Source: Winogradskyella psychrotolerans (GTDB lineage: Bacteria > Bacteroidota > Bacteroidia > Flavobacteriales > Flavobacteriaceae). Taken from it: 64,000 bases of DNA. Under the pieces are notes generated by a model. The model did not search any database. It worked only from the letters and a program-made list of their open reading frames with translations, and was not told where the DNA came from. Made by a program: the position numbers and the translations under genes. The DNA is taken from assembly GCF_018860565.1 (NCBI RefSeq), contig NZ_JAHKPS010000022.1, forward strand, positions 829,787-893,786. The letters run 5' to 3'. Shown here piece after piece: positions 1 through 64,000 of this stretch (position 1 is the first letter of the stretch; each line of letters starts with the position of its first letter).

Positions 1-525
1 TTTTTTTTTTTTTTTTTTGAGTTTTTTGTTTTTAAAGTTGTCAGGTGATTTTCCTGAATAAATGTCTGTGGTAAGATTTTTGTTATTTCTATATCATTGC
101 TAGAGCCTTGTTGTAGCATACTGTTTTATTATGTTTGCTACTTCTAAATTAGAGGTGTCAATACTATAACCTCTAGTGAGATATATTAATGGTATTAGAG
201 GAGGGGTTTCTTAATGATATTGACGCGATTATCGATTATGCCTATTAGGCAAATGGGTTTGCTATAAAAGCCTAATTCTTATATTTTTATTGTCTTTATA
301 AAACATAAAGTAAAGGGGGATGTTAGAGGTGGGTTTAAATGGAATTAAAAGTTGTGATTATGATGAAATTTTAGCTGTAAGAATTAGTAATTGAGTACTT
401 TTGTGTAATTTAAAAATTAAAGAAAGAAGTTTTAAAAGTAAATGTTGTTATTAGATGCGTAGATGTGTTTATTTTTGTTGCGGGATGGTGGTATCTGTTA
501 TTATGAAATTTGAAAAACATTAATA
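1..525. other. Gene-free leader region upstream of the sulfate-activation genes
   Basis: No convincing coding region on either strand. Positions 1-18 are an unbroken T tract, possibly a contig edge. A promoter-like pair lies at 107-137. Just downstream, TAGAGGT (150-156) and ACCTCTA (169-175) form a 7-bp inverted repeat with a 12-nt loop. The motif TTAGAGG recurs near 194 and 323. A 19-codon ATG frame at 189-248 has no cysteine and no recognisable family, so it is not called. GCCTATTAGGC at 240-250 is a short perfect palindrome of unknown meaning. If the promoter is real, the first gene at 526 has a leader of about 380 nt. Confidence 0.6.
107..137 (+). promoter_or_regulatory. Bacteroidota-type promoter in front of the DUF2061-cysCDN genes
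   Basis: CTTG at 107-110 and TATGTTTG at 130-137, separated by 19 bases, match the Bacteroidota consensus (TTTG, about 19 bases, TAnnTTTG). Transcription would start near 143-146. The first gene begins at 526, so either the leader is long or this drives a short untranslated RNA. Confidence 0.55.
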
Positions 526-957
526 TTGAAATTTAGTAAACGACATTTAGCTAAAACAATTACTTGGCGTATTATAGGAACCTTGGATACCATGCTGTTG
601 TCTTGGTTTATATCTGGTAATTTTTCTATAGGCATGAAAATGGGGCTTTATGAAATGGTCACTAAAATGGTATTGTATTATTTGCATGAACGCGTTTGGT
701 TTAAGTCAACCATAAAGTCGTCTAATAAACGCCATATTTTGAAAACGTTCTCTTGGCGTGGAGTAGGTACTTTAGATACTATTATTTTAGGTTGGGTAAT
801 TTCAGGGAATCCTCTAACAGGTTTGAAAATTGGTGGAGCAGAAGTGGTAACAAAAATGTTGTTATATTTTGGTCATGAGAAATTATGGTATCAAATTAAT
901 TTTGGTTTGGATCAGAGGAATAAAAGAAAACAGGTGAAAAACGTTAATGAATTATGA
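526..957 (+). CDS. DUF2061 family membrane protein with two tandem domains
   Basis: The 143-residue protein consists of two copies of the DUF2061 unit (about residues 5-62 and 68-128). Each copy has a K-R-H opening, the motif GTLDT, a W-(F/V)-I-S-G-N segment, then VTKM, a hydrophobic stretch and an H-E-(R/K)-(V/L)-W end. Each copy has about two membrane-spanning stretches, so four in all. The start is TTG; an ATG 23 bases upstream runs into a stop. The stop overlaps the cysC start (ATGA at 954-957), so the two are translationally coupled. The biochemical role is unknown. Its place ahead of cysC, cysD and cysN suggests a part in sulfate handling, for example uptake or membrane association, but that is inference. 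Confidence 0.85.
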   Translation: MKFSKRHLAKTITWRIIGTLDTMLLSWFISGNFSIGMKMGLYEMVTKMVLYYLHERVWFKSTIKSSNKRHILKTFSWRGVGTLDTIILGWVISGNPLTGLKIGGAEVVTKMLLYFGHEKLWYQINFGLDQRNKRKQVKNVNEL

Positions 958-1544
958 GCTTAAATACGGTTAGACATAATTATAAAATTACAAAAAAAGA
1001 TCGTGAAAATTTAAATGGGCATCGTTCTTTATTATTGTGGTTTACGGGATTGTCAGGTTCTGGTAAATCTACATTAGCTAATTTGGTAGAGATGGAGCTT
1101 CATAAAAAAGGGGTTTCAACGTTTAGTTTAGATGGGGATAATATTAGACAAGGTATTAATAAAGATTTAAGTTTTGCGCCCGAAGATCGTACTGAAAATA
1201 TTAGACGAATAGCCGAAATTGGTCATTTAATGGTTGAGGCAGGTGTGGTAACTTTAGCCGCTTTTGTATCGCCTTATATTGAAGACCGAGAGAATATAAA
1301 AAACATTGTAGGAGTAGATAATTTTGTTGAAATTTACATTAATACGTCATTAAAGGAGTGTGAACGAAGAGATGTTAAGGGCTTGTATAAAAAAGCACGA
1401 GCAGGAGAAATTAAAAATATGACAGGTATTTCGGCTCCTTATGAGGCTCCAACTAACCCAGACATAGAAGTTGTAACAGATCATCAAGATGTAGAAACAT
1501 CTGTTCAAACCATTTTAGACTTTATTATTCAAAAATTAAAATAA
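954..1544 (+). CDS. cysC: Adenylylsulfate (APS) kinase
   Basis: Cytoplasmic kinase that phosphorylates APS at the 3' position with ATP to give PAPS. The 196-residue length is normal for the family. The Walker A loop GLSGSGKST lies at about residues 32-40. It is followed by LDGDNIR, the FVSPY segment, and the family motif around GLYKKARAGEIKNMTGI with the APP-like turn SAPYEAP. The start ATG overlaps the preceding stop by 4 bases, and cysD begins 5 bases after the stop. With cysD and cysN it forms a complete route from sulfate to PAPS, the donor for both sulfate reduction and sulfotransferases. Confidence 0.96.
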   Translation: MSLNTVRHNYKITKKDRENLNGHRSLLLWFTGLSGSGKSTLANLVEMELHKKGVSTFSLDGDNIRQGINKDLSFAPEDRTENIRRIAEIGHLMVEAGVVTLAAFVSPYIEDRENIKNIVGVDNFVEIYINTSLKECERRDVKGLYKKARAGEIKNMTGISAPYEAPTNPDIEVVTDHQDVETSVQTILDFIIQKLK

Positions 1545-1549
1545 AAAAC

Positions 1550-2455
1550 ATGAGTAATTACGTGATTAATCATTTAAAAGAATTAGAATCAGAAGCTATT
1601 TTTGTGATTAGAGAAATTGCAGCGCAATTTGAAAATCCAGTATTATTATTTTCTGGTGGTAAAGATTCTATTTTACTAACGCATTTAGCTAAAAAAGCAT
1701 TTTTTCCTGCAAAAATACCCTTCCCTTTAGTCCATATCGATACAGGGCATAATTTTCCTGAAACGATTGCTTTTAGAGATCAATTAGTCGAAAAATTAGG
1801 CGTAAAACTTATTGTTGGATCTGTACAGGAATCAATTGACAAAGGGAGAGCTAAAGAGGAAACAGGTGCTGACGCTTCACGTAATTCTCTGCAAATAGTG
1901 TCGCTTTTAGATGCTATTGAAGAATATAAGGTTGATGCTGCAATGGGAGGTGCAAGACGCGATGAAGAAAAAGCACGTGCTAAAGAACGTTTCTTCTCTC
2001 ATAGAGATGAATTTGGACAATGGGATCCTAAAAATCAAAGACCAGAGTTATGGAATCTTTTTAATGGTCGAAAAAATTACGGAGAGCATTTTAGAGTGTT
2101 TCCTATTTCTAATTGGACCGAAATGGATGTATGGGAATATATTAAATTAGAAAATATTGATTTGCCATCGCTTTATTTTTCGCACCAACGCGATTGTGTA
2201 GTTAGGGATGGTGTAATATTGGCAAATTCAGAATTTATTAAGTTAAAGGAAAATGAAGAAGTGGTGAATATGACCATTCGTTACCGTACTTGTGGTGATA
2301 TGCCAATTACTGGAGCTGTAGAATCTGAAGCAGATAATTTAGATAAGATTATTGAAGAAATTGCAACAACTAGAACGACAGAACGTGGTGGACGTGCAGA
2401 TGATAAACGTGCAGAAACAGCCATGGAAGATCGTAAAAAACAAGGGTACTTTTAA
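1550..2455 (+). CDS. cysD: Sulfate adenylyltransferase subunit 2
   Basis: Catalytic subunit of the heterodimeric ATP sulfurylase (PP-loop, PAPS-reductase-like fold) that makes APS from ATP and sulfate with CysN. The PP motif LFSGGKDSILL sits at about residues 33-43. Other family segments are HIDTGHNFPET, GGARRDEEKARAKER, the EYIKLENIDLPSLYFSHQR region and the arginine-rich C-terminus ending near KQGYF. The 301-residue length is normal. It lies 5 bases behind cysC. A 123-base gap carrying a palindromic repeat separates it from cysN, which is unusual for two subunits of one enzyme. Confidence 0.96.
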   Translation: MSNYVINHLKELESEAIFVIREIAAQFENPVLLFSGGKDSILLTHLAKKAFFPAKIPFPLVHIDTGHNFPETIAFRDQLVEKLGVKLIVGSVQESIDKGRAKEETGADASRNSLQIVSLLDAIEEYKVDAAMGGARRDEEKARAKERFFSHRDEFGQWDPKNQRPELWNLFNGRKNYGEHFRVFPISNWTEMDVWEYIKLENIDLPSLYFSHQRDCVVRDGVILANSEFIKLKENEEVVNMTIRYRTCGDMPITGAVESEADNLDKIIEEIATTRTTERGGRADDKRAETAMEDRKKQGYF

Positions 2456-2476
2456 TAGAAAATAGGTTTTAGTTGT

Positions 2477-2510
2477 GAGTATTGTCCCCTTGAGGGGGCT
2501 TAAGGAGTGT
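2477..2510. repeat. 34-bp palindromic intergenic repeat, copy 1
   Basis: Begins GAGTATTGTCCCCTTGAGGG and ends AAGGAGTGT. It matches copy 2 at 3854-3887 at 31 of 34 positions. The core GTCCCC-TTGA-GGGGGC can fold into a 6-bp stem with one G-U pair. It lies between cysD and cysN. The GC-rich core stands out from the AT-rich surroundings. Confidence 0.8.
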
Positions 2511-2578
2511 ATTAAAAAAGAAATAAAACCTACTATAAATATTCACAGCCAGCAGAAAATAATAAAGAGAACAAAAAC

Positions 2579-3835
2579 ATGGATTATCAAGATATAGAAT
2601 TATTACGTTTTACAACAGCAGGAAGTGTAGATGATGGAAAAAGTACACTAATTGGACGTTTATTGTACGATAGTAAATCAATATTTCAAGACCAATTAGA
2701 TGCTGTGGAGGAGTCTAGTAAATCTAAAGGGTTTGATTATGTAGATTTGTCATTACTTACGGATGGTTTAAAATCGGAACGCGAGCAGGGTATTACAATT
2801 GATGTGGCCTATCGTTATTTTGCAACACCAAAGCGTAAATTTATCATTGCAGATACACCTGGTCATATACAATATACTAGAAATATGGTGACTGGTGCGT
2901 CTACTGCAAACTTAGCCATTATACTAATAGATGCACGAAAAGGGATGTTGGAACAAACACATAGACATGCCTTTATTGCGTCATTGTTACGTATTCCTCA
3001 TGCTATTGTATGTATTAACAAAATGGACTTGGTTGATTATAGTGAAGAAACGTACAATACGATTGTTTCAGATTTTAAATCCTTTTCTTCTAAATTAGGA
3101 ATTAAGGATATTCAATTTATTCCTATTTCGGCTTTAAATGGAGACAATGTCGTTAACCGTTCTGAAAATATGGATTGGTATCAAGGAAGTACATTAATGT
3201 ATCATTTAGAAACTGTCCATATTTCTAGTGACCATAATTTGGTTGATTGTCGTTTCCCTATTCAATCGGTAATTCGACCTCATACTTTAGAAAATCAAGA
3301 TTATAGAGGTTTTGCTGGTCGTATTGATGGTGGGGTTTTTAAACCTGGTGACAAAGTCAAATCATTACCTTCTGGCTTTGTGTCAACCATAAAAACAATA
3401 GAGCTGAATGGAGAACAAATTTCGGAAGCATTTGCTCCGATGTCTGTAACTATGACTCTAGAAGACGAAATAGATAACAGTCGTGGGGATATGATTGTGC
3501 GTGAAAATAATGTACCAGAAATTAGTCAAGATTTAGAGGTGTTAGTGACTTGGATGAGTACAAAACCAATTCAGGCGCGTACCAAAGTGGTGATTAAACA
3601 CACAACTAATGAATCTATTGGTATGGTTAAGGAATTAAAATACAAAATAGATATTAATACGTTGCATAGAATAGAAGGTATTGATAGGTTGGAGATGAAT
3701 GATATAGCAAGGATGTCTATTAGAACCGCTAAGCCTGTATTTTATGATGCTTATAAGAAAAATCGTCAAACCGGAAGTATTATTATTATAGATGAACAAA
3801 CCAATGAAACCATTGGTGCTGGGATGATTATTTAA
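2579..3835 (+). CDS. cysN: Sulfate adenylyltransferase subunit 1 (GTPase)
   Basis: EF-Tu-like GTPase subunit of ATP sulfurylase; GTP hydrolysis drives APS formation by CysD. The G motifs are clear: GSVDDGKST (about residues 16-24), DTPGH with IQYTRNM (about 91-103) and NKMD (about 146-149), followed by beta-barrel domains. At 418 residues it is the stand-alone form, without the C-terminal APS kinase of CysNC fusions, which fits the separate cysC. Both flanks carry copies of the 34-bp palindromic repeat. Confidence 0.96.
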   Translation: MDYQDIELLRFTTAGSVDDGKSTLIGRLLYDSKSIFQDQLDAVEESSKSKGFDYVDLSLLTDGLKSEREQGITIDVAYRYFATPKRKFIIADTPGHIQYTRNMVTGASTANLAIILIDARKGMLEQTHRHAFIASLLRIPHAIVCINKMDLVDYSEETYNTIVSDFKSFSSKLGIKDIQFIPISALNGDNVVNRSENMDWYQGSTLMYHLETVHISSDHNLVDCRFPIQSVIRPHTLENQDYRGFAGRIDGGVFKPGDKVKSLPSGFVSTIKTIELNGEQISEAFAPMSVTMTLEDEIDNSRGDMIVRENNVPEISQDLEVLVTWMSTKPIQARTKVVIKHTTNESIGMVKELKYKIDINTLHRIEGIDRLEMNDIARMSIRTAKPVFYDAYKKNRQTGSIIIIDEQTNETIGAGMII

Positions 3836-3853
3836 CAACTACGTTTTGTAGTG

Positions 3854-3887
3854 GAGTATTGTCCCCTTGAGGGGACTTTAGGGGTGT
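3854..3887. repeat. 34-bp palindromic intergenic repeat, copy 2
   Basis: Second copy of the element at 2477-2510, in the same orientation, 19 bases after the cysN stop. Its core GTCCCC-TTGA-GGGGAC is a perfect 6-bp inverted repeat. Differences from copy 1 fall at three positions only, one of which keeps the stem paired (G-C here against G-U). There is no U run, so it is not a classic terminator. Confidence 0.8.
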
Positions 3888-3925
3888 TTTTCAATCAAGA
3901 GAATCTTATACTTACGTTTTAATAT

Positions 3926-4714
3926 ATGAACAATAATTTAGAAATAGCAATCGGAGCAGCCCTAGAAGCAGGAAAAGCAATTCTCGACATCTATTATTCC
4001 AATGATTTTCAAGTAGAACTAAAAGGTGACGATTCGCCTTTAACCAAAGCAGATATCGCATCGCATAATGTAATTATGTCGCACTTAAGCACTACTGGTA
4101 TTCCTGTTTTATCTGAAGAAGGGAAGTCAATACCTTATGAAGAACGAAAGGATTGGGAGCAGCTTTGGATTGTAGATCCAATAGATGGTACCAAAGAATT
4201 TATTAAGCGCAATGGGGAATTTACGGTAAATATTGCACTCATAGAAAATCAGAAAACCGTACTGGGTGTTATTTATGTACCCGTTTTAAACGATCTATAT
4301 TTTTCAACTTCAGAAATGGGGGCTTTTAAAGTCAAAGTAAATTTGGAAGATTATAATGTAGATGCTTTAATGCAACAAGGCCATAAATTACCTTTAGAGC
4401 GAGAAGATAAAACCTTTACCATTGTTGCGAGTCGTTCACATAGGTCTCCAGAAACAGATGATTATATCAATCAAATGCGTGAAAAGCATGGTGCTGTAAA
4501 CCTAATTTCTAAAGGAAGCTCATTAAAGCTATGTATGGTCGCCGAAGGACAGGCGGATTGTTATCCGAGATTCGCGCCAACCATGGAATGGGATACAGCT
4601 GCAGGTCAGGCAATTTGTGAGCATGCTGGTTTTGAGGTAATAGACTGGAGTACGAAAGAACGGATGTTGTACAATAGAAATGAATTATTGAATAGTTGGT
4701 TTTTGGTGGAATAG
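3926..4714 (+). CDS. cysQ: 3'(2'),5'-bisphosphate nucleotidase
   Basis: Inositol-monophosphatase-fold enzyme that dephosphorylates PAP (or PAPS), clearing the by-product of PAPS use. Metal-binding motifs are visible: LSEEGK (about residues 59-64), DPIDGTKEF (about 83-91) with the following NGEFTVNIAL, and the C-terminal WDTAAGQAI (about 223-231). The 262-residue length is normal. It follows cysN by 90 bases containing repeat copy 2, on the same strand, which fits a shared role in PAPS turnover. Confidence 0.93.
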   Translation: MNNNLEIAIGAALEAGKAILDIYYSNDFQVELKGDDSPLTKADIASHNVIMSHLSTTGIPVLSEEGKSIPYEERKDWEQLWIVDPIDGTKEFIKRNGEFTVNIALIENQKTVLGVIYVPVLNDLYFSTSEMGAFKVKVNLEDYNVDALMQQGHKLPLEREDKTFTIVASRSHRSPETDDYINQMREKHGAVNLISKGSSLKLCMVAEGQADCYPRFAPTMEWDTAAGQAICEHAGFEVIDWSTKERMLYNRNELLNSWFLVE

Positions 4715-4787
4715 GAAAGCTTATATAATGATCTAAGGGTTTTAAAGTTACCTTTAAGTTATCTAATAAGAAGTTTTTAATTAATTC

Positions 4788-4818
4788 ATTGTGTTAAAGC
4801 GAGATTGTTTTAGTTTTG
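4788..4818 (+). promoter_or_regulatory. Promoter of the polysaccharide locus
   Basis: ATTG at 4788-4791, then 19 bases, then TAGTTTTG at 4811-4818: a full match to TAnnTTTG at the consensus spacing. The MurA-paralogue start lies 22 bases after the -7 box. This marks the 5' end of the 26-kb polysaccharide gene run. Confidence 0.7.
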
Positions 4819-4840
4819 CACTTGAATTATAATTGAGGAA

Positions 4841-6079
4841 ATGAACAACATAAAAATCCAAAAATCCCAATTAAATGGGCAGGTTAAATTAAGTGGAGCA
4901 AAAAATAGTGCTTTACGATTATTAGCAGCTAGTTTGTTAACGGGAGACGATATAGAGCTAACTAATTTTCCTAATGGATTATTAGATGTGCAGGTACATT
5001 TAAAAATGTTGGAGGTCCTTGGTAAAAACTACACTACTGAATTAGACTCAGTAAGAGTTACTGAAGATAGAAATAAAACCACCAATCATTTGCTGTGGGA
5101 AGATAGATCTATAAGAAATACCTTATTGATTTTAGGCGCTCTGACTGCACGCACGGGAGAAGGGCGTGTGCCTTTACCAGGCGGATGTAAGTTAGGAGAA
5201 AGAAAGTATGATCTTCATGTAATGCTTCTTGAGAATTTAGGAGCTAAAGTGTGGGAAGAAGATGATTATTTATGTGCAAAAGTAGATGGGAAATTAAAAG
5301 GTACAGATATTGTTCTACCTATGCGCTCAACAGGTGCGACAGAAAATTCAATAATCTGTGCGTCTCTGGCAATAGGTAAAACCACGATATGGAACCCGCA
5401 TATTAGGCCTGAGATCATCGATCTTATAGATATGCTTAATAAAATGGGAGCAAAGATTAAGGTGTTTGGTCAAAAATGTATCGAAATTGAAGGCGTACCT
5501 GAATTGAACGGTGTAAAACATAGTGTAATTCCTGATAATATGGAAGCCTTGACTTGGGCTATTGGAGCCGTTATCACTAACGGAGATGTAGAGATTCAAA
5601 ACTTTCCATTTGAGCATTTAGAAGTGCCATTAGTCTTTTTAAGAGAAAGTGGAATGAAGTTTTACCGCGGAGAAAATAGTTTAATTGTCCGTGGAGGCGA
5701 GTCTTACCCAATAGAAATAAGTACAGGGCCTTATCCGGGTATCAATTCAGATATGCAGCCTTTATTTGCTGTATATGGTGCAATGAGCAAAGGGGAATCT
5801 AAAATAATAGATTTAAGGTTTCCTGGGAGATATGGCTACGCAGAGGAATTGGCTAAAATGGGAATGCAATATAAAGTGGATGGAGATATGTTGGTGATTG
5901 ATGGCGGAGTACCTTTAAAAGGAGCAACAGTGACGGCTTTAGATTTAAGAGCTGGTATTGCCTTATTGTTGGCAGGTATGGTTGCTGATGGAGAAACGAT
6001 TATTGAAAATGCTTGGCAAATTGGCCGAGGTTATGAAAACCTAGAAAGTAAATTGAAAGGCTTAGGGGTTGATATTTAA
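4841..6079 (+). CDS. murA: MurA paralogue (enolpyruvyl transferase acting on a UDP-aminosugar)
   Basis: Member of the UDP-GlcNAc 1-carboxyvinyltransferase family, which moves enolpyruvate from PEP to the 3-OH of UDP-GlcNAc. Active-site features look intact: GAKN near residues 19-22, the mobile-loop PGGCKLG with Cys at residue 116 (E. coli Cys115), an NSDMQ segment in place of PTDMQ, the arginine-bearing RFPGRYGYAEEL region, DLRAG, and the C-terminal GRGYENLESKL. At 412 residues it is shorter than the usual 420-440. It is the first gene of the polysaccharide locus, behind its own promoter, with MurB two genes away. I infer it makes a lactyl sugar precursor for the polysaccharide rather than serving cell-wall synthesis. 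It could still be the only murA in the genome; that needs the rest of the chromosome. Confidence 0.85.
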   Translation: MNNIKIQKSQLNGQVKLSGAKNSALRLLAASLLTGDDIELTNFPNGLLDVQVHLKMLEVLGKNYTTELDSVRVTEDRNKTTNHLLWEDRSIRNTLLILGALTARTGEGRVPLPGGCKLGERKYDLHVMLLENLGAKVWEEDDYLCAKVDGKLKGTDIVLPMRSTGATENSIICASLAIGKTTIWNPHIRPEIIDLIDMLNKMGAKIKVFGQKCIEIEGVPELNGVKHSVIPDNMEALTWAIGAVITNGDVEIQNFPFEHLEVPLVFLRESGMKFYRGENSLIVRGGESYPIEISTGPYPGINSDMQPLFAVYGAMSKGESKIIDLRFPGRYGYAEELAKMGMQYKVDGDMLVIDGGVPLKGATVTALDLRAGIALLLAGMVADGETIIENAWQIGRGYENLESKLKGLGVDI

Positions 6080-6093
6080 TACAAAATAGTATT

Positions 6094-7386
6094 TTGAGTA
6101 CTTTTCTAAAAGATATTTTAAGCGTTGGTGTTTCCAAAATACTAATCATTTTATTTGGTCTCATAACTTCAATCATAGTGGCTCGAGTTCTTGGTCCTGA
6201 GCGGAATGGTATTATTGCTGCATTATTAGTATACCCATCTCTTTTTATGTCTATTGGTTCTTTGGGCATCAGACAATCAACCACCTATTTTTTAGGTAAA
6301 AATATCTTTACAGAAGGTCAAATTAAAACGGCCATAACTCAAATTTGGTTATTTACCACAGTGTTTAGTGTTGCTATTTGTTTTTTGCTTATTAGATATT
6401 TAAGCAAATCGGGAGAGAATATGTGGTTGGTTGTTTTAGCACTTCTGCCAATACCTTTTGCATTATTTAATACTTATAATTCAGGTGTTTTTTTGGGAAA
6501 AAATCAGATTAGTACATTTAATAAGATAAATTGGATTCCGACTCTAATTATTTTTGGTGTTACTTCAGTTTTAGTAATGTGGTTTTCGTTTGGTATTTCA
6601 GGATATCTCATTGCATTAACTGCTGGTCCATTGTTTGTTAGCGGTATTTTATTATTTAAAAATAAATTTATTCGAGCTTTTAGTTTTAATTATAATTGGG
6701 TAATTATAAAAAAAATGTTGTCACTTGGTTTGGTTTATGCACTTGCCTTGTTGGTCATTAATTTGAATTATAGAATTGACATTATATTATTAGATAATTT
6801 AAGTTCAGCTTTTGAAACAGGAATTTATTCAAAAGGTGTGAGTGTTACAGAATATTTATGGCAAATACCGATGTTATTAAGTACTGTAGTGTTTGCAAGG
6901 AGTGCTGTATCCAAAGATGATAGAGCATTTTCTTTGAAAGTCGCTCAGTTGTTAAGATTATCATTTTTAGCAATTGGTTTAGTTGCTTTTGCTTTGTTTT
7001 TGCTGTCTAAATTTGTCATCATATTAATGTATGGAGAGTCTTTTGAAGGAAGTGTTATGGTGCTTAACATGCTTCTGCCAGGTGTATTATTACTTACTAT
7101 TTTTAAAGTGATTAATATGGATTTGTCAGGAAAAGGAAAGCCTTGGGTATCTCTTAAAGCAATGATTCCTGCGCTAATGATAAATGTAGTTTTGAATATT
7201 GTTTTTATACCAAAGTATGGTGCGGTTGGAGCTGCGTTAGCATCAACTATTAGTTATAGTTTTGCAGCATTGTTATTTATCTATTTTTATAGTAAGGTAA
7301 TAAAAATCCCAATATTAGAATTGATTAAGTATAAAAGATCAGATTTTCAACCCATTGTCCAACTTATAAAAAAACTAAAATCATAA
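6094..7386 (+). CDS. Wzx-type oligosaccharide flippase
   Basis: Polytopic inner-membrane protein of 430 residues with about 12 hydrophobic helices, of the MATE/MOP polysaccharide transporter superfamily. The N-terminus (about residues 10-30) shows the typical amphipathic lead and ITSIIVARVLGPE segment. The C-terminal part has GKGKPW and the GAVGAALASTISY pattern common in this family. It would flip undecaprenyl-linked repeat units across the membrane. The start is TTG at 6094, 14 bases after the murA paralogue. MurB follows after 2 bases, so it is embedded between the two Mur-type genes. Confidence 0.88.
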   Translation: MSTFLKDILSVGVSKILIILFGLITSIIVARVLGPERNGIIAALLVYPSLFMSIGSLGIRQSTTYFLGKNIFTEGQIKTAITQIWLFTTVFSVAICFLLIRYLSKSGENMWLVVLALLPIPFALFNTYNSGVFLGKNQISTFNKINWIPTLIIFGVTSVLVMWFSFGISGYLIALTAGPLFVSGILLFKNKFIRAFSFNYNWVIIKKMLSLGLVYALALLVINLNYRIDIILLDNLSSAFETGIYSKGVSVTEYLWQIPMLLSTVVFARSAVSKDDRAFSLKVAQLLRLSFLAIGLVAFALFLLSKFVIILMYGESFEGSVMVLNMLLPGVLLLTIFKVINMDLSGKGKPWVSLKAMIPALMINVVLNIVFIPKYGAVGAALASTISYSFAALLFIYFYSKVIKIPILELIKYKRSDFQPIVQLIKKLKS

Positions 7387-7388
7387 CG

Positions 7389-8246
7389 ATGCGAGTTTAT
7401 AACGATTTTGATTTAAAATTATATAATTCATATAGAGTAAACTCTAAATGCAGAACTGCTTATTTTCCAGAAAACGAAAATGATTTAGTTGAGTTATATA
7501 CATCAAATAAAGAGTATATTCTTTTAGGAAGTGGACATAATATCATTTTGTCAAAAGACTATTACAATGAGAACTTTATAATTTTTAATGGAAATTATGA
7601 TGCAGTTGAGGTTGATGTCCATAGCAATGTTATTAGTGCTGAAGCTGGTGCGACAATTTTAGAAGTTAGTGAGGCTGCCGAAAAGCATAGCTTAGCAGGC
7701 GTGGAGTTTTTTTATGATATCCCAAGTTCTGTTGGAGGTGCAGTAGTTATGAATGCAGGTACTAAGGAAGGGGAAACTAAAAATGTATTACAAAAAGTGC
7801 GTTACTTGGATTTAATAGATATGTGTATTAAAGAAAAAGTTAATGAAGAATTAGAGTTGGAGTATCGCAATAGTATCTTTCAAAAGCAAAAAGATAAAGT
7901 GATTTTGAAAGCTTGGTTTCAACTTAGTAGCGGAAATCAATCTAAAATCAGGAGAATAATGAATGAGTCTAAAGAGAGACGATGGTCTAAACAGCCTAGA
8001 GAATTTCCAAATAGTGGAAGTGTTTTTAAACGACCACCAGGATGTTTTGTTGGACCTATGATTGATGAATTAGGATTGAAAGGGTTTACTATAGGCGGTG
8101 CTCAAGTTTCAAAAAAGCATAGTGGATTTATTGTTAATGTTAATAATGCCAGTGGTTCAGATATAATTGAAATTATAAAACATACTCAAAGTAAAGTTAA
8201 GGAGAAATACAATATAGATTTAGAAATTGAACAACGTATTATATGA
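7389..8246 (+). CDS. murB: MurB paralogue (UDP-enolpyruvyl-sugar reductase)
   Basis: FAD-dependent reductase family that turns UDP-GlcNAc-enolpyruvate into UDP-N-acetylmuramate using NADPH. FAD-binding segments are present: LLGSGHNIIL (about residues 46-55) and IPSSVGGAVVMNAG (about 111-124). YRNSIF and NSGSVFKRP follow, with the likely proton-donor Ser at residue 211. The C-terminus has IGGAQVSKKHSGFIVN and LEIEQRII with candidate catalytic Glu 279/281. At 285 residues it resembles the short type II MurB rather than the longer E. coli type. The stop overlaps the next glycosyltransferase start (ATGA), so it is locked into the polysaccharide operon. With the MurA paralogue this implies synthesis of a lactyl-ether sugar for the polymer. 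Confidence 0.88.
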   Translation: MRVYNDFDLKLYNSYRVNSKCRTAYFPENENDLVELYTSNKEYILLGSGHNIILSKDYYNENFIIFNGNYDAVEVDVHSNVISAEAGATILEVSEAAEKHSLAGVEFFYDIPSSVGGAVVMNAGTKEGETKNVLQKVRYLDLIDMCIKEKVNEELELEYRNSIFQKQKDKVILKAWFQLSSGNQSKIRRIMNESKERRWSKQPREFPNSGSVFKRPPGCFVGPMIDELGLKGFTIGGAQVSKKHSGFIVNVNNASGSDIIEIIKHTQSKVKEKYNIDLEIEQRII

Positions 8247-9394
8247 CCATCGTTTATTTTATTACCACAGTTGGTCACGGAAAAGGTGGCCATTTTCATA
8301 GTTTAAATACCATTGCTAATGCAATAGGTGAAACTGAAAATGTACACGTGATTAATCTTGGTGTTAAACCTTCAGAAGTTTTAGATAAGACTAACTATGA
8401 GGTGTCATTTATCAATTTTAATGGTTATAATTTTATATCAGTTTTCTTTCGAATAAAAAAACTAATAAAAGAAATAAAGCCAAACGCCATACACGCTTTT
8501 GATGTAGAGTCGTTTGCGTTTAGTCGATTGTTTTCAAAACGAATTAATCAAGCTTCATTTTTAAATAAATGTGGAGGGCCAAACCCTAAGAAGTATTTTC
8601 CTGTATCTGATAATTTAGTACTTTTTAGTAAAGAAAATAAAGCTTATTTCGAAAGTAAGGAACGTTATAATCTTACAAAGCTTATACTAATCCCTAATCG
8701 AGTAAGACCTGTTAAGTTGGATAGCTCTAGGATTGAAGCATTTTATGCAAAACATGGTAAAGCTGACCTCTCTTTATTAAGAATTGCAAGGATAGGAAAG
8801 CATTATCATAAATCTATCAGTCAAGCTATTAATTTAGTTTCTTGGCTAAAAGCTAAAGGTTGTAATGTGCGGTTAATTGTAATTGGGACCATTCAAAGTG
8901 AGACCAATTACAATGCTATTGTAGAGGAAGTAAAGTCTAAAGGTTTAGAAAAAGATGTTATTATTGAAACTTCAGACGAGTTTACCTATAATGCAAGTGA
9001 GGTATTAGATGTGGGAGATGTTATTGTTGGAACGGGTCGTAATTTTATGGAAGCTTCAAGTTTGAATAAAATGTTATTAGTGCCCTATAAAGATACCGAT
9101 TATCCATTGCTAGTTGCAGATAACAATTTTGAGGCTATTTTTGCGACTAATTTTTCACCAAGAACGCAGGTTACTGATTTTAATGAGCAAGCCAACTTAG
9201 ATTCTATTTATAAGGCATTGAAAAGTAAAGAAGAAAGAACTTCAAAATTATGGTTTGAAGCTTATTTCAATGTTAAAAATGGAGTTGATTTGTATAAAAA
9301 GGTATATTTAAATCAAGACGTGCTTAAAAACTCAAATCTTATAGATACTTTCGCAAATATATTATACGCGATTAAAACATTTGTTTTAAAATAG
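8243..9394 (+). CDS. Glycosyltransferase, GT-B fold (GT4-like)
   Basis: 383-residue cytoplasmic protein with an N-terminal glycine/histidine-rich loop (VGHGKGGHFHSLN, about residues 10-22) typical of acceptor-binding halves of GT-B enzymes. Its C-terminal Rossmann-like half starts near RIARIGKHYHKS and includes VRLIVIGT. The classic E-x7-E of GT4 is not obvious; the region around GTGRNFMEASSLNKMLLVP occupies that place. It overlaps murB by 4 bases and precedes an ATP-grasp gene by 10 bases. It probably adds one sugar of the repeat unit. Its position right behind murB makes the lactyl sugar a plausible donor, which is inference. Confidence 0.75.
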   Translation: MTIVYFITTVGHGKGGHFHSLNTIANAIGETENVHVINLGVKPSEVLDKTNYEVSFINFNGYNFISVFFRIKKLIKEIKPNAIHAFDVESFAFSRLFSKRINQASFLNKCGGPNPKKYFPVSDNLVLFSKENKAYFESKERYNLTKLILIPNRVRPVKLDSSRIEAFYAKHGKADLSLLRIARIGKHYHKSISQAINLVSWLKAKGCNVRLIVIGTIQSETNYNAIVEEVKSKGLEKDVIIETSDEFTYNASEVLDVGDVIVGTGRNFMEASSLNKMLLVPYKDTDYPLLVADNNFEAIFATNFSPRTQVTDFNEQANLDSIYKALKSKEERTSKLWFEAYFNVKNGVDLYKKVYLNQDVLKNSNLIDTFANILYAIKTFVLK

Positions 9395-9404
9395 TTGCAA
9401 CAGA

Positions 9405-10430
9405 ATGAAGTTTACATATTATAAATATAGAACCAAGATTAATATTATTAAGAAAGATTTAAAGGATAAATTCCCCATAGGTTTTTCTAAGAAAATAGGA
9501 CTATGGAGAAAAGGGTTTTTAGCTGAAAAATATACGCTTTATCAACTCGATAAAAACAACTACAAAGATTATTTAAGCGATTACCATGCAGCGATGGCAA
9601 GGTGGATTAATGAACCATTCAATGAATTGTTAACTAATAAGTTAATCTTTTCTGAGTATGTTGGTAAATATATTCAAGTGCCAAAAACCTTTGGTATTAT
9701 AGTAAGTGGACAGTTTTATTCTAACGATAGCAGATCAATTGAAGATCTTATTAATCAATTTGAAATTTTTGTTGTAAAAATCATCTCTGGTGGTGGAGGT
9801 AAAGGAGTTTATATTATTAAAAAAGAAAGTGATAATCAGTTTTTAGTTAACAATACTAAAACATACAGTTCGAAGGAATTACTCGCTTTTTTTAAAACCT
9901 TAAACAATTATATTTTTACTGATTATATAGAACCAAGTGAATTTTCAAAATCACTTAATGCGACTTCCGTAAATACCATGCGTATTATAACACTAATTGA
10001 TCCAGAAACAAATAAAGCATTTATAGCAAGAGCCGTTCAACGTATAGGAGTAGCAGCATCTGCGCCACAAGATAATTTTACAAAAGGAGGTTTAAGTGCT
10101 TCAATTAATCTAGAAACAGGTCAATTAAGTGACTGTACAAGGCACCCTAAAGCTAAAGAGCATAAAAGATATACGCATCATCCAGATACTAACGTTAAAA
10201 TTGAAGGGACTATTATACCGGATTGGTCTTCTATAAAAACAGAGATCCTAGATGCTGCTAATAGTTTACCGATGTTAAAATGTGTAGGGTGGGATTTTGT
10301 GCTAAGTACTAAAGGTTTAGTCGCTATTGAAGGTAATCATCATCCAGATCCAGATGTTTTGCAAGGACATGAGCCGTTATTAACAGACGAGCGAATAAAA
10401 GCATTTTACAAATTTCATAAAATCCTATAA
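9405..10430 (+). CDS. Sugar-transfer-associated ATP-grasp protein
   Basis: 341-residue cytoplasmic protein of the ATP-grasp superfamily, most like the sugar-transfer-associated type (ATPgrasp_ST). The nucleotide-binding glycine loop is VKIISGGGGKGVYII at about residues 125-139. Further on come VNTMRIITL (about 191-199), a FTKGGLSASI segment, and the metal-binding end GWDFVLSTKGLVAIEGNHHPDPDV (quoted residues in two parts: GWDFV and EGNHHPDPDV near 309). ATP-grasp enzymes activate a carboxylate as acyl phosphate and join it to an amine or thiol. Between MurB/glycosyltransferase and the asparagine-synthetase gene, it may ligate an amino acid to a sugar carboxylate. Confidence 0.82.
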   Translation: MKFTYYKYRTKINIIKKDLKDKFPIGFSKKIGLWRKGFLAEKYTLYQLDKNNYKDYLSDYHAAMARWINEPFNELLTNKLIFSEYVGKYIQVPKTFGIIVSGQFYSNDSRSIEDLINQFEIFVVKIISGGGGKGVYIIKKESDNQFLVNNTKTYSSKELLAFFKTLNNYIFTDYIEPSEFSKSLNATSVNTMRIITLIDPETNKAFIARAVQRIGVAASAPQDNFTKGGLSASINLETGQLSDCTRHPKAKEHKRYTHHPDTNVKIEGTIIPDWSSIKTEILDAANSLPMLKCVGWDFVLSTKGLVAIEGNHHPDPDVLQGHEPLLTDERIKAFYKFHKIL

Positions 10431-10433
10431 TTT

Positions 10434-12359
10434 ATGTGTGGCTTTACAGGCTTTATCAATTTACATAATCAACCATTAAAAAGTCATGTGTTAAAACAGA
10501 TGACAGATATACAGGCGCATAGAGGTCCTGATGATCAAGGTATGGTTGGTTTTTCGTTGTTCAAGGATCAAAAAATCAATGTGATTGATAATGAAACAGC
10601 AGAGTTTAGTCATCTAAATGCAGGTATTGGTTTTAATAGACTATCTATTTTAGACCTTTCTAAAAAAGGCCATCAACCAATGATTTCTGGTTGCGGCAAT
10701 TATATTTTGGCATATAATGGTGAAACTTACAATGCATTATCCTTTAGAGATGAATTAATAGCCAAAGGACACCCTATTCAAAGCCATACAGACTCTGAAG
10801 TTATACTCTATTTGTACATAGAATATGGTATAGATAAGACCTTAGAGTTGCTCAATGGCATGTTTGCTTTCATTATAGTAGATTTAAAATTAAGAAAAAG
10901 CTTTATCGTTAGAGATCAATTGGGTATTAAGCCAATGTATATCTATAAGACGCCAAATGTTTTAATGTTTTCATCTGAAATAAAATCATTTACTAAACAT
11001 CCAGATTTTAAAGCAGAACTGAATTCTAATCATCTCGATGAATATTTATTGTTCAGATATTGCGCTCACGACAGAACGTTATATAAAGACGTGAAGCAAG
11101 TACCTCCAGGACATTATTACGAAATTACTGAAGACAAAATTGAAGTTAAGGAATATTGGTCTTATAAAATGGTTGATAAAGAGGAGCTTTTAAATCCTAA
11201 GGATGCATTAGAAAAATTAAACCAAACATTTAAAGAAAGTATTAAATCACAGTTAATGAGCGATGTTCTTGTGGGTTGTCAGTTGTCTGGAGGCATTGAT
11301 TCTTCTTTAGTGACCACGTATGCGCGTGAGTTTTTTAACGCTAATATGGATACGTTTTCCATTGTATTTTCAGACGAAAAATATTCCGAAGAAGAGTTTA
11401 TTACTTACGTTACAAATCACACTAATTCAGATTCACATAGATATCAATATTCTAACGAATACGCTTTTGAGAATTTTTACAAGGCCACTTGGCACCTAGA
11501 TCAACCTATTAGTATTCCTAATACCTTAGGTATAAAACGCCTTGCAGAACGAGCTAGAGAGAATGTAACGGTGCTTTTAAGTGGAGAAGGTGCAGACGAG
11601 TTATTTGGAGGCTACTCTAGATATCATGATTTGTCATGTAGATATAATATGAATCTTAAAGGCTATTCTAAAGTTCCTGTTATTGGTAATAGAATAAAAA
11701 GCAAGTATAACTTAGAACAAACACCTGAAGATTTCTTTGTAATGAGTAGTTCAGCTTTAAGTATGAGTGATTTTAATAAATTTAGTATCGCTAATGATAT
11801 TGAAACGGTTGTGAGTCAGCGCAAAGAACTATTTCCTTCGCAAGGCGACTTAATAAAAAGAGCCTCAGTATACGATCTAAAAACCTATATGGTAGATTTG
11901 TTAAACAGACAAGATAAAATGACCATGGCGCATTCTGTAGAAAACAGAGTACCATTTTTGGATAAAAACATGGTGGAACTTGTAATGAAGTTACCGACAG
12001 AATTATTAGTTAAAAAATGTAATGACGTTAGACATTTAAACAAGCCAAACACCTACACTAAACACATACTGAAGGAACTTGCTGTAAAACGATTTAATAA
12101 AAATTTTGTTTACCGAGAAAAAAGCGGATTTCCGTTGCCAGTAAAAGACTTATTTTTGAAAACAGGGATGAATCAGCTTATTGAAGACCAATTACTGCCA
12201 GGTATAAAAAACAGAGGTGTTTTTGATCATAACGAAGTTTATAAAATATGGAATAAAAAGAACGGGGAGTTTTCTAAAAGTGACCTTAAGAATTTATGGA
12301 TGTTTTTTGCTTTCGAAACTTGGGCACAAACATTTTTAGACGGTATATATAATGGTTAA
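10434..12359 (+). CDS. asnB: Asparagine synthetase-type glutamine amidotransferase
   Basis: 641 residues in two domains. The N-terminal glutaminase domain has the nucleophile Cys2 (MCGFTGF), then RGPDDQG, NRLSILDL and YNGETYNA. The C-terminal ATP-pyrophosphatase domain has LSGGIDSSL at about residues 283-291, LSGEGADELFGGYSRY and DKMTMAHSVENRVPFLD. It activates a carboxylate with ATP and transfers ammonia from glutamine. In polysaccharide loci such proteins often amidate uronic or other acidic sugars rather than make free asparagine. Here a lactyl carboxyl from MurA/MurB is a candidate target. It lies 3 bases after the ATP-grasp gene, and its last 8 bases overlap the CapA-like gene, which argues for coupled function. 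Confidence 0.88.
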   Translation: MCGFTGFINLHNQPLKSHVLKQMTDIQAHRGPDDQGMVGFSLFKDQKINVIDNETAEFSHLNAGIGFNRLSILDLSKKGHQPMISGCGNYILAYNGETYNALSFRDELIAKGHPIQSHTDSEVILYLYIEYGIDKTLELLNGMFAFIIVDLKLRKSFIVRDQLGIKPMYIYKTPNVLMFSSEIKSFTKHPDFKAELNSNHLDEYLLFRYCAHDRTLYKDVKQVPPGHYYEITEDKIEVKEYWSYKMVDKEELLNPKDALEKLNQTFKESIKSQLMSDVLVGCQLSGGIDSSLVTTYAREFFNANMDTFSIVFSDEKYSEEEFITYVTNHTNSDSHRYQYSNEYAFENFYKATWHLDQPISIPNTLGIKRLAERARENVTVLLSGEGADELFGGYSRYHDLSCRYNMNLKGYSKVPVIGNRIKSKYNLEQTPEDFFVMSSSALSMSDFNKFSIANDIETVVSQRKELFPSQGDLIKRASVYDLKTYMVDLLNRQDKMTMAHSVENRVPFLDKNMVELVMKLPTELLVKKCNDVRHLNKPNTYTKHILKELAVKRFNKNFVYREKSGFPLPVKDLFLKTGMNQLIEDQLLPGIKNRGVFDHNEVYKIWNKKNGEFSKSDLKNLWMFFAFETWAQTFLDGIYNG

Positions 12360-13491
12360 ACTTATTATTGGAGGAGACATCTGTGCAACTAAAAGAGACG
12401 AAAAGACTTTTTTAGAAGGAGATGCTCGGCAATTATTTACCGATGTGTTACCAGAAATTCAAGCTGCAGATTTTGCGATTGCTAATCTGGAAACTCCTTT
12501 AATAAATGCGCAAACACCAATTAAAAAAAGTGGTGCTGTTTTTGGGAATTCTCCTAAAATGTTAAATGCTATAAAACAAAGTGGTATTACTTATTTAAAT
12601 TTAGCAAATAACCACATTTTAGATCATGGTGAAAAAGGACTAAAAAGCACATTAGAAGCTCTAAAGGAAAATCAATTTGATTTTTCTGGGGCAGGTGAAA
12701 CATTAAAAGATGCTTCTGAACCATTTAGAGCAACTATAAAAGAAAAAAATATAACTGTGCTTAGTTATGCTGAAAACGAATTTTCTATAGCAGAAAATGG
12801 TCAGCCTGGTGCAAATCCAGTAGATGTTATAGATTTTGTAACAAGGATAAAAGCTCTTAAAGATTCAAGTGATTTTATAATTTTATTATATCATGGAGGT
12901 AAAGAAAATTATAATTTACCTTCACCAAAACAGCAGAAACTATGTCGCTTCTTTATAGATCAGGGTGTTAATATGGTGGTTTGCCAACATTCGCATACAG
13001 CTGGAGTTTACGAGACATATAATCAAGGAAATATCTATTACGGTCAAGGTAATTTTATCTTTGATGCCTATCCGCTAAAAAGAGATTGGCTATACAAAGG
13101 TTATTTGATAGAAGTAGTGTTACATGATGATAATACAACAGATATAAAACTTATCCCATACCTGCACAAAAGCTTTCTAAAAGATGAAATTGGCATAAGA
13201 AAAATGACAACCGAAGAAGCAAAACCTTTTATGAATCATATTGATGAAGCTTCTCAAAAGATGATTAAAAACCCTAATTATATTCAAGAAGAATGGCTTA
13301 AATTATCAAAGTCACTAGAGAATACCTATTTTAGTATTTTAAATGGTAATGGTAAGGTGATGCGTAAGTTAAATGAAAAATTCTCGTGGTTAAAATTGAT
13401 ATATAAAAACGATAGAAAATTGGTATTAAAGAATATTGTGACTTGCGAAACGCATCGAGAAATTGTTGAAACTATTTTAAAAGATAAATAG
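12352..13491 (+). CDS. CapA/PgsA-like metallophosphatase-fold protein
   Basis: 379 residues of the CapA family, known from poly-gamma-glutamate capsule synthesis and related to calcineurin-like phosphoesterases. Candidate metal-ligand motifs are all present: GGD at the N-terminus (residues 6-8), ANLETPL (about 46-52), NLANNHILDHG (about 83-93), LYHGGKENY (about 180-188) and CQHSHTAG (about 213-220). There is no signal peptide or membrane helix, unlike B. subtilis PgsA, so it is probably cytoplasmic. It overlaps asnB by 8 bases and ends 1 base before a second ATP-grasp gene. Its partners suggest a role in attaching or processing amino-acid substituents; the reaction is unknown. Confidence 0.85.
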   Translation: MVKLIIGGDICATKRDEKTFLEGDARQLFTDVLPEIQAADFAIANLETPLINAQTPIKKSGAVFGNSPKMLNAIKQSGITYLNLANNHILDHGEKGLKSTLEALKENQFDFSGAGETLKDASEPFRATIKEKNITVLSYAENEFSIAENGQPGANPVDVIDFVTRIKALKDSSDFIILLYHGGKENYNLPSPKQQKLCRFFIDQGVNMVVCQHSHTAGVYETYNQGNIYYGQGNFIFDAYPLKRDWLYKGYLIEVVLHDDNTTDIKLIPYLHKSFLKDEIGIRKMTTEEAKPFMNHIDEASQKMIKNPNYIQEEWLKLSKSLENTYFSILNGNGKVMRKLNEKFSWLKLIYKNDRKLVLKNIVTCETHREIVETILKDK

Positions 13492-13492
13492 T

Positions 13493-14581
13493 ATGAAGGA
13501 CAAATTCATTTTAGCAATTAAAAAATTTGTGTACTATCATTTTAACGTCTTTGATTATAGAGGCAAAAAGGCTATTGAGTCTGTCTATGAAATCACAAAA
13601 CAAGAAGAGCAAACCTTCGAGAATTCTAAATATACAGTTGGAATTCTTAAAGAAAATTGGCATCTTCATAGTAACTATATTAGAGCGTTCCAAGAATTAA
13701 ATATATCGTATAGAGTTATAGATTTCTTTTCTAAAGATTGGTTAGATGATTTAAAATTAAAACCTATTGATTTTTTAATTGCAAGACCTTCTGTACAGTA
13801 TACACCTTGGAAAGATATGTTTGATAACCGTTTAAAGTTGTTAAACGATAGTATCAATATTCCCGTATTTCCTAATTATAACGAATTGTGGATTTGGGAA
13901 AGCAAATTAAGAACTTTAGATTGGTTAAAAGTTAATAACCTTCCACATCCAACATCGCTTATTTTTTACGATTTCGAAGAACTTATTCAATATTCTAAAA
14001 CGTGTAAATACCCAATTGTGTATAAGGCAAGTAGTGGTTCTGGTGCTTCAGGAGTAAAGATTTTAAACAATCCTTCACAGTTAAAAAGTGTTGCAAAAAA
14101 AGTCTTTAATTCTGGTATCAGAAGTTATAGAAAACACAAATTAGATAAAGAGCATGGCTCTGTTATTTTACAAGGGTATTTAGAGGATGTAAAAGAGTGG
14201 AGAATTATTAGAATAGGGGATTATTATTTTGGGTTCGAGAAGCTTAAAAACGGTCAGTTTCATAGTGGTTCTCAGAATTTTGGTTATGGAATGCCACCAC
14301 AAGAATGTCTAAATCTTGTAAAGCTTGTAACAGATACATTTAATTTTAAGTATGTAGATATAGATATTTTTGTAACGCAACAAGGAGAGTTTCTTATTAA
14401 TGAAATTCAGCCTTACTTTGGGCAAAAAGATGATAGAGAGTTATTGCAAATCGAAGGAGAGTCTGGACGATTATCATTTAATATAATAACTAAAACTTGG
14501 GATTTTGAAAAGGGTGAGTTTTGTAAAAACAATTTATGTAACCTAAGAGTTTTAGAAATGATTAAAACACTTACAAATTGA
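13493..14581 (+). CDS. RimK/glutathione-synthetase-like ATP-grasp ligase
   Basis: 362-residue cytoplasmic protein. The glycine-rich ATP loop YKASSGSGASGVKIL lies near residues 178-192. The acidic metal-binding strand is VDIDIF (about 287-292), followed by FLINEIQPYFGQ (about 300-311) with the typical N-E-x-Q. The preceding part holds an RPS motif and an N-terminal Rossmann-like region. It joins a carboxylate to an amine by an acyl-phosphate route; the natural pair is not predictable. It is the second ATP-grasp enzyme of the cluster and differs clearly from the first, so two different amide bonds may be made. The stop overlaps the Wzy start (TTGA). Confidence 0.82.
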   Translation: MKDKFILAIKKFVYYHFNVFDYRGKKAIESVYEITKQEEQTFENSKYTVGILKENWHLHSNYIRAFQELNISYRVIDFFSKDWLDDLKLKPIDFLIARPSVQYTPWKDMFDNRLKLLNDSINIPVFPNYNELWIWESKLRTLDWLKVNNLPHPTSLIFYDFEELIQYSKTCKYPIVYKASSGSGASGVKILNNPSQLKSVAKKVFNSGIRSYRKHKLDKEHGSVILQGYLEDVKEWRIIRIGDYYFGFEKLKNGQFHSGSQNFGYGMPPQECLNLVKLVTDTFNFKYVDIDIFVTQQGEFLINEIQPYFGQKDDRELLQIEGESGRLSFNIITKTWDFEKGEFCKNNLCNLRVLEMIKTLTN

Positions 14582-15741
14582 AGTTACTAATATTTCTAAT
14601 TAAATGGGGATTTCCTCTACTTCTAATTACTGATTTGAGCTCTGACTTGTTTCAAAGTACTTTAATATTAAATGTTTCTAGGACTTTAAGATTGATAATC
14701 TTAATCCTGATCATAAAAGAGAATATTACAAACTTTAATATTATAAGAAAGTTTTACTTTTTCAAGTATTTCATGTGGTTTGCAGTTATTTTATTTTTAT
14801 ACTTATTTACTGATCAAGATGTTTTTGAAGCTTTTTGGATATATTCAAAAATGTTATATTGGATATTAGGAATAAATGTTTTGTATGTATATGCTTTTAA
14901 GAACCTTTTAACTCTTAATGATTTTATTGGTGTTGTTAAAAAAGTAGTTGTTGTAGCTTTTGTGTTTACAGTACTTTACTACTTGACGGGTGCAATAAAA
15001 GATGATTATAATATTGCTGCATATTTAGTTTTGTTTCTTTTTCCAGTAATTTTATTAAGCACAGAAGGTTATAGTAAAAATAAATTTTTCATAATGCTTT
15101 CAGCATTAGCGATTCTAATAACTTTGAAAAGAGGAGCTATGTTAGCTTTTGTATTAGGGAATTTAATTTATTATTTAGGTAATTTAAAAAATGATTTTAG
15201 TCTTAAAAAGTTAGCAACAGGAGTGCTTATTTTTATAACAATAAGTTTTGCTGGATTATACATTCTTGAAAGTCAGAAAGATTCAATTGCAGATCGTTTT
15301 AGTGAAGAGCAATTTGATCCTAATAATGAAAAAGCAGGTTCAGGTCGTGTAGGAACATATACTAAATTGTTTGAAACATGGTATAATTCAGATAATCTGA
15401 TTTTTGGCTTTGGAAATCAAGAAGATTCCAGACGTAAAGTAGGTCGGAGAATACATGCTCATAGTGATGTGTTTGGATTTCTCTATAATCATGGTGTAAT
15501 AGGCATTTTATTAATATTAATTTTATATATAAAAGTGATAAAATTTTATTTTTCATTTAGAAAGTATGACAAGGAAAATTCCTCTATAATTTTATCATTA
15601 TTTATTATACTCGTACTAGTAAATTTCTATTCAGGAATGTTTAGAACGACCGATGCAATATACTTTTTCGCCTTATTACCTTATTTACAATTAAGAAGAG
15701 ATGCCATTAAACAAAGTTTTTATATTAACCAATCCGCTTAA
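14578..15741 (+). CDS. Wzy-type polysaccharide polymerase (O-antigen ligase family)
   Basis: 387-residue membrane protein with about 10 hydrophobic helices. A periplasmic loop holds the family-type pattern SGRVGTY...FGFGNQ...AHSDVFGFLYNHGVIG (about residues 257-310), like the Wzy_C/O-antigen ligase domain. The single copy, next to Wzx and Wzc, fits the block polymerase of the repeat unit. The TTG start overlaps the preceding stop by 4 bases. The gene end overlaps the next glycosyltransferase by 41 bases. Confidence 0.82.
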   Translation: MKLLIFLIKWGFPLLLITDLSSDLFQSTLILNVSRTLRLIILILIIKENITNFNIIRKFYFFKYFMWFAVILFLYLFTDQDVFEAFWIYSKMLYWILGINVLYVYAFKNLLTLNDFIGVVKKVVVVAFVFTVLYYLTGAIKDDYNIAAYLVLFLFPVILLSTEGYSKNKFFIMLSALAILITLKRGAMLAFVLGNLIYYLGNLKNDFSLKKLATGVLIFITISFAGLYILESQKDSIADRFSEEQFDPNNEKAGSGRVGTYTKLFETWYNSDNLIFGFGNQEDSRRKVGRRIHAHSDVFGFLYNHGVIGILLILILYIKVIKFYFSFRKYDKENSSIILSLFIILVLVNFYSGMFRTTDAIYFFALLPYLQLRRDAIKQSFYINQSA

Positions 15742-16834
15742 TCACGAGGGTGGTGTTGTTAATTATTATAATTTATTCTTAAAGCATTTTGAGTCTAATA
15801 CTGTATCATTAAAACATGGTTCTATAGGCTCTAGAGCGTTTTTGTTTTATTACCCAATTCTAAAACGATTACTTTATCCTTTCTTTTATCTATTTGATTT
15901 ATTAGCCTATACTTTAACCTTAATTTTTGATCGTAACATTAAAATAGTTCAAGTCAGTCCATCTTTAATTCCTGTGCCATTAATCAGGGACGGACTTTTG
16001 GTTGTCGTAGCTAAGCTGCTAGGTAAAAAAGTGGTGGTGTTTTATAGAGGTTGGAAATTACCTACTTACCATAAAATTGCAGAAAGTAATAGATTGCGAA
16101 AATTATTCAATTTTGTATTTCAAAAAAACACCTTACAAGTGGTTTTAGCATCCTCTTTTAAAAATGATTTAGTAAAGCTAAACCCTAAAAAAGCAAGCAA
16201 TATTTTAATAACGACAACAGCAATCGATAAATCTGAAATAGTTAGAGGTGAGACCTTAGAGGAATCCGATAGTATTAAAGTGTTGTTTTTAGGTAGAATT
16301 CAAGATTTAAAAGGTATAGAAGAACTGATTGACGCCATAATAACACTAAATAAAACAAATCAGTTAGAGCATTTTAAGTTCACCATTGTAGGACATGAAA
16401 ACAAAACGGGCTATACAAATCAACTTAAAGAAAAATTAAAAGGCAATAATGTACCAGAAGGTATTGTAGATTTTCCTGGTAGAGTTACAGGTACCGATAA
16501 GTTTGCGTTATATGCAGCAAATGATATTTATATACTACCGTCATACACTGAAGGTTGTCCCAATAGTGTGCTAGAAGCTTTAGCATCTGGTTTGTTTTGC
16601 ATAACAACAAGAGTTGGTGCACTTTCAGATTTGGTAGTTCCAGGGAAAAATGGATTGTTTGTAGATGTGAAGAATAGTGAATCTATTGTGAAATCTTTAC
16701 AATTTTGTAACGATAATAAAACCTATAATGAAAACAGAATAGCAAATTCTGCGTATTATTGCAATGCATTCGATATTAGAGAAATTACAAATCTCTTTGA
16801 AACTAAATATTTAGAATTAATTGAAAAAAGATAA
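15701..16834 (+). CDS. Glycosyltransferase family 4
   Basis: 377-residue GT-B enzyme. The C-terminal donor domain carries VLFLGRIQDLKGIEELI (about residues 194-210) and the retaining GT4 signature E-x7-E in EGCPNSVLEALASG (about 283-296), followed by TTRVGALSDLV. It probably transfers one sugar from a nucleotide donor to the lipid-linked repeat unit. The ATG at 15701 lies inside the wzy gene (41-base overlap); an alternative start further in is possible, but the N-terminal NKVFILTNPLNHEGG strand needs this one. Confidence 0.88.
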   Translation: MPLNKVFILTNPLNHEGGVVNYYNLFLKHFESNTVSLKHGSIGSRAFLFYYPILKRLLYPFFYLFDLLAYTLTLIFDRNIKIVQVSPSLIPVPLIRDGLLVVVAKLLGKKVVVFYRGWKLPTYHKIAESNRLRKLFNFVFQKNTLQVVLASSFKNDLVKLNPKKASNILITTTAIDKSEIVRGETLEESDSIKVLFLGRIQDLKGIEELIDAIITLNKTNQLEHFKFTIVGHENKTGYTNQLKEKLKGNNVPEGIVDFPGRVTGTDKFALYAANDIYILPSYTEGCPNSVLEALASGLFCITTRVGALSDLVVPGKNGLFVDVKNSESIVKSLQFCNDNKTYNENRIANSAYYCNAFDIREITNLFETKYLELIEKR

Positions 16835-17990
16835 ACTATATTTAATTGGCCCAACAGAATCTATACTTACCAAACGTGGTAATCGGTTCCCTAATATCGC
16901 AAAATTCTTTGTAGATGAAGGTGAGGATATTGTTTATTATACGTCTAATTTCTACCATGCAGAAAAACGTTATTTTTCGAAACAAGAAATAAATGACGCT
17001 AAGGAGGCGCTTGGGTATGAATTAAAAGTACTCAAAGTTTTAGGTTATAACTCTAATGTATCTCCTAAACGGGTTTTAAATAACTTGTTTTTTTCATTAG
17101 ATGTTTTTTTTAGATTGTTGTTTTTAGCACATAAAAACGATAGAATTTTATTACCATCAAGACCTGTTGAGCTAATTTTCTTTATGTCTTTATTAAAAAG
17201 ACTTAAAGGTGTGCGTATTTACTTAGATATACAAGATATTTGGCCAGACGCTTTAGAAATAGAAAACAAAAAAAAGAAACGAATCTTTGAGTTTTATTGC
17301 AATATGTATTTAAAACCGTCTTTAAAAAAATACGACAAAACCATATATACAGCGCCAACATTTAAAAAATGGTTGCATAGATATGCGGAAAACATACCAT
17401 CAGTATTTATTCCATTAGGTTGGGAAAACACACGTTGGGAAGATTTCAATAAAAAAGTGGATGCAGATACTAGCATTTTAAATATGGTTTGTGTAGCACA
17501 ACTTCAACATCAAATAGATGTAATGCCCATATTAGAAATTCTAAAAATTCGAAAGGACTGCCATTTCACAATTCTTGGGGCAGATCAAAATGGGGAACGA
17601 TATCCAGAGGTGAAAGCCTTTATTGATGAAAATAATATTACTAACGTAAAAATAATAGGTAAAGTTAAAAGGGAAGATATGAAATTTTATCTAGAAACCA
17701 TGGATGTTGGTATTTTACCTATGATAACACCATCTATTCCAAATAAGATTTTCGATTACCTAGCAGCGGAATTGCCAATAATTGTATTAGGCGATAATGA
17801 TAGTTCAGATTTTGTGCTTCAAAATGAAATAGGCTGGTCTTGCGGGTTTAACAGTAACGAACTAATCCCGATATTAGATGGTTTAACAAAGGCTAGTTTA
17901 AAAGAAAAAATAGAGCAAACTAAGTTAATCAAAGATAAATACTCGAGGGATAGGTTACATGTAGAATTGAAACACGTTCTTTTTGATTAA
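16821..17990 (+). CDS. Glycosyltransferase family 4 (WbuB-like)
   Basis: 389 residues. The N-terminal half has LDIQDIWPDAL (about residues 134-144), a motif typical of WbuB-type aminosugar transferases. The C-terminal half has the MDVGILPMITPSIPNKIFDYLAAELPII region (key parts VGILP and PNKIFDYLA, about 295-315). The start is TTG and overlaps the preceding gene by 14 bases. It probably adds a further N-acetylated sugar to the repeat unit; donor specificity cannot be read from the sequence. Confidence 0.85.
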   Translation: MKKDKLYLIGPTESILTKRGNRFPNIAKFFVDEGEDIVYYTSNFYHAEKRYFSKQEINDAKEALGYELKVLKVLGYNSNVSPKRVLNNLFFSLDVFFRLLFLAHKNDRILLPSRPVELIFFMSLLKRLKGVRIYLDIQDIWPDALEIENKKKKRIFEFYCNMYLKPSLKKYDKTIYTAPTFKKWLHRYAENIPSVFIPLGWENTRWEDFNKKVDADTSILNMVCVAQLQHQIDVMPILEILKIRKDCHFTILGADQNGERYPEVKAFIDENNITNVKIIGKVKREDMKFYLETMDVGILPMITPSIPNKIFDYLAAELPIIVLGDNDSSDFVLQNEIGWSCGFNSNELIPILDGLTKASLKEKIEQTKLIKDKYSRDRLHVELKHVLFD

Positions 17991-18006
17991 AGTTTAATAT
18001 AACGAC

Positions 18007-18978
18007 ATGAAAAAAAAAATAAAGCACCTTAAAGATGTTGACGTTGCTATTGGGATTGCCATAATGCTAGTCGTTTATGGTCATTTATTATTTAATGTTA
18101 AGGATTTAGATTGGTTTGTTAACTCAAGGAAACTTATTTATAAGTTTCATATGCCATTATTTATGTTTTTTTCAGGGTTTTTAATGAGTTATACTTATAA
18201 ACCTGTCAACAACATACAGGAATACCTCATTTTTATAAAGAAAAAAATAAAAAAATTTTTACCACCATATGTGTTGTTTTCGCTTATTTTTTTAACTTTC
18301 GACTATCTTTTTTATGGTCTAAGTATTACAGAACTTAAAGACACCGTAATCTCAATTTTTGTATATCCATCTGAAGGTTCAGCAGGATTTCTTTGGTATG
18401 TATATGTGCTCTTAGAGTTTTATATTGTTTTTCCATTAATAATGATGGTTGCAAAAAAACAATTCTTACCATTATTAATATTTACTATTTTACTTCAGTT
18501 TATTGATATTCCAAAATTGTTAGGTCTATACTTTTTTGCATTTTATTTCCTTTTTATTGTTTTAGGTATCATGGCTACTAAACATTTAGAGCTTTACTAT
18601 AAGTATTTGTCAAAATTTGGTCTTATTTTTGTCGCGTTATTTGTAGTAATATTGATTATGTCAGCCGTTGATTACGTGCAATTTCCTAAAACTGTAATGG
18701 GCTTAGCTTCTATACCAGCTATTCATTATATTTCTATTAAGTTGGCGAATTATAAATGGAGTAATAAGCTTGTTTATATAGGGCAACATTCATTTTATAT
18801 TTATTTAATGAATACGTTAATAATGGGAGCATTATTTTTGTTCTTTACAAAGGTTTTAAAAATAAATAACTTAGAATTAATTTCACCTGTATTGATGGTT
18901 GCCGGAACCTATATTCCGATACTTATCTACAGAAAAATTATTCGTAAAATACCGATACTAAATCGTATTATTCTTTAA
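18007..18978 (+). CDS. Membrane acyltransferase family 3 protein
   Basis: 323-residue polytopic protein with about 10 hydrophobic helices. It belongs to the acyltransferase-3 family, which transfers acetyl or other acyl groups to cell-surface sugars. The first helix holds IGIAIMLVVYGHL with the conserved histidine (about residue 26). It is followed by FHMPLFMFFSGFLMSY and, later, HSFYIYLMN. It follows the glycosyltransferase by 16 bases and probably O-acetylates the repeat unit or its polymer. Confidence 0.85.
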   Translation: MKKKIKHLKDVDVAIGIAIMLVVYGHLLFNVKDLDWFVNSRKLIYKFHMPLFMFFSGFLMSYTYKPVNNIQEYLIFIKKKIKKFLPPYVLFSLIFLTFDYLFYGLSITELKDTVISIFVYPSEGSAGFLWYVYVLLEFYIVFPLIMMVAKKQFLPLLIFTILLQFIDIPKLLGLYFFAFYFLFIVLGIMATKHLELYYKYLSKFGLIFVALFVVILIMSAVDYVQFPKTVMGLASIPAIHYISIKLANYKWSNKLVYIGQHSFYIYLMNTLIMGALFLFFTKVLKINNLELISPVLMVAGTYIPILIYRKIIRKIPILNRIIL

Positions 18979-19011
18979 ACAGAATAACAACTGATAAAAA
19001 AAATAGATTAA

Positions 19012-21150
19012 ATGCAACAACTCACACAAAAGCTAGGTTCTGGCGATATGATTATTCAAGAGGTGCCTTATCCGCAATTAGGCAAAGGAATGGTAATCGT
19101 TAAAAATCATTATTCCATAATAAGCGCGGGTACTGAAGGTTCTACGGTGGTAGCGGCTCGTAAAAGCTTACTTGGTAAAGCCAAAGAGCGTCCACAACAA
19201 GTAAAGCAAGTTATTGATACCTTAAAGAAACAAGGTCCAATTCAGACCTACAGAGCTGTGATGAAAAAACTTGATGCCTACTCGCCATTAGGGTATAGCT
19301 GTGCAGGTGAAGTCATTGAAGTAGGAGAAGGCGTTACCGAATTTGAAGTCGGCGACAAAGTCGCTTGTGCAGGCGTAGGTTACGCCAACCATGCCGAAAT
19401 TGTCTCCGTACCGATTAATCTTTGTGTAAAATTAAATCCTAGTACCAACTTAAAAGATGCGGCTTATAATACCTTAGGGGCCATCTCAATGCAAGGGGTG
19501 CGTCAAGCAGATATGCGCTTAGGTGAATCTTGTGTAGTTATTGGCTTGGGCTTATTAGGGCAATTAGCAGCATTAATATTAAAAGCATCTGGTGTTACAG
19601 TTATTGGAATCGATGTATCGGAAGCAGCTGTTCAAAAAGCAGTGGATAATAATGTGGTCGATTTAGGTTTAACCAGAAATGTTGCAGGTGTAGAAGAGCA
19701 AATTCAAAATGCAACCAATGGTTATGGCGCAGATGCTGTAATTATTGCTGCTGCCACTGATAGTTTAGATCCCATTAATTTTGCTGGTGCAGTTGCGCGT
19801 AAAAAAGGAAAAGTGGTGGTGCTAGGTATTGTACCAACAGGTTTTGAACGTGATCCCTATTGGTATCGTAAAGAGCTAGAGCTTAGCATGGCTTGCTCTT
19901 ATGGACCAGGACGTTACGATTTAAATTACGAAGAAAAAGGCATCGATTATCCGTTGCCTTATGTACGTTGGACAGAAAAACGCAATATGGAAGCCTTTCA
20001 AAATTTAATCGCGACCAAGAAAATAGATATCGATTACTTAACAACGCACGAGTTTGAGTTTGATAATGCGAAGGATGCCTTCGATTTAGTAGTGTCTAAA
20101 GCTGAGCCATTTACAGGTATCGCTTTAAAATATAATATAGAAAAAACAGCCAATAAAACAAAGATTGCTACTTCTGAAACTGAGCAATTAGGAAAAATAA
20201 ACATCTCATTTATAGGTGCTGGTAGTTATGCACAAGGTAATTTATTACCCAATATACCAGAAACTAATGATGTTGCTAGAGTAGGAGTATTGACGAATAC
20301 AGGGACGACTTCTAAACGTGTTGCCGAGAAATTTAAGTTTCAGTTTTGTGCCACTAATGAAGAAGATGTGTTAGATGACAAAACCAATACGGTTTTTGTA
20401 GCGACGCGTCACGATTCTCATGGGCCTTACGTTTTAAAAAGTCTAAAGGCAAACAAAAATGTATTTGTTGAAAAACCAATATGTTTATTAGAATCTGAAT
20501 TAGAAGCCATTATAGACGCACAATCTGAAGCTAAAAAAGCAGTTATGATTGGTTTTAATAGACGTTTTTCGCCATTAACAGATAAGCTTAAAAAGGCCGT
20601 AGGTAATAATCCTATGACCATGTTATATAGAATTAATGCTGGTGCCATTCCTGGTGATAATTGGATTCAAGATTTAGAAATTGGAGGCGGTCGCGTTTTA
20701 GGTGAAGTATGTCATTTTATAGATTACTTAACCTATCTTAATGGAAGTCTTCCTGTAAAAGTGTCGGCCTCTGCATTACCTGATGCCAATAAATTAAATG
20801 ATACGTTGAATATTTTAATTCAATTTGAAAATGGATCATCTGGAGTCGTAGCGTATTATGCTAACGGTTCTAAATCCATGACTAAAGAATATATTGAGGT
20901 ATTTTCAGCTGGGCTTTCAGCAACCTTAAATGACTTTAAAGAATTAAAGATTTACGGTAAAGGAAAACCTAAAAAAGATAAGATTTTTAATCAAAATAAA
21001 GGTCAGAAAGAAATGGTTGAAGCCTTTGTTAATGGTTTATTAACGGATGGTAAAGCTCCAATTCCTTTTGAAGAAATCGTAGCGGTGACCAAAGCGTCAT
21101 TTAAAGTTTTAGAATCTGTAAAACGTGGAGGTGAGCAAGTTGAAATTTGA
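19012..21150 (+). CDS. Two-domain oxidoreductase: zinc-type alcohol dehydrogenase plus Gfo/Idh/MocA domain
   Basis: 712 residues. Residues about 1-360 form a medium-chain dehydrogenase/reductase: GYSCAGEVIEVGEGV near 96-110, GDKVACAG, and the nucleotide-binding VIGLGLLGQLAAL near 178-190. Residues about 395-712 form a Gfo/Idh/MocA domain: ISFIGAGSYAQGN near 397-409 and the catalytic-type VEKPIC near 486-491. Such fusions are common in bacterial polysaccharide loci, and their reaction is not settled. Two separate NAD(P) sites suggest paired oxidation and reduction of a sugar intermediate. It starts 33 bases after the acyltransferase and opens the modification sub-cluster that follows. Confidence 0.88.
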   Translation: MQQLTQKLGSGDMIIQEVPYPQLGKGMVIVKNHYSIISAGTEGSTVVAARKSLLGKAKERPQQVKQVIDTLKKQGPIQTYRAVMKKLDAYSPLGYSCAGEVIEVGEGVTEFEVGDKVACAGVGYANHAEIVSVPINLCVKLNPSTNLKDAAYNTLGAISMQGVRQADMRLGESCVVIGLGLLGQLAALILKASGVTVIGIDVSEAAVQKAVDNNVVDLGLTRNVAGVEEQIQNATNGYGADAVIIAAATDSLDPINFAGAVARKKGKVVVLGIVPTGFERDPYWYRKELELSMACSYGPGRYDLNYEEKGIDYPLPYVRWTEKRNMEAFQNLIATKKIDIDYLTTHEFEFDNAKDAFDLVVSKAEPFTGIALKYNIEKTANKTKIATSETEQLGKINISFIGAGSYAQGNLLPNIPETNDVARVGVLTNTGTTSKRVAEKFKFQFCATNEEDVLDDKTNTVFVATRHDSHGPYVLKSLKANKNVFVEKPICLLESELEAIIDAQSEAKKAVMIGFNRRFSPLTDKLKKAVGNNPMTMLYRINAGAIPGDNWIQDLEIGGGRVLGEVCHFIDYLTYLNGSLPVKVSASALPDANKLNDTLNILIQFENGSSGVVAYYANGSKSMTKEYIEVFSAGLSATLNDFKELKIYGKGKPKKDKIFNQNKGQKEMVEAFVNGLLTDGKAPIPFEEIVAVTKASFKVLESVKRGGEQVEI

Positions 21151-21212
21151 TTTAACCTGAATGCGAAAACAAAAATCATCTCAAAATAATAATCGAACAA
21201 AGTAGAAATTTA

Positions 21213-22325
21213 ATGAATACAAATAACAGCTCTAAGGTAAAAATCCTTTTAGAAGATGATAATGAAGTTTTGGGTTCAGGTCTTGGGCACACTATGAACA
21301 GGCAATATCTTCCCACTTTAAAATATATTGATATTCTAAAAAAATATAATGCTAAATCTACATTTTATATTGATATTGCTCACCTCTTATTTCTAAAAAG
21401 GAATAGGGATTATAAAGATTTTGGAGTTCAGATACAAACCATAGAGAACTTAATTGGTTATATAATAAAAAGTGAAATGGAGGTCCAGTTACACATACAC
21501 TCTCAATGGGTTAATGCTGAGGTTAGAAATAATCAGGTTTATGTTTCTGAAAAATGGAATATTGGTCAACTTTCAAAAGAAGAGCAATTAAAACTAGTTG
21601 ATGATTGTTTACTTGAATTAAAACAAATAAAAGATAGTTTTTCGGACACAATTCCTGTTAATTCTTTTAAAGCTGGTTCTTGGGGGCTTCAACCTTTTGA
21701 TGTTTTATATGATAAATTTAAAGAAAAAGGTCTAAAAATTGTCATGGGACCGATTAAAGGACTTAAAGTTGATGCTCTCGACATAGATTATACAAATTTA
21801 GAAAGCGACTCTATTCCGTATTATTGTAATAAAGAAGATATAAATTACATAGGCAAAAACAAAGACATCACCGTTATTCCTATGACGCCAACTTATTTAA
21901 ATTGGCCAGATTTTATACGTTACATTTTTCAAATAAAAATCAAATCTATTTTCCAAAGAAAAGTAGAGGAAATTGACATTTCTAATCCGCCTGCAGAAAT
22001 TACATCTTTAAAACCTTTGGCAAATAAAGATAAATTAAATATAAGTTTGACACCATTTTGTACGCATTTAAAAATAAATGCTCAACCATTTTGGTATCTT
22101 AAAAACACATTTAAGCGGTCTTATAAAGCGGTTAAATGCATGGATAACCCATATAAAATTATGGTTATTGAAACACATACTAAGGATTTTAAAAATACGT
22201 TTAAAGACATCGATAAATTCTTTAATTATTTGAATACGAATTTTCATGATATAGAATTCGTTACTACTTCACAGGTAATTAATGATATTGAGAATGGAGT
22301 ATTAAATCCCTTAATTAAAAATTAA
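21213..22325 (+). CDS. Polysaccharide-deacetylase-fold protein, divergent
   Basis: 370 residues without signal peptide. It resembles NodB/CE4-type barrels: an acidic early motif LEDDNE (about residues 11-16), KSTFYIDIAHLL (about 49-60), a histidine pair in VQLHIHSQW (about 91-99) in place of the usual H-x3-H, and SFKAGSWGLQP (about 151-161). The match is to the fold pattern rather than a close family, so hydrolase activity on an N-acetyl group is plausible but not certain. It lies 2 bases before the formyltransferase gene; deacetylation followed by N-formylation would be a coherent pair. Confidence 0.6.
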   Translation: MNTNNSSKVKILLEDDNEVLGSGLGHTMNRQYLPTLKYIDILKKYNAKSTFYIDIAHLLFLKRNRDYKDFGVQIQTIENLIGYIIKSEMEVQLHIHSQWVNAEVRNNQVYVSEKWNIGQLSKEEQLKLVDDCLLELKQIKDSFSDTIPVNSFKAGSWGLQPFDVLYDKFKEKGLKIVMGPIKGLKVDALDIDYTNLESDSIPYYCNKEDINYIGKNKDITVIPMTPTYLNWPDFIRYIFQIKIKSIFQRKVEEIDISNPPAEITSLKPLANKDKLNISLTPFCTHLKINAQPFWYLKNTFKRSYKAVKCMDNPYKIMVIETHTKDFKNTFKDIDKFFNYLNTNFHDIEFVTTSQVINDIENGVLNPLIKN

Positions 22326-22327
22326 GG

Positions 22328-23293
22328 ATGACCAACCTAGCTAGTAAACCTTTATTCGAACAAGAGAAAACCAGAGCAGATCTGGTCTTAAGAAAGATTC
22401 ATTTCAAAAGACTTAAAAAAGTTGATATATCCAATGAGGAAAATAAGTTTCTTTACGATCAGTACTTAAAATCAAATGACGTACGCTTTTTCAATGAAAT
22501 TCTATGGATAGAAAATGAAAAATATACGCAGTTGGCCACAAACCATTTCTATAAAAATCTAGATTCATTAAATAAACATAAATTTTATTACGATACTGAT
22601 TTGGAAGCTAGTTTAAAAATTGAGCCTGACATTTTTGAAGTGAATGAAAATGATTTTGAAAATAAAAAAGTATGTTTAATCGGTTTACCATTTCATTTTA
22701 TTTTAGCTTTTAAAAAATTAAGAAAATTAAATGTAGATGTCGATGTTGTTAATGTATCTTATCATTCAAGTCCTAAAACACAATTTTTGTTAAACAACAA
22801 AGCTAGTAGAGCGTTTTATAAATTATATTTTGGAAAAAAGAGGTACAAAGAAATTCAAATCAAAAATAAATCAGAATTAAAAGAGATTGACTTAAAAAAA
22901 AACTATGAAATAGGTTTTCATAAATTAAGTTTTATTATATCCGATAAATTGATTAAGCAATTCAAATATGGTTTGATTAATGATCATTGGGGTGCATTAC
23001 CATTGTTTAAAGGAAGATCTACTTTAGATTATTCTCGACTTTTCGGTGCTGAATTAATCATTACAAATCATCTGATTCATAAAGAAATTGATTCTGGTCC
23101 AATCTTGATGTATTCAAAGGTAGATCGAAAAAATATCAATGGATCTATTTATTATAATTTAGGAGATAGAATTTTAAAATCTATTGCATTATTGTGTAAT
23201 GAGAAATTTAAGGACATTGATAATACAAAAGGTAAAATCTTTTATGAGATGCATTCATTTCTAAAAAATCACATTAAAATACATAAGCTTTAA
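22328..23293 (+). CDS. Formyltransferase-domain protein
   Basis: 321 residues. The C-terminal two thirds carry the formyltransferase core: INDHWGALPLFKG (about residues 217-229) supplies the N-x-H pair. LIHKEIDSGPIL (about 249-260) supplies the catalytic Asp, matching the Asn/His/Asp triad of 10-formyl-tetrahydrofolate-dependent enzymes. The N-terminal roughly 110 residues have no recognised domain. It may N-formylate an amino sugar, or an amino group carried by the polymer. It follows the deacetylase-like gene by 2 bases, and its stop overlaps the next start by 1 base. Confidence 0.75.
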   Translation: MTNLASKPLFEQEKTRADLVLRKIHFKRLKKVDISNEENKFLYDQYLKSNDVRFFNEILWIENEKYTQLATNHFYKNLDSLNKHKFYYDTDLEASLKIEPDIFEVNENDFENKKVCLIGLPFHFILAFKKLRKLNVDVDVVNVSYHSSPKTQFLLNNKASRAFYKLYFGKKRYKEIQIKNKSELKEIDLKKNYEIGFHKLSFIISDKLIKQFKYGLINDHWGALPLFKGRSTLDYSRLFGAELIITNHLIHKEIDSGPILMYSKVDRKNINGSIYYNLGDRILKSIALLCNEKFKDIDNTKGKIFYEMHSFLKNHIKIHKL

Positions 23294-24486
23294 TGAGTTC
23301 TAAAATCGCATCAAGTTTTTTAAGGCTGAAACAATATTGCGAGGCCGAAAATTATAAAGGTTGGGATCCTTATGATGGGATGAATTCTAAGGTTTTTCAG
23401 GCCCTACCATTAAAACATTGGGACTTAGCACGATTAGCTTGGATTCAAGGATTTAAGCGAAGTCCTATTAATTTTAGAAAGCTACTTTTGGTGCCTAAAG
23501 AGCATAATACAAAAGGTTTGGCTTTATTTCTTTTAGGATATTGTCGCTTATATAAGTTAGCTGAAAACGGAAATGAAGACTTTGGAACTAAAGACCAGAT
23601 TTTACAGCGTATTAATGAACTTTCAGAATTACTATTAGGCTTAAGGTCTAAAGGCTATTCGGGGTCAGCTTGGGGGTATAATTTCGATTGGCAAGCGAGA
23701 CGTTTGTTTTTGTTTAAAAAATATACACCAACGGTTGTAGCGACTTGTTTTTGTGTGGAAGCTTTACTAGAAAGTTACGAAATCACTAAAAATGAAACCG
23801 TTTTAAAAGAAACGGTAACGGCTGCAAATTTTGTAGTTAACGATTTGTCAAGAACGAAACACGGCAATGGAATTATTTTTTCTTATAGTGTGCTAGATGG
23901 GAATAATACCGTGATTAACGCATCGTTATTAGGAGCTAAAATATTAAGCTATTCTTATAAATATACCAAAAACCAAGCGCATGCTGATTTAGCAAAACAA
24001 GCGGTTATGGCAGCTTGCGATTTGCAAAGTGAAGATGGTTCCTGGATTTATGGTTTATTGCCCGTACAATCTTGGATCGATAGTTTTCATACAGGCTTTA
24101 ATTTAGATGCTATTGAAACCTATCAACAAAATACTGGAGATCTAAGTTTTCAAACGTATTTAGATAAAGGATTAAAGTACTATCTAGATAATTTCTTTGA
24201 AGATGATGGGATGCCAAAATATTACCACGATAAAACATTTCCAATAGATATTCATTGTCCAGCACAAGTCATTGTAACCTTATCTAAGATGGAAGCGTTT
24301 CAACCTAATAAAGCTTTACTTTCTAAAGTGTTACATTGGACTATAGATAATATGCAACATAAAAAAGGCTACTTTTATTATCAATATAGACAAGGCATGA
24401 GTTCTAAAATATCCTATATGCGGTGGTCTAATGCCTTTATGTTTAACGCTATGGCGCATTACTTACTAGAAACAAAATCTAAATAA
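23293..24486 (+). CDS. Alpha/alpha-barrel protein of polysaccharide loci, function unknown
   Basis: 397 residues, no signal peptide, almost all helical with repeated aromatic pockets. LQSEDGSWIYG (about residues 236-246) resembles a QW-type motif of alpha/alpha-toroid enzymes. Other notable patches are WGYNFDWQARR (about 127-137), SFHTGFNLDAIE (about 256-267) and IDIHCPAQVI (about 317-326). Homologues beside exopolysaccharide genes are often mislabelled delta-aminolevulinate dehydratase; I see nothing supporting that. A lyase, epimerase or hydrolase acting on the polysaccharide is possible. It overlaps the formyltransferase gene by 1 base and precedes wecG by 1 base. Confidence 0.7.
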   Translation: MSSKIASSFLRLKQYCEAENYKGWDPYDGMNSKVFQALPLKHWDLARLAWIQGFKRSPINFRKLLLVPKEHNTKGLALFLLGYCRLYKLAENGNEDFGTKDQILQRINELSELLLGLRSKGYSGSAWGYNFDWQARRLFLFKKYTPTVVATCFCVEALLESYEITKNETVLKETVTAANFVVNDLSRTKHGNGIIFSYSVLDGNNTVINASLLGAKILSYSYKYTKNQAHADLAKQAVMAACDLQSEDGSWIYGLLPVQSWIDSFHTGFNLDAIETYQQNTGDLSFQTYLDKGLKYYLDNFFEDDGMPKYYHDKTFPIDIHCPAQVIVTLSKMEAFQPNKALLSKVLHWTIDNMQHKKGYFYYQYRQGMSSKISYMRWSNAFMFNAMAHYLLETKSK

Positions 24487-24487
24487 T

Positions 24488-25186
24488 ATGGAGGCTAAGT
24501 CCTTAAACGGAGTCATGACTTTTGCTCCAACATCCAGAAAAGAATTAATGCAATATGCCTTTGATAATCATAAAATTATGGTGGCTGTTAATGCAGAGAA
24601 AATTCTTCATGCTACAGACGAAAGTAGAGCGCTAATCAATAGAAATATGGGCTATCCAGATGGTATTGGAGCTGTTTGGGCTTTACAGAAAAAAGGAATA
24701 GATAAAGTAGTTAAGATTCCTGGGTGTGAACTATGGTTAGATGTTGTTGCTAATTATTATAAGACAAAATCGTTCTATTTAGTGGGTGGAAAACAAGAGG
24801 TCATTGATACAACAGTAGAAAAACTGAAGGCCCAATTTAACGGCATTACTATTTGTAACTATAGAAACGGCTACATTAAAACGGAAGCTGAAGAATTAGC
24901 TTTAATAGAAGATATTAAAAAGCACAATCCAGATGTGGTTTTTGTAGCCATGGGGTCGCCAAAGCAAGAGTTGTTAATGGAACGTATTCAAAAAGAACAT
25001 CAAGCCGTTTATCAGGGGTTAGGAGGTAGTTTTGATGTGTTTACAGGCAATGTAAAGCGTGCACCAGAATGGTGGGTAAAAAATAACATGGAGTGGACTT
25101 ATAGATTGATAAGTCAGCCCTCTAGAATAAAAAGACAGATACATTTAGTCCGTTTTTTTGTTAATTTGCATTTAAATAGATATTAA
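24488..25186 (+). CDS. WecG/TagA/CpsF family glycosyltransferase
   Basis: 232-residue GT26 enzyme. Family motifs are present: VNAEKI (about residues 35-40), YPDGIGAVWAL (about 58-68), MGSPKQE (about 154-160), and GGSFDVFTGNVKRAPEWW (about 177-194) followed by the basic RLISQPSRIKRQ end. Relatives transfer ManNAc or ManNAcA to lipid-linked GlcNAc. With wecB next and a WecA-like enzyme after it, the likely step is ManNAc addition to undecaprenyl-PP-GlcNAc. No UDP-ManNAc dehydrogenase (WecC) is present, so ManNAc rather than ManNAcA is favoured. Confidence 0.9.
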   Translation: MEAKSLNGVMTFAPTSRKELMQYAFDNHKIMVAVNAEKILHATDESRALINRNMGYPDGIGAVWALQKKGIDKVVKIPGCELWLDVVANYYKTKSFYLVGGKQEVIDTTVEKLKAQFNGITICNYRNGYIKTEAEELALIEDIKKHNPDVVFVAMGSPKQELLMERIQKEHQAVYQGLGGSFDVFTGNVKRAPEWWVKNNMEWTYRLISQPSRIKRQIHLVRFFVNLHLNRY

Positions 25187-25336
25187 TTGGGGGCAATTTT
25201 ATGTTTAAAACAGCTCTTAAAAAGCCTTTATTACTTAATAAATAGTTTTAATATTATCATAAAGTTAAGGAGGTTTTTAAGTGCTTATTATGCTGTAAAT
25301 TGCCAAACTATATCACAGATGTTATAAGGAGCTCCT

Positions 25337-25391
25337 TCGGGTATGCGTCGGATATGCGTCGGGTGTGCCTCGGGTAAACGTCGGGTCAAGC
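25337..25391. repeat. Five 11-bp GC-rich tandem repeats upstream of wecB
   Basis: Five consecutive units begin with TCGG at 25337, 25348, 25359, 25370 and 25381: TCGGGTATGCG, TCGGATATGCG, TCGGGTGTGCC, TCGGGTAAACG and TCGGGTCAAGC. The period is exactly 11 bp, about one helical turn. The array sits in the 271-base gap between wecG and wecB, with markedly higher GC than its surroundings. It starts 151 bases after the wecG stop and ends 66 bases before the wecB start. Confidence 0.85.
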
Positions 25392-25457
25392 AGATATAAA
25401 ATCATTATTTAAAATTATCAGTAATAGAATAAATACCAAATTTGTAAAAAGTTAACC

Positions 25458-26549
25458 ATGTACAAAATTACAATTATCGCAGGGGCTAGACCTAATTTCA
25501 TGAAGATAGCACCAATAATCCATGCCATTCAAAAAGCAAAACAAGACCATGGAGATATGGATTATCGTTTAGTGCATACAGGTCAGCATTATGATAAAAA
25601 TATGTCTGGTAGCTTTTTTGAGCAATTAGAAATTCCTGAGCCACATGTTAATCTAGAGTGTAGTGGTGGTACACAAGCAGAGCAAACGGCGGCAATTATG
25701 GTTAGTTTTGAAAAGGAGTTAATGGCAAATCCTGCTGATTTGGTTCTTGTGGTTGGAGATGTAACTTCTACAATGGCTTGTGCATTGGTCGCTCAGAAAT
25801 TACACACCAAAGTAGCGCATGTCGAAGGAGGTATTCGTTCAGACGATTGGTCTATGCCTGAAGAAATTAATAGATTGGTAACCGATAGTATTACGAACTA
25901 CTTTTTTACAACTTCTGAAACAGCGAATACAAATTTGAAGCAAGGTGGAGTAAAAGACGATCAGATATTTTTCGTAGGAAACACCATGATTGATACCTTG
26001 TTAAAGCAGCGTCCTAATTTTACACAACCTAAAATTTGGAACGCATTAGGATTGGAAGAAGGGAATTACATCGTAATGACACTGCATAGACCAGCTAATG
26101 TAGATGAAGAGTCACAGCTAAAAGATATGATTGATGAAATTATAGCGAATACGCAAGACTTACCACTAGTTTTTCCTGTACACCCAAGAACAGCAAAAAT
26201 TTTAGAACGTCTTAATATTAGTCATTCAAGATTACATACCGTAGAGCCATTAAGTTATTTAGAATTTAATTTTTTAGTAGAAAAAGCAAAAGCGGTCATC
26301 ACGGATTCTGGAGGAATCACAGAAGAAGCTTCAATCATGCGAGTGCCTTGTCTAACATTGCGAGATAATACCGAACGGCCAGAAACGATTACCTTAGGGA
26401 CTAATGAGTTGGTTGGAACGCAACCTGAAAAATTAAAACCATATTTAGACACCTTATTTGCAGGTAATTGGAAAAAAGGAAATGATATCCCATTATGGGA
26501 TGGTAAAACGGCACATCGAATTGTGGAATGTTTAAAAAAGTTGAAATAA
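25458..26549 (+). CDS. wecB: UDP-N-acetylglucosamine 2-epimerase (non-hydrolysing)
   Basis: 363-residue cytoplasmic enzyme that interconverts UDP-GlcNAc and UDP-ManNAc. Motifs: GARPNFMKIAPI at the N-terminus (about residues 8-19), VVGDVTSTMA, HVEGGIRS (about 120-127), the HPRTAK segment and TDSGGITEEA (about 281-290). The length is normal. It supplies UDP-ManNAc for the WecG-type transferase just upstream. The gap to wecG carries the 11-bp tandem repeats, so this gene may have its own control point; a weak -7-like CAAATTTG lies at 25437-25444. Confidence 0.94.
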   Translation: MYKITIIAGARPNFMKIAPIIHAIQKAKQDHGDMDYRLVHTGQHYDKNMSGSFFEQLEIPEPHVNLECSGGTQAEQTAAIMVSFEKELMANPADLVLVVGDVTSTMACALVAQKLHTKVAHVEGGIRSDDWSMPEEINRLVTDSITNYFFTTSETANTNLKQGGVKDDQIFFVGNTMIDTLLKQRPNFTQPKIWNALGLEEGNYIVMTLHRPANVDEESQLKDMIDEIIANTQDLPLVFPVHPRTAKILERLNISHSRLHTVEPLSYLEFNFLVEKAKAVITDSGGITEEASIMRVPCLTLRDNTERPETITLGTNELVGTQPEKLKPYLDTLFAGNWKKGNDIPLWDGKTAHRIVECLKKLK

Positions 26550-26671
26550 TTTAACAATAATTCATTTAGATATATTTAAGCTTATTTAGTCTGAAATTTA
26601 TGGTCTAAACAATAAAATTGTATCTTGCGCCTAGCTATTAATGGATTATAATAAAAGTACATCATCCTCTT

Positions 26672-27790
26672 ATGATAAAAACTCTACTAGATAATTTTAG
26701 TCCAAGTGATAATGCTGTTATTTGGTTAATAGCAGCGTTTATATTGGCTTTTATTATCGCTTATAGAACCTTTCCTACAATTTTATATGTTTCAAACGAA
26801 AAACACTTAATGGATGAACCAGATAGTAGAAGTTTACATTCCACTAAAACACCCACTTTAGGTGGTATTGGTATTTTTTTAGGGGTTATAGTTGTGATAA
26901 CTATAGTAGGAGCTTTTCTAAATACCAAAGTTTTACTTTTAGTAATGGGAGGCTTAACAGTCTTATTTTTTCTAGGTTTAAAAGATGACCTTACCGTGTT
27001 ATCACCAGGTAAAAAATTAGTGGGGCAACTTTTTGTAGCGAGCTTACTTATTGTTTTTACAGATACTCGTATTATTGGCTTTTCAAGTATTTTAGATGTG
27101 TATACGTTACCATATTGGGTTTCTGTTGGTTTTACGCTATTTGTATATATATTAATTATAAATGCCTATAACCTTATTGATGGGGTAGATGGTTTAGCAG
27201 GTACCATAGCCTTAACTGCAAGTGCTATCTTTGTGTTCCTTTTTGTTAACGCTGAAGACCTAAGTTTAGCGACTATTGCTATTGCGCTTTGTGGGTCATT
27301 GTTGGCATTTCTTAGATTTAATTTCTCTTTAAGTAAAAAAATATTTATGGGAGATACAGGGTCAATGATTGTGGGGTTTTTATTAGCGTTTTTTACTATA
27401 AGTTTTATTAATATGGCTCAAGTAGATGAGGCTTCAGACTATTATAGAGCATCGCCAGCATTGGCTTTTGCTTTATTATTTTACCCATTTATTGATACCT
27501 TACGTATTTTCTTTATTAGAATTGTGATTCATAAAACAAGTCCATTTAAGGCCGATAAAAATCATATTCACCATTGGTTTATTAAAATAGGTTACAGTCA
27601 TTTAATGACCACCATATTAATTTGTAGTATTAACTTTGTCATTGTGTGTATTGCTTTTAATATGTTACACCTTAATTTAAATACACAGATCATTTGTCTT
27701 TTACTATATGGAATTGCCCTATATCTTATCCCATTTGGATTGCACAAAATTAAAAATAGCTCTAAGATTACTGAGAATGAGGCCAGTTAA
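26672..27790 (+). CDS. WecA/MraY-family undecaprenyl-phosphate sugar-1-phosphate transferase
   Basis: 372-residue membrane enzyme with about 11 helices that starts repeat-unit assembly by moving GlcNAc-1-P (or a related sugar phosphate) to undecaprenyl phosphate. Diagnostic cytoplasmic motifs: LKDDLTVLSPGKKL (Asp pair, about residues 107-120), NAYNLIDGVDGLAG (about 165-178), MGDTGSM (about 227-233) and the WecA-type HIHHWF (about 296-301). It sits between wecB and the Wza/Wzc genes. Confidence 0.9.
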   Translation: MIKTLLDNFSPSDNAVIWLIAAFILAFIIAYRTFPTILYVSNEKHLMDEPDSRSLHSTKTPTLGGIGIFLGVIVVITIVGAFLNTKVLLLVMGGLTVLFFLGLKDDLTVLSPGKKLVGQLFVASLLIVFTDTRIIGFSSILDVYTLPYWVSVGFTLFVYILIINAYNLIDGVDGLAGTIALTASAIFVFLFVNAEDLSLATIAIALCGSLLAFLRFNFSLSKKIFMGDTGSMIVGFLLAFFTISFINMAQVDEASDYYRASPALAFALLFYPFIDTLRIFFIRIVIHKTSPFKADKNHIHHWFIKIGYSHLMTTILICSINFVIVCIAFNMLHLNLNTQIICLLLYGIALYLIPFGLHKIKNSSKITENEAS

Positions 27791-27803
27791 TTAGAGTTAA
27801 GGT

Positions 27804-27834
27804 TTTGCTAGTATCTTAATTGCAGTTATATTTG
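27804..27834 (+). promoter_or_regulatory. Promoter of the Wza-Wzc export genes
   Basis: TTTG at 27804-27807 and TATATTTG at 27827-27834 with exactly 19 bases between, a full consensus match. The start codon at 27858 is 23 bases after the -7 box. This would give export genes their own transcription inside the locus. Confidence 0.7.
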
Positions 27835-27857
27835 CCAACTATAAAAAAAATATTTAA

Positions 27858-28619
27858 ATGAATTTTAAAACATTAGGCCTAATAAGTCTTTTTATTTTAG
27901 CGTCTTGTGCTCCTAAAAAAGACATACTTTATTTACAAGATATTGAGGCTAAGGGAGGAAGTAGTATACCTTATCAATCCGTAAATATTCAACCTAATGA
28001 TATTTTAAAAATAACGATAGGAAGTCTAGAGCCTTTAGCAGCATTACCCTATAATAAAAATATTGAGCAAGGAGCTCAGCCTCAAAATTTAGAGCTTTTG
28101 CAACTAGATGGATATGTGGTGTCTTTAAACCAAACCATTGAATTACCTGTATTAGGAGAAATATCTACTCGAAATAAAACCACTCAACAACTAGAAACCT
28201 TTATTAGTGACAAGTTAGTTAGTGAAGGCCATCTGTCTGATGCAAGAGTTAATGTACGTTTAATTAATGCAAAAGTGACCATATTAGGTGAAGTCAATCA
28301 GCCCGGAACTTTTAATTATACGGATCAAAACATGACATTGATTCAAGCTTTAGGTTATGCAGGTGATTTAACTATAAATGGTAAACGTGATGATATCTTA
28401 TTAACCAGAGAAGTTGATGGTGTGCGTAAAGTAACTCATATAGATCTCACGTCTGCAGAGTTCATGAACAGTGAGTTTTATTTTGTAAAACCAAATGATT
28501 TCATAGTAGTTAATCCAAACAACCCTAGAGTTAAGAATGCTGGTTTTGTGAAGGATATAAGTACCGTATTAACAATTGCCTCTTTAGCGCTTAGTATAAC
28601 TATTTTATTATCTCGATAA
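27858..28619 (+). CDS. Wza-type outer-membrane polysaccharide export lipoprotein
   Basis: 253 residues. A lipoprotein signal ends at the lipobox ILASC (Cys at about residue 17). The polysaccharide-export domain follows (QPNDILKITIG near 51-61). An SLBB-type domain carries VTILGEVNQPGTFNYTD (about 135-151). A C-terminal hydrophobic helix is also present, unlike the amphipathic barrel helix of E. coli Wza. It forms the outer-membrane exit channel and works with the Wzc-like protein encoded 4 bases downstream. Confidence 0.9.
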   Translation: MNFKTLGLISLFILASCAPKKDILYLQDIEAKGGSSIPYQSVNIQPNDILKITIGSLEPLAALPYNKNIEQGAQPQNLELLQLDGYVVSLNQTIELPVLGEISTRNKTTQQLETFISDKLVSEGHLSDARVNVRLINAKVTILGEVNQPGTFNYTDQNMTLIQALGYAGDLTINGKRDDILLTREVDGVRKVTHIDLTSAEFMNSEFYFVKPNDFIVVNPNNPRVKNAGFVKDISTVLTIASLALSITILLSR

Positions 28620-28623
28620 CGAT

Positions 28624-30957
28624 ATGGATAATTCATTTAATAATTTTTCTTTACAAGAAGAGGATAGCACTGATATTAAACAAGAACTCAAGCGTTATTT
28701 ACGCTATTGGCCTTGGTTTGCTGTAACATTGGCTGTGACGTTAATAAGTGCCTACATGTATTTAAGGTATGCTCCACGTGTTTATCAAACATATTCTAAA
28801 ATTAAAATTTTAGATGAATCTGAAGGCTTAGAGTTGCCTACTTCGGCTTTTATATTTAAGAGAAAAAATATAAATTTAGAGAACGAAATAGAGATTTTAA
28901 CCTCTTATTTAATAATGAACCGTGTGGTAAAGGAGTTAAATCTCAATACTAACTTTTATGAAGAAGGAACGATTCAAACGTCTCAAATAGAAGCTTTGCC
29001 TTTTGGATTTAAGCAAATTATTCATCCAGATAGTATTACAGAGCGGTTATCTTATAAATTAAAAATTAAAAATAATGGTATAGATGTCACTAATTTAAAC
29101 ACAGAGAAAGTGTTTTCTTTTCCGGGATCTACCACTCGTGATAGTGATTATAATTTACCATTTGAAATTGACCTTAACGTCAATGGATCTAAGTCTAATT
29201 TTATAGGTAATACATATATTTTAAACTTTAAGACTATTAAAAGTACGGCATTAAGTTTAAAATCTAATATTAAAGTAGAGTCAATTGGTGAGTTAAGTGA
29301 TTTGCTGAAATTAACAATAAAAGGTGAGAGTAGAGAAGTTTCAGAGAAAATATTAAACACCTTAATGGATGTGTTTGATAAAGATGGTATTTATGACAGG
29401 CAGTTAATTTCTAAACGGACTTTAGATTTTATAGATGATCGTTTTGTGTTTTTAGCCCAAGAATTGGACTCGATTGAAGTAGGTCGTCAAGACTTTAAAC
29501 AGCGTAATAATATTGTTGATATTACTGCAGATGCAGGATTAGGTTTAGAACAACGTGCACAGTCTGATGAGGAACTCTTTCAAATTGAACATCAATTAGC
29601 TTTATCTAAATTATTAGATAATTCGTTGAAAAATAATCCTGAATCTGATTTATTACCGTCTAATATCGGTATAGAGAATTCTAGTATTAATGTGCTTATT
29701 GCAGACTATAATAGCGCTGTCATCAATAGAGATAAATACTTAAGTAGTGGTGGTATTAATAATCCAATGGTTAAACAAGCTGTAGAACAAGTCCAAAGTT
29801 TAAAGGCGAATATAGATAAATCTATAAAAACGTATTCTAATCAACTTGAAGCGTCACGTCAACAATTAACTTTAAGAAATCGTAGATTTAGTGGTACAGT
29901 AGCTCAAATTCCCGAAAAAGAAAAACTATTAAGAGCAATTGATCGTCAACAAAAAATTAAAGAGAGTCTATATCTTTTATTATTACAAAAAAGAGAAGAA
30001 GCAGCTATTAATCTGGCTATTACGGAGCCTTCTATTAAGGTTGTTGAATATGCTTTGTCGGGTTCTAATCCCGTGTCACCTAAATCTAATATTGTATATG
30101 CAGCTGCAATCTTAGGTGGTTTGTTAATTCCATTTGGAATATTGTATCTTATTTTTATGTTAGATACTAAATTACATAGTAAGGAGGATGTCACTAAGAT
30201 AAATTCTAATATACCAGTCATTGGCGAAATACCAGATGTAAAAAAGAAAGAGCATATCATTTTCGATGACCCAAATGCACGTACAGCCTTAGCAGAGTCT
30301 TTTAGGATTTTAAGTTCTAATGTGGATTATATTTTGCCAATTAAAGCCGATGGAAAAGGAAAGGTGATTTATTGTACTTCAACAATTAAAGGAGAAGGAA
30401 AAACCTATGTAAGTGTTAATTTGTCTTTAGCTTTATCTAGTATTAATAAAAAAGTATTATTAATAGGAGCCGATTTAAGAAATCCACAGATTCATACGCA
30501 TATTCATGAAGAAAAGCATAAACCAGGATTATCTAATTATCTTCATGATACTAATTATGATTGGAGAGATGCTTTAATTAATGGTTTTGATAAACATCCT
30601 AATCATCAAATTATTTTATCAGGTGTTATACCTCCAAATCCAGCACATTTATTAACTAATGGTCGTTTTAAGAAGCTTATTGAAGAAGCTAAAGAAGAGT
30701 ACGATTATATTATTGTAGATACAGCACCAACAATACTAGTAACAGATACCATGTTAATTTCTCAATTAGCTGATGCTACAATTTATTTGGCACGAGCAAA
30801 TTTTACAGAAAAGAATTTATTAAAGTTCTCTAAAGATTTAACAGAAACAGGTAAGTTAAAAAATGTAGCTTATGTTATTAATAGTGTAGGAGCAAGTAGA
30901 TCTTATGGGTATAGCTACAATTATGGTTACAATTATGGCTATGGTACTAAAGACTAA
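28624..30957 (+). CDS. Wzc-type polysaccharide co-polymerase and tyrosine autokinase
   Basis: 777 residues. The Wzz-type N-terminal region has its first membrane helix at about 29-49, then a long periplasmic part with coiled-coil segments, and a second helix at about 488-512. The cytoplasmic BY-kinase domain has Walker A STIKGEGKTY (about 585-594), Walker A' LLIGADLRNPQ (about 614-624) and Walker B YDYIIVDTAP (about 693-702). The tail has seven tyrosines in the last 20 residues, the usual autophosphorylation cluster. It controls chain length and export. No partner phosphatase (Wzb) lies in the window. It is the last gene of the locus and is followed by a terminator. Confidence 0.94.
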   Translation: MDNSFNNFSLQEEDSTDIKQELKRYLRYWPWFAVTLAVTLISAYMYLRYAPRVYQTYSKIKILDESEGLELPTSAFIFKRKNINLENEIEILTSYLIMNRVVKELNLNTNFYEEGTIQTSQIEALPFGFKQIIHPDSITERLSYKLKIKNNGIDVTNLNTEKVFSFPGSTTRDSDYNLPFEIDLNVNGSKSNFIGNTYILNFKTIKSTALSLKSNIKVESIGELSDLLKLTIKGESREVSEKILNTLMDVFDKDGIYDRQLISKRTLDFIDDRFVFLAQELDSIEVGRQDFKQRNNIVDITADAGLGLEQRAQSDEELFQIEHQLALSKLLDNSLKNNPESDLLPSNIGIENSSINVLIADYNSAVINRDKYLSSGGINNPMVKQAVEQVQSLKANIDKSIKTYSNQLEASRQQLTLRNRRFSGTVAQIPEKEKLLRAIDRQQKIKESLYLLLLQKREEAAINLAITEPSIKVVEYALSGSNPVSPKSNIVYAAAILGGLLIPFGILYLIFMLDTKLHSKEDVTKINSNIPVIGEIPDVKKKEHIIFDDPNARTALAESFRILSSNVDYILPIKADGKGKVIYCTSTIKGEGKTYVSVNLSLALSSINKKVLLIGADLRNPQIHTHIHEEKHKPGLSNYLHDTNYDWRDALINGFDKHPNHQIILSGVIPPNPAHLLTNGRFKKLIEEAKEEYDYIIVDTAPTILVTDTMLISQLADATIYLARANFTEKNLLKFSKDLTETGKLKNVAYVINSVGASRSYGYSYNYGYNYGYGTKD

Positions 30958-30985
30958 CTTTTGAATATGGTTAGTCACTTTTTTG
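30952..30985 (+). terminator. Terminator of the polysaccharide locus
   Basis: GACTAAC (30952-30958) pairs perfectly with GTTAGTC (30970-30976) over an 11-nt loop. AC and a run of six T follow. The stop codon of the Wzc gene lies inside the left arm. Confidence 0.75.
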
Positions 30986-31058
30986 CAATGTGATATTTGT
31001 CATACTTTATAAAGGCTTTATAAACTACTTTTAATAGTGAATTATAAAACCAAAAGAC

Positions 31059-31478
31059 ATGAAAAATAATGCATTAATTTCTACAATAATGTCAACCGAT
31101 ATTATTGCACTCAATAGAGAGGATGATCTTGAAAGAGCAGAGCTTTTATTTAAACGCCATAAAATTAGACACATTCCTGTTGTTAATGAAGGAGTAATTA
31201 TAGGGATGTTAAGCTATACCGATTTGTTAAGAATTAGTTTTGCAGATGCCGTTGATGAAACTGAAACTGAAATAGAAACCTTGGTTTACAACATGTTTAC
31301 TATAGACCAGGTGATGGCTAAGAATGTAGTTACTATACCTTCTGATGCGACTATAAAAGAAGTGGCCAAGATTTTAGCTGAAAAAGAATTTCACGCACTA
31401 CCAGTAGTTGATAAAGGACGTTTAGTCGGAATTGTTACTACAACAGATTTAATCAATTATTTATTGAAACAATTATAA
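31059..31478 (+). CDS. CBS-domain protein
   Basis: 139 residues made of two CBS repeats (about 8-65 and 80-139). They show the usual IPVVNEGVIIGMLSYTDLL and LPVVDKGRLVGIVTTTDLI endings. CBS pairs bind adenine nucleotides and sense energy or second-messenger state. There is no attached enzyme domain, so the partner is unknown. It stands alone between the polysaccharide terminator and a bidirectional terminator shared with rpe. Confidence 0.88.
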   Translation: MKNNALISTIMSTDIIALNREDDLERAELLFKRHKIRHIPVVNEGVIIGMLSYTDLLRISFADAVDETETEIETLVYNMFTIDQVMAKNVVTIPSDATIKEVAKILAEKEFHALPVVDKGRLVGIVTTTDLINYLLKQL

Positions 31479-31505
31479 AAAAAATGCGCTAAATGCGCAT
31501 TTTTT
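31479..31505. terminator. Bidirectional terminator between the CBS gene and rpe
   Basis: AAAAAATGCGC (31479-31489) and GCGCATTTTTT (31495-31505) form an 11-bp perfect stem with a 5-nt loop. T runs on both strands serve the two convergent genes. Confidence 0.85.
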
Positions 31506-32166
31506 ATGAATTGGCTAAACGCTTTAATGTTTTAATAGTTGCCGTTGGGTTATCACTTTTAAAAACATGACTACCAGCGACAAAGGTGTCTGCGCCAGCT
31601 TCAACTAACTTTTGTATGTTTTTATCAGTAACACCGCCATCAACTTCAATACGCGTGTCTAAACCTTGCTCGTTTATCATTTGACGAAGGTTTCTTATGC
31701 GTTTATAAGTGATGTCTTCAAATTTTTGACCACCAAAACCAGGATTTATAGACATTAATAAAATCATATAACATTCTGGTAAAATATCTTCTAAAACGTT
31801 AAGCGGAGTTGTGATATTAAGTACAATACCTGCTTTACAGCCTGCATCTTTAATTTGTCTTAACGTTCTGTGTAAATGAACTGTAGATTCGTAATGAACT
31901 GTAATAATATCAGCACCAACTTTTGCAAATTCTTCAATATAACGCTCCGGTTTTTCAATCATTAAATGCACATCTAATGGTTTTGTAGCGTGTTTTTTGA
32001 TGGCTGAAATCACAGGCATACCATAAGATATATTTGGTACAAAATGACCATCCATAACATCAATATGAAACCAATCAGCATCACTTTTATTTACCATTTC
32101 TGTGTCACGTTGAAGATTGCCAAAATCGGCAGCTAGCATTGATGGGGCAATTAATTTTGAAACCAT
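31504..32166 (-). CDS. rpe: Ribulose-phosphate 3-epimerase
   Basis: 220-residue TIM-barrel enzyme of the pentose phosphate pathway that interconverts ribulose 5-phosphate and xylulose 5-phosphate. Metal and catalytic motifs: MLAADF (about residues 10-15), HIDVMDGHFVPN (about 34-45), DVHLMIE, the SINPGFGGQKF phosphate loop (about 140-150) and EVDGGV (about 174-179). The length is normal. A -7-like box TACCTTTG on the minus strand lies 26 bases upstream of the start. Confidence 0.97.
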   Translation of the reverse strand: MVSKLIAPSMLAADFGNLQRDTEMVNKSDADWFHIDVMDGHFVPNISYGMPVISAIKKHATKPLDVHLMIEKPERYIEEFAKVGADIITVHYESTVHLHRTLRQIKDAGCKAGIVLNITTPLNVLEDILPECYMILLMSINPGFGGQKFEDITYKRIRNLRQMINEQGLDTRIEVDGGVTDKNIQKLVEAGADTFVAGSHVFKSDNPTATIKTLKRLANS

Positions 32167-32191
32167 TTTATGAGGTTGTTTTAGGTTTTAG

Positions 32192-32199
32192 CAAAGGTA
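32192..32199 (-). promoter_or_regulatory. Probable -7 box of rpe
   Basis: On the minus strand this reads TACCTTTG, a full match to TAnnTTTG, 26 bases ahead of the rpe start. No TTG element is present at the -33 spacing, so the assignment is tentative. Confidence 0.4.
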
Positions 32200-32354
32200 A
32201 TTAAAAAAGGAAGATTATGCTGAAGATAATACTGTGGTTTCATTAATATAGATAATAGGCGCTTTAGCTCTCTATTGAGTACAGACTGTGTAATTTAATT
32301 ATAGCCAAATAAAAGAGTAATACAAAGCGAAAGAGGATGGTTACGAACTATTTT

Positions 32355-32389
32355 AAAAAAGTGAACCCACGGTAATCAGCCGTGGGTTC
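32355..32389 (-). terminator. Terminator of the primary sigma factor gene
   Basis: GAACCCACGG (32363-32372) and CCGTGGGTTC (32380-32389) form a perfect 10-bp stem with a 7-nt loop. On the minus strand the stem is followed by AC and six T. It lies about 80 bases past the sigma factor stop. Confidence 0.8.
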
Positions 32390-32469
32390 TTTCATCAATC
32401 AAAAAACGAACAGTTATGTTTTGTAACTGTTGTTGCTTTCATTAGGTTGGTCGTTAAATATACAAAAAA

Positions 32470-33333
32470 CTAACCTAAATATGTTTTTAATATTTTACTT
32501 CTAGATGTATGTTTTAATCGTCTGATTGCTTTTTCTTTAATTTGCCTTACACGTTCACGTGTTAAATCAAACGTTTCTCCAATTTCTTCTAGGGTCATTG
32601 GGTGTTGACTAGCTAGGCCAAAATATAAGCGAATTACATCGGCTTCACGAGGTGTTAAGGTCTCTAAAGCGCGTTCAATTTCAGTACGCAACGATTCGTG
32701 TAATAGATCTCTATCTGGATTTGGTGATTCACCACTTCTAAGTACATCATATAAGTTAGAGTCTTCTCCTTCTACTAAAGGAGCATCCATACTTACATGA
32801 CGACCAGAATTTTTCATAGACTCCTTAACATCGTTAATGGTCATGTCTAGCTCTTTAGCAATCTCTTCAGCAGAAGGTGGTCGCTCATGACTTTGCTCTA
32901 AAAAAGCAAAGGTTTTGTTTATTTTATTAATAGAACCAATTTTGTTTAATGGTAAACGTACAATACGAGATTGTTCAGCTAAAGCTTGAAGTATTGATTG
33001 ACGAATCCACCAAACAGCATAAGATATAAATTTAAACCCACGTGTTTCATCAAAACGCTGTGCAGCTTTAATTAAACCTAAATTACCTTCGTTAATTAAA
33101 TCAGGTAATGTTAACCCTTGGTTTTGATATTGTTTTGCAACAGATACAACAAAACGTAGGTTTGCTTTTGTTAATTTTTCTAAAGCAAGCTGATCACCAG
33201 CTTTAATACGTTGAGCTAATTCAACCTCTTCATCTGCTGTAATAAGGTCTACTTTGCCAATTTCTTGTAAGTATTTATCTAATGATGCAGTTTCCCTATT
33301 GGTTACCTGCTTGGTAATTTTAAGCTGTCTCAT
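32470..33333 (-). CDS. rpoD: Primary RNA polymerase sigma factor (sigma-70 family)
   Basis: 287 residues: regions 1.2 to 4.2 are present, but region 1.1 is absent, as is usual in Bacteroidota. Region 1.2 begins near [15 protein letters not shown]. Region 2 has [18 protein letters not shown] and [13 protein letters not shown] (about 100-115). Region 3 has [11 protein letters not shown]. Region 4 has [23 protein letters not shown] (helix-turn-helix, about 245-270; key part LTRERVRQI). It would read the TTTG/TAnnTTTG promoters found in this window. The gene is followed by a strong hairpin terminator. Confidence 0.96.
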
Positions 33334-33529
33334 TTAATTTTAAGATTTGTGCAATTTTATTGCAACAACATGCTGCTTTTATTATACGTAACAAACTATC
33401 AAAATGTTACAAATAATATAAAATATTTTATTTGATTATTTGAAATGCAGAATTTAATTATTGGTGTAAACCCAATATCTTTAATCTAAAAAAATGTAAA
33501 TATAACACCTCTTCGCTTTTTTGAAAATA

Positions 33530-33556
33530 AAAAAACCAGAACAAATGAATGTTCTG
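33530..33556 (-). terminator. Terminator of the 110-residue secreted protein gene
   Basis: CAGAACA (33537-33543) and TGTTCTG (33550-33556) pair over a 6-nt loop. On the minus strand G and seven T follow. It lies 41 bases past the stop at 33598. Confidence 0.7.
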
Positions 33557-33597
33557 ATTTAATTTTTGTGAGTTGTTAAACTATTTTATCAAGACGC

Positions 33598-33930
33598 CTA
33601 TTCAAAAGTCAAATAGCGTTCAAATTGTTCTTCTGATAAAACCTTTTTAATCTTGTCGTTTAACTGTTTTTCTATTTTTGCTTTTTCATCTTCGCTTACA
33701 GGATTGTTACTAATACGAACTTTACTTTGTTCGTATGCCTTTAAAGCTGAATAAATTTCATTACGTTGTTCTTTGTCAAACTTTATGTGTTTTCTTAAAG
33801 CTTCTGTTTTTGTAGCGGCCTTAGCATTTATTTCTTTATTAATTTCTATTTTACTGTTTTGTGCTACAGTAGTTTGAGTTCCAAGAAATAGTGCAAATAC
33901 AAATAAGCACAAGGTTATTACTTTTTTCAT
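33598..33930 (-). CDS. Small exported protein with helical periplasmic domain
   Basis: 110 residues. A signal peptide (about 1-23, cleavage after VAQ) precedes a charged helical domain containing LRKHIKFDKEQRNEIYSALK and LSEEQFERYLTFE. The pattern of a helix, a KFDKEQ turn and a C-terminal LSEEQFERY is reminiscent of Spy/CpxP-like or DUF4890-type periplasmic proteins, but I cannot assign a family firmly. It has its own terminator and lies next to a second small exported protein with a comparable ending (LTAEQYAKYE), so the two may be related. Confidence 0.75.
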   Translation of the reverse strand: MKKVITLCLFVFALFLGTQTTVAQNSKIEINKEINAKAATKTEALRKHIKFDKEQRNEIYSALKAYEQSKVRISNNPVSEDEKAKIEKQLNDKIKKVLSEEQFERYLTFE

Positions 33931-33985
33931 TATGGATTATTTAATTATAATTGGTTACTAAAGTAATAATTTTATTCAACAAAAT

Positions 33986-34015
33986 AAAAAAGTATCGACT
34001 ATCCGATACTTTTTT
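33986..34015 (-). terminator. Terminator of the 150-residue exported protein gene
   Basis: AAAAAAGTATCG (33986-33997) and CGATACTTTTTT (34004-34015) form a perfect 12-bp stem with a 6-nt loop, 12 bases beyond the stop at 34027. Confidence 0.8.
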
Positions 34016-34026
34016 AGTGAAATAAT

Positions 34027-34479
34027 CTATTTTTTGCTTTTATTTTTATTACGCATGCCTCTTTTTTTGTGCTTTTTAGGCTCCATTTTTTCATATTTAG
34101 CGTATTGTTCAGCAGTTAAAATAGATTTCATTTCACGTTTCATTGCTATTTGATCATCTAATCTTTGATTTTGCATCTTTACGAGTTCTTCTTTAGAAGG
34201 CTTTTCTCTCTTTTCTCCCGCTTTAGGTTTATGCGCTTCTCTTGCCTTATTTCTTGATTCAGCTTGCTTTAAAATTAGCTTGTGTACTTTTTGTTGTTGT
34301 GCATCTGTTAGGTCTAATTTTAAAGTCAGTTGTTTAGATTTTAAATCTGCAATATCATTTGGAGTCATGTCTTTTCTTAATTCAGAAGTATGAGATCTGT
34401 CTCTTTTGTCATGTTCTTTTTTTTGTGCAAAACCATTTAAGGTTACAAATGCTAGGGCAATAATTACTAATTTTTTCAT
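34027..34479 (-). CDS. Exported basic helical protein, Spy/DUF4890-like
   Basis: 150 residues. The signal peptide (about 1-18, ending FAQ) is followed by a strongly charged region. LKLDLTDAQQQKVHKLIL (about 53-70) and LTAEQYAKYEKM (about 121-132) form the helix pairs seen in Spy/CpxP-type and DUF4890 proteins. The tail is lysine-rich (KKHKKRGMRNKNKSKK). It is probably a periplasmic stress or metal-responsive protein; the function is not established. Confidence 0.75.
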   Translation of the reverse strand: MKKLVIIALAFVTLNGFAQKKEHDKRDRSHTSELRKDMTPNDIADLKSKQLTLKLDLTDAQQQKVHKLILKQAESRNKAREAHKPKAGEKREKPSKEELVKMQNQRLDDQIAMKREMKSILTAEQYAKYEKMEPKKHKKRGMRNKNKSKK

Positions 34480-34568
34480 GTTGTTTATATGTTTGTGTTA
34501 TATTAGTTTAGACGTTATTAAATTTAAAACGTTTAAAGCCGTCGTTTTTTTTAACACAGAATTTAACA

Positions 34569-36065
34569 TTATAAGTTTAGTAACTGTAGTGTGGTTAGGT
34601 ATATCGTATTGTTTTCAACTTTGCTTTTTAACCAGGCATAAAAGCTAATGACGAATATATCTTCTTCTTTAATTGTAATCCATTCAAAAGTTGTTTCTAA
34701 TTGATCTTTAAAATTTTCTGTTGTAACTGTTTTTGGTTTTATATAGTATAGTTCTGCGAATTTTAAAAATTGAAGGATTCTGGTTTGCCCTATTTCTTTT
34801 AAATACGTTGAATAACGACGTCTAAAACTTTTTAATCGTGAAAAGAACAAATCGTCTTCTTGTAATTCTATATACAATAAAAGTTCTGCTATGTTTTTTT
34901 TGATTATCCAATCTATCCCTGCTTTTTCTTTATACCATTGATCTGAATGATAAAATTTAGATGAAATAGATTTGGCTTTTGTAAAGTCTTCTCTTTGGAA
35001 ATGAAACATAAAGCAAGTCAGCTGTATGTCTAATAAAGTTTCTGTATCCTTATGTTTTTTAGTTATGTGTTTTTCAACTAAGGCAATGGCTTCATTTTGT
35101 TTATTACTGAAGTTAAGGTTTAAGGCTTCAACTAAAGTTTTCTTTAAGATGAAGGTTTTATAGTAAGCCCCTTTTTTAAGTTGCATTAACTGTTCCATCT
35201 CTTTGATGTAGTGCAGGGACGTTTCAAATTTTTTGTTTCTAAAAAGCGTGTTGGCAATGATATAAACGATTGCAATTTGATAAAAAAGTTGCTTGTCGGT
35301 TTCCTTTTTTTGTTTGAGAATATCGTAACTTTTCATCACAAAGCTTTCAATAGAGTAATATTTTTTTGTGACAAAAGCCGAAATGTTAGCAATCGCTAAA
35401 ATCTGATATAAAGACTTAAAAGAAAGTGATGTGTTAATTTCAATATGATGTGCTTTTAACAAGTGCTCAAGCTCAGATTCAAAGTCGATGACGTTTCCTT
35501 GGTAGGCTACTTCATTTAGTATAGATTTCAGTTTTGCATATACAATATTGAGTTGATCTTCTAATTGGTGTTTTTTCTGATTTGCTTTTTGCTTATTTAT
35601 TAAGTCATCTAGATTTATTTTAGGATAATTTGGAGCATATTGGATTTTAGTATGGTAAATTTCGTTGCGTATGGCAAACAATGAATGTTCATCTGCTAGG
35701 CGTTCTGCTTTGTCTAAAATTTTATAAGCAATGTTGAAATTATTTTGAAGTAAAAATGTACGTGATGCTAAAATGTATTTAACGATCTGCATGTCAATAG
35801 AGTTCTCGTCTTCAAGGTTTTTATTGGCAGTATAATCTATTAAGGATTGTAATAGTCGCTTTCTAAGCGCATGGTAAGCATTACTTTTATCTACTTTATA
35901 GAGTTGTTTGCAAATAGCTTTTGAATCATAGGTAGAGTAGGCTAGTAATTTAAATAATTGAATGTTTTTGGTGTCTTTGCGTTTGTTCTTTTGCTGAAGA
36001 TAATTTACAAATTTCTGATGATCTTCAGTGCTTAATGTATTGATGATTGATTTTATTTCTATCAT
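34569..36065 (-). CDS. Helical-repeat (TPR-like) protein, function unknown
   Basis: 498 residues, no signal peptide and no membrane helix, almost entirely alpha-helical. Segments such as YKILDKAERLADEH, YHTKIQYAPNYPKINLDDL and LHYIKEMEQLMQLKKGAYYKTFILKK look like degenerate TPR units. There is no catalytic signature. It lies convergent to nothing and upstream of the small exported protein gene with a 90-base gap. Similar orphan TPR-like proteins are frequent in Flavobacteriaceae; I cannot give a role. Confidence 0.7.
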   Translation of the reverse strand: MIEIKSIINTLSTEDHQKFVNYLQQKNKRKDTKNIQLFKLLAYSTYDSKAICKQLYKVDKSNAYHALRKRLLQSLIDYTANKNLEDENSIDMQIVKYILASRTFLLQNNFNIAYKILDKAERLADEHSLFAIRNEIYHTKIQYAPNYPKINLDDLINKQKANQKKHQLEDQLNIVYAKLKSILNEVAYQGNVIDFESELEHLLKAHHIEINTSLSFKSLYQILAIANISAFVTKKYYSIESFVMKSYDILKQKKETDKQLFYQIAIVYIIANTLFRNKKFETSLHYIKEMEQLMQLKKGAYYKTFILKKTLVEALNLNFSNKQNEAIALVEKHITKKHKDTETLLDIQLTCFMFHFQREDFTKAKSISSKFYHSDQWYKEKAGIDWIIKKNIAELLLYIELQEDDLFFSRLKSFRRRYSTYLKEIGQTRILQFLKFAELYYIKPKTVTTENFKDQLETTFEWITIKEEDIFVISFYAWLKSKVENNTIYLTTLQLLNL

Positions 36066-36216
36066 TTAATCGTCATTAAATTATTTAATTAATCAGTGAA
36101 TATAATGATTTATTATGTTTGCATATTAAATATATCGTCAGTTTTGTTGTAATTGTTGTTTTATAAATATTGCCTTTTATCTGAGATTTGCTCCATAATC
36201 ATTAAAACCAAACAAG

Positions 36217-36708
36217 ATGAATTATCAAACAACAGTATCGTTAAAAGACGAAGAAAATCTAAACTCAAAAAAGAAAGAAAAGAAAGTGTATAACCATAAG
36301 CCAACACCAGCGTTTATTGGTGCCTCATGGTCGGCTTTACTTATTGGTATGGTTGCTTATTGTGTTGGGCTTTGGAATGCAGAGATGATACTTAATGAAA
36401 AAGGCTATTATTTTACCATTCTCCTTTTTGGATTGTTTTCTGTAATTTCAGTTCAAAAAGCAGTTAGGGACAAGCTAGAAGGTATACAAGTTACAGAGAT
36501 GTATTTTGGTATTAGTTGGTTTACATCCATTGCATCTATTGTTTTATTAACTATTGGACTTTGGAATGCCGATTTAGAATTAAGTGAAAAAGGATTCTAT
36601 GCTATGTCCTTTACTCTAAGTTTGTTTTCGGCCATTGCAGTGCAGAAAAATACCAGAGATGTGGCTTATATAAATAATGAACTAGCGGCAAAAGAAGACG
36701 AACATTAG
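36217..36708 (+). CDS. YiaA/YiaB family inner-membrane protein
   Basis: 163 residues with four membrane helices in two tandem units (about 29-86 and 93-150). Each unit has a GLWNA(E/D) motif after the first helix, an (N/S)EKG(Y/F)Y turn, then a second helix ending (I/V)QK..RD. The N-terminal 25 residues are charged and cytoplasmic. Function is unknown. A -7-like TATGTTTG lies at 36114-36121 without a clear -33 element. A hairpin terminator follows. Confidence 0.88.
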
Positions 36709-36735
36709 TTTTGATGATAGGTTAGATAATAACCC

Positions 36736-36771
36736 AAAACCTTGCAGCATTATATAGTGCTGCGAGGTTTT
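36736..36771 (+). terminator. Terminator of the YiaA/B gene
   Basis: AAAACCTTGCAGCA (36736-36749) and TGCTGCGAGGTTTT (36758-36771) form a 14-bp stem with one G-U pair and an 8-nt loop. Confidence 0.8.
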
Positions 36772-36858
36772 AAAATACTTTTTATAGTTTATTACTTTTA
36801 GACTTTCCATTTTAAAGGGGTATTGAAATATTTTTGATAATTAAATATTAAGAAACAA

Positions 36859-37680
36859 ATGGCATTTACCATTAAAGAAAAATTAAAAAAAAGTCTTAAA
36901 GTGTTTATACTTGTACTTTTAAGCATATTTGTTATGATAGGATCTGTACTTTATTTTTTTCAAGAAAAATTATTGTTTATGCCTAGTAGGTTGTCGCAAA
37001 ATTACCAGTATCAGTTTTATCATGATTTTGAAGAATTATTCCTTAAAACAGATGAAAGTACAAGCATAAATGCACTTCATTTTAAAGCTAAAAACCCAAA
37101 AGGTGTTATCCTTTATTTTCATGGTAATGCTGGCGATTTAAGTCGTTGGGGAGCTATTGCAGAATATTTTGTACTTCAGCAATACGACGTATTTATAATG
37201 GATTATAGAACGTATGGGAAAAGTACAGGGAAATTAAGTGAAGAAGCTTTATATAAAGATGCACAATATTGCTATAATTTCCTCTTAGAACAGTATTCTG
37301 AAAATCAAATTACCTTATATGGCAGATCATTAGGAACGGGAATTGCATCCTATTTAGTTTCAAAAAATAATCCTAAACAACTTATTTTAGAAACACCTTA
37401 TTACAGTATTTTAGATGTTGCAAAAGACAGGTTTCCTATGTTACCGGTAAAACAAGTTTTAAAATATCATTTTCCAACCTATCAGTTTTTACCAAAGTCA
37501 GAATGCCCAATAACAATTATTCATGGTACTGATGATGCGGTTGTACCTTATGCTTCAGGAAAAAAGCTTTCAGAATTAAATATTGAAAACTTAAGCTTTG
37601 TGACTGTAGAAGGTGCTGCTCATAATAATTTGATTGAGTTTGAAGATTACCATAAAACCATTCAAACTATTTTAAACTAA
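36859..37680 (+). CDS. Membrane-anchored alpha/beta hydrolase
   Basis: 273 residues. An N-terminal membrane helix (about 12-33) is followed by an alpha/beta hydrolase domain. Oxyanion-region FHGNAGDLSRW sits near residues 94-104, and nucleophile motif YGRSLGTG near 153-160 (Ser 156). The acid is in HGTDDAVVPYASG (about 230-242) and the final His in GAAHNNLIEF (about 257-266). It resembles the BEM46/YfhR group of serine hydrolases, whose substrates are mostly unknown. It shares a bidirectional terminator with the convergent metalloprotease gene. Confidence 0.9.
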   Translation: MAFTIKEKLKKSLKVFILVLLSIFVMIGSVLYFFQEKLLFMPSRLSQNYQYQFYHDFEELFLKTDESTSINALHFKAKNPKGVILYFHGNAGDLSRWGAIAEYFVLQQYDVFIMDYRTYGKSTGKLSEEALYKDAQYCYNFLLEQYSENQITLYGRSLGTGIASYLVSKNNPKQLILETPYYSILDVAKDRFPMLPVKQVLKYHFPTYQFLPKSECPITIIHGTDDAVVPYASGKKLSELNIENLSFVTVEGAAHNNLIEFEDYHKTIQTILN

Positions 37681-37681
37681 A

Positions 37682-37713
37682 AAAAAGGCTTCAAAATTAA
37701 TTGAAGCCTTTTT
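37682..37713. terminator. Bidirectional terminator
   Basis: AAAAAGGCTTCAA (37682-37694) and TTGAAGCCTTTTT (37701-37713) form a 13-bp perfect stem with a 6-nt loop between the convergent hydrolase and metalloprotease genes. Confidence 0.85.
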
Positions 37714-37736
37714 GTTAAGTTGTATTGTCATCTAGA

Positions 37737-40223
37737 TTATTTAGGATCTAAAATTAAATTAATACGTTCTATAGCATCTGCTATATGAATTCTACTCATG
37801 GTATCTCCACCACGTGCAGAACGTAATTGACTACGTAAAGTTTTTAATTCAGCTCTTACAACCGCTCTAATATCTGATTGGCTAGTATTAACTGGTGTTA
37901 CTTTAACGTAAGGACTAGATCTTCTGCTTGCTGTTTGGTTTTTAGCTGTCATCAAGTATTCTAATCTATCAATATGTGCACGTTGTAAATTACGTCTGTA
38001 TGTGTCTATTTTTTTTCCAGTACGTAATTCACTCCAAATACCTGAACGTAAATCACTCATCATGTCAGGTAAAGAGTAGGCTTTGTTATCAAAGGTATAA
38101 GCTTCAGTTAAACGTTGCATTTTTCCTAAGCTCAAAATGTTATTAACTGTTCTAGATTGTAAAGCACGAACACGTTCTACAGAACCTGTAAACTCAATAC
38201 GATCAAAGATATCTTTGTTAATTAACCATTCTGGAGTCTCAAATAAGTTATCATGAAGAAACTGCATAGCTTCTTTTTGATGTGCTTTTGGTACAGCGGT
38301 GTAAACAGGACCTTCTTGGTCGGCAGCTTTATAATGCTCGTAAACACCTCCAATGTTATTAGATACATGTCCCATATAGCGGTTAAATTGAGAAATTACA
38401 TGACCGTACATTTCTTCTAAATCATCATAATCTTCTCCAGCTTCTGTAGTCCACTCAATTAAATTAGGTACAATACGCTTTAAATTCTTAATACCGTATT
38501 CACTCGCTAACATGGCATTATCACCTAAATCCTCAGTTTGAGAACTTGGGTCAACAACATCTCCAGCTTGTTGATGTCCAAAACGGTACATTGGGTCACC
38601 AGCATGTTTCATAATCCATTCATTAAGAATTGGCTTTTCTTCTTCAGCAGTTTTGTCTAAAATAGGTTTGTAACCCCAAGAAATAGCATATTTATCATAA
38701 GTTCCAATGTCTGGCATTAAAGCTACACCTTCATCTCCAGGTTGAGCTATATAGTTAAAACGTGCATAATCCATAATAGAAGGTGCAGTTCCGTACTTTT
38801 TAGTGAACTCTGCATCACGTAATTTTTCAACAGGATATGCCACACTACTTCCCATATTGTGAGGTAAACCTAAAGTGTGTCCTACTTCGTGAGCTGAAAC
38901 AAAACGAATTAAACGGCCCATGACTTCGTCCTTAAATTGTGGACTCTGTGCATCTGGATTAATAGCAGCTGTTTGTACAAAGAACCAACCACGTAATAAT
39001 GACATTACGTTATGATACCAATTAATATCACTTTCTAAAATTTCACCTGTTCTTGGGTCACTTACGTGAGGGCCATTAGCATTAGGAATTGGTGATGCTA
39101 AATAACGTACAACTGAGTAACGCGCATCTTCTGGGCTCCATTCTGGATCTTCTTCTACAGTAGGAGGATCTTTAGCGATAATAGCATCTTTAAATCCGGC
39201 AGCTTCAAAAGCTACTTGCCAATCTTCAATACCTTGTTTAAGATATTTTCTCCATTTTTCTGGAGTTGCTCTATCAATATAGTAGACAATCTGTTTCTTA
39301 GGAACTACTAATTCTCCACGTTTAAATTTTTCGATGTCTTCGTCTTTAACTTCCAATCTCCAACGATCTAAAAATTCTAAAGTTTTACTTTTTTGATCTT
39401 CCAAACCATAATCGGTTTGGTTACTTGTAAACCAACCTACACGCTCATCAAAATATCGACGCTTCATTGGTACTGCAGGTAATAATATCATAGAGTTATT
39501 AATTTCTATAGAAATCGCACCTGTATTAGAGTTTGATGGTGGTTGACCCGAAGCATAAGTTTTTACCGTACGGGACTCAATGTTTGTAGGGTAAGATTTA
39601 ATGCTTTCGATGTATGAAAGCTGACCATCTAAACGTGAAATTTTATATTGTCGTCTAGCACGTTGAGGAAAGCCTAACGGCTTAACATCTTTTGAAAATA
39701 AATCTGTAACATCAATAACAGTGTTTAAAGAATCTTTACTGAATGCTTTAATTGGAAAAGTAGCAATTACGGGTTCAAAGTTAGAGTTAACTACCGCTTC
39801 ATGTACTGGTAAAGAATCTGCAGCAACTACTTGGTGAGATACCATACGTAGCAATACTTTTTTATTTTTCTTTTCCCATCGTAATACTTGTTCGCTTAAT
39901 TTTCCTCCACCAAAACCAAGTCCTGATGCTGTTTTAGCGATACGTGTAACCATAAGCATTTCTCTATCGAAAAGAGAATCTGGTATTTCATAAAAGAATT
40001 TGTCATCTACATTATGAACAGTAAATAATCCTTTGTCGCTTTTGGCGTCTTTGGTTATAATTTTGCTGTAAGGTTGAGGGTCATTTTTTCCAGGTTTTTT
40101 AGCTGGAGGTTTAGCCATCGCACTGGCGTCTTTACCTGATTTTCCAGCCTTTTTTATAGTAGAGCAAGAAAATGCTAGGAACGCGGAAACTACAAAGAGT
40201 AGCTTAATGGATACGTGTTTCAA
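37737..40223 (-). CDS. Zinc-dependent metalloprotease lipoprotein (DUF5117/DUF4953 type)
   Basis: 828 residues. A lipoprotein signal ends at AFSC (about residue 20). A large N-terminal region (DUF5118/DUF5117 type) is followed by the metzincin zinc site HEVGHTLGLPHN, that is H-E-x2-H-x2-G-x2-H, near residues 439-450. A Met-turn candidate is SIMDYARFNY about 35 residues later. The C-terminal part is helical and rich in Arg. It probably acts in the periplasm or on the outer-membrane surface; substrates are unknown. The start is TTG at 40223. The length is usual for this Bacteroidota family. Confidence 0.9.
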   Translation of the reverse strand: MKHVSIKLLFVVSAFLAFSCSTIKKAGKSGKDASAMAKPPAKKPGKNDPQPYSKIITKDAKSDKGLFTVHNVDDKFFYEIPDSLFDREMLMVTRIAKTASGLGFGGGKLSEQVLRWEKKNKKVLLRMVSHQVVAADSLPVHEAVVNSNFEPVIATFPIKAFSKDSLNTVIDVTDLFSKDVKPLGFPQRARRQYKISRLDGQLSYIESIKSYPTNIESRTVKTYASGQPPSNSNTGAISIEINNSMILLPAVPMKRRYFDERVGWFTSNQTDYGLEDQKSKTLEFLDRWRLEVKDEDIEKFKRGELVVPKKQIVYYIDRATPEKWRKYLKQGIEDWQVAFEAAGFKDAIIAKDPPTVEEDPEWSPEDARYSVVRYLASPIPNANGPHVSDPRTGEILESDINWYHNVMSLLRGWFFVQTAAINPDAQSPQFKDEVMGRLIRFVSAHEVGHTLGLPHNMGSSVAYPVEKLRDAEFTKKYGTAPSIMDYARFNYIAQPGDEGVALMPDIGTYDKYAISWGYKPILDKTAEEEKPILNEWIMKHAGDPMYRFGHQQAGDVVDPSSQTEDLGDNAMLASEYGIKNLKRIVPNLIEWTTEAGEDYDDLEEMYGHVISQFNRYMGHVSNNIGGVYEHYKAADQEGPVYTAVPKAHQKEAMQFLHDNLFETPEWLINKDIFDRIEFTGSVERVRALQSRTVNNILSLGKMQRLTEAYTFDNKAYSLPDMMSDLRSGIWSELRTGKKIDTYRRNLQRAHIDRLEYLMTAKNQTASRRSSPYVKVTPVNTSQSDIRAVVRAELKTLRSQLRSARGGDTMSRIHIADAIERINLILDPK

Positions 40224-40318
40224 AATAGTTGGTTTTTATTAAATTTTGATGAAAATACGGATTCTATTAAGAATCTGTTAATTTAAAAACCGATTTTAGT
40301 ATTTTTTTAACGTGAGTC

Positions 40319-41569
40319 TTAAAGTGTGTTCATATATTCCTGAATTAAATTCAAACCTTCTGTATGGCGCATTGTTGTTCCAATAAAGGGCATGCTTATT
40401 CCTTCAGAATAAAATGATACTCTATAATCAATGACAACACTTTGTTCTACAATATTGCTTTCTTCTAAAGGTGTTTCAAATGCAAGATTTAAAGTAGATT
40501 CGTCTGCACAAGTACCTCCAGGAATATGGCAATGTGCACAGTTAATGTCCATGTAAGCCCTTGCTCTAGTTTCTAATGGAAGTGATGTGTCTTCCCAATT
40601 AGGAAGCGCTCTAACAGAAGAACTGCTTGATAAGCCTGTTAATTGTTGATTACTTATAAATTGCTCTAATTGATTCACCCCATTGATTTCAAAATTCATA
40701 GATCTTAATTTTGGACCTATTGGTATAATATCATTATTATTGTTATGGCAAGTAAAACAATCTGTATTTGAAGGGATTTTATAAGTTGTAGCGTTTGAGC
40801 TGCCTGATGCGTCAATCCAAGTGATAGGTAATGTGCTTCCTGCTAAATCTAAAACGGCATCCGTTTGTTCCTCGTTCCATTTGTAATCTCCAGTTTCCCA
40901 AGATCCATTTAATTTAATTAAAATACGCGTTTCAATAATAGTTCTTCCCAAAGATAGGTCGCGTTCATCTGTATTGTAATAAAAGGTTTTTGCTATTACT
41001 GTATGGTCTGGAAAAATAGGCAAGCCATCTCCATCAAACTCCATACTTGTTCCTTCTGGTAATGCTATGATACGTTGTTTGTGAGCATAATCAGAAAATA
41101 AGGTGGTATTCAGATTATATTCAAAAGCTAAAGGGGTTATTTGTAAATTTTCTAGATTTCCGACAAACAAATTCATTTCAGATAAAACAGGTTTGAATTC
41201 TGTAGCTACATTTGGTAATGCTGTTGTAAAGCTATATACGTCAGTATGAAGGCTGATGTTACCAGAGTTACAAACGGTTTGAATGTAGACATCGTAAGTT
41301 GTGTTGGCTTGTAAATTGATGAGTTGAGTATCTGTGTTAGATTCGGAAATGGTTGTTCCGCTTCCTAAAGCAAATCCTGAAATCCCATATTCTATTGTGT
41401 ATTCTATGGAAGTATCAACGGTATTCCATGTGATTACTGCAGAATTACTGGTAATTGTATTTGAAGAAATATTTGTTACACTATCACAAACAGCGATAAG
41501 ATCATCTGCATCATCTGAGCAAGAAAAAACGGCTAATATAGTTAAACAGAGAATAAGTAACTTTTTCAT
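40319..41569 (-). CDS. SO2930-type diheme c-type cytochrome lipoprotein with fibronectin III domain
   Basis: 416 residues from the ATG at 41569, chosen because it directly precedes a lipoprotein signal (MKKLLILCLTILAVFSC). A longer frame to 41665 would bury that signal. A fibronectin type III domain spans about residues 25-110. It is followed by a domain with two CxxCH heme sites: DCFTCHNN (about 270) and NCAHCHIPGG (about 342-351), the latter in the family setting RARAYMDINCAHCH. It is expected on the periplasmic side or the outer membrane as an electron carrier or oxidase-like protein. The partner is not visible. Confidence 0.82.
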   Translation of the reverse strand: MKKLLILCLTILAVFSCSDDADDLIAVCDSVTNISSNTITSNSAVITWNTVDTSIEYTIEYGISGFALGSGTTISESNTDTQLINLQANTTYDVYIQTVCNSGNISLHTDVYSFTTALPNVATEFKPVLSEMNLFVGNLENLQITPLAFEYNLNTTLFSDYAHKQRIIALPEGTSMEFDGDGLPIFPDHTVIAKTFYYNTDERDLSLGRTIIETRILIKLNGSWETGDYKWNEEQTDAVLDLAGSTLPITWIDASGSSNATTYKIPSNTDCFTCHNNNNDIIPIGPKLRSMNFEINGVNQLEQFISNQQLTGLSSSSSVRALPNWEDTSLPLETRARAYMDINCAHCHIPGGTCADESTLNLAFETPLEESNIVEQSVVIDYRVSFYSEGISMPFIGTTMRHTEGLNLIQEYMNTL

Positions 41570-41663
41570 AATAAGGGACATTTTCTTTATAGAGATCAAA
41601 TGTGAAAATACGAAAAATGTATCAATTATTATGTTTTTACTATTTTTTTGGATTTTGATTTGC

Positions 41664-41697
41664 ATAAAAAAAGGAACTATCTCTCGATAATTCCTTT
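41664..41697 (-). terminator. Terminator of the beta-helix protein gene
   Basis: AAAGGAA (41670-41676) pairs with TTCCTTT (41691-41697). After a C/A mismatch, TATC pairs with GATA. On the minus strand a T run follows the stem. It lies 49 bases past the stop at 41746. Confidence 0.7.
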
Positions 41698-41745
41698 CTT
41701 TAATTTTTAAGTTACGTCGTTGTTACAGTGCTTTAAGTTTATAAC

Positions 41746-43338
41746 TTAAAACACTATAATTTTTTGTGTATGAAATCTTTTGTTTACAGCGTTTTCAACT
41801 GTAATAAAATAGATACCTGATTTAAATTGGTTCACTTGAATTTCATTTTTATTAGTATTTTGTATCAATACTGATTTTCCAGAAATATCATAAAGACTAA
41901 CTTTGTTTATGCCTTCAAAATTAATAAGATTATCAAGCGAAATCTTTTTTTCAATTTTGTTGTAATAAACTAAACCTGTTTCAGTTAAAAAAGTATCTTC
42001 AAGACTTAATTCTGTGTCAGCCTCGAATGCTCCTAAATCTACTGTTGTGTCAATTACTCTTGCATTTCCATTATAATCTAAATTAAATGAGGAAAGTAAG
42101 TTTGAATTATTTCCGGCATTGATAGATGTTGATGATGAATTTGTATTGTAATCATAGCCATCATTTAAAGAAAATGGTGCAAATAGGGAAGATCCAGGGC
42201 TAACGAATAAAGGATCTTGATTAATGTTGTTAGATCCTGTTGCAAAGCCACCTTCTACATTACAATAATCTACTGTAGGGTCTGATACACCAGCACCTAC
42301 ACGATATATCTCGGCAACTGAATTATTATCCCAAAAGATAGAGTTATAGATGTTAGAGTTTGTGCTAAATCTTATTGTAGTTGATGCAGCAGAAGAGTTT
42401 TCAACTTTATTTCCAGAAAATGTACAATTAACAATATTGTGATTTCCAGTGTTAAAAGTGGTGTGCATATATACAGTATTAGAAGCTGAAATATTTCCAA
42501 GAATTACTGAATTGTATAGGTTGAAATCAGTATCGTCACCAATTGTTGCTGCACCTCCAAAGTCTTGTGCTGTATTTCCCGATATTTCGCATCTATCCAT
42601 TATTAATGAAGTAACACCATTTCCCGTTGAAATTCCACCTCCAGAACCTAAAGTACAAGTGTTATTGTATATTTTGGTTCTAAGAATTATTGCAGTACCA
42701 GATTGACTTAAATATATTCCTCCTCCAATATCTACTGATGTGTTATTATTTATAGAACAATCTTCAATTTTAATATTGCCAGATTCAGAGACTATTGCGC
42801 CACCAAAATCTTTAGAGTAATTTGAAATAAATGTACAATTGGCAATTGTTGGGCTTCCATTCAAATTATATAGTCCACCGCCTTTAGAGCCATTAGATAC
42901 ATTATTTGCATAACCATTGATTATTCTAAATCCATCTAATCTAGTCTGTGTATTTACATTAGACATATAAACGACATGATTGGTATTGTCAGTATCTATG
43001 CCAACTGTTCCTATGTCACCATTTAGAGTAGTTAAGTTTGCAGCGATGTCTCTTTCGTTTACATTTGATTCTGTACCATCGAAACTACCATAAAGTTTTA
43101 CTCCACTCGGAATATTGAATCCATTAGATGTAGAAGGTTTATAAATACCAGATTTTACCCAGATTTGGTCACCAATAATAGAATTAATCAAAGCTGTTTC
43201 AATGTCAGTGTAGGCATTGGTCCAACTTGATCCATTATTTGATCCAGAAGCAGAATTATCAACATAAATTTGAGCACTACATATCGATGTTACGCAGATA
43301 AATGCAAATACAGTTAAAAGGAGTAATTTTATTTTCAT
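41746..43338 (-). CDS. Secreted parallel beta-helix protein with type IX sorting domain (type A)
   Basis: 530 residues. A signal peptide (about 1-22, ending CSAQ) is followed by the Bacteroidota repeat opening YVDNSASGSNNGSSWTNAY. Then come right-handed beta-helix rungs rich in N-N, GNT and GGG turns (about 120-400), with the choice-of-anchor Q-like segment SINAGNNSN...LDYNGNARV. The final roughly 80 residues form a type A type IX sorting domain (VSLYDISGKSVL...FKSGIYFITVE, ending KKI-like IIVF). It should be exported and attached to or released from the cell surface. Substrate-binding or adhesin roles are possible; no catalytic residues can be assigned. Confidence 0.87.
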   Translation of the reverse strand: MKIKLLLLTVFAFICVTSICSAQIYVDNSASGSNNGSSWTNAYTDIETALINSIIGDQIWVKSGIYKPSTSNGFNIPSGVKLYGSFDGTESNVNERDIAANLTTLNGDIGTVGIDTDNTNHVVYMSNVNTQTRLDGFRIINGYANNVSNGSKGGGLYNLNGSPTIANCTFISNYSKDFGGAIVSESGNIKIEDCSINNNTSVDIGGGIYLSQSGTAIILRTKIYNNTCTLGSGGGISTGNGVTSLIMDRCEISGNTAQDFGGAATIGDDTDFNLYNSVILGNISASNTVYMHTTFNTGNHNIVNCTFSGNKVENSSAASTTIRFSTNSNIYNSIFWDNNSVAEIYRVGAGVSDPTVDYCNVEGGFATGSNNINQDPLFVSPGSSLFAPFSLNDGYDYNTNSSSTSINAGNNSNLLSSFNLDYNGNARVIDTTVDLGAFEADTELSLEDTFLTETGLVYYNKIEKKISLDNLINFEGINKVSLYDISGKSVLIQNTNKNEIQVNQFKSGIYFITVENAVNKRFHTQKIIVF

Positions 43339-43372
43339 ATTTTAATTTTTTATTTAAATAATATTAGTGTTT

Positions 43373-45061
43373 TTAAACTAATTCTACATACAAACCGTCA
43401 TCGGTTTTTTCAACCTTTGTTAATCCATGTTTACTTAAACCTTTAATGCCTTTGTCCCAACCTTTGTTACTTAATCCCGATTGAGATTTAAGTACATTTA
43501 AGTCCATACGTTTTTCTGCCTTTAAAACTTCTAAAATCGCTTTTTCGTTATCGCTTAAATCTACTTTTTTCTTTTCTGGTCGCATTTGAGGGAAGAACAA
43601 CACTTCCTGGATACTTTGGTTGTTGGTTAAGAACATAATTAAACGATCCATGCCAATTCCCATACCTGATGTTGGAGGCATTCCGTATTCTAATGCACGT
43701 AAAAAGTCGTGATCAATAAATTCTGTTGCTTCGTCATCCCCTTTTTGAGCTAATTTTAATTGGTGTTCAAAACGCTCGCGTTGGTCAATTGGGTCATTTA
43801 ATTCTGAATAGGCATTTGCAATTTCTTTACCACAAACCATTAGCTCAAATCGCTCTGTTAATTCTGGGTTTTCTCTATGCTCTTTACATAATGGACTCAT
43901 CTCTTTAGGATAGTCAGTAATGAATGTTGGTTGGATATAATTCCCTTCACATTTTTCACCAAAAATCTCATCAATCAGCTTGCCTTTACCCATAGTTTCA
44001 TCCACTTCAATATGCATGCCTTTTGCAGCCGCTCTTATTTCGTCTTCAGACTTATTATAAATATCAAAACCTGTAAACTCTAAAATAGAATCGCGCATAG
44101 TAATACGCTTATAAGGTGCTTTAAAATTGATTTTATGTTCACCAAAAGTAGCTTCAGACGTTCCGTTTACTGCAATTGCACAATGCTCTAATAGTTGCTC
44201 GCAGAAATCCATCATCCAGTTGTAATCTTTGTAGGATACATAGATTTCCATAGCTGTAAACTCTGGGTTATGTGTTCTGTCCATACCTTCATTTCTGAAG
44301 TTTTTAGAAAACTCATAAACACCATCAAAACCTCCAACGATTAAACGTTTTAAATATAATTCGTTAGCAATTCGCATATATAATGGAATATCCAAACTGT
44401 TGTGATGTGTTATAAACGGACGTGCAGCAGCACCACCTGGAATTGGTTGTAAAACAGGTGTTTCTACTTCAAAATAACCAGCATCATTAAAAAATTGACG
44501 CATAGCATTAAACAATTTAGTACGCTTAATAAACACTTCTTTTACATGTGGATTTACCACTAAATCTGCATAACGTTGTCTGTAACGTTGTTCAGGATCT
44601 GTAAACGCATCATACGTTTTTCCATCTTTTTGTTTTGGAATAGGTAATGGTTTTAAAGCTTTGCTTAGCAATTTAAAATTCTTAACCATAACGGTTTTTT
44701 CACCAACTTGCGTTGTAAAAAGTGTGCCTTCAATACCAACAAAATCTCCTAAGTCTAATAATTTTTTAAAGACATCATTGTATAGCGATTTGTCCTCGCC
44801 TTCGCATATTTCGTCTCTGTTAAAATATACTTGAATACGACCTTCGCTATCTTGCAATTGTGCAAAAGACGCTTTTCCTTGAATGTTAATTGCCATTAGA
44901 CGACCAGCTATAATTACCTGTTTACCGTCTTCAAAATCAGATTTTATTTGTTTTGAAGTATGGTTTATCGGAAATAAATCCGCTGGATAAGGGTTAATCC
45001 CTAAAGCTCTAAGCTTTTCTAACTTTTGGCGTCTTACCAATTCTTGTTCTGAAAGTTGCAT
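43373..45061 (-). CDS. lysS: Lysyl-tRNA synthetase (class II)
   Basis: 562 residues. The N-terminal anticodon-binding OB fold (about 50-160: VIIAGRLMAINIQGKASFAQLQD) is followed by the class II catalytic core. Motif 1 has the RQRYADLVVNP region, motif 2 FRNEGMDRTHNPEFT (about 262-276) and motif 3 GMGIGMDRLIMFLTN (about 470-484). A C-terminal extension of about 60 residues (DLSDNEKAILEVLK...) is typical of Bacteroidota LysS. The leader carries a -7-like box and a perfect 9-bp inverted repeat. Confidence 0.97.
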   Translation of the reverse strand: MQLSEQELVRRQKLEKLRALGINPYPADLFPINHTSKQIKSDFEDGKQVIIAGRLMAINIQGKASFAQLQDSEGRIQVYFNRDEICEGEDKSLYNDVFKKLLDLGDFVGIEGTLFTTQVGEKTVMVKNFKLLSKALKPLPIPKQKDGKTYDAFTDPEQRYRQRYADLVVNPHVKEVFIKRTKLFNAMRQFFNDAGYFEVETPVLQPIPGGAAARPFITHHNSLDIPLYMRIANELYLKRLIVGGFDGVYEFSKNFRNEGMDRTHNPEFTAMEIYVSYKDYNWMMDFCEQLLEHCAIAVNGTSEATFGEHKINFKAPYKRITMRDSILEFTGFDIYNKSEDEIRAAAKGMHIEVDETMGKGKLIDEIFGEKCEGNYIQPTFITDYPKEMSPLCKEHRENPELTERFELMVCGKEIANAYSELNDPIDQRERFEHQLKLAQKGDDEATEFIDHDFLRALEYGMPPTSGMGIGMDRLIMFLTNNQSIQEVLFFPQMRPEKKKVDLSDNEKAILEVLKAEKRMDLNVLKSQSGLSNKGWDKGIKGLSKHGLTKVEKTDDGLYVELV

Positions 45062-45079
45062 TCTTATTAATTTTTATAA

Positions 45080-45100
45080 ACTTACCAAGTGTTGGTAAGT
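45080..45100 (-). promoter_or_regulatory. Perfect inverted repeat in the lysS leader
   Basis: ACTTACCAA (45080-45088) and TTGGTAAGT (45092-45100) are exact reverse complements with a 3-base centre. The element lies 18 bases ahead of the lysS start and just downstream of the -7 box, so it would be in the transcript as a tight hairpin, or act as an operator on DNA. Confidence 0.6.
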
Positions 45101-45105
45101 GGCTG

Positions 45106-45113
45106 CAAAATTA
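45106..45113 (-). promoter_or_regulatory. -7 box of lysS
   Basis: On the minus strand this reads TAATTTTG, a full match to TAnnTTTG, 44 bases ahead of the lysS start. No good -33 element is seen at the usual spacing. Confidence 0.45.
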
Positions 45114-45143
45114 CACTTTTTACAAAAATTAACGAGTACCTTT

Positions 45144-46034
45144 TTAGTTAGATTTAATAACCTTTAAATTTTCTTTGAGATCTTTATTGTTAGGAAATAA
45201 TTTTACAGCATTATCAAGTATTTTTATCGCTTCAGATTTTTTGTCAGAAACCCCTAGAGTATTAGCTAAACTCATATAAGTTCTTGGCTCGTTTGGAAAT
45301 AACTTTGTATTTAAAGTAAAAACTTCAATAGCTTCATCTTTTCGGTCTGTTCTGTACAATATTGATCCATATGTATTAAGCTCATACATACTTGATACTT
45401 TATCTTTATGAGTTTTTAGCAATTTTTTACCTTTCTTTTTTAAGCCTTTGACGCCTTTTTTCTTTAGAATATTATCAATTGCAGTAACAATTTGATAGTT
45501 GGATTTGTAATTGTTTACCGTGATGATATTCTGAATATCTTCTTCTAAAGTTGTAATGGGATGTTCAACTATTCGATTAATTTCTTTTCCATTTTTGTTG
45601 AAAATAATGGTAGGTACACGATGGATATTTAAACCAGCTTCTTCGTGTTGTGGACTTTGTTTATACATATTAGGTTCTCTACTTACAGCAATAACGGTAA
45701 GTTGATCCATAGGAAAATTACAAGCTTCTAAAACTTTATATAATTTGGGAACTTCTTGTTTACTATCTCCACACCAAGTGCCCATAAAAAGGGTGATGTC
45801 ATAATTTTTTAACTCTGAAGAAATAGAGGAAGTTATGGAGGCGTTAACTTCATATTCGGCATAATTTTTAGAGAACCAAGAGCTGTAATTGTTACCTTCT
45901 AAACCAGTTTTGTCAATTTTTCCAAGTAAATAAGGGGTTTTTCCGTCCTTTATTATTTCTTGATTGCGTTGTTGTGCATTGCTGTGAAATACGGTTACTA
46001 ATGTGATTATGATGGTTAAAATGGTCGTTTTCAT
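45144..46034 (-). CDS. Exported thioredoxin-like protein with TPR region
   Basis: 296 residues. The signal peptide is about 1-20 (ending SNAQ). A TlpA/thioredoxin-like domain spans about 60-165: FMGTWCGDSKQEVPKL near 78-93 and the cis-proline-type HRVPTII near 137-143. The C-terminal 100 residues hold TPR-like units (EAIEVFTLNTKLFPNEPRTYMSLAN; key part LFPNEP). The active site is C-G-D-S, so the resolving cysteine of the usual C-x-x-C is missing. It is unlikely to be an ordinary disulfide reductase; peroxide or thiol sensing, or a structural role, are options. It lies upstream of lysS in the same direction. Confidence 0.82.
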   Translation of the reverse strand: MKTTILTIIITLVTVFHSNAQQRNQEIIKDGKTPYLLGKIDKTGLEGNNYSSWFSKNYAEYEVNASITSSISSELKNYDITLFMGTWCGDSKQEVPKLYKVLEACNFPMDQLTVIAVSREPNMYKQSPQHEEAGLNIHRVPTIIFNKNGKEINRIVEHPITTLEEDIQNIITVNNYKSNYQIVTAIDNILKKKGVKGLKKKGKKLLKTHKDKVSSMYELNTYGSILYRTDRKDEAIEVFTLNTKLFPNEPRTYMSLANTLGVSDKKSEAIKILDNAVKLFPNNKDLKENLKVIKSN

Positions 46035-46142
46035 TTTTGATAATTTTATGATTGATACTGTTTGTCTTCTTGAGCTCAGTTAAAAGGTATTGTATGAAAT
46101 AGCTATTGACCAAGCTCAATTAGAACGTTGAGATATTTAATA

Positions 46143-46550
46143 TTATTTAGAGGCCACTATATTTCCTTTGATTTTTAAGATTTTGTTGCCGCCTTTTGCA
46201 TTAGAAATAACAGTGACCGTTTTTGTAAAAGCCCCTAATCTTTTGGTGTTGTACTTAATTTCTAGTTCACCTTGATCGCCTGGTTGTATAGGTGCTTTTG
46301 AATAACTTGGTACTGTACAGCCACAGCTTGTTTTAACTTTTGTGATAAGCAAAGGAGCATCTCCAGTATTGGTAAATGTGAAAATCCGCTTACCTTCTGC
46401 ATTTTGAGTTATGGTTCCGTAGTTAATAACTTCAGTTTTAAATTTTAAAATAGCAACTTTTACATCGTATTTGTCAAATTCGGTTGGTGCAGCGTTAAAA
46501 AAACTTAGTGCAAAGATTAAAAGAATGCTAATGTTTAATGTTCGTTTCAT
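46143..46550 (-). CDS. DUF1573 family exported protein
   Basis: 135 residues with a signal peptide (about 1-21) and a single DUF1573 immunoglobulin-like domain. It has the typical FTFTNTGDAPLLITKVKTSCGCTVP run (key part TSCGCTVP, about residues 86-93), then PIQPGDQGELEIKYNT and KTVTVISNA. Function is unknown; such proteins are common in the Bacteroidota periplasm. Palindromes lie upstream at 46631-46660. Confidence 0.9.
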   Translation of the reverse strand: MKRTLNISILLIFALSFFNAAPTEFDKYDVKVAILKFKTEVINYGTITQNAEGKRIFTFTNTGDAPLLITKVKTSCGCTVPSYSKAPIQPGDQGELEIKYNTKRLGAFTKTVTVISNAKGGNKILKIKGNIVASK

Positions 46551-46630
46551 AATAAATATTTTAAATGATTAATATGAAAACAAACATCTCATATAAAGAT
46601 GTGAATGTTGAAAAAACAAGGTTGGAAATT

Positions 46631-46660
46631 GGTACTAGTACCTAGGTTGAATTTTTCAAC
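46631..46660 (-). promoter_or_regulatory. Two inverted repeats between the LuxR gene and the DUF1573 gene
   Basis: GGTACTAGTACC (46631-46642) is a perfect 12-base palindrome. GTTGAA (46646-46651) and TTCAAC (46655-46660) flank a 3-base centre and touch the LuxR-type stop codon. No U run follows closely, so an operator or promoter-region function for the DUF1573 gene is as likely as termination. Confidence 0.4.
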
Positions 46661-47715
46661 TATTTGGTAAATAGAGACTTTGCGTCGTTTCTAGATTGCA
46701 CGTTTAACTTTTTGTAAATGTTATTCGTATGCGTTTTTACCGTGCTTACACTTAAAAAAAGTGCTTCAGCGATGTCTTTGTTGGTTTTGTCCATGAGCAA
46801 ATGCTCTAAAACCACTTGTTCTTGTTTAGATAATTTAGCTTTTAAATCATCAATTTTAGATTGGTTTCGTTTCCAAAAGTGATATAATAAAAATAGATTT
46901 AGAATAATTGATAATCCTAAAAAGGAGTAGAGTATAACATTCCAATTTGATGCTGTTTCTCCATTTGATGCAGCTAACATATAACGATCAGCTTCTAATT
47001 CATTAGTATACTGTTTTGTGTATGGTGCATTAGGATAAGTAGTTTCTAATCGTGCTTTTAAATTGTCGTAATATTGGTTTTGTTTCAGGTCTTCAACATA
47101 ATAGCTATGCAAATCACTACTTCGGTCCGATAAATACGTATAAATATAAAGTTCTGCTAAAGGTTCATCTAAAGCTTCACCAAAGTATTGAAGGGTTTTA
47201 AACCATTTTTTGTTGTTTAGTTTACGGTTGGCCTCACTTCTAAACTCGCCATAGGCAAAACGCATGTCGTTTTTTAGAGAGTCTATTTTTACAAATGCAT
47301 TTGCTTTAGGATTGTTAGATTCTACTCTGCAAAATACTTGATTTCCAAATGAAAAAGGCAGTTTTAATGTGTCTGTGTTTTTTGCGATAAATAAAAGTGC
47401 TTCGCTATCGCTACAATGCCCATTAAAGTGATTAACACCTTGTTGAATATCGGAGCATTTATCTACGTGAATACGATAAATACGATTTTCAGTATCTAGC
47501 ATATTGCCTTTAAACTCAAAAAAGCCTGAGGAATCAGCAGTGGTTTTAGCGATAATTTGTTCAGAATACACACCAGACATTTTTCGGTAATCTTCAACAA
47601 TAGAAAGGTATACCGCTCTATCCCATTCTTCAGGATTTGTATAGCCCGAAAATGAATATTGCGCTTTACAAATAGAAGAGATACTTAAAAAAACGAAGAG
47701 AAGTTTTATTCGCAT
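46660..47715 (-). CDS. Membrane-anchored LuxR-type transcription regulator
   Basis: 351 residues. A signal peptide (about 1-18) is followed by an extracytoplasmic helical domain (about 19-252), one membrane helix (about 256-278), a short basic coiled linker, and a C-terminal LuxR helix-turn-helix. That domain carries LSKQEQVVLEHLLMDKTNKDIAEAL and STVKTHTNNIYKKLNV (about 290-350; key part SVSTVKTHTNNIYKKL). It is a single-chain receptor-regulator without a histidine kinase or receiver domain. What the outer domain senses is unknown. It is divergent from the small YqaE gene, 112 bases apart, which makes that gene a candidate target. Confidence 0.85.
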   Translation of the reverse strand: MRIKLLFVFLSISSICKAQYSFSGYTNPEEWDRAVYLSIVEDYRKMSGVYSEQIIAKTTADSSGFFEFKGNMLDTENRIYRIHVDKCSDIQQGVNHFNGHCSDSEALLFIAKNTDTLKLPFSFGNQVFCRVESNNPKANAFVKIDSLKNDMRFAYGEFRSEANRKLNNKKWFKTLQYFGEALDEPLAELYIYTYLSDRSSDLHSYYVEDLKQNQYYDNLKARLETTYPNAPYTKQYTNELEADRYMLAASNGETASNWNVILYSFLGLSIILNLFLLYHFWKRNQSKIDDLKAKLSKQEQVVLEHLLMDKTNKDIAEALFLSVSTVKTHTNNIYKKLNVQSRNDAKSLFTK

Positions 47716-47827
47716 AAAACGAAACTACATAATTTTATTTTGATTTCAATATCGAGAATTGATAAAAAAATGTAACATTTTAAATTAAAGTACGTCTTAT
47801 AATTACATCAAATCATCAAAACGAATT

Positions 47828-47986
47828 ATGAGTATCTGGCGTGTTATTCTTTCTATTATTTGTCCGCCTTTAGCTGTTTTAGACAAAGGTTGTGGCTCAA
47901 TTCTTATCACTTTTTTATTGTGGCTCTGCGGTTGGGTACCCGGCGTTATTGCAGCTTTGGTTATTTTGAATAATCCAGAGCGATAA
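47828..47986 (+). CDS. YqaE/Pmp3 family small membrane protein
   Basis: 52 residues, ATG at 47828 and TAA at 47984-47986. The sequence starts MSIWRVILSIICPPLAVLDK, continues with G-C-G-S, a second hydrophobic helix, and the family end C-G-W-(V/I)-P-G-V-I-A-A-L-V-I. Two membrane helices enclose the CPPLAV motif diagnostic of Pmp3/YqaE proteolipids, which are linked to membrane potential and stress tolerance in other organisms. It is short and easily overlooked. It is divergent from the membrane LuxR gene. Confidence 0.9.
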   Translation: MSIWRVILSIICPPLAVLDKGCGSILITFLLWLCGWVPGVIAALVILNNPER

Positions 47987-47992
47987 AATCAT

Positions 47993-48000
47993 TACCTTTG
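47993..48000 (+). promoter_or_regulatory. -7 box upstream of the lipoprotein gene
   Basis: TACCTTTG is a full match to TAnnTTTG, 29 bases before the start at 48030. A TTTG lies at 47965-47968, but the 24-base spacing is longer than the consensus. Confidence 0.4.
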
Positions 48001-48029
48001 CACTTTAAAAAAAAAGCAATAAAGTATTG

Positions 48030-48830
48030 ATGAAAAAACTTATTATACTATTGGCTATTGCAGGCTTTCTAACGAGCTGTAGTGTGACCGAATCAATTGT
48101 GTTTAATACTGATATGAGCGGAGAATATATTTCGTCTTTTGATATTACTCCAATAATGAATTATGCCAACGAAAATAGGTCTAGGACAAATGAAGCACTG
48201 ATAAAGGAAGAAAAAGTTGATACCACTGTGGTGTTTAATGATTTGTTTGAAAGCTATAAAGATAGTATTGCTACCCTTTCTGAAGCACAGCGTGCTAAAT
48301 TAGAAAATCTTAGAGGGATGAAGATGAGAGTTCGTATGGATGTAGAAAATGATGTGTTTGATTTTAATATAAAAAAATCATTTAAGGCTGTTTCGGAATT
48401 AGAAAATATTAATGAAAAAGTAGACGATGCTATGGGAATAGCTAAGGCTATGGGGAATAAGGAAGCAAATGCTTCTGAAGGACAATTAGATAAACTTACT
48501 AAAGTGGATAAGGTGGTTTATACTTTTGAAGACAACACTTTTACCCGTTTTATGCCTAATGCGGTAGCAGAGCAGGAGAAATCTAATGAAGGCCAGACAA
48601 CAGAAGCTGATGAAAATGATTTTTCAAAACAATTTGAAATGCAATTTGAAGAAATGTTCTCTACATCGTATTATAAACTGGTATATACGTTTCCAAGAAA
48701 AGTAAAGTCTGTTTCTAATAAAAATGCATTGATTTCTGAAGATGGTAAAACAGTAACTTACAAAGTAGGTTGGAGCACGCTTAAAGAGGATGCAACTTCA
48801 ATGAATTTAAACGTTATTTTAGAAGATTAA
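48030..48830 (+). CDS. Lipoprotein, function unknown
   Basis: 266 residues from the ATG at 48030; a TTG one codon earlier is also possible. The lipoprotein signal ends in GFLTSC (Cys at about residue 17). The mature part is acidic and helical, with segments such as LSEAQRAKLENLRGMKMRVRMDV (key part LRGMKMRV), and a C-terminal beta region YTFPRKVKSVSNKNALIS...KTVTYKVGW. That C-terminal pattern is usual in Bacteroidota proteins where a negative-ion pair of strands ends the fold. No family assigned. The stop is 3 bases before the lipB start. Confidence 0.8.
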   Translation: MKKLIILLAIAGFLTSCSVTESIVFNTDMSGEYISSFDITPIMNYANENRSRTNEALIKEEKVDTTVVFNDLFESYKDSIATLSEAQRAKLENLRGMKMRVRMDVENDVFDFNIKKSFKAVSELENINEKVDDAMGIAKAMGNKEANASEGQLDKLTKVDKVVYTFEDNTFTRFMPNAVAEQEKSNEGQTTEADENDFSKQFEMQFEEMFSTSYYKLVYTFPRKVKSVSNKNALISEDGKTVTYKVGWSTLKEDATSMNLNVILED

Positions 48831-48833
48831 GGT

Positions 48834-49532
48834 TTGAATAAAACGATACAACTTCAAGATTTAGGCACTAAAGATTTTAAAGCTACTTGGGATTACCAAG
48901 AAGAGCTATTTAAAGCTATTTTAGACACTAAGGTGAAAAATAGAAGGGAAGATGCAGGTCTAGAAACCAATAACCACTTTCTTTTTGTAGAGCATCCTCA
49001 TGTTTATACATTGGGTAAGAGTGGCGATTTATCTAATTTGTTGCTTTCTGAAGCACAATTAGCCGAAAAAGGTGCTACATTTTACAAAATAAACAGAGGA
49101 GGAGATATTACTTACCATGGTCCAGGTCAAATTGTAGGTTACCCTATTTTAGATTTAGATAATTTCTTTACAGACATTCATAAATACTTACGTCTTTTAG
49201 AAGAGGTGATTATACGCACGTTAGCAGAGTATGGTTTGTTAACTGAGCGTAGCCCTGGTGAAACAGGTGTGTGGTTAGATGTAGGCACTCCTTTTGCTAG
49301 AAAGATTTGTGCTATGGGAGTGAGAGCAAGCCGCTGGGTTACTATGCACGGATTTGCCTTAAATGTGAACGCCGATTTAGGTTATTTTGATAATATAATT
49401 CCTTGTGGTATTAGAGGAAAAGCAGTAACAACTTTAAATAACGAATTAGGTGTTGAAAAGGTAGACGAAGCTGAGGTTAAACGAAAGCTTTTAAAACATT
49501 TTAGGTTGCTTTTTGAGGCCGATTTTGTTTAG
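48834..49532 (+). CDS. lipB: Octanoyltransferase
   Basis: 232 residues. Transfers octanoyl groups from acyl carrier protein to lipoyl domains, the first step of lipoate synthesis. Motifs: [12 protein letters not shown] (about residues 54-65), [20 protein letters not shown] (about 79-98), the catalytic Lys in [10 protein letters not shown] (about 154-163), and the catalytic Cys in [11 protein letters not shown] (about 186-196). The start is TTG; no nearby ATG keeps the N-terminus. It lies 3 bases after the lipoprotein gene. Confidence 0.95.
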
Positions 49533-49561
49533 GTGTCTCATTGCTTGGTTCTAAGTACTAT

Positions 49562-50314
49562 TTATAATATACTGTTATTATGCTTTCTCTGATTGTATTT
49601 TCTTTTAGTTCGGATTACACCATACCTGAAATCATCATAGAATAGACTTATTAATAAAATTATTGCGCCAAAGATTAGTGTGTTTAATTTTAAATCTATC
49701 CTTGAATAAAGAAATCCGCCAATTATTCCACCCAAAAAGAAGAAACAGATAATATAGATTCGTAGTTTGATCGTTGATTTTATCTTATCTCTATGTGGAC
49801 GATATACGGAGAATAAAAGTTGAGACAGCTCAATTCCTAAGTCTGTAAACAGCCCTGTTAAATGGGTGGTTCGTACAATAGCGTTTGATATTTTTGTAAC
49901 AAAAGAGTTTTGAAGTCCCATTGCAAAAAGAAGCGCACATATAATTAAATCTGGGTATTTTATTTCCGTGATATTGCTTACAATAGCAATTGAAAATAAT
50001 ATAAGACATTCAATAAGTGTTGGTATAACAAAAACATTTAGTTTTTTATTTTCTTTGAATATCTCAATGAGAAAACTTGATGAAAAAGAGCCAAATAGAA
50101 AGGAAAATATATAAAGAAAATAGATTGTTCCTTTCCAGAATTCAAAATTAGCGACATCACTAATAAAAAGTGCAAAATGGCCAGTGACATTTGTTGTTAA
50201 TTGATTGAAAGCTAAAAACCCAGTTACATTTACAATCCCAGCTACAAATGACAAAATGGTAGCAATTCGCAGATTATGTTTTAATGTTCTGCTTTTGCCT
50301 TGGTGTCTAAACAT
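49562..50314 (-). CDS. DUF1275 (YoaK-type) membrane protein
   Basis: 250 residues with about six membrane helices. Family features include the first-helix segment ILSFVAGIVNVTGFLAF with TTNVTGHF (about residues 35-42) and GLQNSFVTKISNAIVRTTHLTGLFTDLG (key part VRTTHLTGLFTDLG, about 146-160). Function is unknown; it is sometimes annotated as a possible transporter. It is convergent with lipB and stands apart from its neighbours. Confidence 0.9.
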   Translation of the reverse strand: MFRHQGKSRTLKHNLRIATILSFVAGIVNVTGFLAFNQLTTNVTGHFALFISDVANFEFWKGTIYFLYIFSFLFGSFSSSFLIEIFKENKKLNVFVIPTLIECLILFSIAIVSNITEIKYPDLIICALLFAMGLQNSFVTKISNAIVRTTHLTGLFTDLGIELSQLLFSVYRPHRDKIKSTIKLRIYIICFFFLGGIIGGFLYSRIDLKLNTLIFGAIILLISLFYDDFRYGVIRTKRKYNQRKHNNSIL

Positions 50315-50447
50315 TTTGTTTTCAAATTATTTTGAATAGAATATTATGATAAGTAAAACTAAGACTACTTAAAAGTTTAACCAAGTAAAATTCAATTTTT
50401 AAAATTTGTTTTTCTCCTAAAACTTTTAACTAACCTAACTATTTCGT

Positions 50448-53400
50448 TCATCGTTTTAGGGTAAAATGGCCTTGTAAAACCCTGTGTTTACCACTAAAGT
50501 TTTCTGTGAATTCTAAAGTGTACCAGTAGTCAGAAGTAGGCAATACATTTCCATTGTACAAGCCATTCCATCCCAATCCAAAAGGATCTAATTGTATTAA
50601 TAATTTACCATAACGATTATAAATGTGTAAAGTAGCATTATTCTGAAAATGTCTAGACATGCCGCTAGGAATCCAATAGTCATTATCAGTGTCGTTATTT
50701 GGTGTAAAGAATTTTGGAATACTTATCACTGAAATAGTTTCACTCACAATACCACATTCATTTTTGTCTCTTACATAAACAGTGTGTAATCCACCTTGTA
50801 CATTGGTAAAAATATTACTGTCTTGGTAAATGCCATATTCGTCGTCTAGGGCGTATTCATAATCACCTTCTCCATTAATATAAACTGTTATAGTGTTAAT
50901 CTCGCTAGCATCAACAATATCAATACGTTCAATGGTTGCGCTATTAGATGGAACAACCGTAATACTTTTGCTTTTTGAACAACCATCTGTGTCTGTTACA
51001 GTAACAGCATAAACACCTATTTCATTTACTTGAATAGTAGATGTGTTTTCTCCTGTACTCCAATCGTAATAGTAATTACTTGGCGAATCACCTATAATAC
51101 CACCATAAAGCGTAATTGTACTAGGATAAGAATTTAGGCAATAAATAACGGTTTCATCGCTTTTAAGATCAGGCAATGAGTGAACAATAAGTGTAACGTC
51201 TTCAATTGAGAAACATCCAAAGTCATTTTCAACTCTCGAAAAAATAGTTTGAAAATAGGGGTCTGTATTTGTGTACGTCAAATTCAGTGGGTTTTGTTGC
51301 AATTCAGCATCGTTATAAGTTTCATAGTAAATAACTTCAGTATCTGAAGGTAATCCAGAAATTATTGTTGCATCTGCTAATGATAAATCGAAAGTATTCA
51401 GGCCATCTTCAGAATCTAATTCGTCACAAAGCTCAAGCATTACTGTATTAGAATGAATAAAACTAGTTTCTAATGTCAGTTGCGCCACATTATAGCATTG
51501 TGTGGTATTATCTTCAATTTTTACGAATAGGGTTTGTGGATTTGAACTATTTATAAATGTTGGATTTTGAATATTTACATTGGTTTCTAAATCCGTTTCA
51601 GATAGGAAGAAATAAGTGGCGACATTAGTGTTGCTTCCTGTTAATTGATCGTCGTAATCATGAAGATTGAAGTACATAAAGCCATCATCAGTTCCATAGT
51701 CATCACATAATAAAACATCTAAATCATAGGCTTCAGGAAGTGGTAATTCAGTAACGTCAATACTAAAAGTATCTGTACAACCATTGCTGTCTATTAGGGT
51801 TATATTATAAATTCCTGCTGTGCTCACCTCAATACTTTGTGTGTTTTCAGAAGTACTCCAATTATAAGATACATAATCTGAACCAACATCTAAAATGACA
51901 GAAGTTCCGGCACAAAATGTAGCTTCGGTAAGTGCAGGAGGTGTAATGTGAATGGTTTCTATGTCAAACGATGTAATATTATCGCACTTACCAAGAACAG
52001 AAACTCTAACAAAAATGGTTTGCGAATTCGGTGATATATTTTGATGTGTTGTAGGGTTTAATATTTCGTTTTGCTCAAACATCGCATCCAATTGTGAATT
52101 GTAATACCTGTAAATAGCCCCATTTTCTGTAGAAACGATGTTTTCAAAAGTTGTTAAATCAAAACTGGTGAATGTATCCAAATCGTCATCACAGGCTTTT
52201 AAAATAGCGCCAATATTGTTAACAATGGCATCTGCTCTATGACTAACCAAAACAGAAGTAATGTAAGAACAACCTAAATTATTTTCAACTCTAACAAAAA
52301 CATCGTGATTGTTGTGTGGAATGGTATAATCTCCTGTTATTGGTGCGTTTTGAGTTTCAGCATTTGTTTGAGACGTATAATATTCAAAAGTTAAACCTGT
52401 AACATCAGCTACCACTAAATTGTTTAATTCTGAGAGGTTGAAGGTGTAATTACCATCAAAATCTGTGTCGCAGATATCATATGTGTTTGGAGAAACAGCA
52501 ATAAAACTACTATTTAGAGTTAGTTCTGTTGTATTAAAACACTGGGTTGTATTATCTATAACTTTTACAAAAAGTGTTTGTGGATTAGTGGTATTGGTAA
52601 ACGTTGGATTTTGTTCGTTGATATTAGCATTTAAATCATTTTGAGATAAGTAGAAGTGCGTTGTTACGTTTGTATTATTGTTTGTTAATTGATTGTCGTA
52701 GTCATGAAGGTTAAATGCCATAAAACCATCTGAAATTCCTGTATAATCACATTCTGTAATTGTTGTAGTAATAACTTCTGGAAGTGGAAGTTCTGTAACC
52801 ACAACATTAAAAGTATCTGTACAACCATTGTTGTCTATTAGAGTAACGCTATACGTTCCTGAGGTGTCAACTTCTATGCTTTGGGTGTTTTCTGAGGTGC
52901 TCCAATTATAAGAAACATAATCTGGACCAACATCTAAAATAACAGAAGTTCCTGCGCAAAATGTGGCTTCAGTGAGTGTAGGAGGTGTAATATGAATGGT
53001 TTCAATGTCAAACGAAGTAATGTTGTCACATTTGTCAGGAGCAGATACTCTAACAAAAATGGTCTGTGAATTTGGGTTTATATTTTCATGAGTAGTTGGA
53101 TTTAATATTTCATTCTGTTCTAAGTTGGCATCATTTTCAGTGTTGTAATATCTAAAAGTAGCGCCGGGTTCTGTTGTTAATTGGCTTTCAAAAGTGGTTA
53201 AATCAAAAAACGCATAGGTGTTTAAATCATTATCACAAGCTTCTAAAACGTCAGTAACAACGTCAACAGTTGCAGAGGTTTTTATAGAGATGTTAACTGT
53301 GGCAATAGACATACAGCCAAACGGATTAACAACACGAGTATAAATAGTATGATTATCATTAGGAATGGCGTAATTAGAGCTGTTAACTATCGCATTGTTT

Positions 53401-56400
53401 TCGGCTTCTGCATCAGCTAGGTTGGTGTAATATGTAAACACTAAACCGGTTTGGTTTTGAATTATTAGAGGATTTAAGTCATTTAAATCTAAGGTGTAAA
53501 ACCCATCAAAGTCGGTGTCACAAATAGCGTAATGACTATCAACTAATTTTGGTGTTGCTAAAGCTTTTAATACAACTTTGCCAATAGAGAAACAGCCTGT
53601 TGCGGCATTGTCAAATCGCACAAAAACATTATCTGTTTCCGAAGCTGTATTATGATTTTCTGGTGTTAAAATTAGAAACGATGGGTTGGCTGTTTGTGCT
53701 GCAATTTCATCAGAATAGTAGGTAATGTCAAGTCCAGTTGTGTCGGCTAACATATTTGGTATTGCCATTGTTAAATCAAATTCTTCAGTAAGGTTAAAAT
53801 CATCATCACATTCTGATAATTCTGTGTCTTGAACAGTAATTGGAAATGTAAAATCTAAATCTATTTCTGCAATAGAAAAGCAATCTGTTGCCAGGTTCCT
53901 AACTCTTACATAAATAGTTTGCGGTACCGTTGTTATTAAATAATTTGAAGAAATAGGATTGCTATCATCAATGGCATTAATTTCAGAGGTAAAATATCTA
54001 AAACTATGATTTAACGGGGCAGAAATTATATCTGGATTGCTTAACGTTAAATTGTAGTATTCTTGACCATCTGTGAAATTATCACAGACCGTAACGCTAA
54101 TGTTATTTACTATTGGTGCGGTTTGTAAATTGAAATTTATTTCTCCAGTAGTAATACAATTATCTGCAGCTTCAAGATTTACAAATAACGTTGTTGTGTT
54201 TGTAATAGTTGCTGTTGTAATTGGATTTGTAAAGCTATTTGCATTAGCTAAGGAATTGTAATAGGTTAAATTTACTCCTGTTTGACTTCCTAATATTTCA
54301 GAATTAAATTGGGATAAATCTACATTGTTTTCTAGAGTATCATTTTCAAAATCACAAACAATTATTGTATTTGAAATTATTTCAGGAACAGGAATAATTG
54401 ATAAGTTTAGTCTTGCAGTAGCATAGCATGTTGTTGCAGCATCGTAGAGCCTAACATAAACTGCTGTATTTGAAGTTACAGAATACGCTGATGGATTGGC
54501 AATTGCTGTAGTAGGATCACCAACTTGTGCTTCTAGTAATGTATGATAATAAGTGTTTGTATAGTTGGTGTGATTGGCGTTGATGTTTGGTAAAGCATCA
54601 TTTAAATTAAATAATTCTTCGTTGTTATTATCGGCGTCACAGGTTTCAATTGTTGCTGTTGCTGTGGTAATCGTTGGATGAAATGTAATAGTAATTGTTG
54701 TTTCTGTTGTACAACCATCTAGTGTTGTAACTAAAACATGGATTACTTGGGTTGGTCCAATGATGTTAAATGTTGTGGGATTATTTATAGCTGTACCATT
54801 TGTGTATTCATAAGAAAATATAGCGCCTGTTGCTGATGTAATTTGGGTTTCATATTGTGTTATATCATGAATTTCTTGGTTGTTGTAATATTCATCACAA
54901 ATAATAGCCGTTACAGGTGTTAATAATATGGTGGGTTGAAAATCTAAAGTAACTTCTTCAACTGTAAAATCTATTTCAATACCTTCAAAAATTAGAGCAA
55001 TTCTTGCGTAGATAGTTGTTAGAGTGGTAATATTAATTTCTGTAATTGGATTTGTATTGGTATCAGCTTCGGTTTGTAAGAGGTGATATGTTACTTCCAT
55101 GTATTGGGCATTGTCATAACCTACAATTAAATCGTTGTTATAATTACCTAAAATGACCAGTTCCTCGATATCGTTGGCGCTATCACAAACTTGAAAAGAA
55201 CCATTAGCAGTTCCATTAAAACTAACAGTTTCTAATTGTATATCTCCAATGGTAATACATCCTGATGAGGTATTTGTAAAAACAACAAAAACTTCTGTGT
55301 CAGGATTTGTAACTGCAAAATTTTCAGGATCAGAAATTAGACTTAGAGGATTTTGAGTTTGAGCACCAATTAAAGTGTCGTAAAATTGATAGGTTATTCC
55401 GGTTAAATCGGCGACCATATCTGTAACAGAATTTGTTAAATCGAAAATGGTACCAGAACTTACCTGTGTATCATTTTGTACCGTTACTCCTTCGATATAA
55501 ATAAAATCAATATTAAAAACTTCAACACAACCAGAACTGGTATATGAACGTACCCAAATACGAGTAATCCCATTTAAAACATAATATTCTGGATCTATTG
55601 GGTTTGTTGCGTGTAAAGGGTCAAAAGGATTGGTATTGTTTAGCGCCCAACTTTGGTATAAGTGATAGGAGAAGTTTAAGGTTTCGGTATTATTTGCTTG
55701 TACATCTGGTTCGTGTTGTGTTAAATCATAAATGGCGATATTAGAACATAAGGTAACCTCAATAGGGGCAACGATTGGTACAGGTAACAGGTTAATGTTA
55801 ATTTCTTCAACATTAGGACAATTAGATTCTGGTTGTAGTGTTAATCTAACAAAAAATGAATCTCCATTTGCAGCTGTAAAATTAGTGATAGGGTTTATGT
55901 TATTATCGGCATCATTTTGTGTGAGATGATAAGATATATTTACCCCAGTTTGTGTACTAATAATTTGACTTGTGTAATTTGAAAGTGTAATAGTTTCAGA
56001 ATTATCATTTGCGGTATCACATAGCGTTATTTCTGAAAGCTGAGAAGTTGCTATTTCTTCTAAATTGATAAGAAGTGTTCCAACATCAAAACAACCAATA
56101 CCGCGTTGTAATCTTACAAAAATGGTCTCCGTTGGATTAGTTAATACATATGCATTTGGGTTGGGTATAGGTGCTGTTTCTGTTTGTGCATCTGCTAAAG
56201 AGTTGTGGTAAGATAGTATCAGTCCTGTTTGCGAGCCAATCATAATAGGCTCGTAAGTTGTTAGGTCTATAATTTCGGTTCCTATGCTATTTATGTCACA
56301 AACCACAATTTCATTATCTATAGCCACAGGGTATAGTAAATCTATTTCTATATCTATATTGTCTTGAAGTATAATATCTGGTCCAACACACATATCATAA

Positions 56401-57353
56401 ATAACAGTTGCGGTGTAGTTTGTGGATTGTTCTGGGCAAATAGTGATTTGGTCACCTGTAGAAATTAGGGTGTTGTTTTCATCTCTCCATTGTACCGAAG
56501 TTACGGGAACTCCGTTTGGGGAAAATCGCCAAGCTTCATTGGTGGCTGCCCAAATACTTGTGTTTCTATTGGGTGGAGTTGTCGCAATGGTACCATCAAT
56601 ATTTTGAATGCCAATTAGTGCATTTTTTCTATATGATGCTGAAGGGCTTGTTTCACAGTTTATAGGTTTTTCTTTTACATAAACTTCAATGACATTTGAG
56701 CCTTCGTAAAGTACAATTTGTGATGTAGATCTACTTGTTTCGCAATTAAAATGATTTAAGTTTTCATAACTAATAACAAAAGCTCTTGTGGGTGCAGTGC
56801 CTGTGGTATAGGTTTTTATTTCGCCACATTCGTTTTGAGGAGTGTTTGGGTCGTCTGTACAGCCAAAAACATTATTATCGTTTGTTAAATCATGGTAAGC
56901 GCCAAAAATAGCATTTGTTGGCATTGAGGTATTAGGTATGGTGCCCGCAAAAAACGGACTATCAGCTAAAGCGGCATTTGAGTTGAAACTTATAATGCCG
57001 TTGTCTCCAATTAGTAATTCGTTGTAACCTTCAGTATAAAAACAAAAATCAAAAGGAATTGGTAAAACAGCACTCCATTTATCATCACCATGAATGTTTA
57101 CTGTTGTTTCATTAGTTAAGCCGGTTAGAGTATTAAATGGTATAGAGCTTACTTCGTAAGATGTTGTCTCACTTATGATGGTGTAGTTGGCTTCTAAACT
57201 AAAGCATCTATTAGCATCTACGGGATAATCACAATCTACTAAAATATCATCTATGCCTTGACTATCTGTTATCTCAATAAAAGGTGAGCTATTTTGGGCA
57301 ATTAATGCATAGGGAAATAAAAACAAGAAGAATAAAAACAGCCTTGAATGCAT
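50448..57353 (-). CDS. Giant secreted modular protein with type IX sorting domain (type B)
   Basis: 2301 residues. A signal peptide (about 1-19, ending LIAQ) and an N-terminal domain with FCFYTEGYNELLIGDNGIISF-like strands (key part GDNGIISFN, about 115-123) are followed by roughly 16 modules of 75-95 residues. Each module begins around a C-D-x-x-x-D motif and ends in a FVR(L/V)-type strand with a cysteine about 8-10 residues later. The last about 85 residues are a type B (gliding motility-associated, CHU_C-type) sorting domain: PKFFTPNNDTDNDYW, IYNRYGKLL, GWNGLYNG and a C-terminal LKR. It should be exported by type IX secretion and act at the cell surface, perhaps in adhesion. Two 348-residue blocks are near copies of each other. 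Confidence 0.9.
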   Translation of the reverse strand: MHSRLFLFFLFLFPYALIAQNSSPFIEITDSQGIDDILVDCDYPVDANRCFSLEANYTIISETTSYEVSSIPFNTLTGLTNETTVNIHGDDKWSAVLPIPFDFCFYTEGYNELLIGDNGIISFNSNAALADSPFFAGTIPNTSMPTNAIFGAYHDLTNDNNVFGCTDDPNTPQNECGEIKTYTTGTAPTRAFVISYENLNHFNCETSRSTSQIVLYEGSNVIEVYVKEKPINCETSPSASYRKNALIGIQNIDGTIATTPPNRNTSIWAATNEAWRFSPNGVPVTSVQWRDENNTLISTGDQITICPEQSTNYTATVIYDMCVGPDIILQDNIDIEIDLLYPVAIDNEIVVCDINSIGTEIIDLTTYEPIMIGSQTGLILSYHNSLADAQTETAPIPNPNAYVLTNPTETIFVRLQRGIGCFDVGTLLINLEEIATSQLSEITLCDTANDNSETITLSNYTSQIISTQTGVNISYHLTQNDADNNINPITNFTAANGDSFFVRLTLQPESNCPNVEEININLLPVPIVAPIEVTLCSNIAIYDLTQHEPDVQANNTETLNFSYHLYQSWALNNTNPFDPLHATNPIDPEYYVLNGITRIWVRSYTSSGCVEVFNIDFIYIEGVTVQNDTQVSSGTIFDLTNSVTDMVADLTGITYQFYDTLIGAQTQNPLSLISDPENFAVTNPDTEVFVVFTNTSSGCITIGDIQLETVSFNGTANGSFQVCDSANDIEELVILGNYNNDLIVGYDNAQYMEVTYHLLQTEADTNTNPITEINITTLTTIYARIALIFEGIEIDFTVEEVTLDFQPTILLTPVTAIICDEYYNNQEIHDITQYETQITSATGAIFSYEYTNGTAINNPTTFNIIGPTQVIHVLVTTLDGCTTETTITITFHPTITTATATIETCDADNNNEELFNLNDALPNINANHTNYTNTYYHTLLEAQVGDPTTAIANPSAYSVTSNTAVYVRLYDAATTCYATARLNLSIIPVPEIISNTIIVCDFENDTLENNVDLSQFNSEILGSQTGVNLTYYNSLANANSFTNPITTATITNTTTLFVNLEAADNCITTGEINFNLQTAPIVNNISVTVCDNFTDGQEYYNLTLSNPDIISAPLNHSFRYFTSEINAIDDSNPISSNYLITTVPQTIYVRVRNLATDCFSIAEIDLDFTFPITVQDTELSECDDDFNLTEEFDLTMAIPNMLADTTGLDITYYSDEIAAQTANPSFLILTPENHNTASETDNVFVRFDNAATGCFSIGKVVLKALATPKLVDSHYAICDTDFDGFYTLDLNDLNPLIIQNQTGLVFTYYTNLADAEAENNAIVNSSNYAIPNDNHTIYTRVVNPFGCMSIATVNISIKTSATVDVVTDVLEACDNDLNTYAFFDLTTFESQLTTEPGATFRYYNTENDANLEQNEILNPTTHENINPNSQTIFVRVSAPDKCDNITSFDIETIHITPPTLTEATFCAGTSVILDVGPDYVSYNWSTSENTQSIEVDTSGTYSVTLIDNNGCTDTFNVVVTELPLPEVITTTITECDYTGISDGFMAFNLHDYDNQLTNNNTNVTTHFYLSQNDLNANINEQNPTFTNTTNPQTLFVKVIDNTTQCFNTTELTLNSSFIAVSPNTYDICDTDFDGNYTFNLSELNNLVVADVTGLTFEYYTSQTNAETQNAPITGDYTIPHNNHDVFVRVENNLGCSYITSVLVSHRADAIVNNIGAILKACDDDLDTFTSFDLTTFENIVSTENGAIYRYYNSQLDAMFEQNEILNPTTHQNISPNSQTIFVRVSVLGKCDNITSFDIETIHITPPALTEATFCAGTSVILDVGSDYVSYNWSTSENTQSIEVSTAGIYNITLIDSNGCTDTFSIDVTELPLPEAYDLDVLLCDDYGTDDGFMYFNLHDYDDQLTGSNTNVATYFFLSETDLETNVNIQNPTFINSSNPQTLFVKIEDNTTQCYNVAQLTLETSFIHSNTVMLELCDELDSEDGLNTFDLSLADATIISGLPSDTEVIYYETYNDAELQQNPLNLTYTNTDPYFQTIFSRVENDFGCFSIEDVTLIVHSLPDLKSDETVIYCLNSYPSTITLYGGIIGDSPSNYYYDWSTGENTSTIQVNEIGVYAVTVTDTDGCSKSKSITVVPSNSATIERIDIVDASEINTITVYINGEGDYEYALDDEYGIYQDSNIFTNVQGGLHTVYVRDKNECGIVSETISVISIPKFFTPNNDTDNDYWIPSGMSRHFQNNATLHIYNRYGKLLIQLDPFGLGWNGLYNGNVLPTSDYWYTLEFTENFSGKHRVLQGHFTLKR
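51450..53560. repeat. Imperfect 1.04-kb internal duplication in the giant modular gene
   Basis: Two consecutive blocks of about 348 codons share long near-identical stretches, such as CDNITSFDIETIHITPP, TEATFCAGTSVILDVG and YVSYNWSTSENTQSIEV. The codon phase is kept and the offset is about 1044 bases (for example 53009 against about 51965). The boundaries given are approximate. The match is visible at nucleotide level as well, so the duplication is recent compared with the other modules. Confidence 0.8.
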
Positions 57354-57392
57354 CTAATTGGTTGATATTTAGTTAGGAAGAAACAAGGTTAC

Positions 57393-57420
57393 AAAAAAAA
57401 GTGCTTTTATTAGCACTTTT
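57393..57420 (-). terminator. Terminator downstream of the nucleoid-associated protein gene
   Basis: AAAAGTGCT (57397-57405) and AGCACTTTT (57412-57420) form a 9-bp stem with a 6-nt loop, with further T on the minus strand. It is about 170 bases beyond the stop at 57588 and just ahead of the giant gene. Confidence 0.6.
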
Positions 57421-57587
57421 AATCTTCGAGTTATTAAATACAATTAACAATCTTAGTTACTTTTTGTAGATAGAATACTCAATGTTTTTTCAGGACTACT
57501 TTAAACCTTTTAATACATTTAGCTGTCTTTTTATGGATATGATACAAACAAAATAAAGAGGGTTAAATTTAGTACTCATATCAATTT

Positions 57588-58637
57588 TTATGTTTCGTCG
57601 TTAAAAAACACTTTGTAAAAATGCATTTTCTTTTCTTCATCATAACCACGTTCTAAATACTCTGCAGAAGCATCTGGAGCATCAACATCAAGTTTTATTT
57701 GGATGTTAGTGTCTAGTTTTATTTCTGTTTTAATCTTTTGTTTTTGTTTTTTTAGCGCGATTTCAGAGACGTCAAACTGGTTTCTAATGAGAACTTTATT
57801 GTCAGATTCATAAGTTTTTTTATAATCTTCAAAGAGTTGAATCTTGTCTTCTTCATCAAAGACCTCTTCTTTAAAAGTGTCAATATTTACAATTTCATTT
57901 TCTTTGAAAAAATCAACGGTTTTAGCTAAAAAATTAGTTTGTTCTTGTCCGCCAAAATTAGGTTGCAATACTTCTTTAGAAAACTCTCTACATAGTTCTA
58001 TACAGTTTTTAGTGTGCTGGTTACTATCGTCTGGGTACTTGATGTTTAGGAAGCTTTTGATCCAGTATTGTGTGTCATAAGTATTGTTGTCTACGCTAAA
58101 CACAATTTTACCTTCCATGTCGGAAGTATTTAAGATTAAGCATCCTTTATCAACCTTTTTGGCTTGAATGCCTTTTTGAACTAAGATATCGTAGTTATTA
58201 TCCTCTAAATAAGTCTGAAAAAATTCAGTTTTATTTTCAATTTTAAAGATGCCTATTGCATCTGTAAAATAGTCTTCATATTGTACATTTTCGAAATGAC
58301 AAATAAGTACATCTCCTGTCTTAATTTGAGCAGAGTTACTTTGCTCATATAGATGACTGACAATATGTTTAGAGACGTCTACAAAATCGACATCGTCTTT
58401 AAGTAGTTGTTCGCTGTAAGTGTTTATTTCATTGAGCCCAACATCACTATGGTGATGAAAGCGATAGCTTTCTGCAACACTAACAAATGGTTTTAAAAGA
58501 TAAGGCAGCATTAAATTATAAGTGGCTTCATCAAAATGCACAATAGCATCTGAAAATGCATTTTTTGTACCATTAAATTTGTTTCCAACTTTGTGGATTA
58601 TACAACTTTTTAGAGAGGCTTTATGTCTTTTTATCAT
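57588..58637 (-). CDS. Nucleoid-associated protein (NdpA/YejK family)
   Basis: 349 residues, cytoplasmic, of the 37-kDa nucleoid-associated protein family (NA37). It has the typical N-terminal KSCIIHKVGNK (about residues 8-18), a VSKHIVSHLYEQS helix, GDVLICHF strand (about 101-108), and the central SFLNIKYPDDSNQHTKNCIELCREF segment (key part PDDSNQHTK, about 199-207). It probably binds chromosomal DNA; its physiological role is unclear. It is a single gene with its own downstream hairpin. Confidence 0.88.
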   Translation of the reverse strand: MIKRHKASLKSCIIHKVGNKFNGTKNAFSDAIVHFDEATYNLMLPYLLKPFVSVAESYRFHHHSDVGLNEINTYSEQLLKDDVDFVDVSKHIVSHLYEQSNSAQIKTGDVLICHFENVQYEDYFTDAIGIFKIENKTEFFQTYLEDNNYDILVQKGIQAKKVDKGCLILNTSDMEGKIVFSVDNNTYDTQYWIKSFLNIKYPDDSNQHTKNCIELCREFSKEVLQPNFGGQEQTNFLAKTVDFFKENEIVNIDTFKEEVFDEEDKIQLFEDYKKTYESDNKVLIRNQFDVSEIALKKQKQKIKTEIKLDTNIQIKLDVDAPDASAEYLERGYDEEKKMHFYKVFFNDET

Positions 58638-58715
58638 GAGTAAATAGTTGTCTTAATTTTTAATAATATAAGGCTTCAAAATAGAAGCGGTTTTTATATA
58701 AAAAAAGAGTGGATT

Positions 58716-61073
58716 TTAGTGTAATTTGTAAACTACAATTGTTTTGTCGTCACTTTGAGTAATGAGCTCTAAACCGCGTTCTCCATCTAATTTTTCTAAA
58801 GTAGCACTTGAGGTGCCAAAAACAGGGAAATTTGGAATTGATTTGGCTTGACTATCAAAGAGGTAAACTTTTTTGGATTGTAAATCTGTTGTGGTAACGT
58901 AAATTTTGTCGTTTAGATAAAAAATTCTCGGCTCAGTATATTCGCCGTAATCTAAATCTAGTGTTCGTGATTTAATAATTAATCGATTTTCTCTTAGCGA
59001 AACCAAAGTTTTACTTGTAGTTGTAATTTTATGATTGTCTGTAAGGTTGAGGTTTTTTGTGGTTAATCTTCCTCTTGTGTCAACCTGTACGAGTTCTCCA
59101 AGCGTATTGGTTGTTGTAAATTTATTTTGATATAGATAGATTTCGTTATTTGAAAAACGAATTTTATCTTTCACGTTAATTCTAACTTTACCTTGTCGGT
59201 TTAAAACTTGAAGGTTTTCGCCAGCTCCAAAGACAATATAATCCTTAGTTCCTATTCTAAAATGTTTTGGTTGTGAGTTAATATTAGAATCATTGGTTTT
59301 GTAGTTAAAACCACTGATGGATTGTCCTTTGGCATTGTACATTAGTAAGTTTTTACCTTGGGTAACTAATAGTCTATAATCCTTCTTTTTGTCGTAATCA
59401 AATACCGAAAGTGGTTGTGTAATAACGTCATTAAATTTTAACGGAAAAGGAGATACGTCTTTGCCATTTCTGTCTAAAACATATAGCCGGTTTGGTGTTG
59501 CAAAAGCTAATTGTAGTCTGCCGTTTTTGTACATATCTATTTGCTCAACCTGCCCTAAAACTTTGCCCTGTAATTGTTTTTTCCAAAGAATATTGCCAGA
59601 ACTAGAAATAAGGTAAAGAACATTATTAATGTCTTGTACTACAATGTCATGAGATTTGGATATGTGATTTTTAACGACTTGAGGCGGTGTTAAAATGGTG
59701 GCATCAAGTGAGGATGTAAATGTTTCTGTTACAGAGTTTGAAGCTGCTTTCTTTTTAAATTTTTGAATGACTCCGTTGATGTGTGTGTAGTTATCTTCAC
59801 GAACAAACTGAACCGCATTGGCATTGTAACCTTTCATTGTTTTACCTAAAATTTCGGATAGGCCATCAGAATTTTTAAAGACAAATAATGAAGCTTCGTC
59901 ACTTAAATCGTCATTAATACTTTGAAAAGCATCCGAATTTGCTAATGTGTTGTTGTTTAGCGCGTCAGTTAGAATTGATTTTAAGGTCTCTGTAGAATTG
60001 GTAAAAACTATAAAATTATCAAAGACTGAAAAGTAATTGGCATTTTCAAAACTGATAAAAGGCTTTAGATTAGATTGGAAGAAGTTAGGATTGGTAAATT
60101 CATATATGTCAATATCTCTAAACGATTCTATATTAGATTTATCTTCAATAGCTTCTAAAATTAAATTCGTATCAAGTGAATGAAGGATTACAGCATCCTC
60201 TATTAAGGCAATCTCGTTGGTGAAATTTAAGAATGTTTCAGAAGCTACTGTTGCTGTGCTATCTTTTAATTGGTTGTTATTGTCGTTAAAAACTGAAAAA
60301 TCATTATAGGAAACACTAATTAAAGAATTCGTATCATGTGGCGCAATAGAAGGGGTGTTAATTTTTTGTGGAATGGTATTTTTAAAACCATCAAGATAGT
60401 TGGTACTAGAATCTTTAGAGGTTAAAATGCCATTGTAATTTAAGCCTTTATCCGTATAGCCAATATCTAAAATTGTAAAGTTAGAATTGTCTTTATTCAA
60501 ATCTTCTAAAAATAACAATTTAGAATAATTAGGTGTTTTTGATTTAAATAGGATAGAAGCTACCGATTTTTTGTCTGCAGTTTCAATTAATTTACTGAGC
60601 TTGGTGTTTTCGTTTTCAGAATTTAGGTTTTTTAAAAGTTCTAAACTATTTGAGCCAGCAAAAGTGTTACCTATAATCTTATGATAAATAACAGAGTCGT
60701 TTAATTGTGTCTTTTCAATTTTTAGGTCTGTTAAAGTTTCCGAAATATGATTAGAAATAGAATCTATAACAAATAATGTACTGTCGTTTTCGGTAAGAAT
60801 TAAATAGTTTGAGTTATTAAGGGAAATATATACCTGTTTAGTGGTATTTAGAGTTTTTAGAATTTGTGAAGCACTTTGTAATTCTGTTGTGTATATGTTA
60901 GAGAGGATCTCATTGTTGTCTATACTGCTAATAAAATCACTAAGTTCATTAATTTGAATAATGACATTTGTTTCATTAGGAATGAATTTATAAGGTTGTT
61001 TGGTTTTGTCGTAGTTTTTTTGGCAAGCCAATACTAAGGTTAACAAAATCAATAAAAAACCAAGTCGCTTCAT
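58716..61073 (-). CDS. Large lipoprotein with C-terminal beta-propeller-like region
   Basis: 785 residues. The lipoprotein signal ends at LVLACQKN (Cys at about residue 17). The N-terminal half (about 30-430) resembles DUF3352-type domains, with paired helix-strand units such as FIPNETNVIIQINELSDF. The C-terminal half (about 460-785) has repeated strands like ILWKKQLQGKVLGQVEQ and LYVLDRNGKDVSPFPLK, as in PQQ-like or VCBS propellers. No enzyme motif is visible. It follows rnhB by 34 bases in the same direction. On the minus strand a -7-like TATATTTG (plus strand 61095-61102) may give it separate transcription. Confidence 0.78.
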   Translation of the reverse strand: MKRLGFLLILLTLVLACQKNYDKTKQPYKFIPNETNVIIQINELSDFISSIDNNEILSNIYTTELQSASQILKTLNTTKQVYISLNNSNYLILTENDSTLFVIDSISNHISETLTDLKIEKTQLNDSVIYHKIIGNTFAGSNSLELLKNLNSENENTKLSKLIETADKKSVASILFKSKTPNYSKLLFLEDLNKDNSNFTILDIGYTDKGLNYNGILTSKDSSTNYLDGFKNTIPQKINTPSIAPHDTNSLISVSYNDFSVFNDNNNQLKDSTATVASETFLNFTNEIALIEDAVILHSLDTNLILEAIEDKSNIESFRDIDIYEFTNPNFFQSNLKPFISFENANYFSVFDNFIVFTNSTETLKSILTDALNNNTLANSDAFQSINDDLSDEASLFVFKNSDGLSEILGKTMKGYNANAVQFVREDNYTHINGVIQKFKKKAASNSVTETFTSSLDATILTPPQVVKNHISKSHDIVVQDINNVLYLISSSGNILWKKQLQGKVLGQVEQIDMYKNGRLQLAFATPNRLYVLDRNGKDVSPFPLKFNDVITQPLSVFDYDKKKDYRLLVTQGKNLLMYNAKGQSISGFNYKTNDSNINSQPKHFRIGTKDYIVFGAGENLQVLNRQGKVRINVKDKIRFSNNEIYLYQNKFTTTNTLGELVQVDTRGRLTTKNLNLTDNHKITTTSKTLVSLRENRLIIKSRTLDLDYGEYTEPRIFYLNDKIYVTTTDLQSKKVYLFDSQAKSIPNFPVFGTSSATLEKLDGERGLELITQSDDKTIVVYKLH

Positions 61074-61107
61074 TAAAATAGAATATTTAGATTACAAATA
61101 TAAAAAG

Positions 61108-61710
61108 TTATATGTTCAATTTGTATTGCTCTGGTAATAATCTAAATGATTTTCTATGGTATTTGGTAATACCGTATTTTTTAATAGCAACTCTATGCTC
61201 TTTTGTTGGGTAGCCTTTGTTTTGTTTCCAATTGTACATAGGAAATTCTTCGTGAATTTTTTCCATATACGAATCTCTATAGGTTTTGGCTAATACAGAT
61301 GCTGCAGCAATACTTAAATATTTACTATCTCCTTTTACAATTGTTGAATGTGGAATGGATTCGTAAGATTTAAATTTATTGCCATCTACAATAATATACT
61401 CTGGAGCAATTTTTAATTGAGAAATAGCACCATGCATTGCTTTTATGGATGCATTTAGTATGTTGATACTGTCAATTTCTGTTTCAAATATATGTTGAAA
61501 TGCAAATGCTGTAGCTTCTGTTTCAATAATGGGTTTTAATAGTGTTCTATTTTTTTTAGAAAGTTGCTTAGAGTCATTGAGTAAAATGTTTTTAAAAGAA
61601 GAAGGTAAAATGACAGCGGCGGCAGTAACAGGTCCTGCTAAACAGCCTCTTCCTGCTTCGTCTGTACCACACTCTAAGTTATAAGTAGAAAACTGAATTT
61701 TTAAAGACAA
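61108..61710 (-). CDS. rnhB: Ribonuclease HII
   Basis: 200 residues. Cleaves RNA in RNA-DNA hybrids and at single ribonucleotides in DNA. Catalytic acidic residues are in [15 protein letters not shown] (Asp-Glu, about residues 14-28) and YIIVDGNKF (about 105-113). [19 protein letters not shown] follows (about 127-145), then the [18 protein letters not shown] end. The start is TTG at 61710; no in-frame ATG lies nearby upstream. Confidence 0.96.
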
Positions 61711-61864
61711 AATGTTAAATTTTGAACAAAGTTAAAATTTTAACGCAACCCTTTTGCATTTTTTGCATCTAAGTGTTGAGTTAAATGTTTAAAACATTAG
61801 GAAAATGATTTATGCGATATGTTGACGAAATCGCAAAAGTATTAACATTTTTTTAGTAAAAACA

Positions 61865-61896
61865 CTTGCTTATTTAATATTTAATTAGGATGTTTG
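61865..61896 (+). promoter_or_regulatory. Probable promoter of the SusC gene
   Basis: CTTG (61865-61868), 20 bases, then GATGTTTG (61889-61896), one mismatch from TAnnTTTG. The start codon lies 28 bases further on. Confidence 0.5.
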
Positions 61897-61924
61897 CAAC
61901 TAGACTAACTCAAATAATTGTTTT

Positions 61925-64000
61925 ATGAAATTAAAGTTAACATGGTTATTAACGCTTTTTATGGCGTTCGTGATGCAATTTTCTTTTGCACAAGAGAAAA
62001 CTGTCACAGGTACAGTTACAACAGCTTCGGATGGTTTACCTCTCCCTGGTGCAAGTGTAATTGTAAAAGGGACCTCTAGAGGTCAACAAACAGATTTTGA
62101 TGGTAAATTTACTATTAAGGTCAATCAAGGGGATGTATTAGTTGTCTCCTATGTAGGTATGGAACCTGCAAGTATTATTGTAGGAGCTGCTGCAACTTAC
62201 GATGTAGCATTGAAAGATGCAAGTACACTTGAAGAAGTTGTAATTGTTGGTTATGGGACGTCTTCTTTAGCTAAGAGTCTAGCTGCAACTAAGACAGTTT
62301 CTGGTGATGTGCTTGAAGATAGAGCGAATCCTTCTGCCTTACAAAATCTACAAGGGCAAATAGCTGGTTTAAATGTTACTACAGGTAGTGGCCAGCCGGG
62401 AGCTGATAGTGTTATTGTATTGAGAGGTGTTGGTTCGATTAATGGTAATATAGAGCCGTTATTTGTTATTGATGGTATTCCTGTTGATGAAGATAATTTT
62501 AAGTCAATTAACCCGAATGATGTAGAGTCTTATACTGTTCTTAAGGATGCTGCGGCAACATCTATTTATGGTAATAGAGGTGCTAATGGTGTAATTGTTA
62601 TTACAACAAAGAAAGGACGTGCAGGTGAAGGTTTGAAGTTTAGGTATACGACAACTTATGGTTATAATGAGATTCAGGCTCAACCGTTTGATCTTATGAG
62701 TACTGGTGAGATTTTGAACTGGCAACGTGATAACAATGCAGGTTTGGGCAATGGTATGTCTAATGCTGAGATTAATGCTAGAGCTGCACAAGCTAACACT
62801 AATTGGACAGATATTTTCTTTAGAAAGGGAACGACTACAACTCATGATTTGGCTATAACAAGTGGAACGGAAACTACATCTAATTATACTTCTCTTCAGT
62901 ATTTTGAGCAGGACGGTGTGTTTATAGGTTCTGATTTTAAGCGTTTTTCTGTTAGAAATAATTTTACAGGTAAATCTGCGGATAAGAAATTTGATTACGG
63001 AATAAATTTAAATTTAAATTTCTCTAAGTCTAATGAATTAGATAATGCTGGTTCTAATTCGACTTTCTTCAATCCGTTTTCTGCTGCTCTTCAAGGGTTG
63101 CCGTATTTGTCTGCTTATGATCCTAATGGGTCTAGAACTATAGACGGGGGTATCACGCCTGGTGATATTACTGCTTTGTTAGCTTCTGGAGCTACTAATT
63201 TCCCTTATGTTCTTTTAAATAGCGTATCAATGAATACCGATAGAACAGAAGAGGTGAAGATACTTGCTGGTTTTAATGCTAGTTATAATTTTGCGAAAAA
63301 TTTAACTGCAAGAATAGAGTTTGGTGGTGATTTATCTAGTTCAAAACGATTAGAAGTATTACACCCTCTTAGTTTATTAGGTCCGTTTCAATCAGAGCAA
63401 TCTAATGCAGCTGAATATGGTGGTATTTATGAAGAGACATACGCTAGAGATTTTAGATTTTATTCTAATACAAGTTTAAATTATTCTAATATTTTTGCAG
63501 ATAAACATGCTGTGAGTTTAACAGCGTATTTAGAATATAATAGATCTTTTTATGACGGGTTTGATTATGATCAAACAGGTTTAGATCCTAGATTGTTAGG
63601 TACTGGTAGTGCATTTATACCAGCTAACACTATAGAGGTTATTAATGGTGCTGATACATTTCCTTATTTGCCAGCGTTAAGTACAACTACTCTTACTACA
63701 GGATTGTTTTCGGTATTTGCAAATGGAGACTATGAATTTGATGGGAAGTATGGTATTGGCGCAACTGTTCGTAGAGATAATTCATTCAGATTTGTTGAAG
63801 ACAATGCATGGGGTACTTTTTGGTCGGTTTCAGGTCGATGGAATATTAGCGATGAAAACTTTATGTCAGATTCAGCATTTGATCTATTAAAGTTAAGAGG
63901 ATCTTATGGTACTTCAGGAAATCAAAGAATTACTGGTGGATTCTATGGAGCTTTAAATAATACAAGAAGTTTGTATTCTGCAGGACAGGGTTATAACAAT
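61925..64000 (+). CDS. SusC/RagA family TonB-dependent outer-membrane receptor, partial at window end
   Basis: The first 692 codons of a gene open from ATG 61925 to the last base, so the 3' part is missing. The signal peptide ends in FSFAQ (about residue 23). A carboxypeptidase-regulatory-like domain follows (VTGTVTTASDGLPLPGASV, FDGKFTI), then a TonB-box-like EEVVIVGYG (about 101-109). The plug domain has PSALQNLQGQIAGLNV, ILRGVGSINGN and TSIYGNRGANGVIVITT (about 140-235). The first barrel strands come after that. It imports a polymer fragment, usually with a SusD partner encoded downstream, which lies outside the window. The substrate cannot be told from this part. Confidence 0.94.
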   Translation, partial: MKLKLTWLLTLFMAFVMQFSFAQEKTVTGTVTTASDGLPLPGASVIVKGTSRGQQTDFDGKFTIKVNQGDVLVVSYVGMEPASIIVGAAATYDVALKDASTLEEVVIVGYGTSSLAKSLAATKTVSGDVLEDRANPSALQNLQGQIAGLNVTTGSGQPGADSVIVLRGVGSINGNIEPLFVIDGIPVDEDNFKSINPNDVESYTVLKDAAATSIYGNRGANGVIVITTKKGRAGEGLKFRYTTTYGYNEIQAQPFDLMSTGEILNWQRDNNAGLGNGMSNAEINARAAQANTNWTDIFFRKGTTTTHDLAITSGTETTSNYTSLQYFEQDGVFIGSDFKRFSVRNNFTGKSADKKFDYGINLNLNFSKSNELDNAGSNSTFFNPFSAALQGLPYLSAYDPNGSRTIDGGITPGDITALLASGATNFPYVLLNSVSMNTDRTEEVKILAGFNASYNFAKNLTARIEFGGDLSSSKRLEVLHPLSLLGPFQSEQSNAAEYGGIYEETYARDFRFYSNTSLNYSNIFADKHAVSLTAYLEYNRSFYDGFDYDQTGLDPRLLGTGSAFIPANTIEVINGADTFPYLPALSTTTLTTGLFSVFANGDYEFDGKYGIGATVRRDNSFRFVEDNAWGTFWSVSGRWNISDENFMSDSAFDLLKLRGSYGTSGNQRITGGFYGALNNTRSLYSAGQGYNN

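Follow-up and report, generated by a model that had tools for sequence, protein, structure and literature searches.

A MurA- and MurB-family gene pair in a Wzx/Wzy polysaccharide locus of Winogradskyella psychrotolerans: a probable cassette for a lactyl-ether sugar

A MurA-family enolpyruvyl transferase and a MurB-family reductase, here called MurA' and MurB', are encoded within a Wzx/Wzy-type polysaccharide locus of Winogradskyella psychrotolerans, and it is highly probable that their cassette makes a lactyl-ether nucleotide sugar for an exported polymer. MurA and MurB together convert UDP-GlcNAc to UDP-N-acetylmuramate, normally for peptidoglycan. The locus lies in a stretch of 64,000 nucleotides, referred to as the window. 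In the proposed route, MurA' would transfer enolpyruvate from PEP to the O-3 position of a UDP-amino sugar, of which UDP-GlcNAc is the most likely. MurB' with FAD and NADPH would then reduce the enolpyruvyl group to a lactyl ether, so that the product would be UDP-N-acetylmuramic acid or a closely related sugar. The glycosyltransferase of 8243-9394 is the most likely enzyme to add the lactyl sugar to a lipid-linked repeat unit, which the co-travelling Wzx would flip and Wzy would polymerise. We lean only slightly toward the narrower claim that the product is strictly UDP-MurNAc.

The genes of the locus are all on the forward strand. The murA' gene (4841-6079; 412 residues, motif PGGCKLG) is followed by a gene for a Wzx-type flippase with a TTG start (6094-7386; 430 residues) and by murB' (7389-8246; 285 residues, type II), with gaps of 14 and 2 bases. 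The murB' stop at 8246 overlaps the start of a glycosyltransferase gene (GT1, 8243-9394, PF13477; gap of -4), whose product is the candidate lactyl-sugar transferase. The order, coordinates and motifs of the first three genes and this overlap are as described in a first-pass annotation. Next come a sugar-transfer associated ATP-grasp protein, a candidate amide-forming enzyme (9405-10430, PF14397), an asparagine-synthase-like amidotransferase (10434-12359, PF00733 and PF13537), a CapA/PgsA-family protein (12352-13491, PF09587), a second ATP-grasp-like protein (13493-14581, weak PF02786 and RimK-like matches), a Wzy-type polymerase (14578-15741, PF04932), two glycosyltransferases (15701-16834 and 16821-17990, PF13692/PF00534) and a membrane acyltransferase (18007-18978, PF01757). 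A WecG/TagA-type glycosyltransferase, a WecB-type UDP-GlcNAc 2-epimerase and a WecA-like initiating transferase are encoded at 24488-27790, and a Wza-like export protein and a Wzc-like kinase at 27858-30957. The locus therefore has all the parts of a Wzx/Wzy-dependent system, namely Wzx, Wzy, glycosyltransferases, an initiating transferase and Wza/Wzc, where Wzx, Wzy, the glycosyltransferases, WecG and WecB were assigned by Pfam and WecA, Wza and Wzc by eye. In several relatives within the genus, homologues of the WecG, WecB and WecA-like proteins likewise lie 3' of the variable part. Phage records gave no DNA match.

The series of genes had been said to start at a consensus promoter. We could not confirm this: a sigma-70 scan of the 126-base gap 5' of murA' was empty, and sigma-70 sites in 4600-9500 were not in excess (21 observed, 22.4 expected). 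A possible Bacteroidota-type promoter, TTG-N19-TAGTTTTG, lies at 4789-4818 on the forward strand and presumably matches the form used in that phylum. Alone it is no better than chance, since its downstream element occurs 11 times in the window against 8.5 expected and is no commoner than chance.

MurA' matches PF00275 with 244 bits and is narrowly above the NCBIfam equivalog cut-off for murA (TIGR01072; 396.2 vs. 392.7 bits). MurB' matches PF02873 (109 bits) and PF01565 (48 bits), exceeds the TIGR00179 murB equivalog cut-off (211.4 vs. 144.5 bits) and narrowly passes that of NF010480 (260.3 vs. 259). Their predicted models matched the folds of MurA (1naw, TM 0.95) and MurB (1hsk, TM 0.83), both by query length. 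The Pfam matches, equivalog cut-offs and fold matches rule out a chance similarity of the open reading frames. That both proteins clear the tightest cut-offs narrowly nevertheless counts against our preferred explanation. Residues K22, N23, R91, C115, R120, D305, R331, D369, R371 and R397 of E. coli MurA are conserved in 17/17 MurA'; we take all of these except N23, R91 and D369 to be catalytic and PEP-site residues. R159, K217, S229 and E325 of E. coli MurB are likewise conserved in 13/13 MurB', Ser211 and Glu281 of MurB' aligning with Ser229 and Glu325. We assume that the Ser is the general acid and that the Glu, Arg and Lys are active-site residues.

MurB' lacks the stretches around Tyr190 and Tyr254 that are seen in type I MurB, with gaps at both positions in 13/13 sequences, which agrees with its earlier description as the short type II form, although its loops diverge. 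The GIPG flavin loop is lost in all 13 (Gly110 to Asp and Gly113 to Ser) and Tyr126 of the NAGAYG loop is replaced by Lys or Ser. With the loops changed and the profile cut-offs still passed, the sequence indicates that MurB' is a divergent type II relative and not a standard member. The absence of GIPG and Tyr126, in a region where the predicted model is uncertain, also weighs against a lactyl-ether product. The changed FAD-loop glycines would fit the idea that MurA' and MurB' are relics, inactive paralogues left by shuffling of capsule loci. This is extremely improbable, because the frames are open, the catalytic residues are invariant across genera and phyla, and the pair stays together in 13/13 Bacteroidota loci read with a whole MurB' and in 7/7 alphaproteobacterial records.

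The genome holds a second murA, with a product of 438 residues that is 36% identical to MurA', and a second murB of type I with a product of 337 residues. The first-pass annotation had stated in advance that its reading would fall if the locus genes were the only murA and murB of the genome; this is not the case. Its remark that both proteins are shorter than the cell-wall versions holds against these two copies, but MurA' is only 7 residues shorter than E. coli MurA (419 residues). In trees, both locus proteins fell in clades of their own, separate from the cell-wall pair. One branch split the 17 MurA' from the other 33 rows with an SH-aLRT support of 99-100 whether long branches were kept or removed, and the 13 MurB' formed one side of a branch with a support of 98.

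The fosfomycin site is Cys in 17/17 MurA' and Asp in 30/30 cell-wall MurA read from the order of the window. Fosfomycin is therefore expected to block the capsule sugar and to spare the wall, a clean chemical test that separates the two polymers. A second MurA is known from Gram-positive bacteria, and the profiles and folds show true homologues of MurA and MurB, so that one might ask whether the pair backs up the cell-wall enzymes or serves under stress, e.g. in fosfomycin tolerance, and merely happens to lie in a capsule locus. We consider this very improbable. The distribution of Cys and Asp is the wrong way round for tolerance, and the genes are packed in a capsule operon, inherited together with one Wzx and one glycosyltransferase family, and missing from most of 60 genomes of the genus.

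In these 60 genomes, MurB' was found in eight and MurA' in seven, together in all seven. The additional MurB' (genome G624; 233 of 285 residues) is cut by the end of a 6.1-kb contig and has no MurA' alongside. MurB' was found in 3/199 genomes of a family sample and in 1/395 genomes. These low frequencies fit the earlier statement that murA and murB are unusual among capsule genes. In all 13 Bacteroidota loci read with both genes (the window, L044-L051 and L075-L078), MurA' preceded MurB' in the same orientation. Psychroserpens burtonensis DSM 12212, a cultured and non-pathogenic strain, is also a carrier of the locus. One of the four MurA' genomes in the family sample, G172, has a MurA' (75%), Wzx and a GT1 homologue, and its sole MurB is of type I and cell-wall-like. 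This genome counts against a product that is exactly UDP-MurNAc, and it would fit a role for MurA' alone in some loci, where the sugar stays in the unsaturated enolpyruvyl form or the cell-wall MurB reduces it. We consider this very unlikely, because it concerns one genome and a MurB was present in every other MurA' locus read (20/20; 13 Bacteroidota and 7 alphaproteobacterial).

Further MurB matches in the phylum were rejected as capsule loci where their surroundings were read. Among 20 neighbourhoods picked by hand across families from 31 other matching genomes of the phylum (not the best 20), 19 resembled the cell-wall (dcw) cluster, with FtsA-/FtsZ-like starts and neighbours recognised by eye; the other, L074, had an ambiguous neighbourhood. 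A non-exhaustive contig scan with two peptide patterns gave at least 80 loci, and 75 of the 80 listed, mostly from Bacillota, had no MurA in the flanks. For plasmid-borne MurB of Stenotrophomonas, Lysinibacillus and Burkholderia cenocepacia, MurA was not listed in the three regions and the contexts differ, the first two regions being judged by annotation only.

Plasmids of Rhizobium, Agrobacterium and Qingshengfaniella carry a MurA of the same clade as MurA' (58-65% identity), and a MurB adjoins it in 7/7 alphaproteobacterial records. By the tree, this MurB is of a different lineage from MurB'; three of the seven were placed and the other four are 94-97% identical to one placed. Polysaccharide-type genes surround the pair in the Agrobacterium and Rhizobium sp. 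CC1099 loci, and a GT2 gene adjoins it in Qingshengfaniella. This independent pairing in Alphaproteobacteria supports a lactyl-ether product.

The neighbours of the pair travel with it. A GT1 homologue was found in 13/14 MurA' loci and the Wzx lineage in 10/14, compared to 0/15 for both in the comparison loci, i.e. the 15 wecG loci of the genus that lack MurA' (L223, 0.6 kb, left aside). Together with the second copies, the co-occurrence of MurA' and MurB', the alphaproteobacterial pairing, the separate clades and the catalytic residues, these data support the earlier proposal of a lactyl-ether sugar in an exported polymer. The proposal had named UDP-MurNAc or an isomer as the building block; the lactyl-ether part is supported, and we infer the exact product and its presence in the polymer.

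The alternative that bears most directly on the product is that the lactyl ether is formed on another nucleotide amino sugar, e.g. UDP-ManNAc, giving a relative of muramic acid instead of MurNAc. The epimerase for UDP-ManNAc is encoded in the window (25458-26549). Near the nucleotide-sugar site, MurA' differs from other MurA by changes that are specific to these loci and cross phyla, with Arg for V/I327 and Tyr for V122 in 17/17; P121 is also replaced, by Lys in 14/17. All three changes argue against exactly UDP-MurNAc. The NAGAYG-loop Tyr, kept in 89/94 comparison type II MurB, is lost in both MurB lineages that are paired with MurA'. Further lactyl sugars are known in polysaccharides, according to the cited passage of PMC8466920. 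However, several of these sites also differ from E. coli in the cell-wall MurA of the same genome, which makes single MurA' residues a weak argument for a change of substrate, and MurA' and MurB' still pass the equivalog cut-offs. Another acceptor would still fall under the broad lactyl-ether reading, of which it takes up what strict UDP-MurNAc leaves; we regard it as unlikely, though deserving serious attention.

AsnB-like or ATP-grasp proteins were found by the methods taken together in 7/7 MurA'/MurB' loci of the genus vs. 3/14 comparison loci (Fisher 0.001), by local profiles alone in 6/7 vs. 3/14 (Fisher 0.016), and counting only loci with some Pfam support in 5/7 vs. 3/14 (Fisher 0.056). 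CapA was found in 6/7 vs. 2/14 (Fisher 0.003). L217 (5.7 kb) and L223 (0.6 kb) were too short for these counts. The association of amide-forming enzymes with MurA'/MurB' loci is suggestive only: positive loci, the L050 protein included, were the source of the local profiles, and the loci are related to each other. L047 and L049 were positive by local profile alone (a Pfam scan of the L047 protein gave no match, and L049 was Pfam-scanned in the pooled set only); for L048 the only evidence was a weak Pfam match (E 9.4e-5). For the comparison set, Pfam results covered the 25 commonest of 66 families and 101 of the 112 proteins kept by the filter. A muropeptide-like capsule is a possible, though tentative, extension. 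In such a capsule, the ATP-grasp and asparagine-synthase-like enzymes encoded in the locus would link the lactyl carboxyl to ammonia or an amino acid through an amide bond. Peptide-bearing muramic acid would then have been invented a second time, with no part for the MurC-F ligases and on an acceptor that may not be GlcNAc.

A MurNAc-type residue, if present at the surface, would be relevant to phage receptors, to lysozyme-like enzymes and to the way in which innate immunity recognises wall fragments. MurA', MurB', the glycosyltransferase and Wzx form a searchable and testable gene set for other surface-polysaccharide loci. Among the matches listed in the open-licence literature, murA or murB named as capsule or O-antigen genes was not found, which is no proof of absence, as most carbohydrate-chemistry papers are outside its scope. 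The words muramic, murA and murB are absent from the main text of the Y. ruckeri genome papers PMC5320707 and PMC5552943. The cited parts of PMC11989651 and PMC12409901 give no genes, and the former treats the muramic acid of a polysaccharide preparation as contamination. The locus points to candidates for the lactyl sugars of capsules and O-antigens, whose genes are unnamed in the passages cited here.

Compared with known systems, MurA' and MurB' share their families and catalytic residues with the peptidoglycan enzymes but are capsule-encoded, form their own clades and have changed residues near the substrate. NikO of nikkomycin synthesis is also a MurA-fold enolpyruvyl transferase recruited to another product, as described in the cited part of PMC6801904; it acts on UMP, and MurA' is much closer to true MurA (structure 4fqd compared). 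Known muramic acid in capsules and O-antigens was not mentioned in the first-pass annotation. According to the cited passage of PMC4515632, N-acetylmuramic or isomuramic acid occurs in the O-antigens of Yersinia ruckeri O1 and Proteus penneri and in the LOS of Psychrobacter arcticus. These are Gammaproteobacteria, unlike the window, with a surface lactyl-ether amino sugar such as we propose here. The capsule of Vibrio vulnificus ATCC 27562 contains muramic acid and also amide-linked serine, as given in the cited part of PMC7247339. There MurNAc is exported and the locus joins transport genes with wecA, like the window; the species is of another phylum, and that part does not name its MurNAc-making genes. 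As a component of capsules and O-antigens, muramic acid is known chemistry in the passages cited (PMC4515632, PMC7247339), and the new part is the cassette.

The first-pass annotation had proposed that murA and murB paralogues within the Wzx/Wzy locus probably make a lactyl-ether (muramic-type) sugar for an exported polymer. Its three gene positions are right: the murA-like gene (MurA', 4841-6079), wzx (6094-7386) and the murB-like gene (MurB', 7389-8246) lie on the plus strand and are assigned by Pfam and NCBIfam, and are followed on that strand by GT1, a PF13477 glycosyltransferase (8243-9394). The consensus promoter that it placed before murA is weakly supported. From murA to a WecG-type gene at 24488, all genes are on one strand with intergenic gaps of -41 to 62 bases. 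Pfam and NCBIfam also assign an asparagine-synthase-like amidotransferase, CapA, Wzy, two ATP-grasp-like proteins, two further glycosyltransferases, an acyltransferase, an oxidoreductase fusion, a formyltransferase-like protein, WecG and WecB; WecA, Wza and Wzc, recognised by eye, come after WecG/WecB. A 370-aa protein of the locus (21213-22325) has no match in either database at E 0.001. Directly 5' of murA (526-4714) are genes for a DUF2061 protein and for PAPS synthesis (cysC, cysD, cysN and a cysQ-like gene). Of the seven genus loci examined that hold both MurA' and MurB', L046 also has these five genes; they do not appear in the flanks read of the others, L051 beginning at a contig end. 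No sulfotransferase was found by Pfam among the window proteins scanned (4841 to 24486).

The genome (3.9 Mb, 99.95% complete) was searched for a second murA and murB, and one further copy of each was found. The other MurA (contig C28; L002, 1477-2793) has 438 aa, an active-site loop PGGDKIG and 36% identity to MurA'. The other MurB (contig C1, 337 aa) matches MurB' in two stretches with 25 and 35% identity and groups with E. coli MurB as type I. Because of these copies, the locus genes are not the only murA and murB of the genome, and the proposal stands on this point. In quick tree builds with SH-aLRT support and without bootstrap, 17 locus-type MurA fell on one side of a branch (support 99, or 100 once long rows were omitted) from 33 others, namely 29 phylum sequences, the own cell-wall copy, E. 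coli, Aeromonas and Limosilactobacillus; the 29 were the best-scoring of their search, and other phyla are sparsely represented among the comparison sequences. The MurA of L045 and L077, which share about 39% identity with that of the window, stand apart inside this clade. Similarly, a single branch (98) set 13 MurB' off from all other rows; they lie apart from the MurB that belongs to the genus itself and are nested in a wider group (94) with Bacillota type II MurB, for which 25 of 75 loci were used.

MurB' was found in 8 of 60 genus and 3 of 199 family genomes (E <= 1e-30), and at 1e-55 in 1 of 395 order genomes, the window's own. In the phylum sample, 32 of 395 genomes matched at 1e-30, all except the window with at most 39% identity. 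We considered these as further capsule loci and rejected them, as 19 of the 20 neighbourhoods read (of 31) resemble the cell-wall cluster, with neighbours judged by eye. A distant phylum genome has a type II-like MurB on a long branch outside the dcw cluster (L074, 6326-7342), with no MurA within the 13 kb read. Searched at 1e-75, the same 60 genomes of the genus gave seven carriers of MurA', matching those of MurB' except for G624, whose contig ends within MurB'. In the family MurA' was present in 4 of the same 199: the window, the two other MurB' carriers and G172. The sole MurB of G172 is type I, and this genome is the one clear exception to co-occurrence. Its locus (L166, 9386-13710) holds MurA', Wzx and a GT1 homologue, with no MurB' anywhere in the genome. 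Among the matches listed in a scan of genome contigs, four more carriers had MurA' just 5' of MurB' (Psychroserpens burtonensis, Flavobacterium aurantiibacter, Olivibacter sitiensis and Pelagihabitans pacificus); a fifth Bacteroidota match was a 3.7-kb contig without MurA, and the other 75 of the 80 loci, mostly Bacillota by title, had no MurA in the flanks examined.

We compared 14 MurA' loci (window, L044-L051, L075-L078, L166) with wecG loci. The wecG gene is present in 22 of 60 genus genomes, six of them being MurA'/MurB' carriers; in the other 16, the stretch of up to 20 kb preceding wecG gave 15 usable comparison loci (L208-L222, of which L216 and L217 are short). GT1 homologues were found in 13 of 14 MurA' loci vs. 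0 of 15, and members of the Wzx lineage in 10 vs. 0 of the same two sets (within the genus alone, 7/7 and 6/7 vs. 0/15), counting weak matches of 28% for GT1 (L045, L048, L078) and 33% for Wzx (L051); the queries came from positive loci and the loci are related, so these are non-independent events. GT1 is a candidate transferase using the lactyl sugar, and the co-travelling Wzx a candidate flippase tuned to the repeat unit. Amide-forming enzymes and CapA were also commoner in MurA'/MurB' loci, with a count that varies with method.

A search of a plasmid collection found seven alphaproteobacterial records with MurA 58-65% identical to the window's (next best among the matches listed, 41%), each adjoined by MurB. 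This MurB is of a lineage other than MurB', as judged from the three placed in the tree; the other four are 94-97% identical to one of these. Around the Agrobacterium pair are genes for an O-antigen ligase, a glycosyltransferase and a Wzc-like kinase. In Rhizobium sp. CC1099 the pair adjoins GT2-like and Wzx-like genes (by eye). In Qingshengfaniella it precedes a GT2 gene, and its more distant neighbours are catabolic and transport genes. One MurA clade beside two MurB lineages is hard to explain unless both reactions belong together. The Burkholderia cenocepacia plasmid pBCJ2315 (L160) carries an extra MurB (7980-8855, 37% to MurB') next to carbamoyltransferase-like and NUDIX genes, with no MurA in 16.9 kb; it places near MurB' with support below 95.

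The E. coli MurA positions looked up, which we take to be catalytic or PEP-binding, are kept in 17/17 locus-type MurA, the fosfomycin Cys included, and V/I327 is Arg and V122 Tyr in all 17, with P121 Lys in 14. In all 13 MurB', E. coli R159, K217, S229 and E325 are kept and GIPG is DIPS, both glycines altered; neither MurB' nor the alphaproteobacterial MurB retains the NAGAYG-loop Tyr. Structure models built from nine-sequence alignments gave pLDDT 89.7 for MurA' (best PDB match 1naw, TM 0.95) and 78.4 for MurB' (1hsk, TM 0.83), the latter below 50 at residues 110-112, 123-128 and 161-164. From these residues and models, both look like active enzymes with substrate or flavin sites shifted from the cell-wall type.

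In cell-wall MurA of the order, Asp replaces the fosfomycin Cys in 30/30 sequences read (L224-L253; 29 PGGDKIG, one PGGDAIG), from 30 of 38 genomes matched among 40 searched, whereas locus-type MurA has Cys in 17/17. A review reports MurA with this Cys-to-Asp change from fosfomycin-resistant Mycobacteria and Chlamydia (PMC6801904). The prediction is therefore that fosfomycin should hit the capsule MurA' and spare wall synthesis.

The MurA'/MurB' cassette is real and well supported. MurA' would join PEP to a UDP-amino sugar as an enolpyruvyl ether, which MurB' (FAD/NADPH) would reduce to a lactyl ether, most simply giving UDP-MurNAc; GT1 would transfer the lactyl sugar to a lipid-linked unit, to be flipped by Wzx and polymerised by Wzy. 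N-acetylmuramic acid is reported in the capsule of Vibrio vulnificus ATCC 27562, with amide-linked serine (review, PMC7247339), and in Psychrobacter LOS, in a paper citing Yersinia ruckeri and Proteus penneri O-antigens as further cases (PMC4515632). Salinivibrio has 4-O-lactyl mannose (PMC8466920), and a review catalogues O-antigens with (R)- and (S)-lactic ethers (PMC10609480). A term search of the main text of two Y. ruckeri genome papers (PMC5320707, PMC5552943) gave no muramic, murA or murB. The proposed chemistry would be of a known kind, and its genetic basis appears new as far as the portions of the literature surveyed show.
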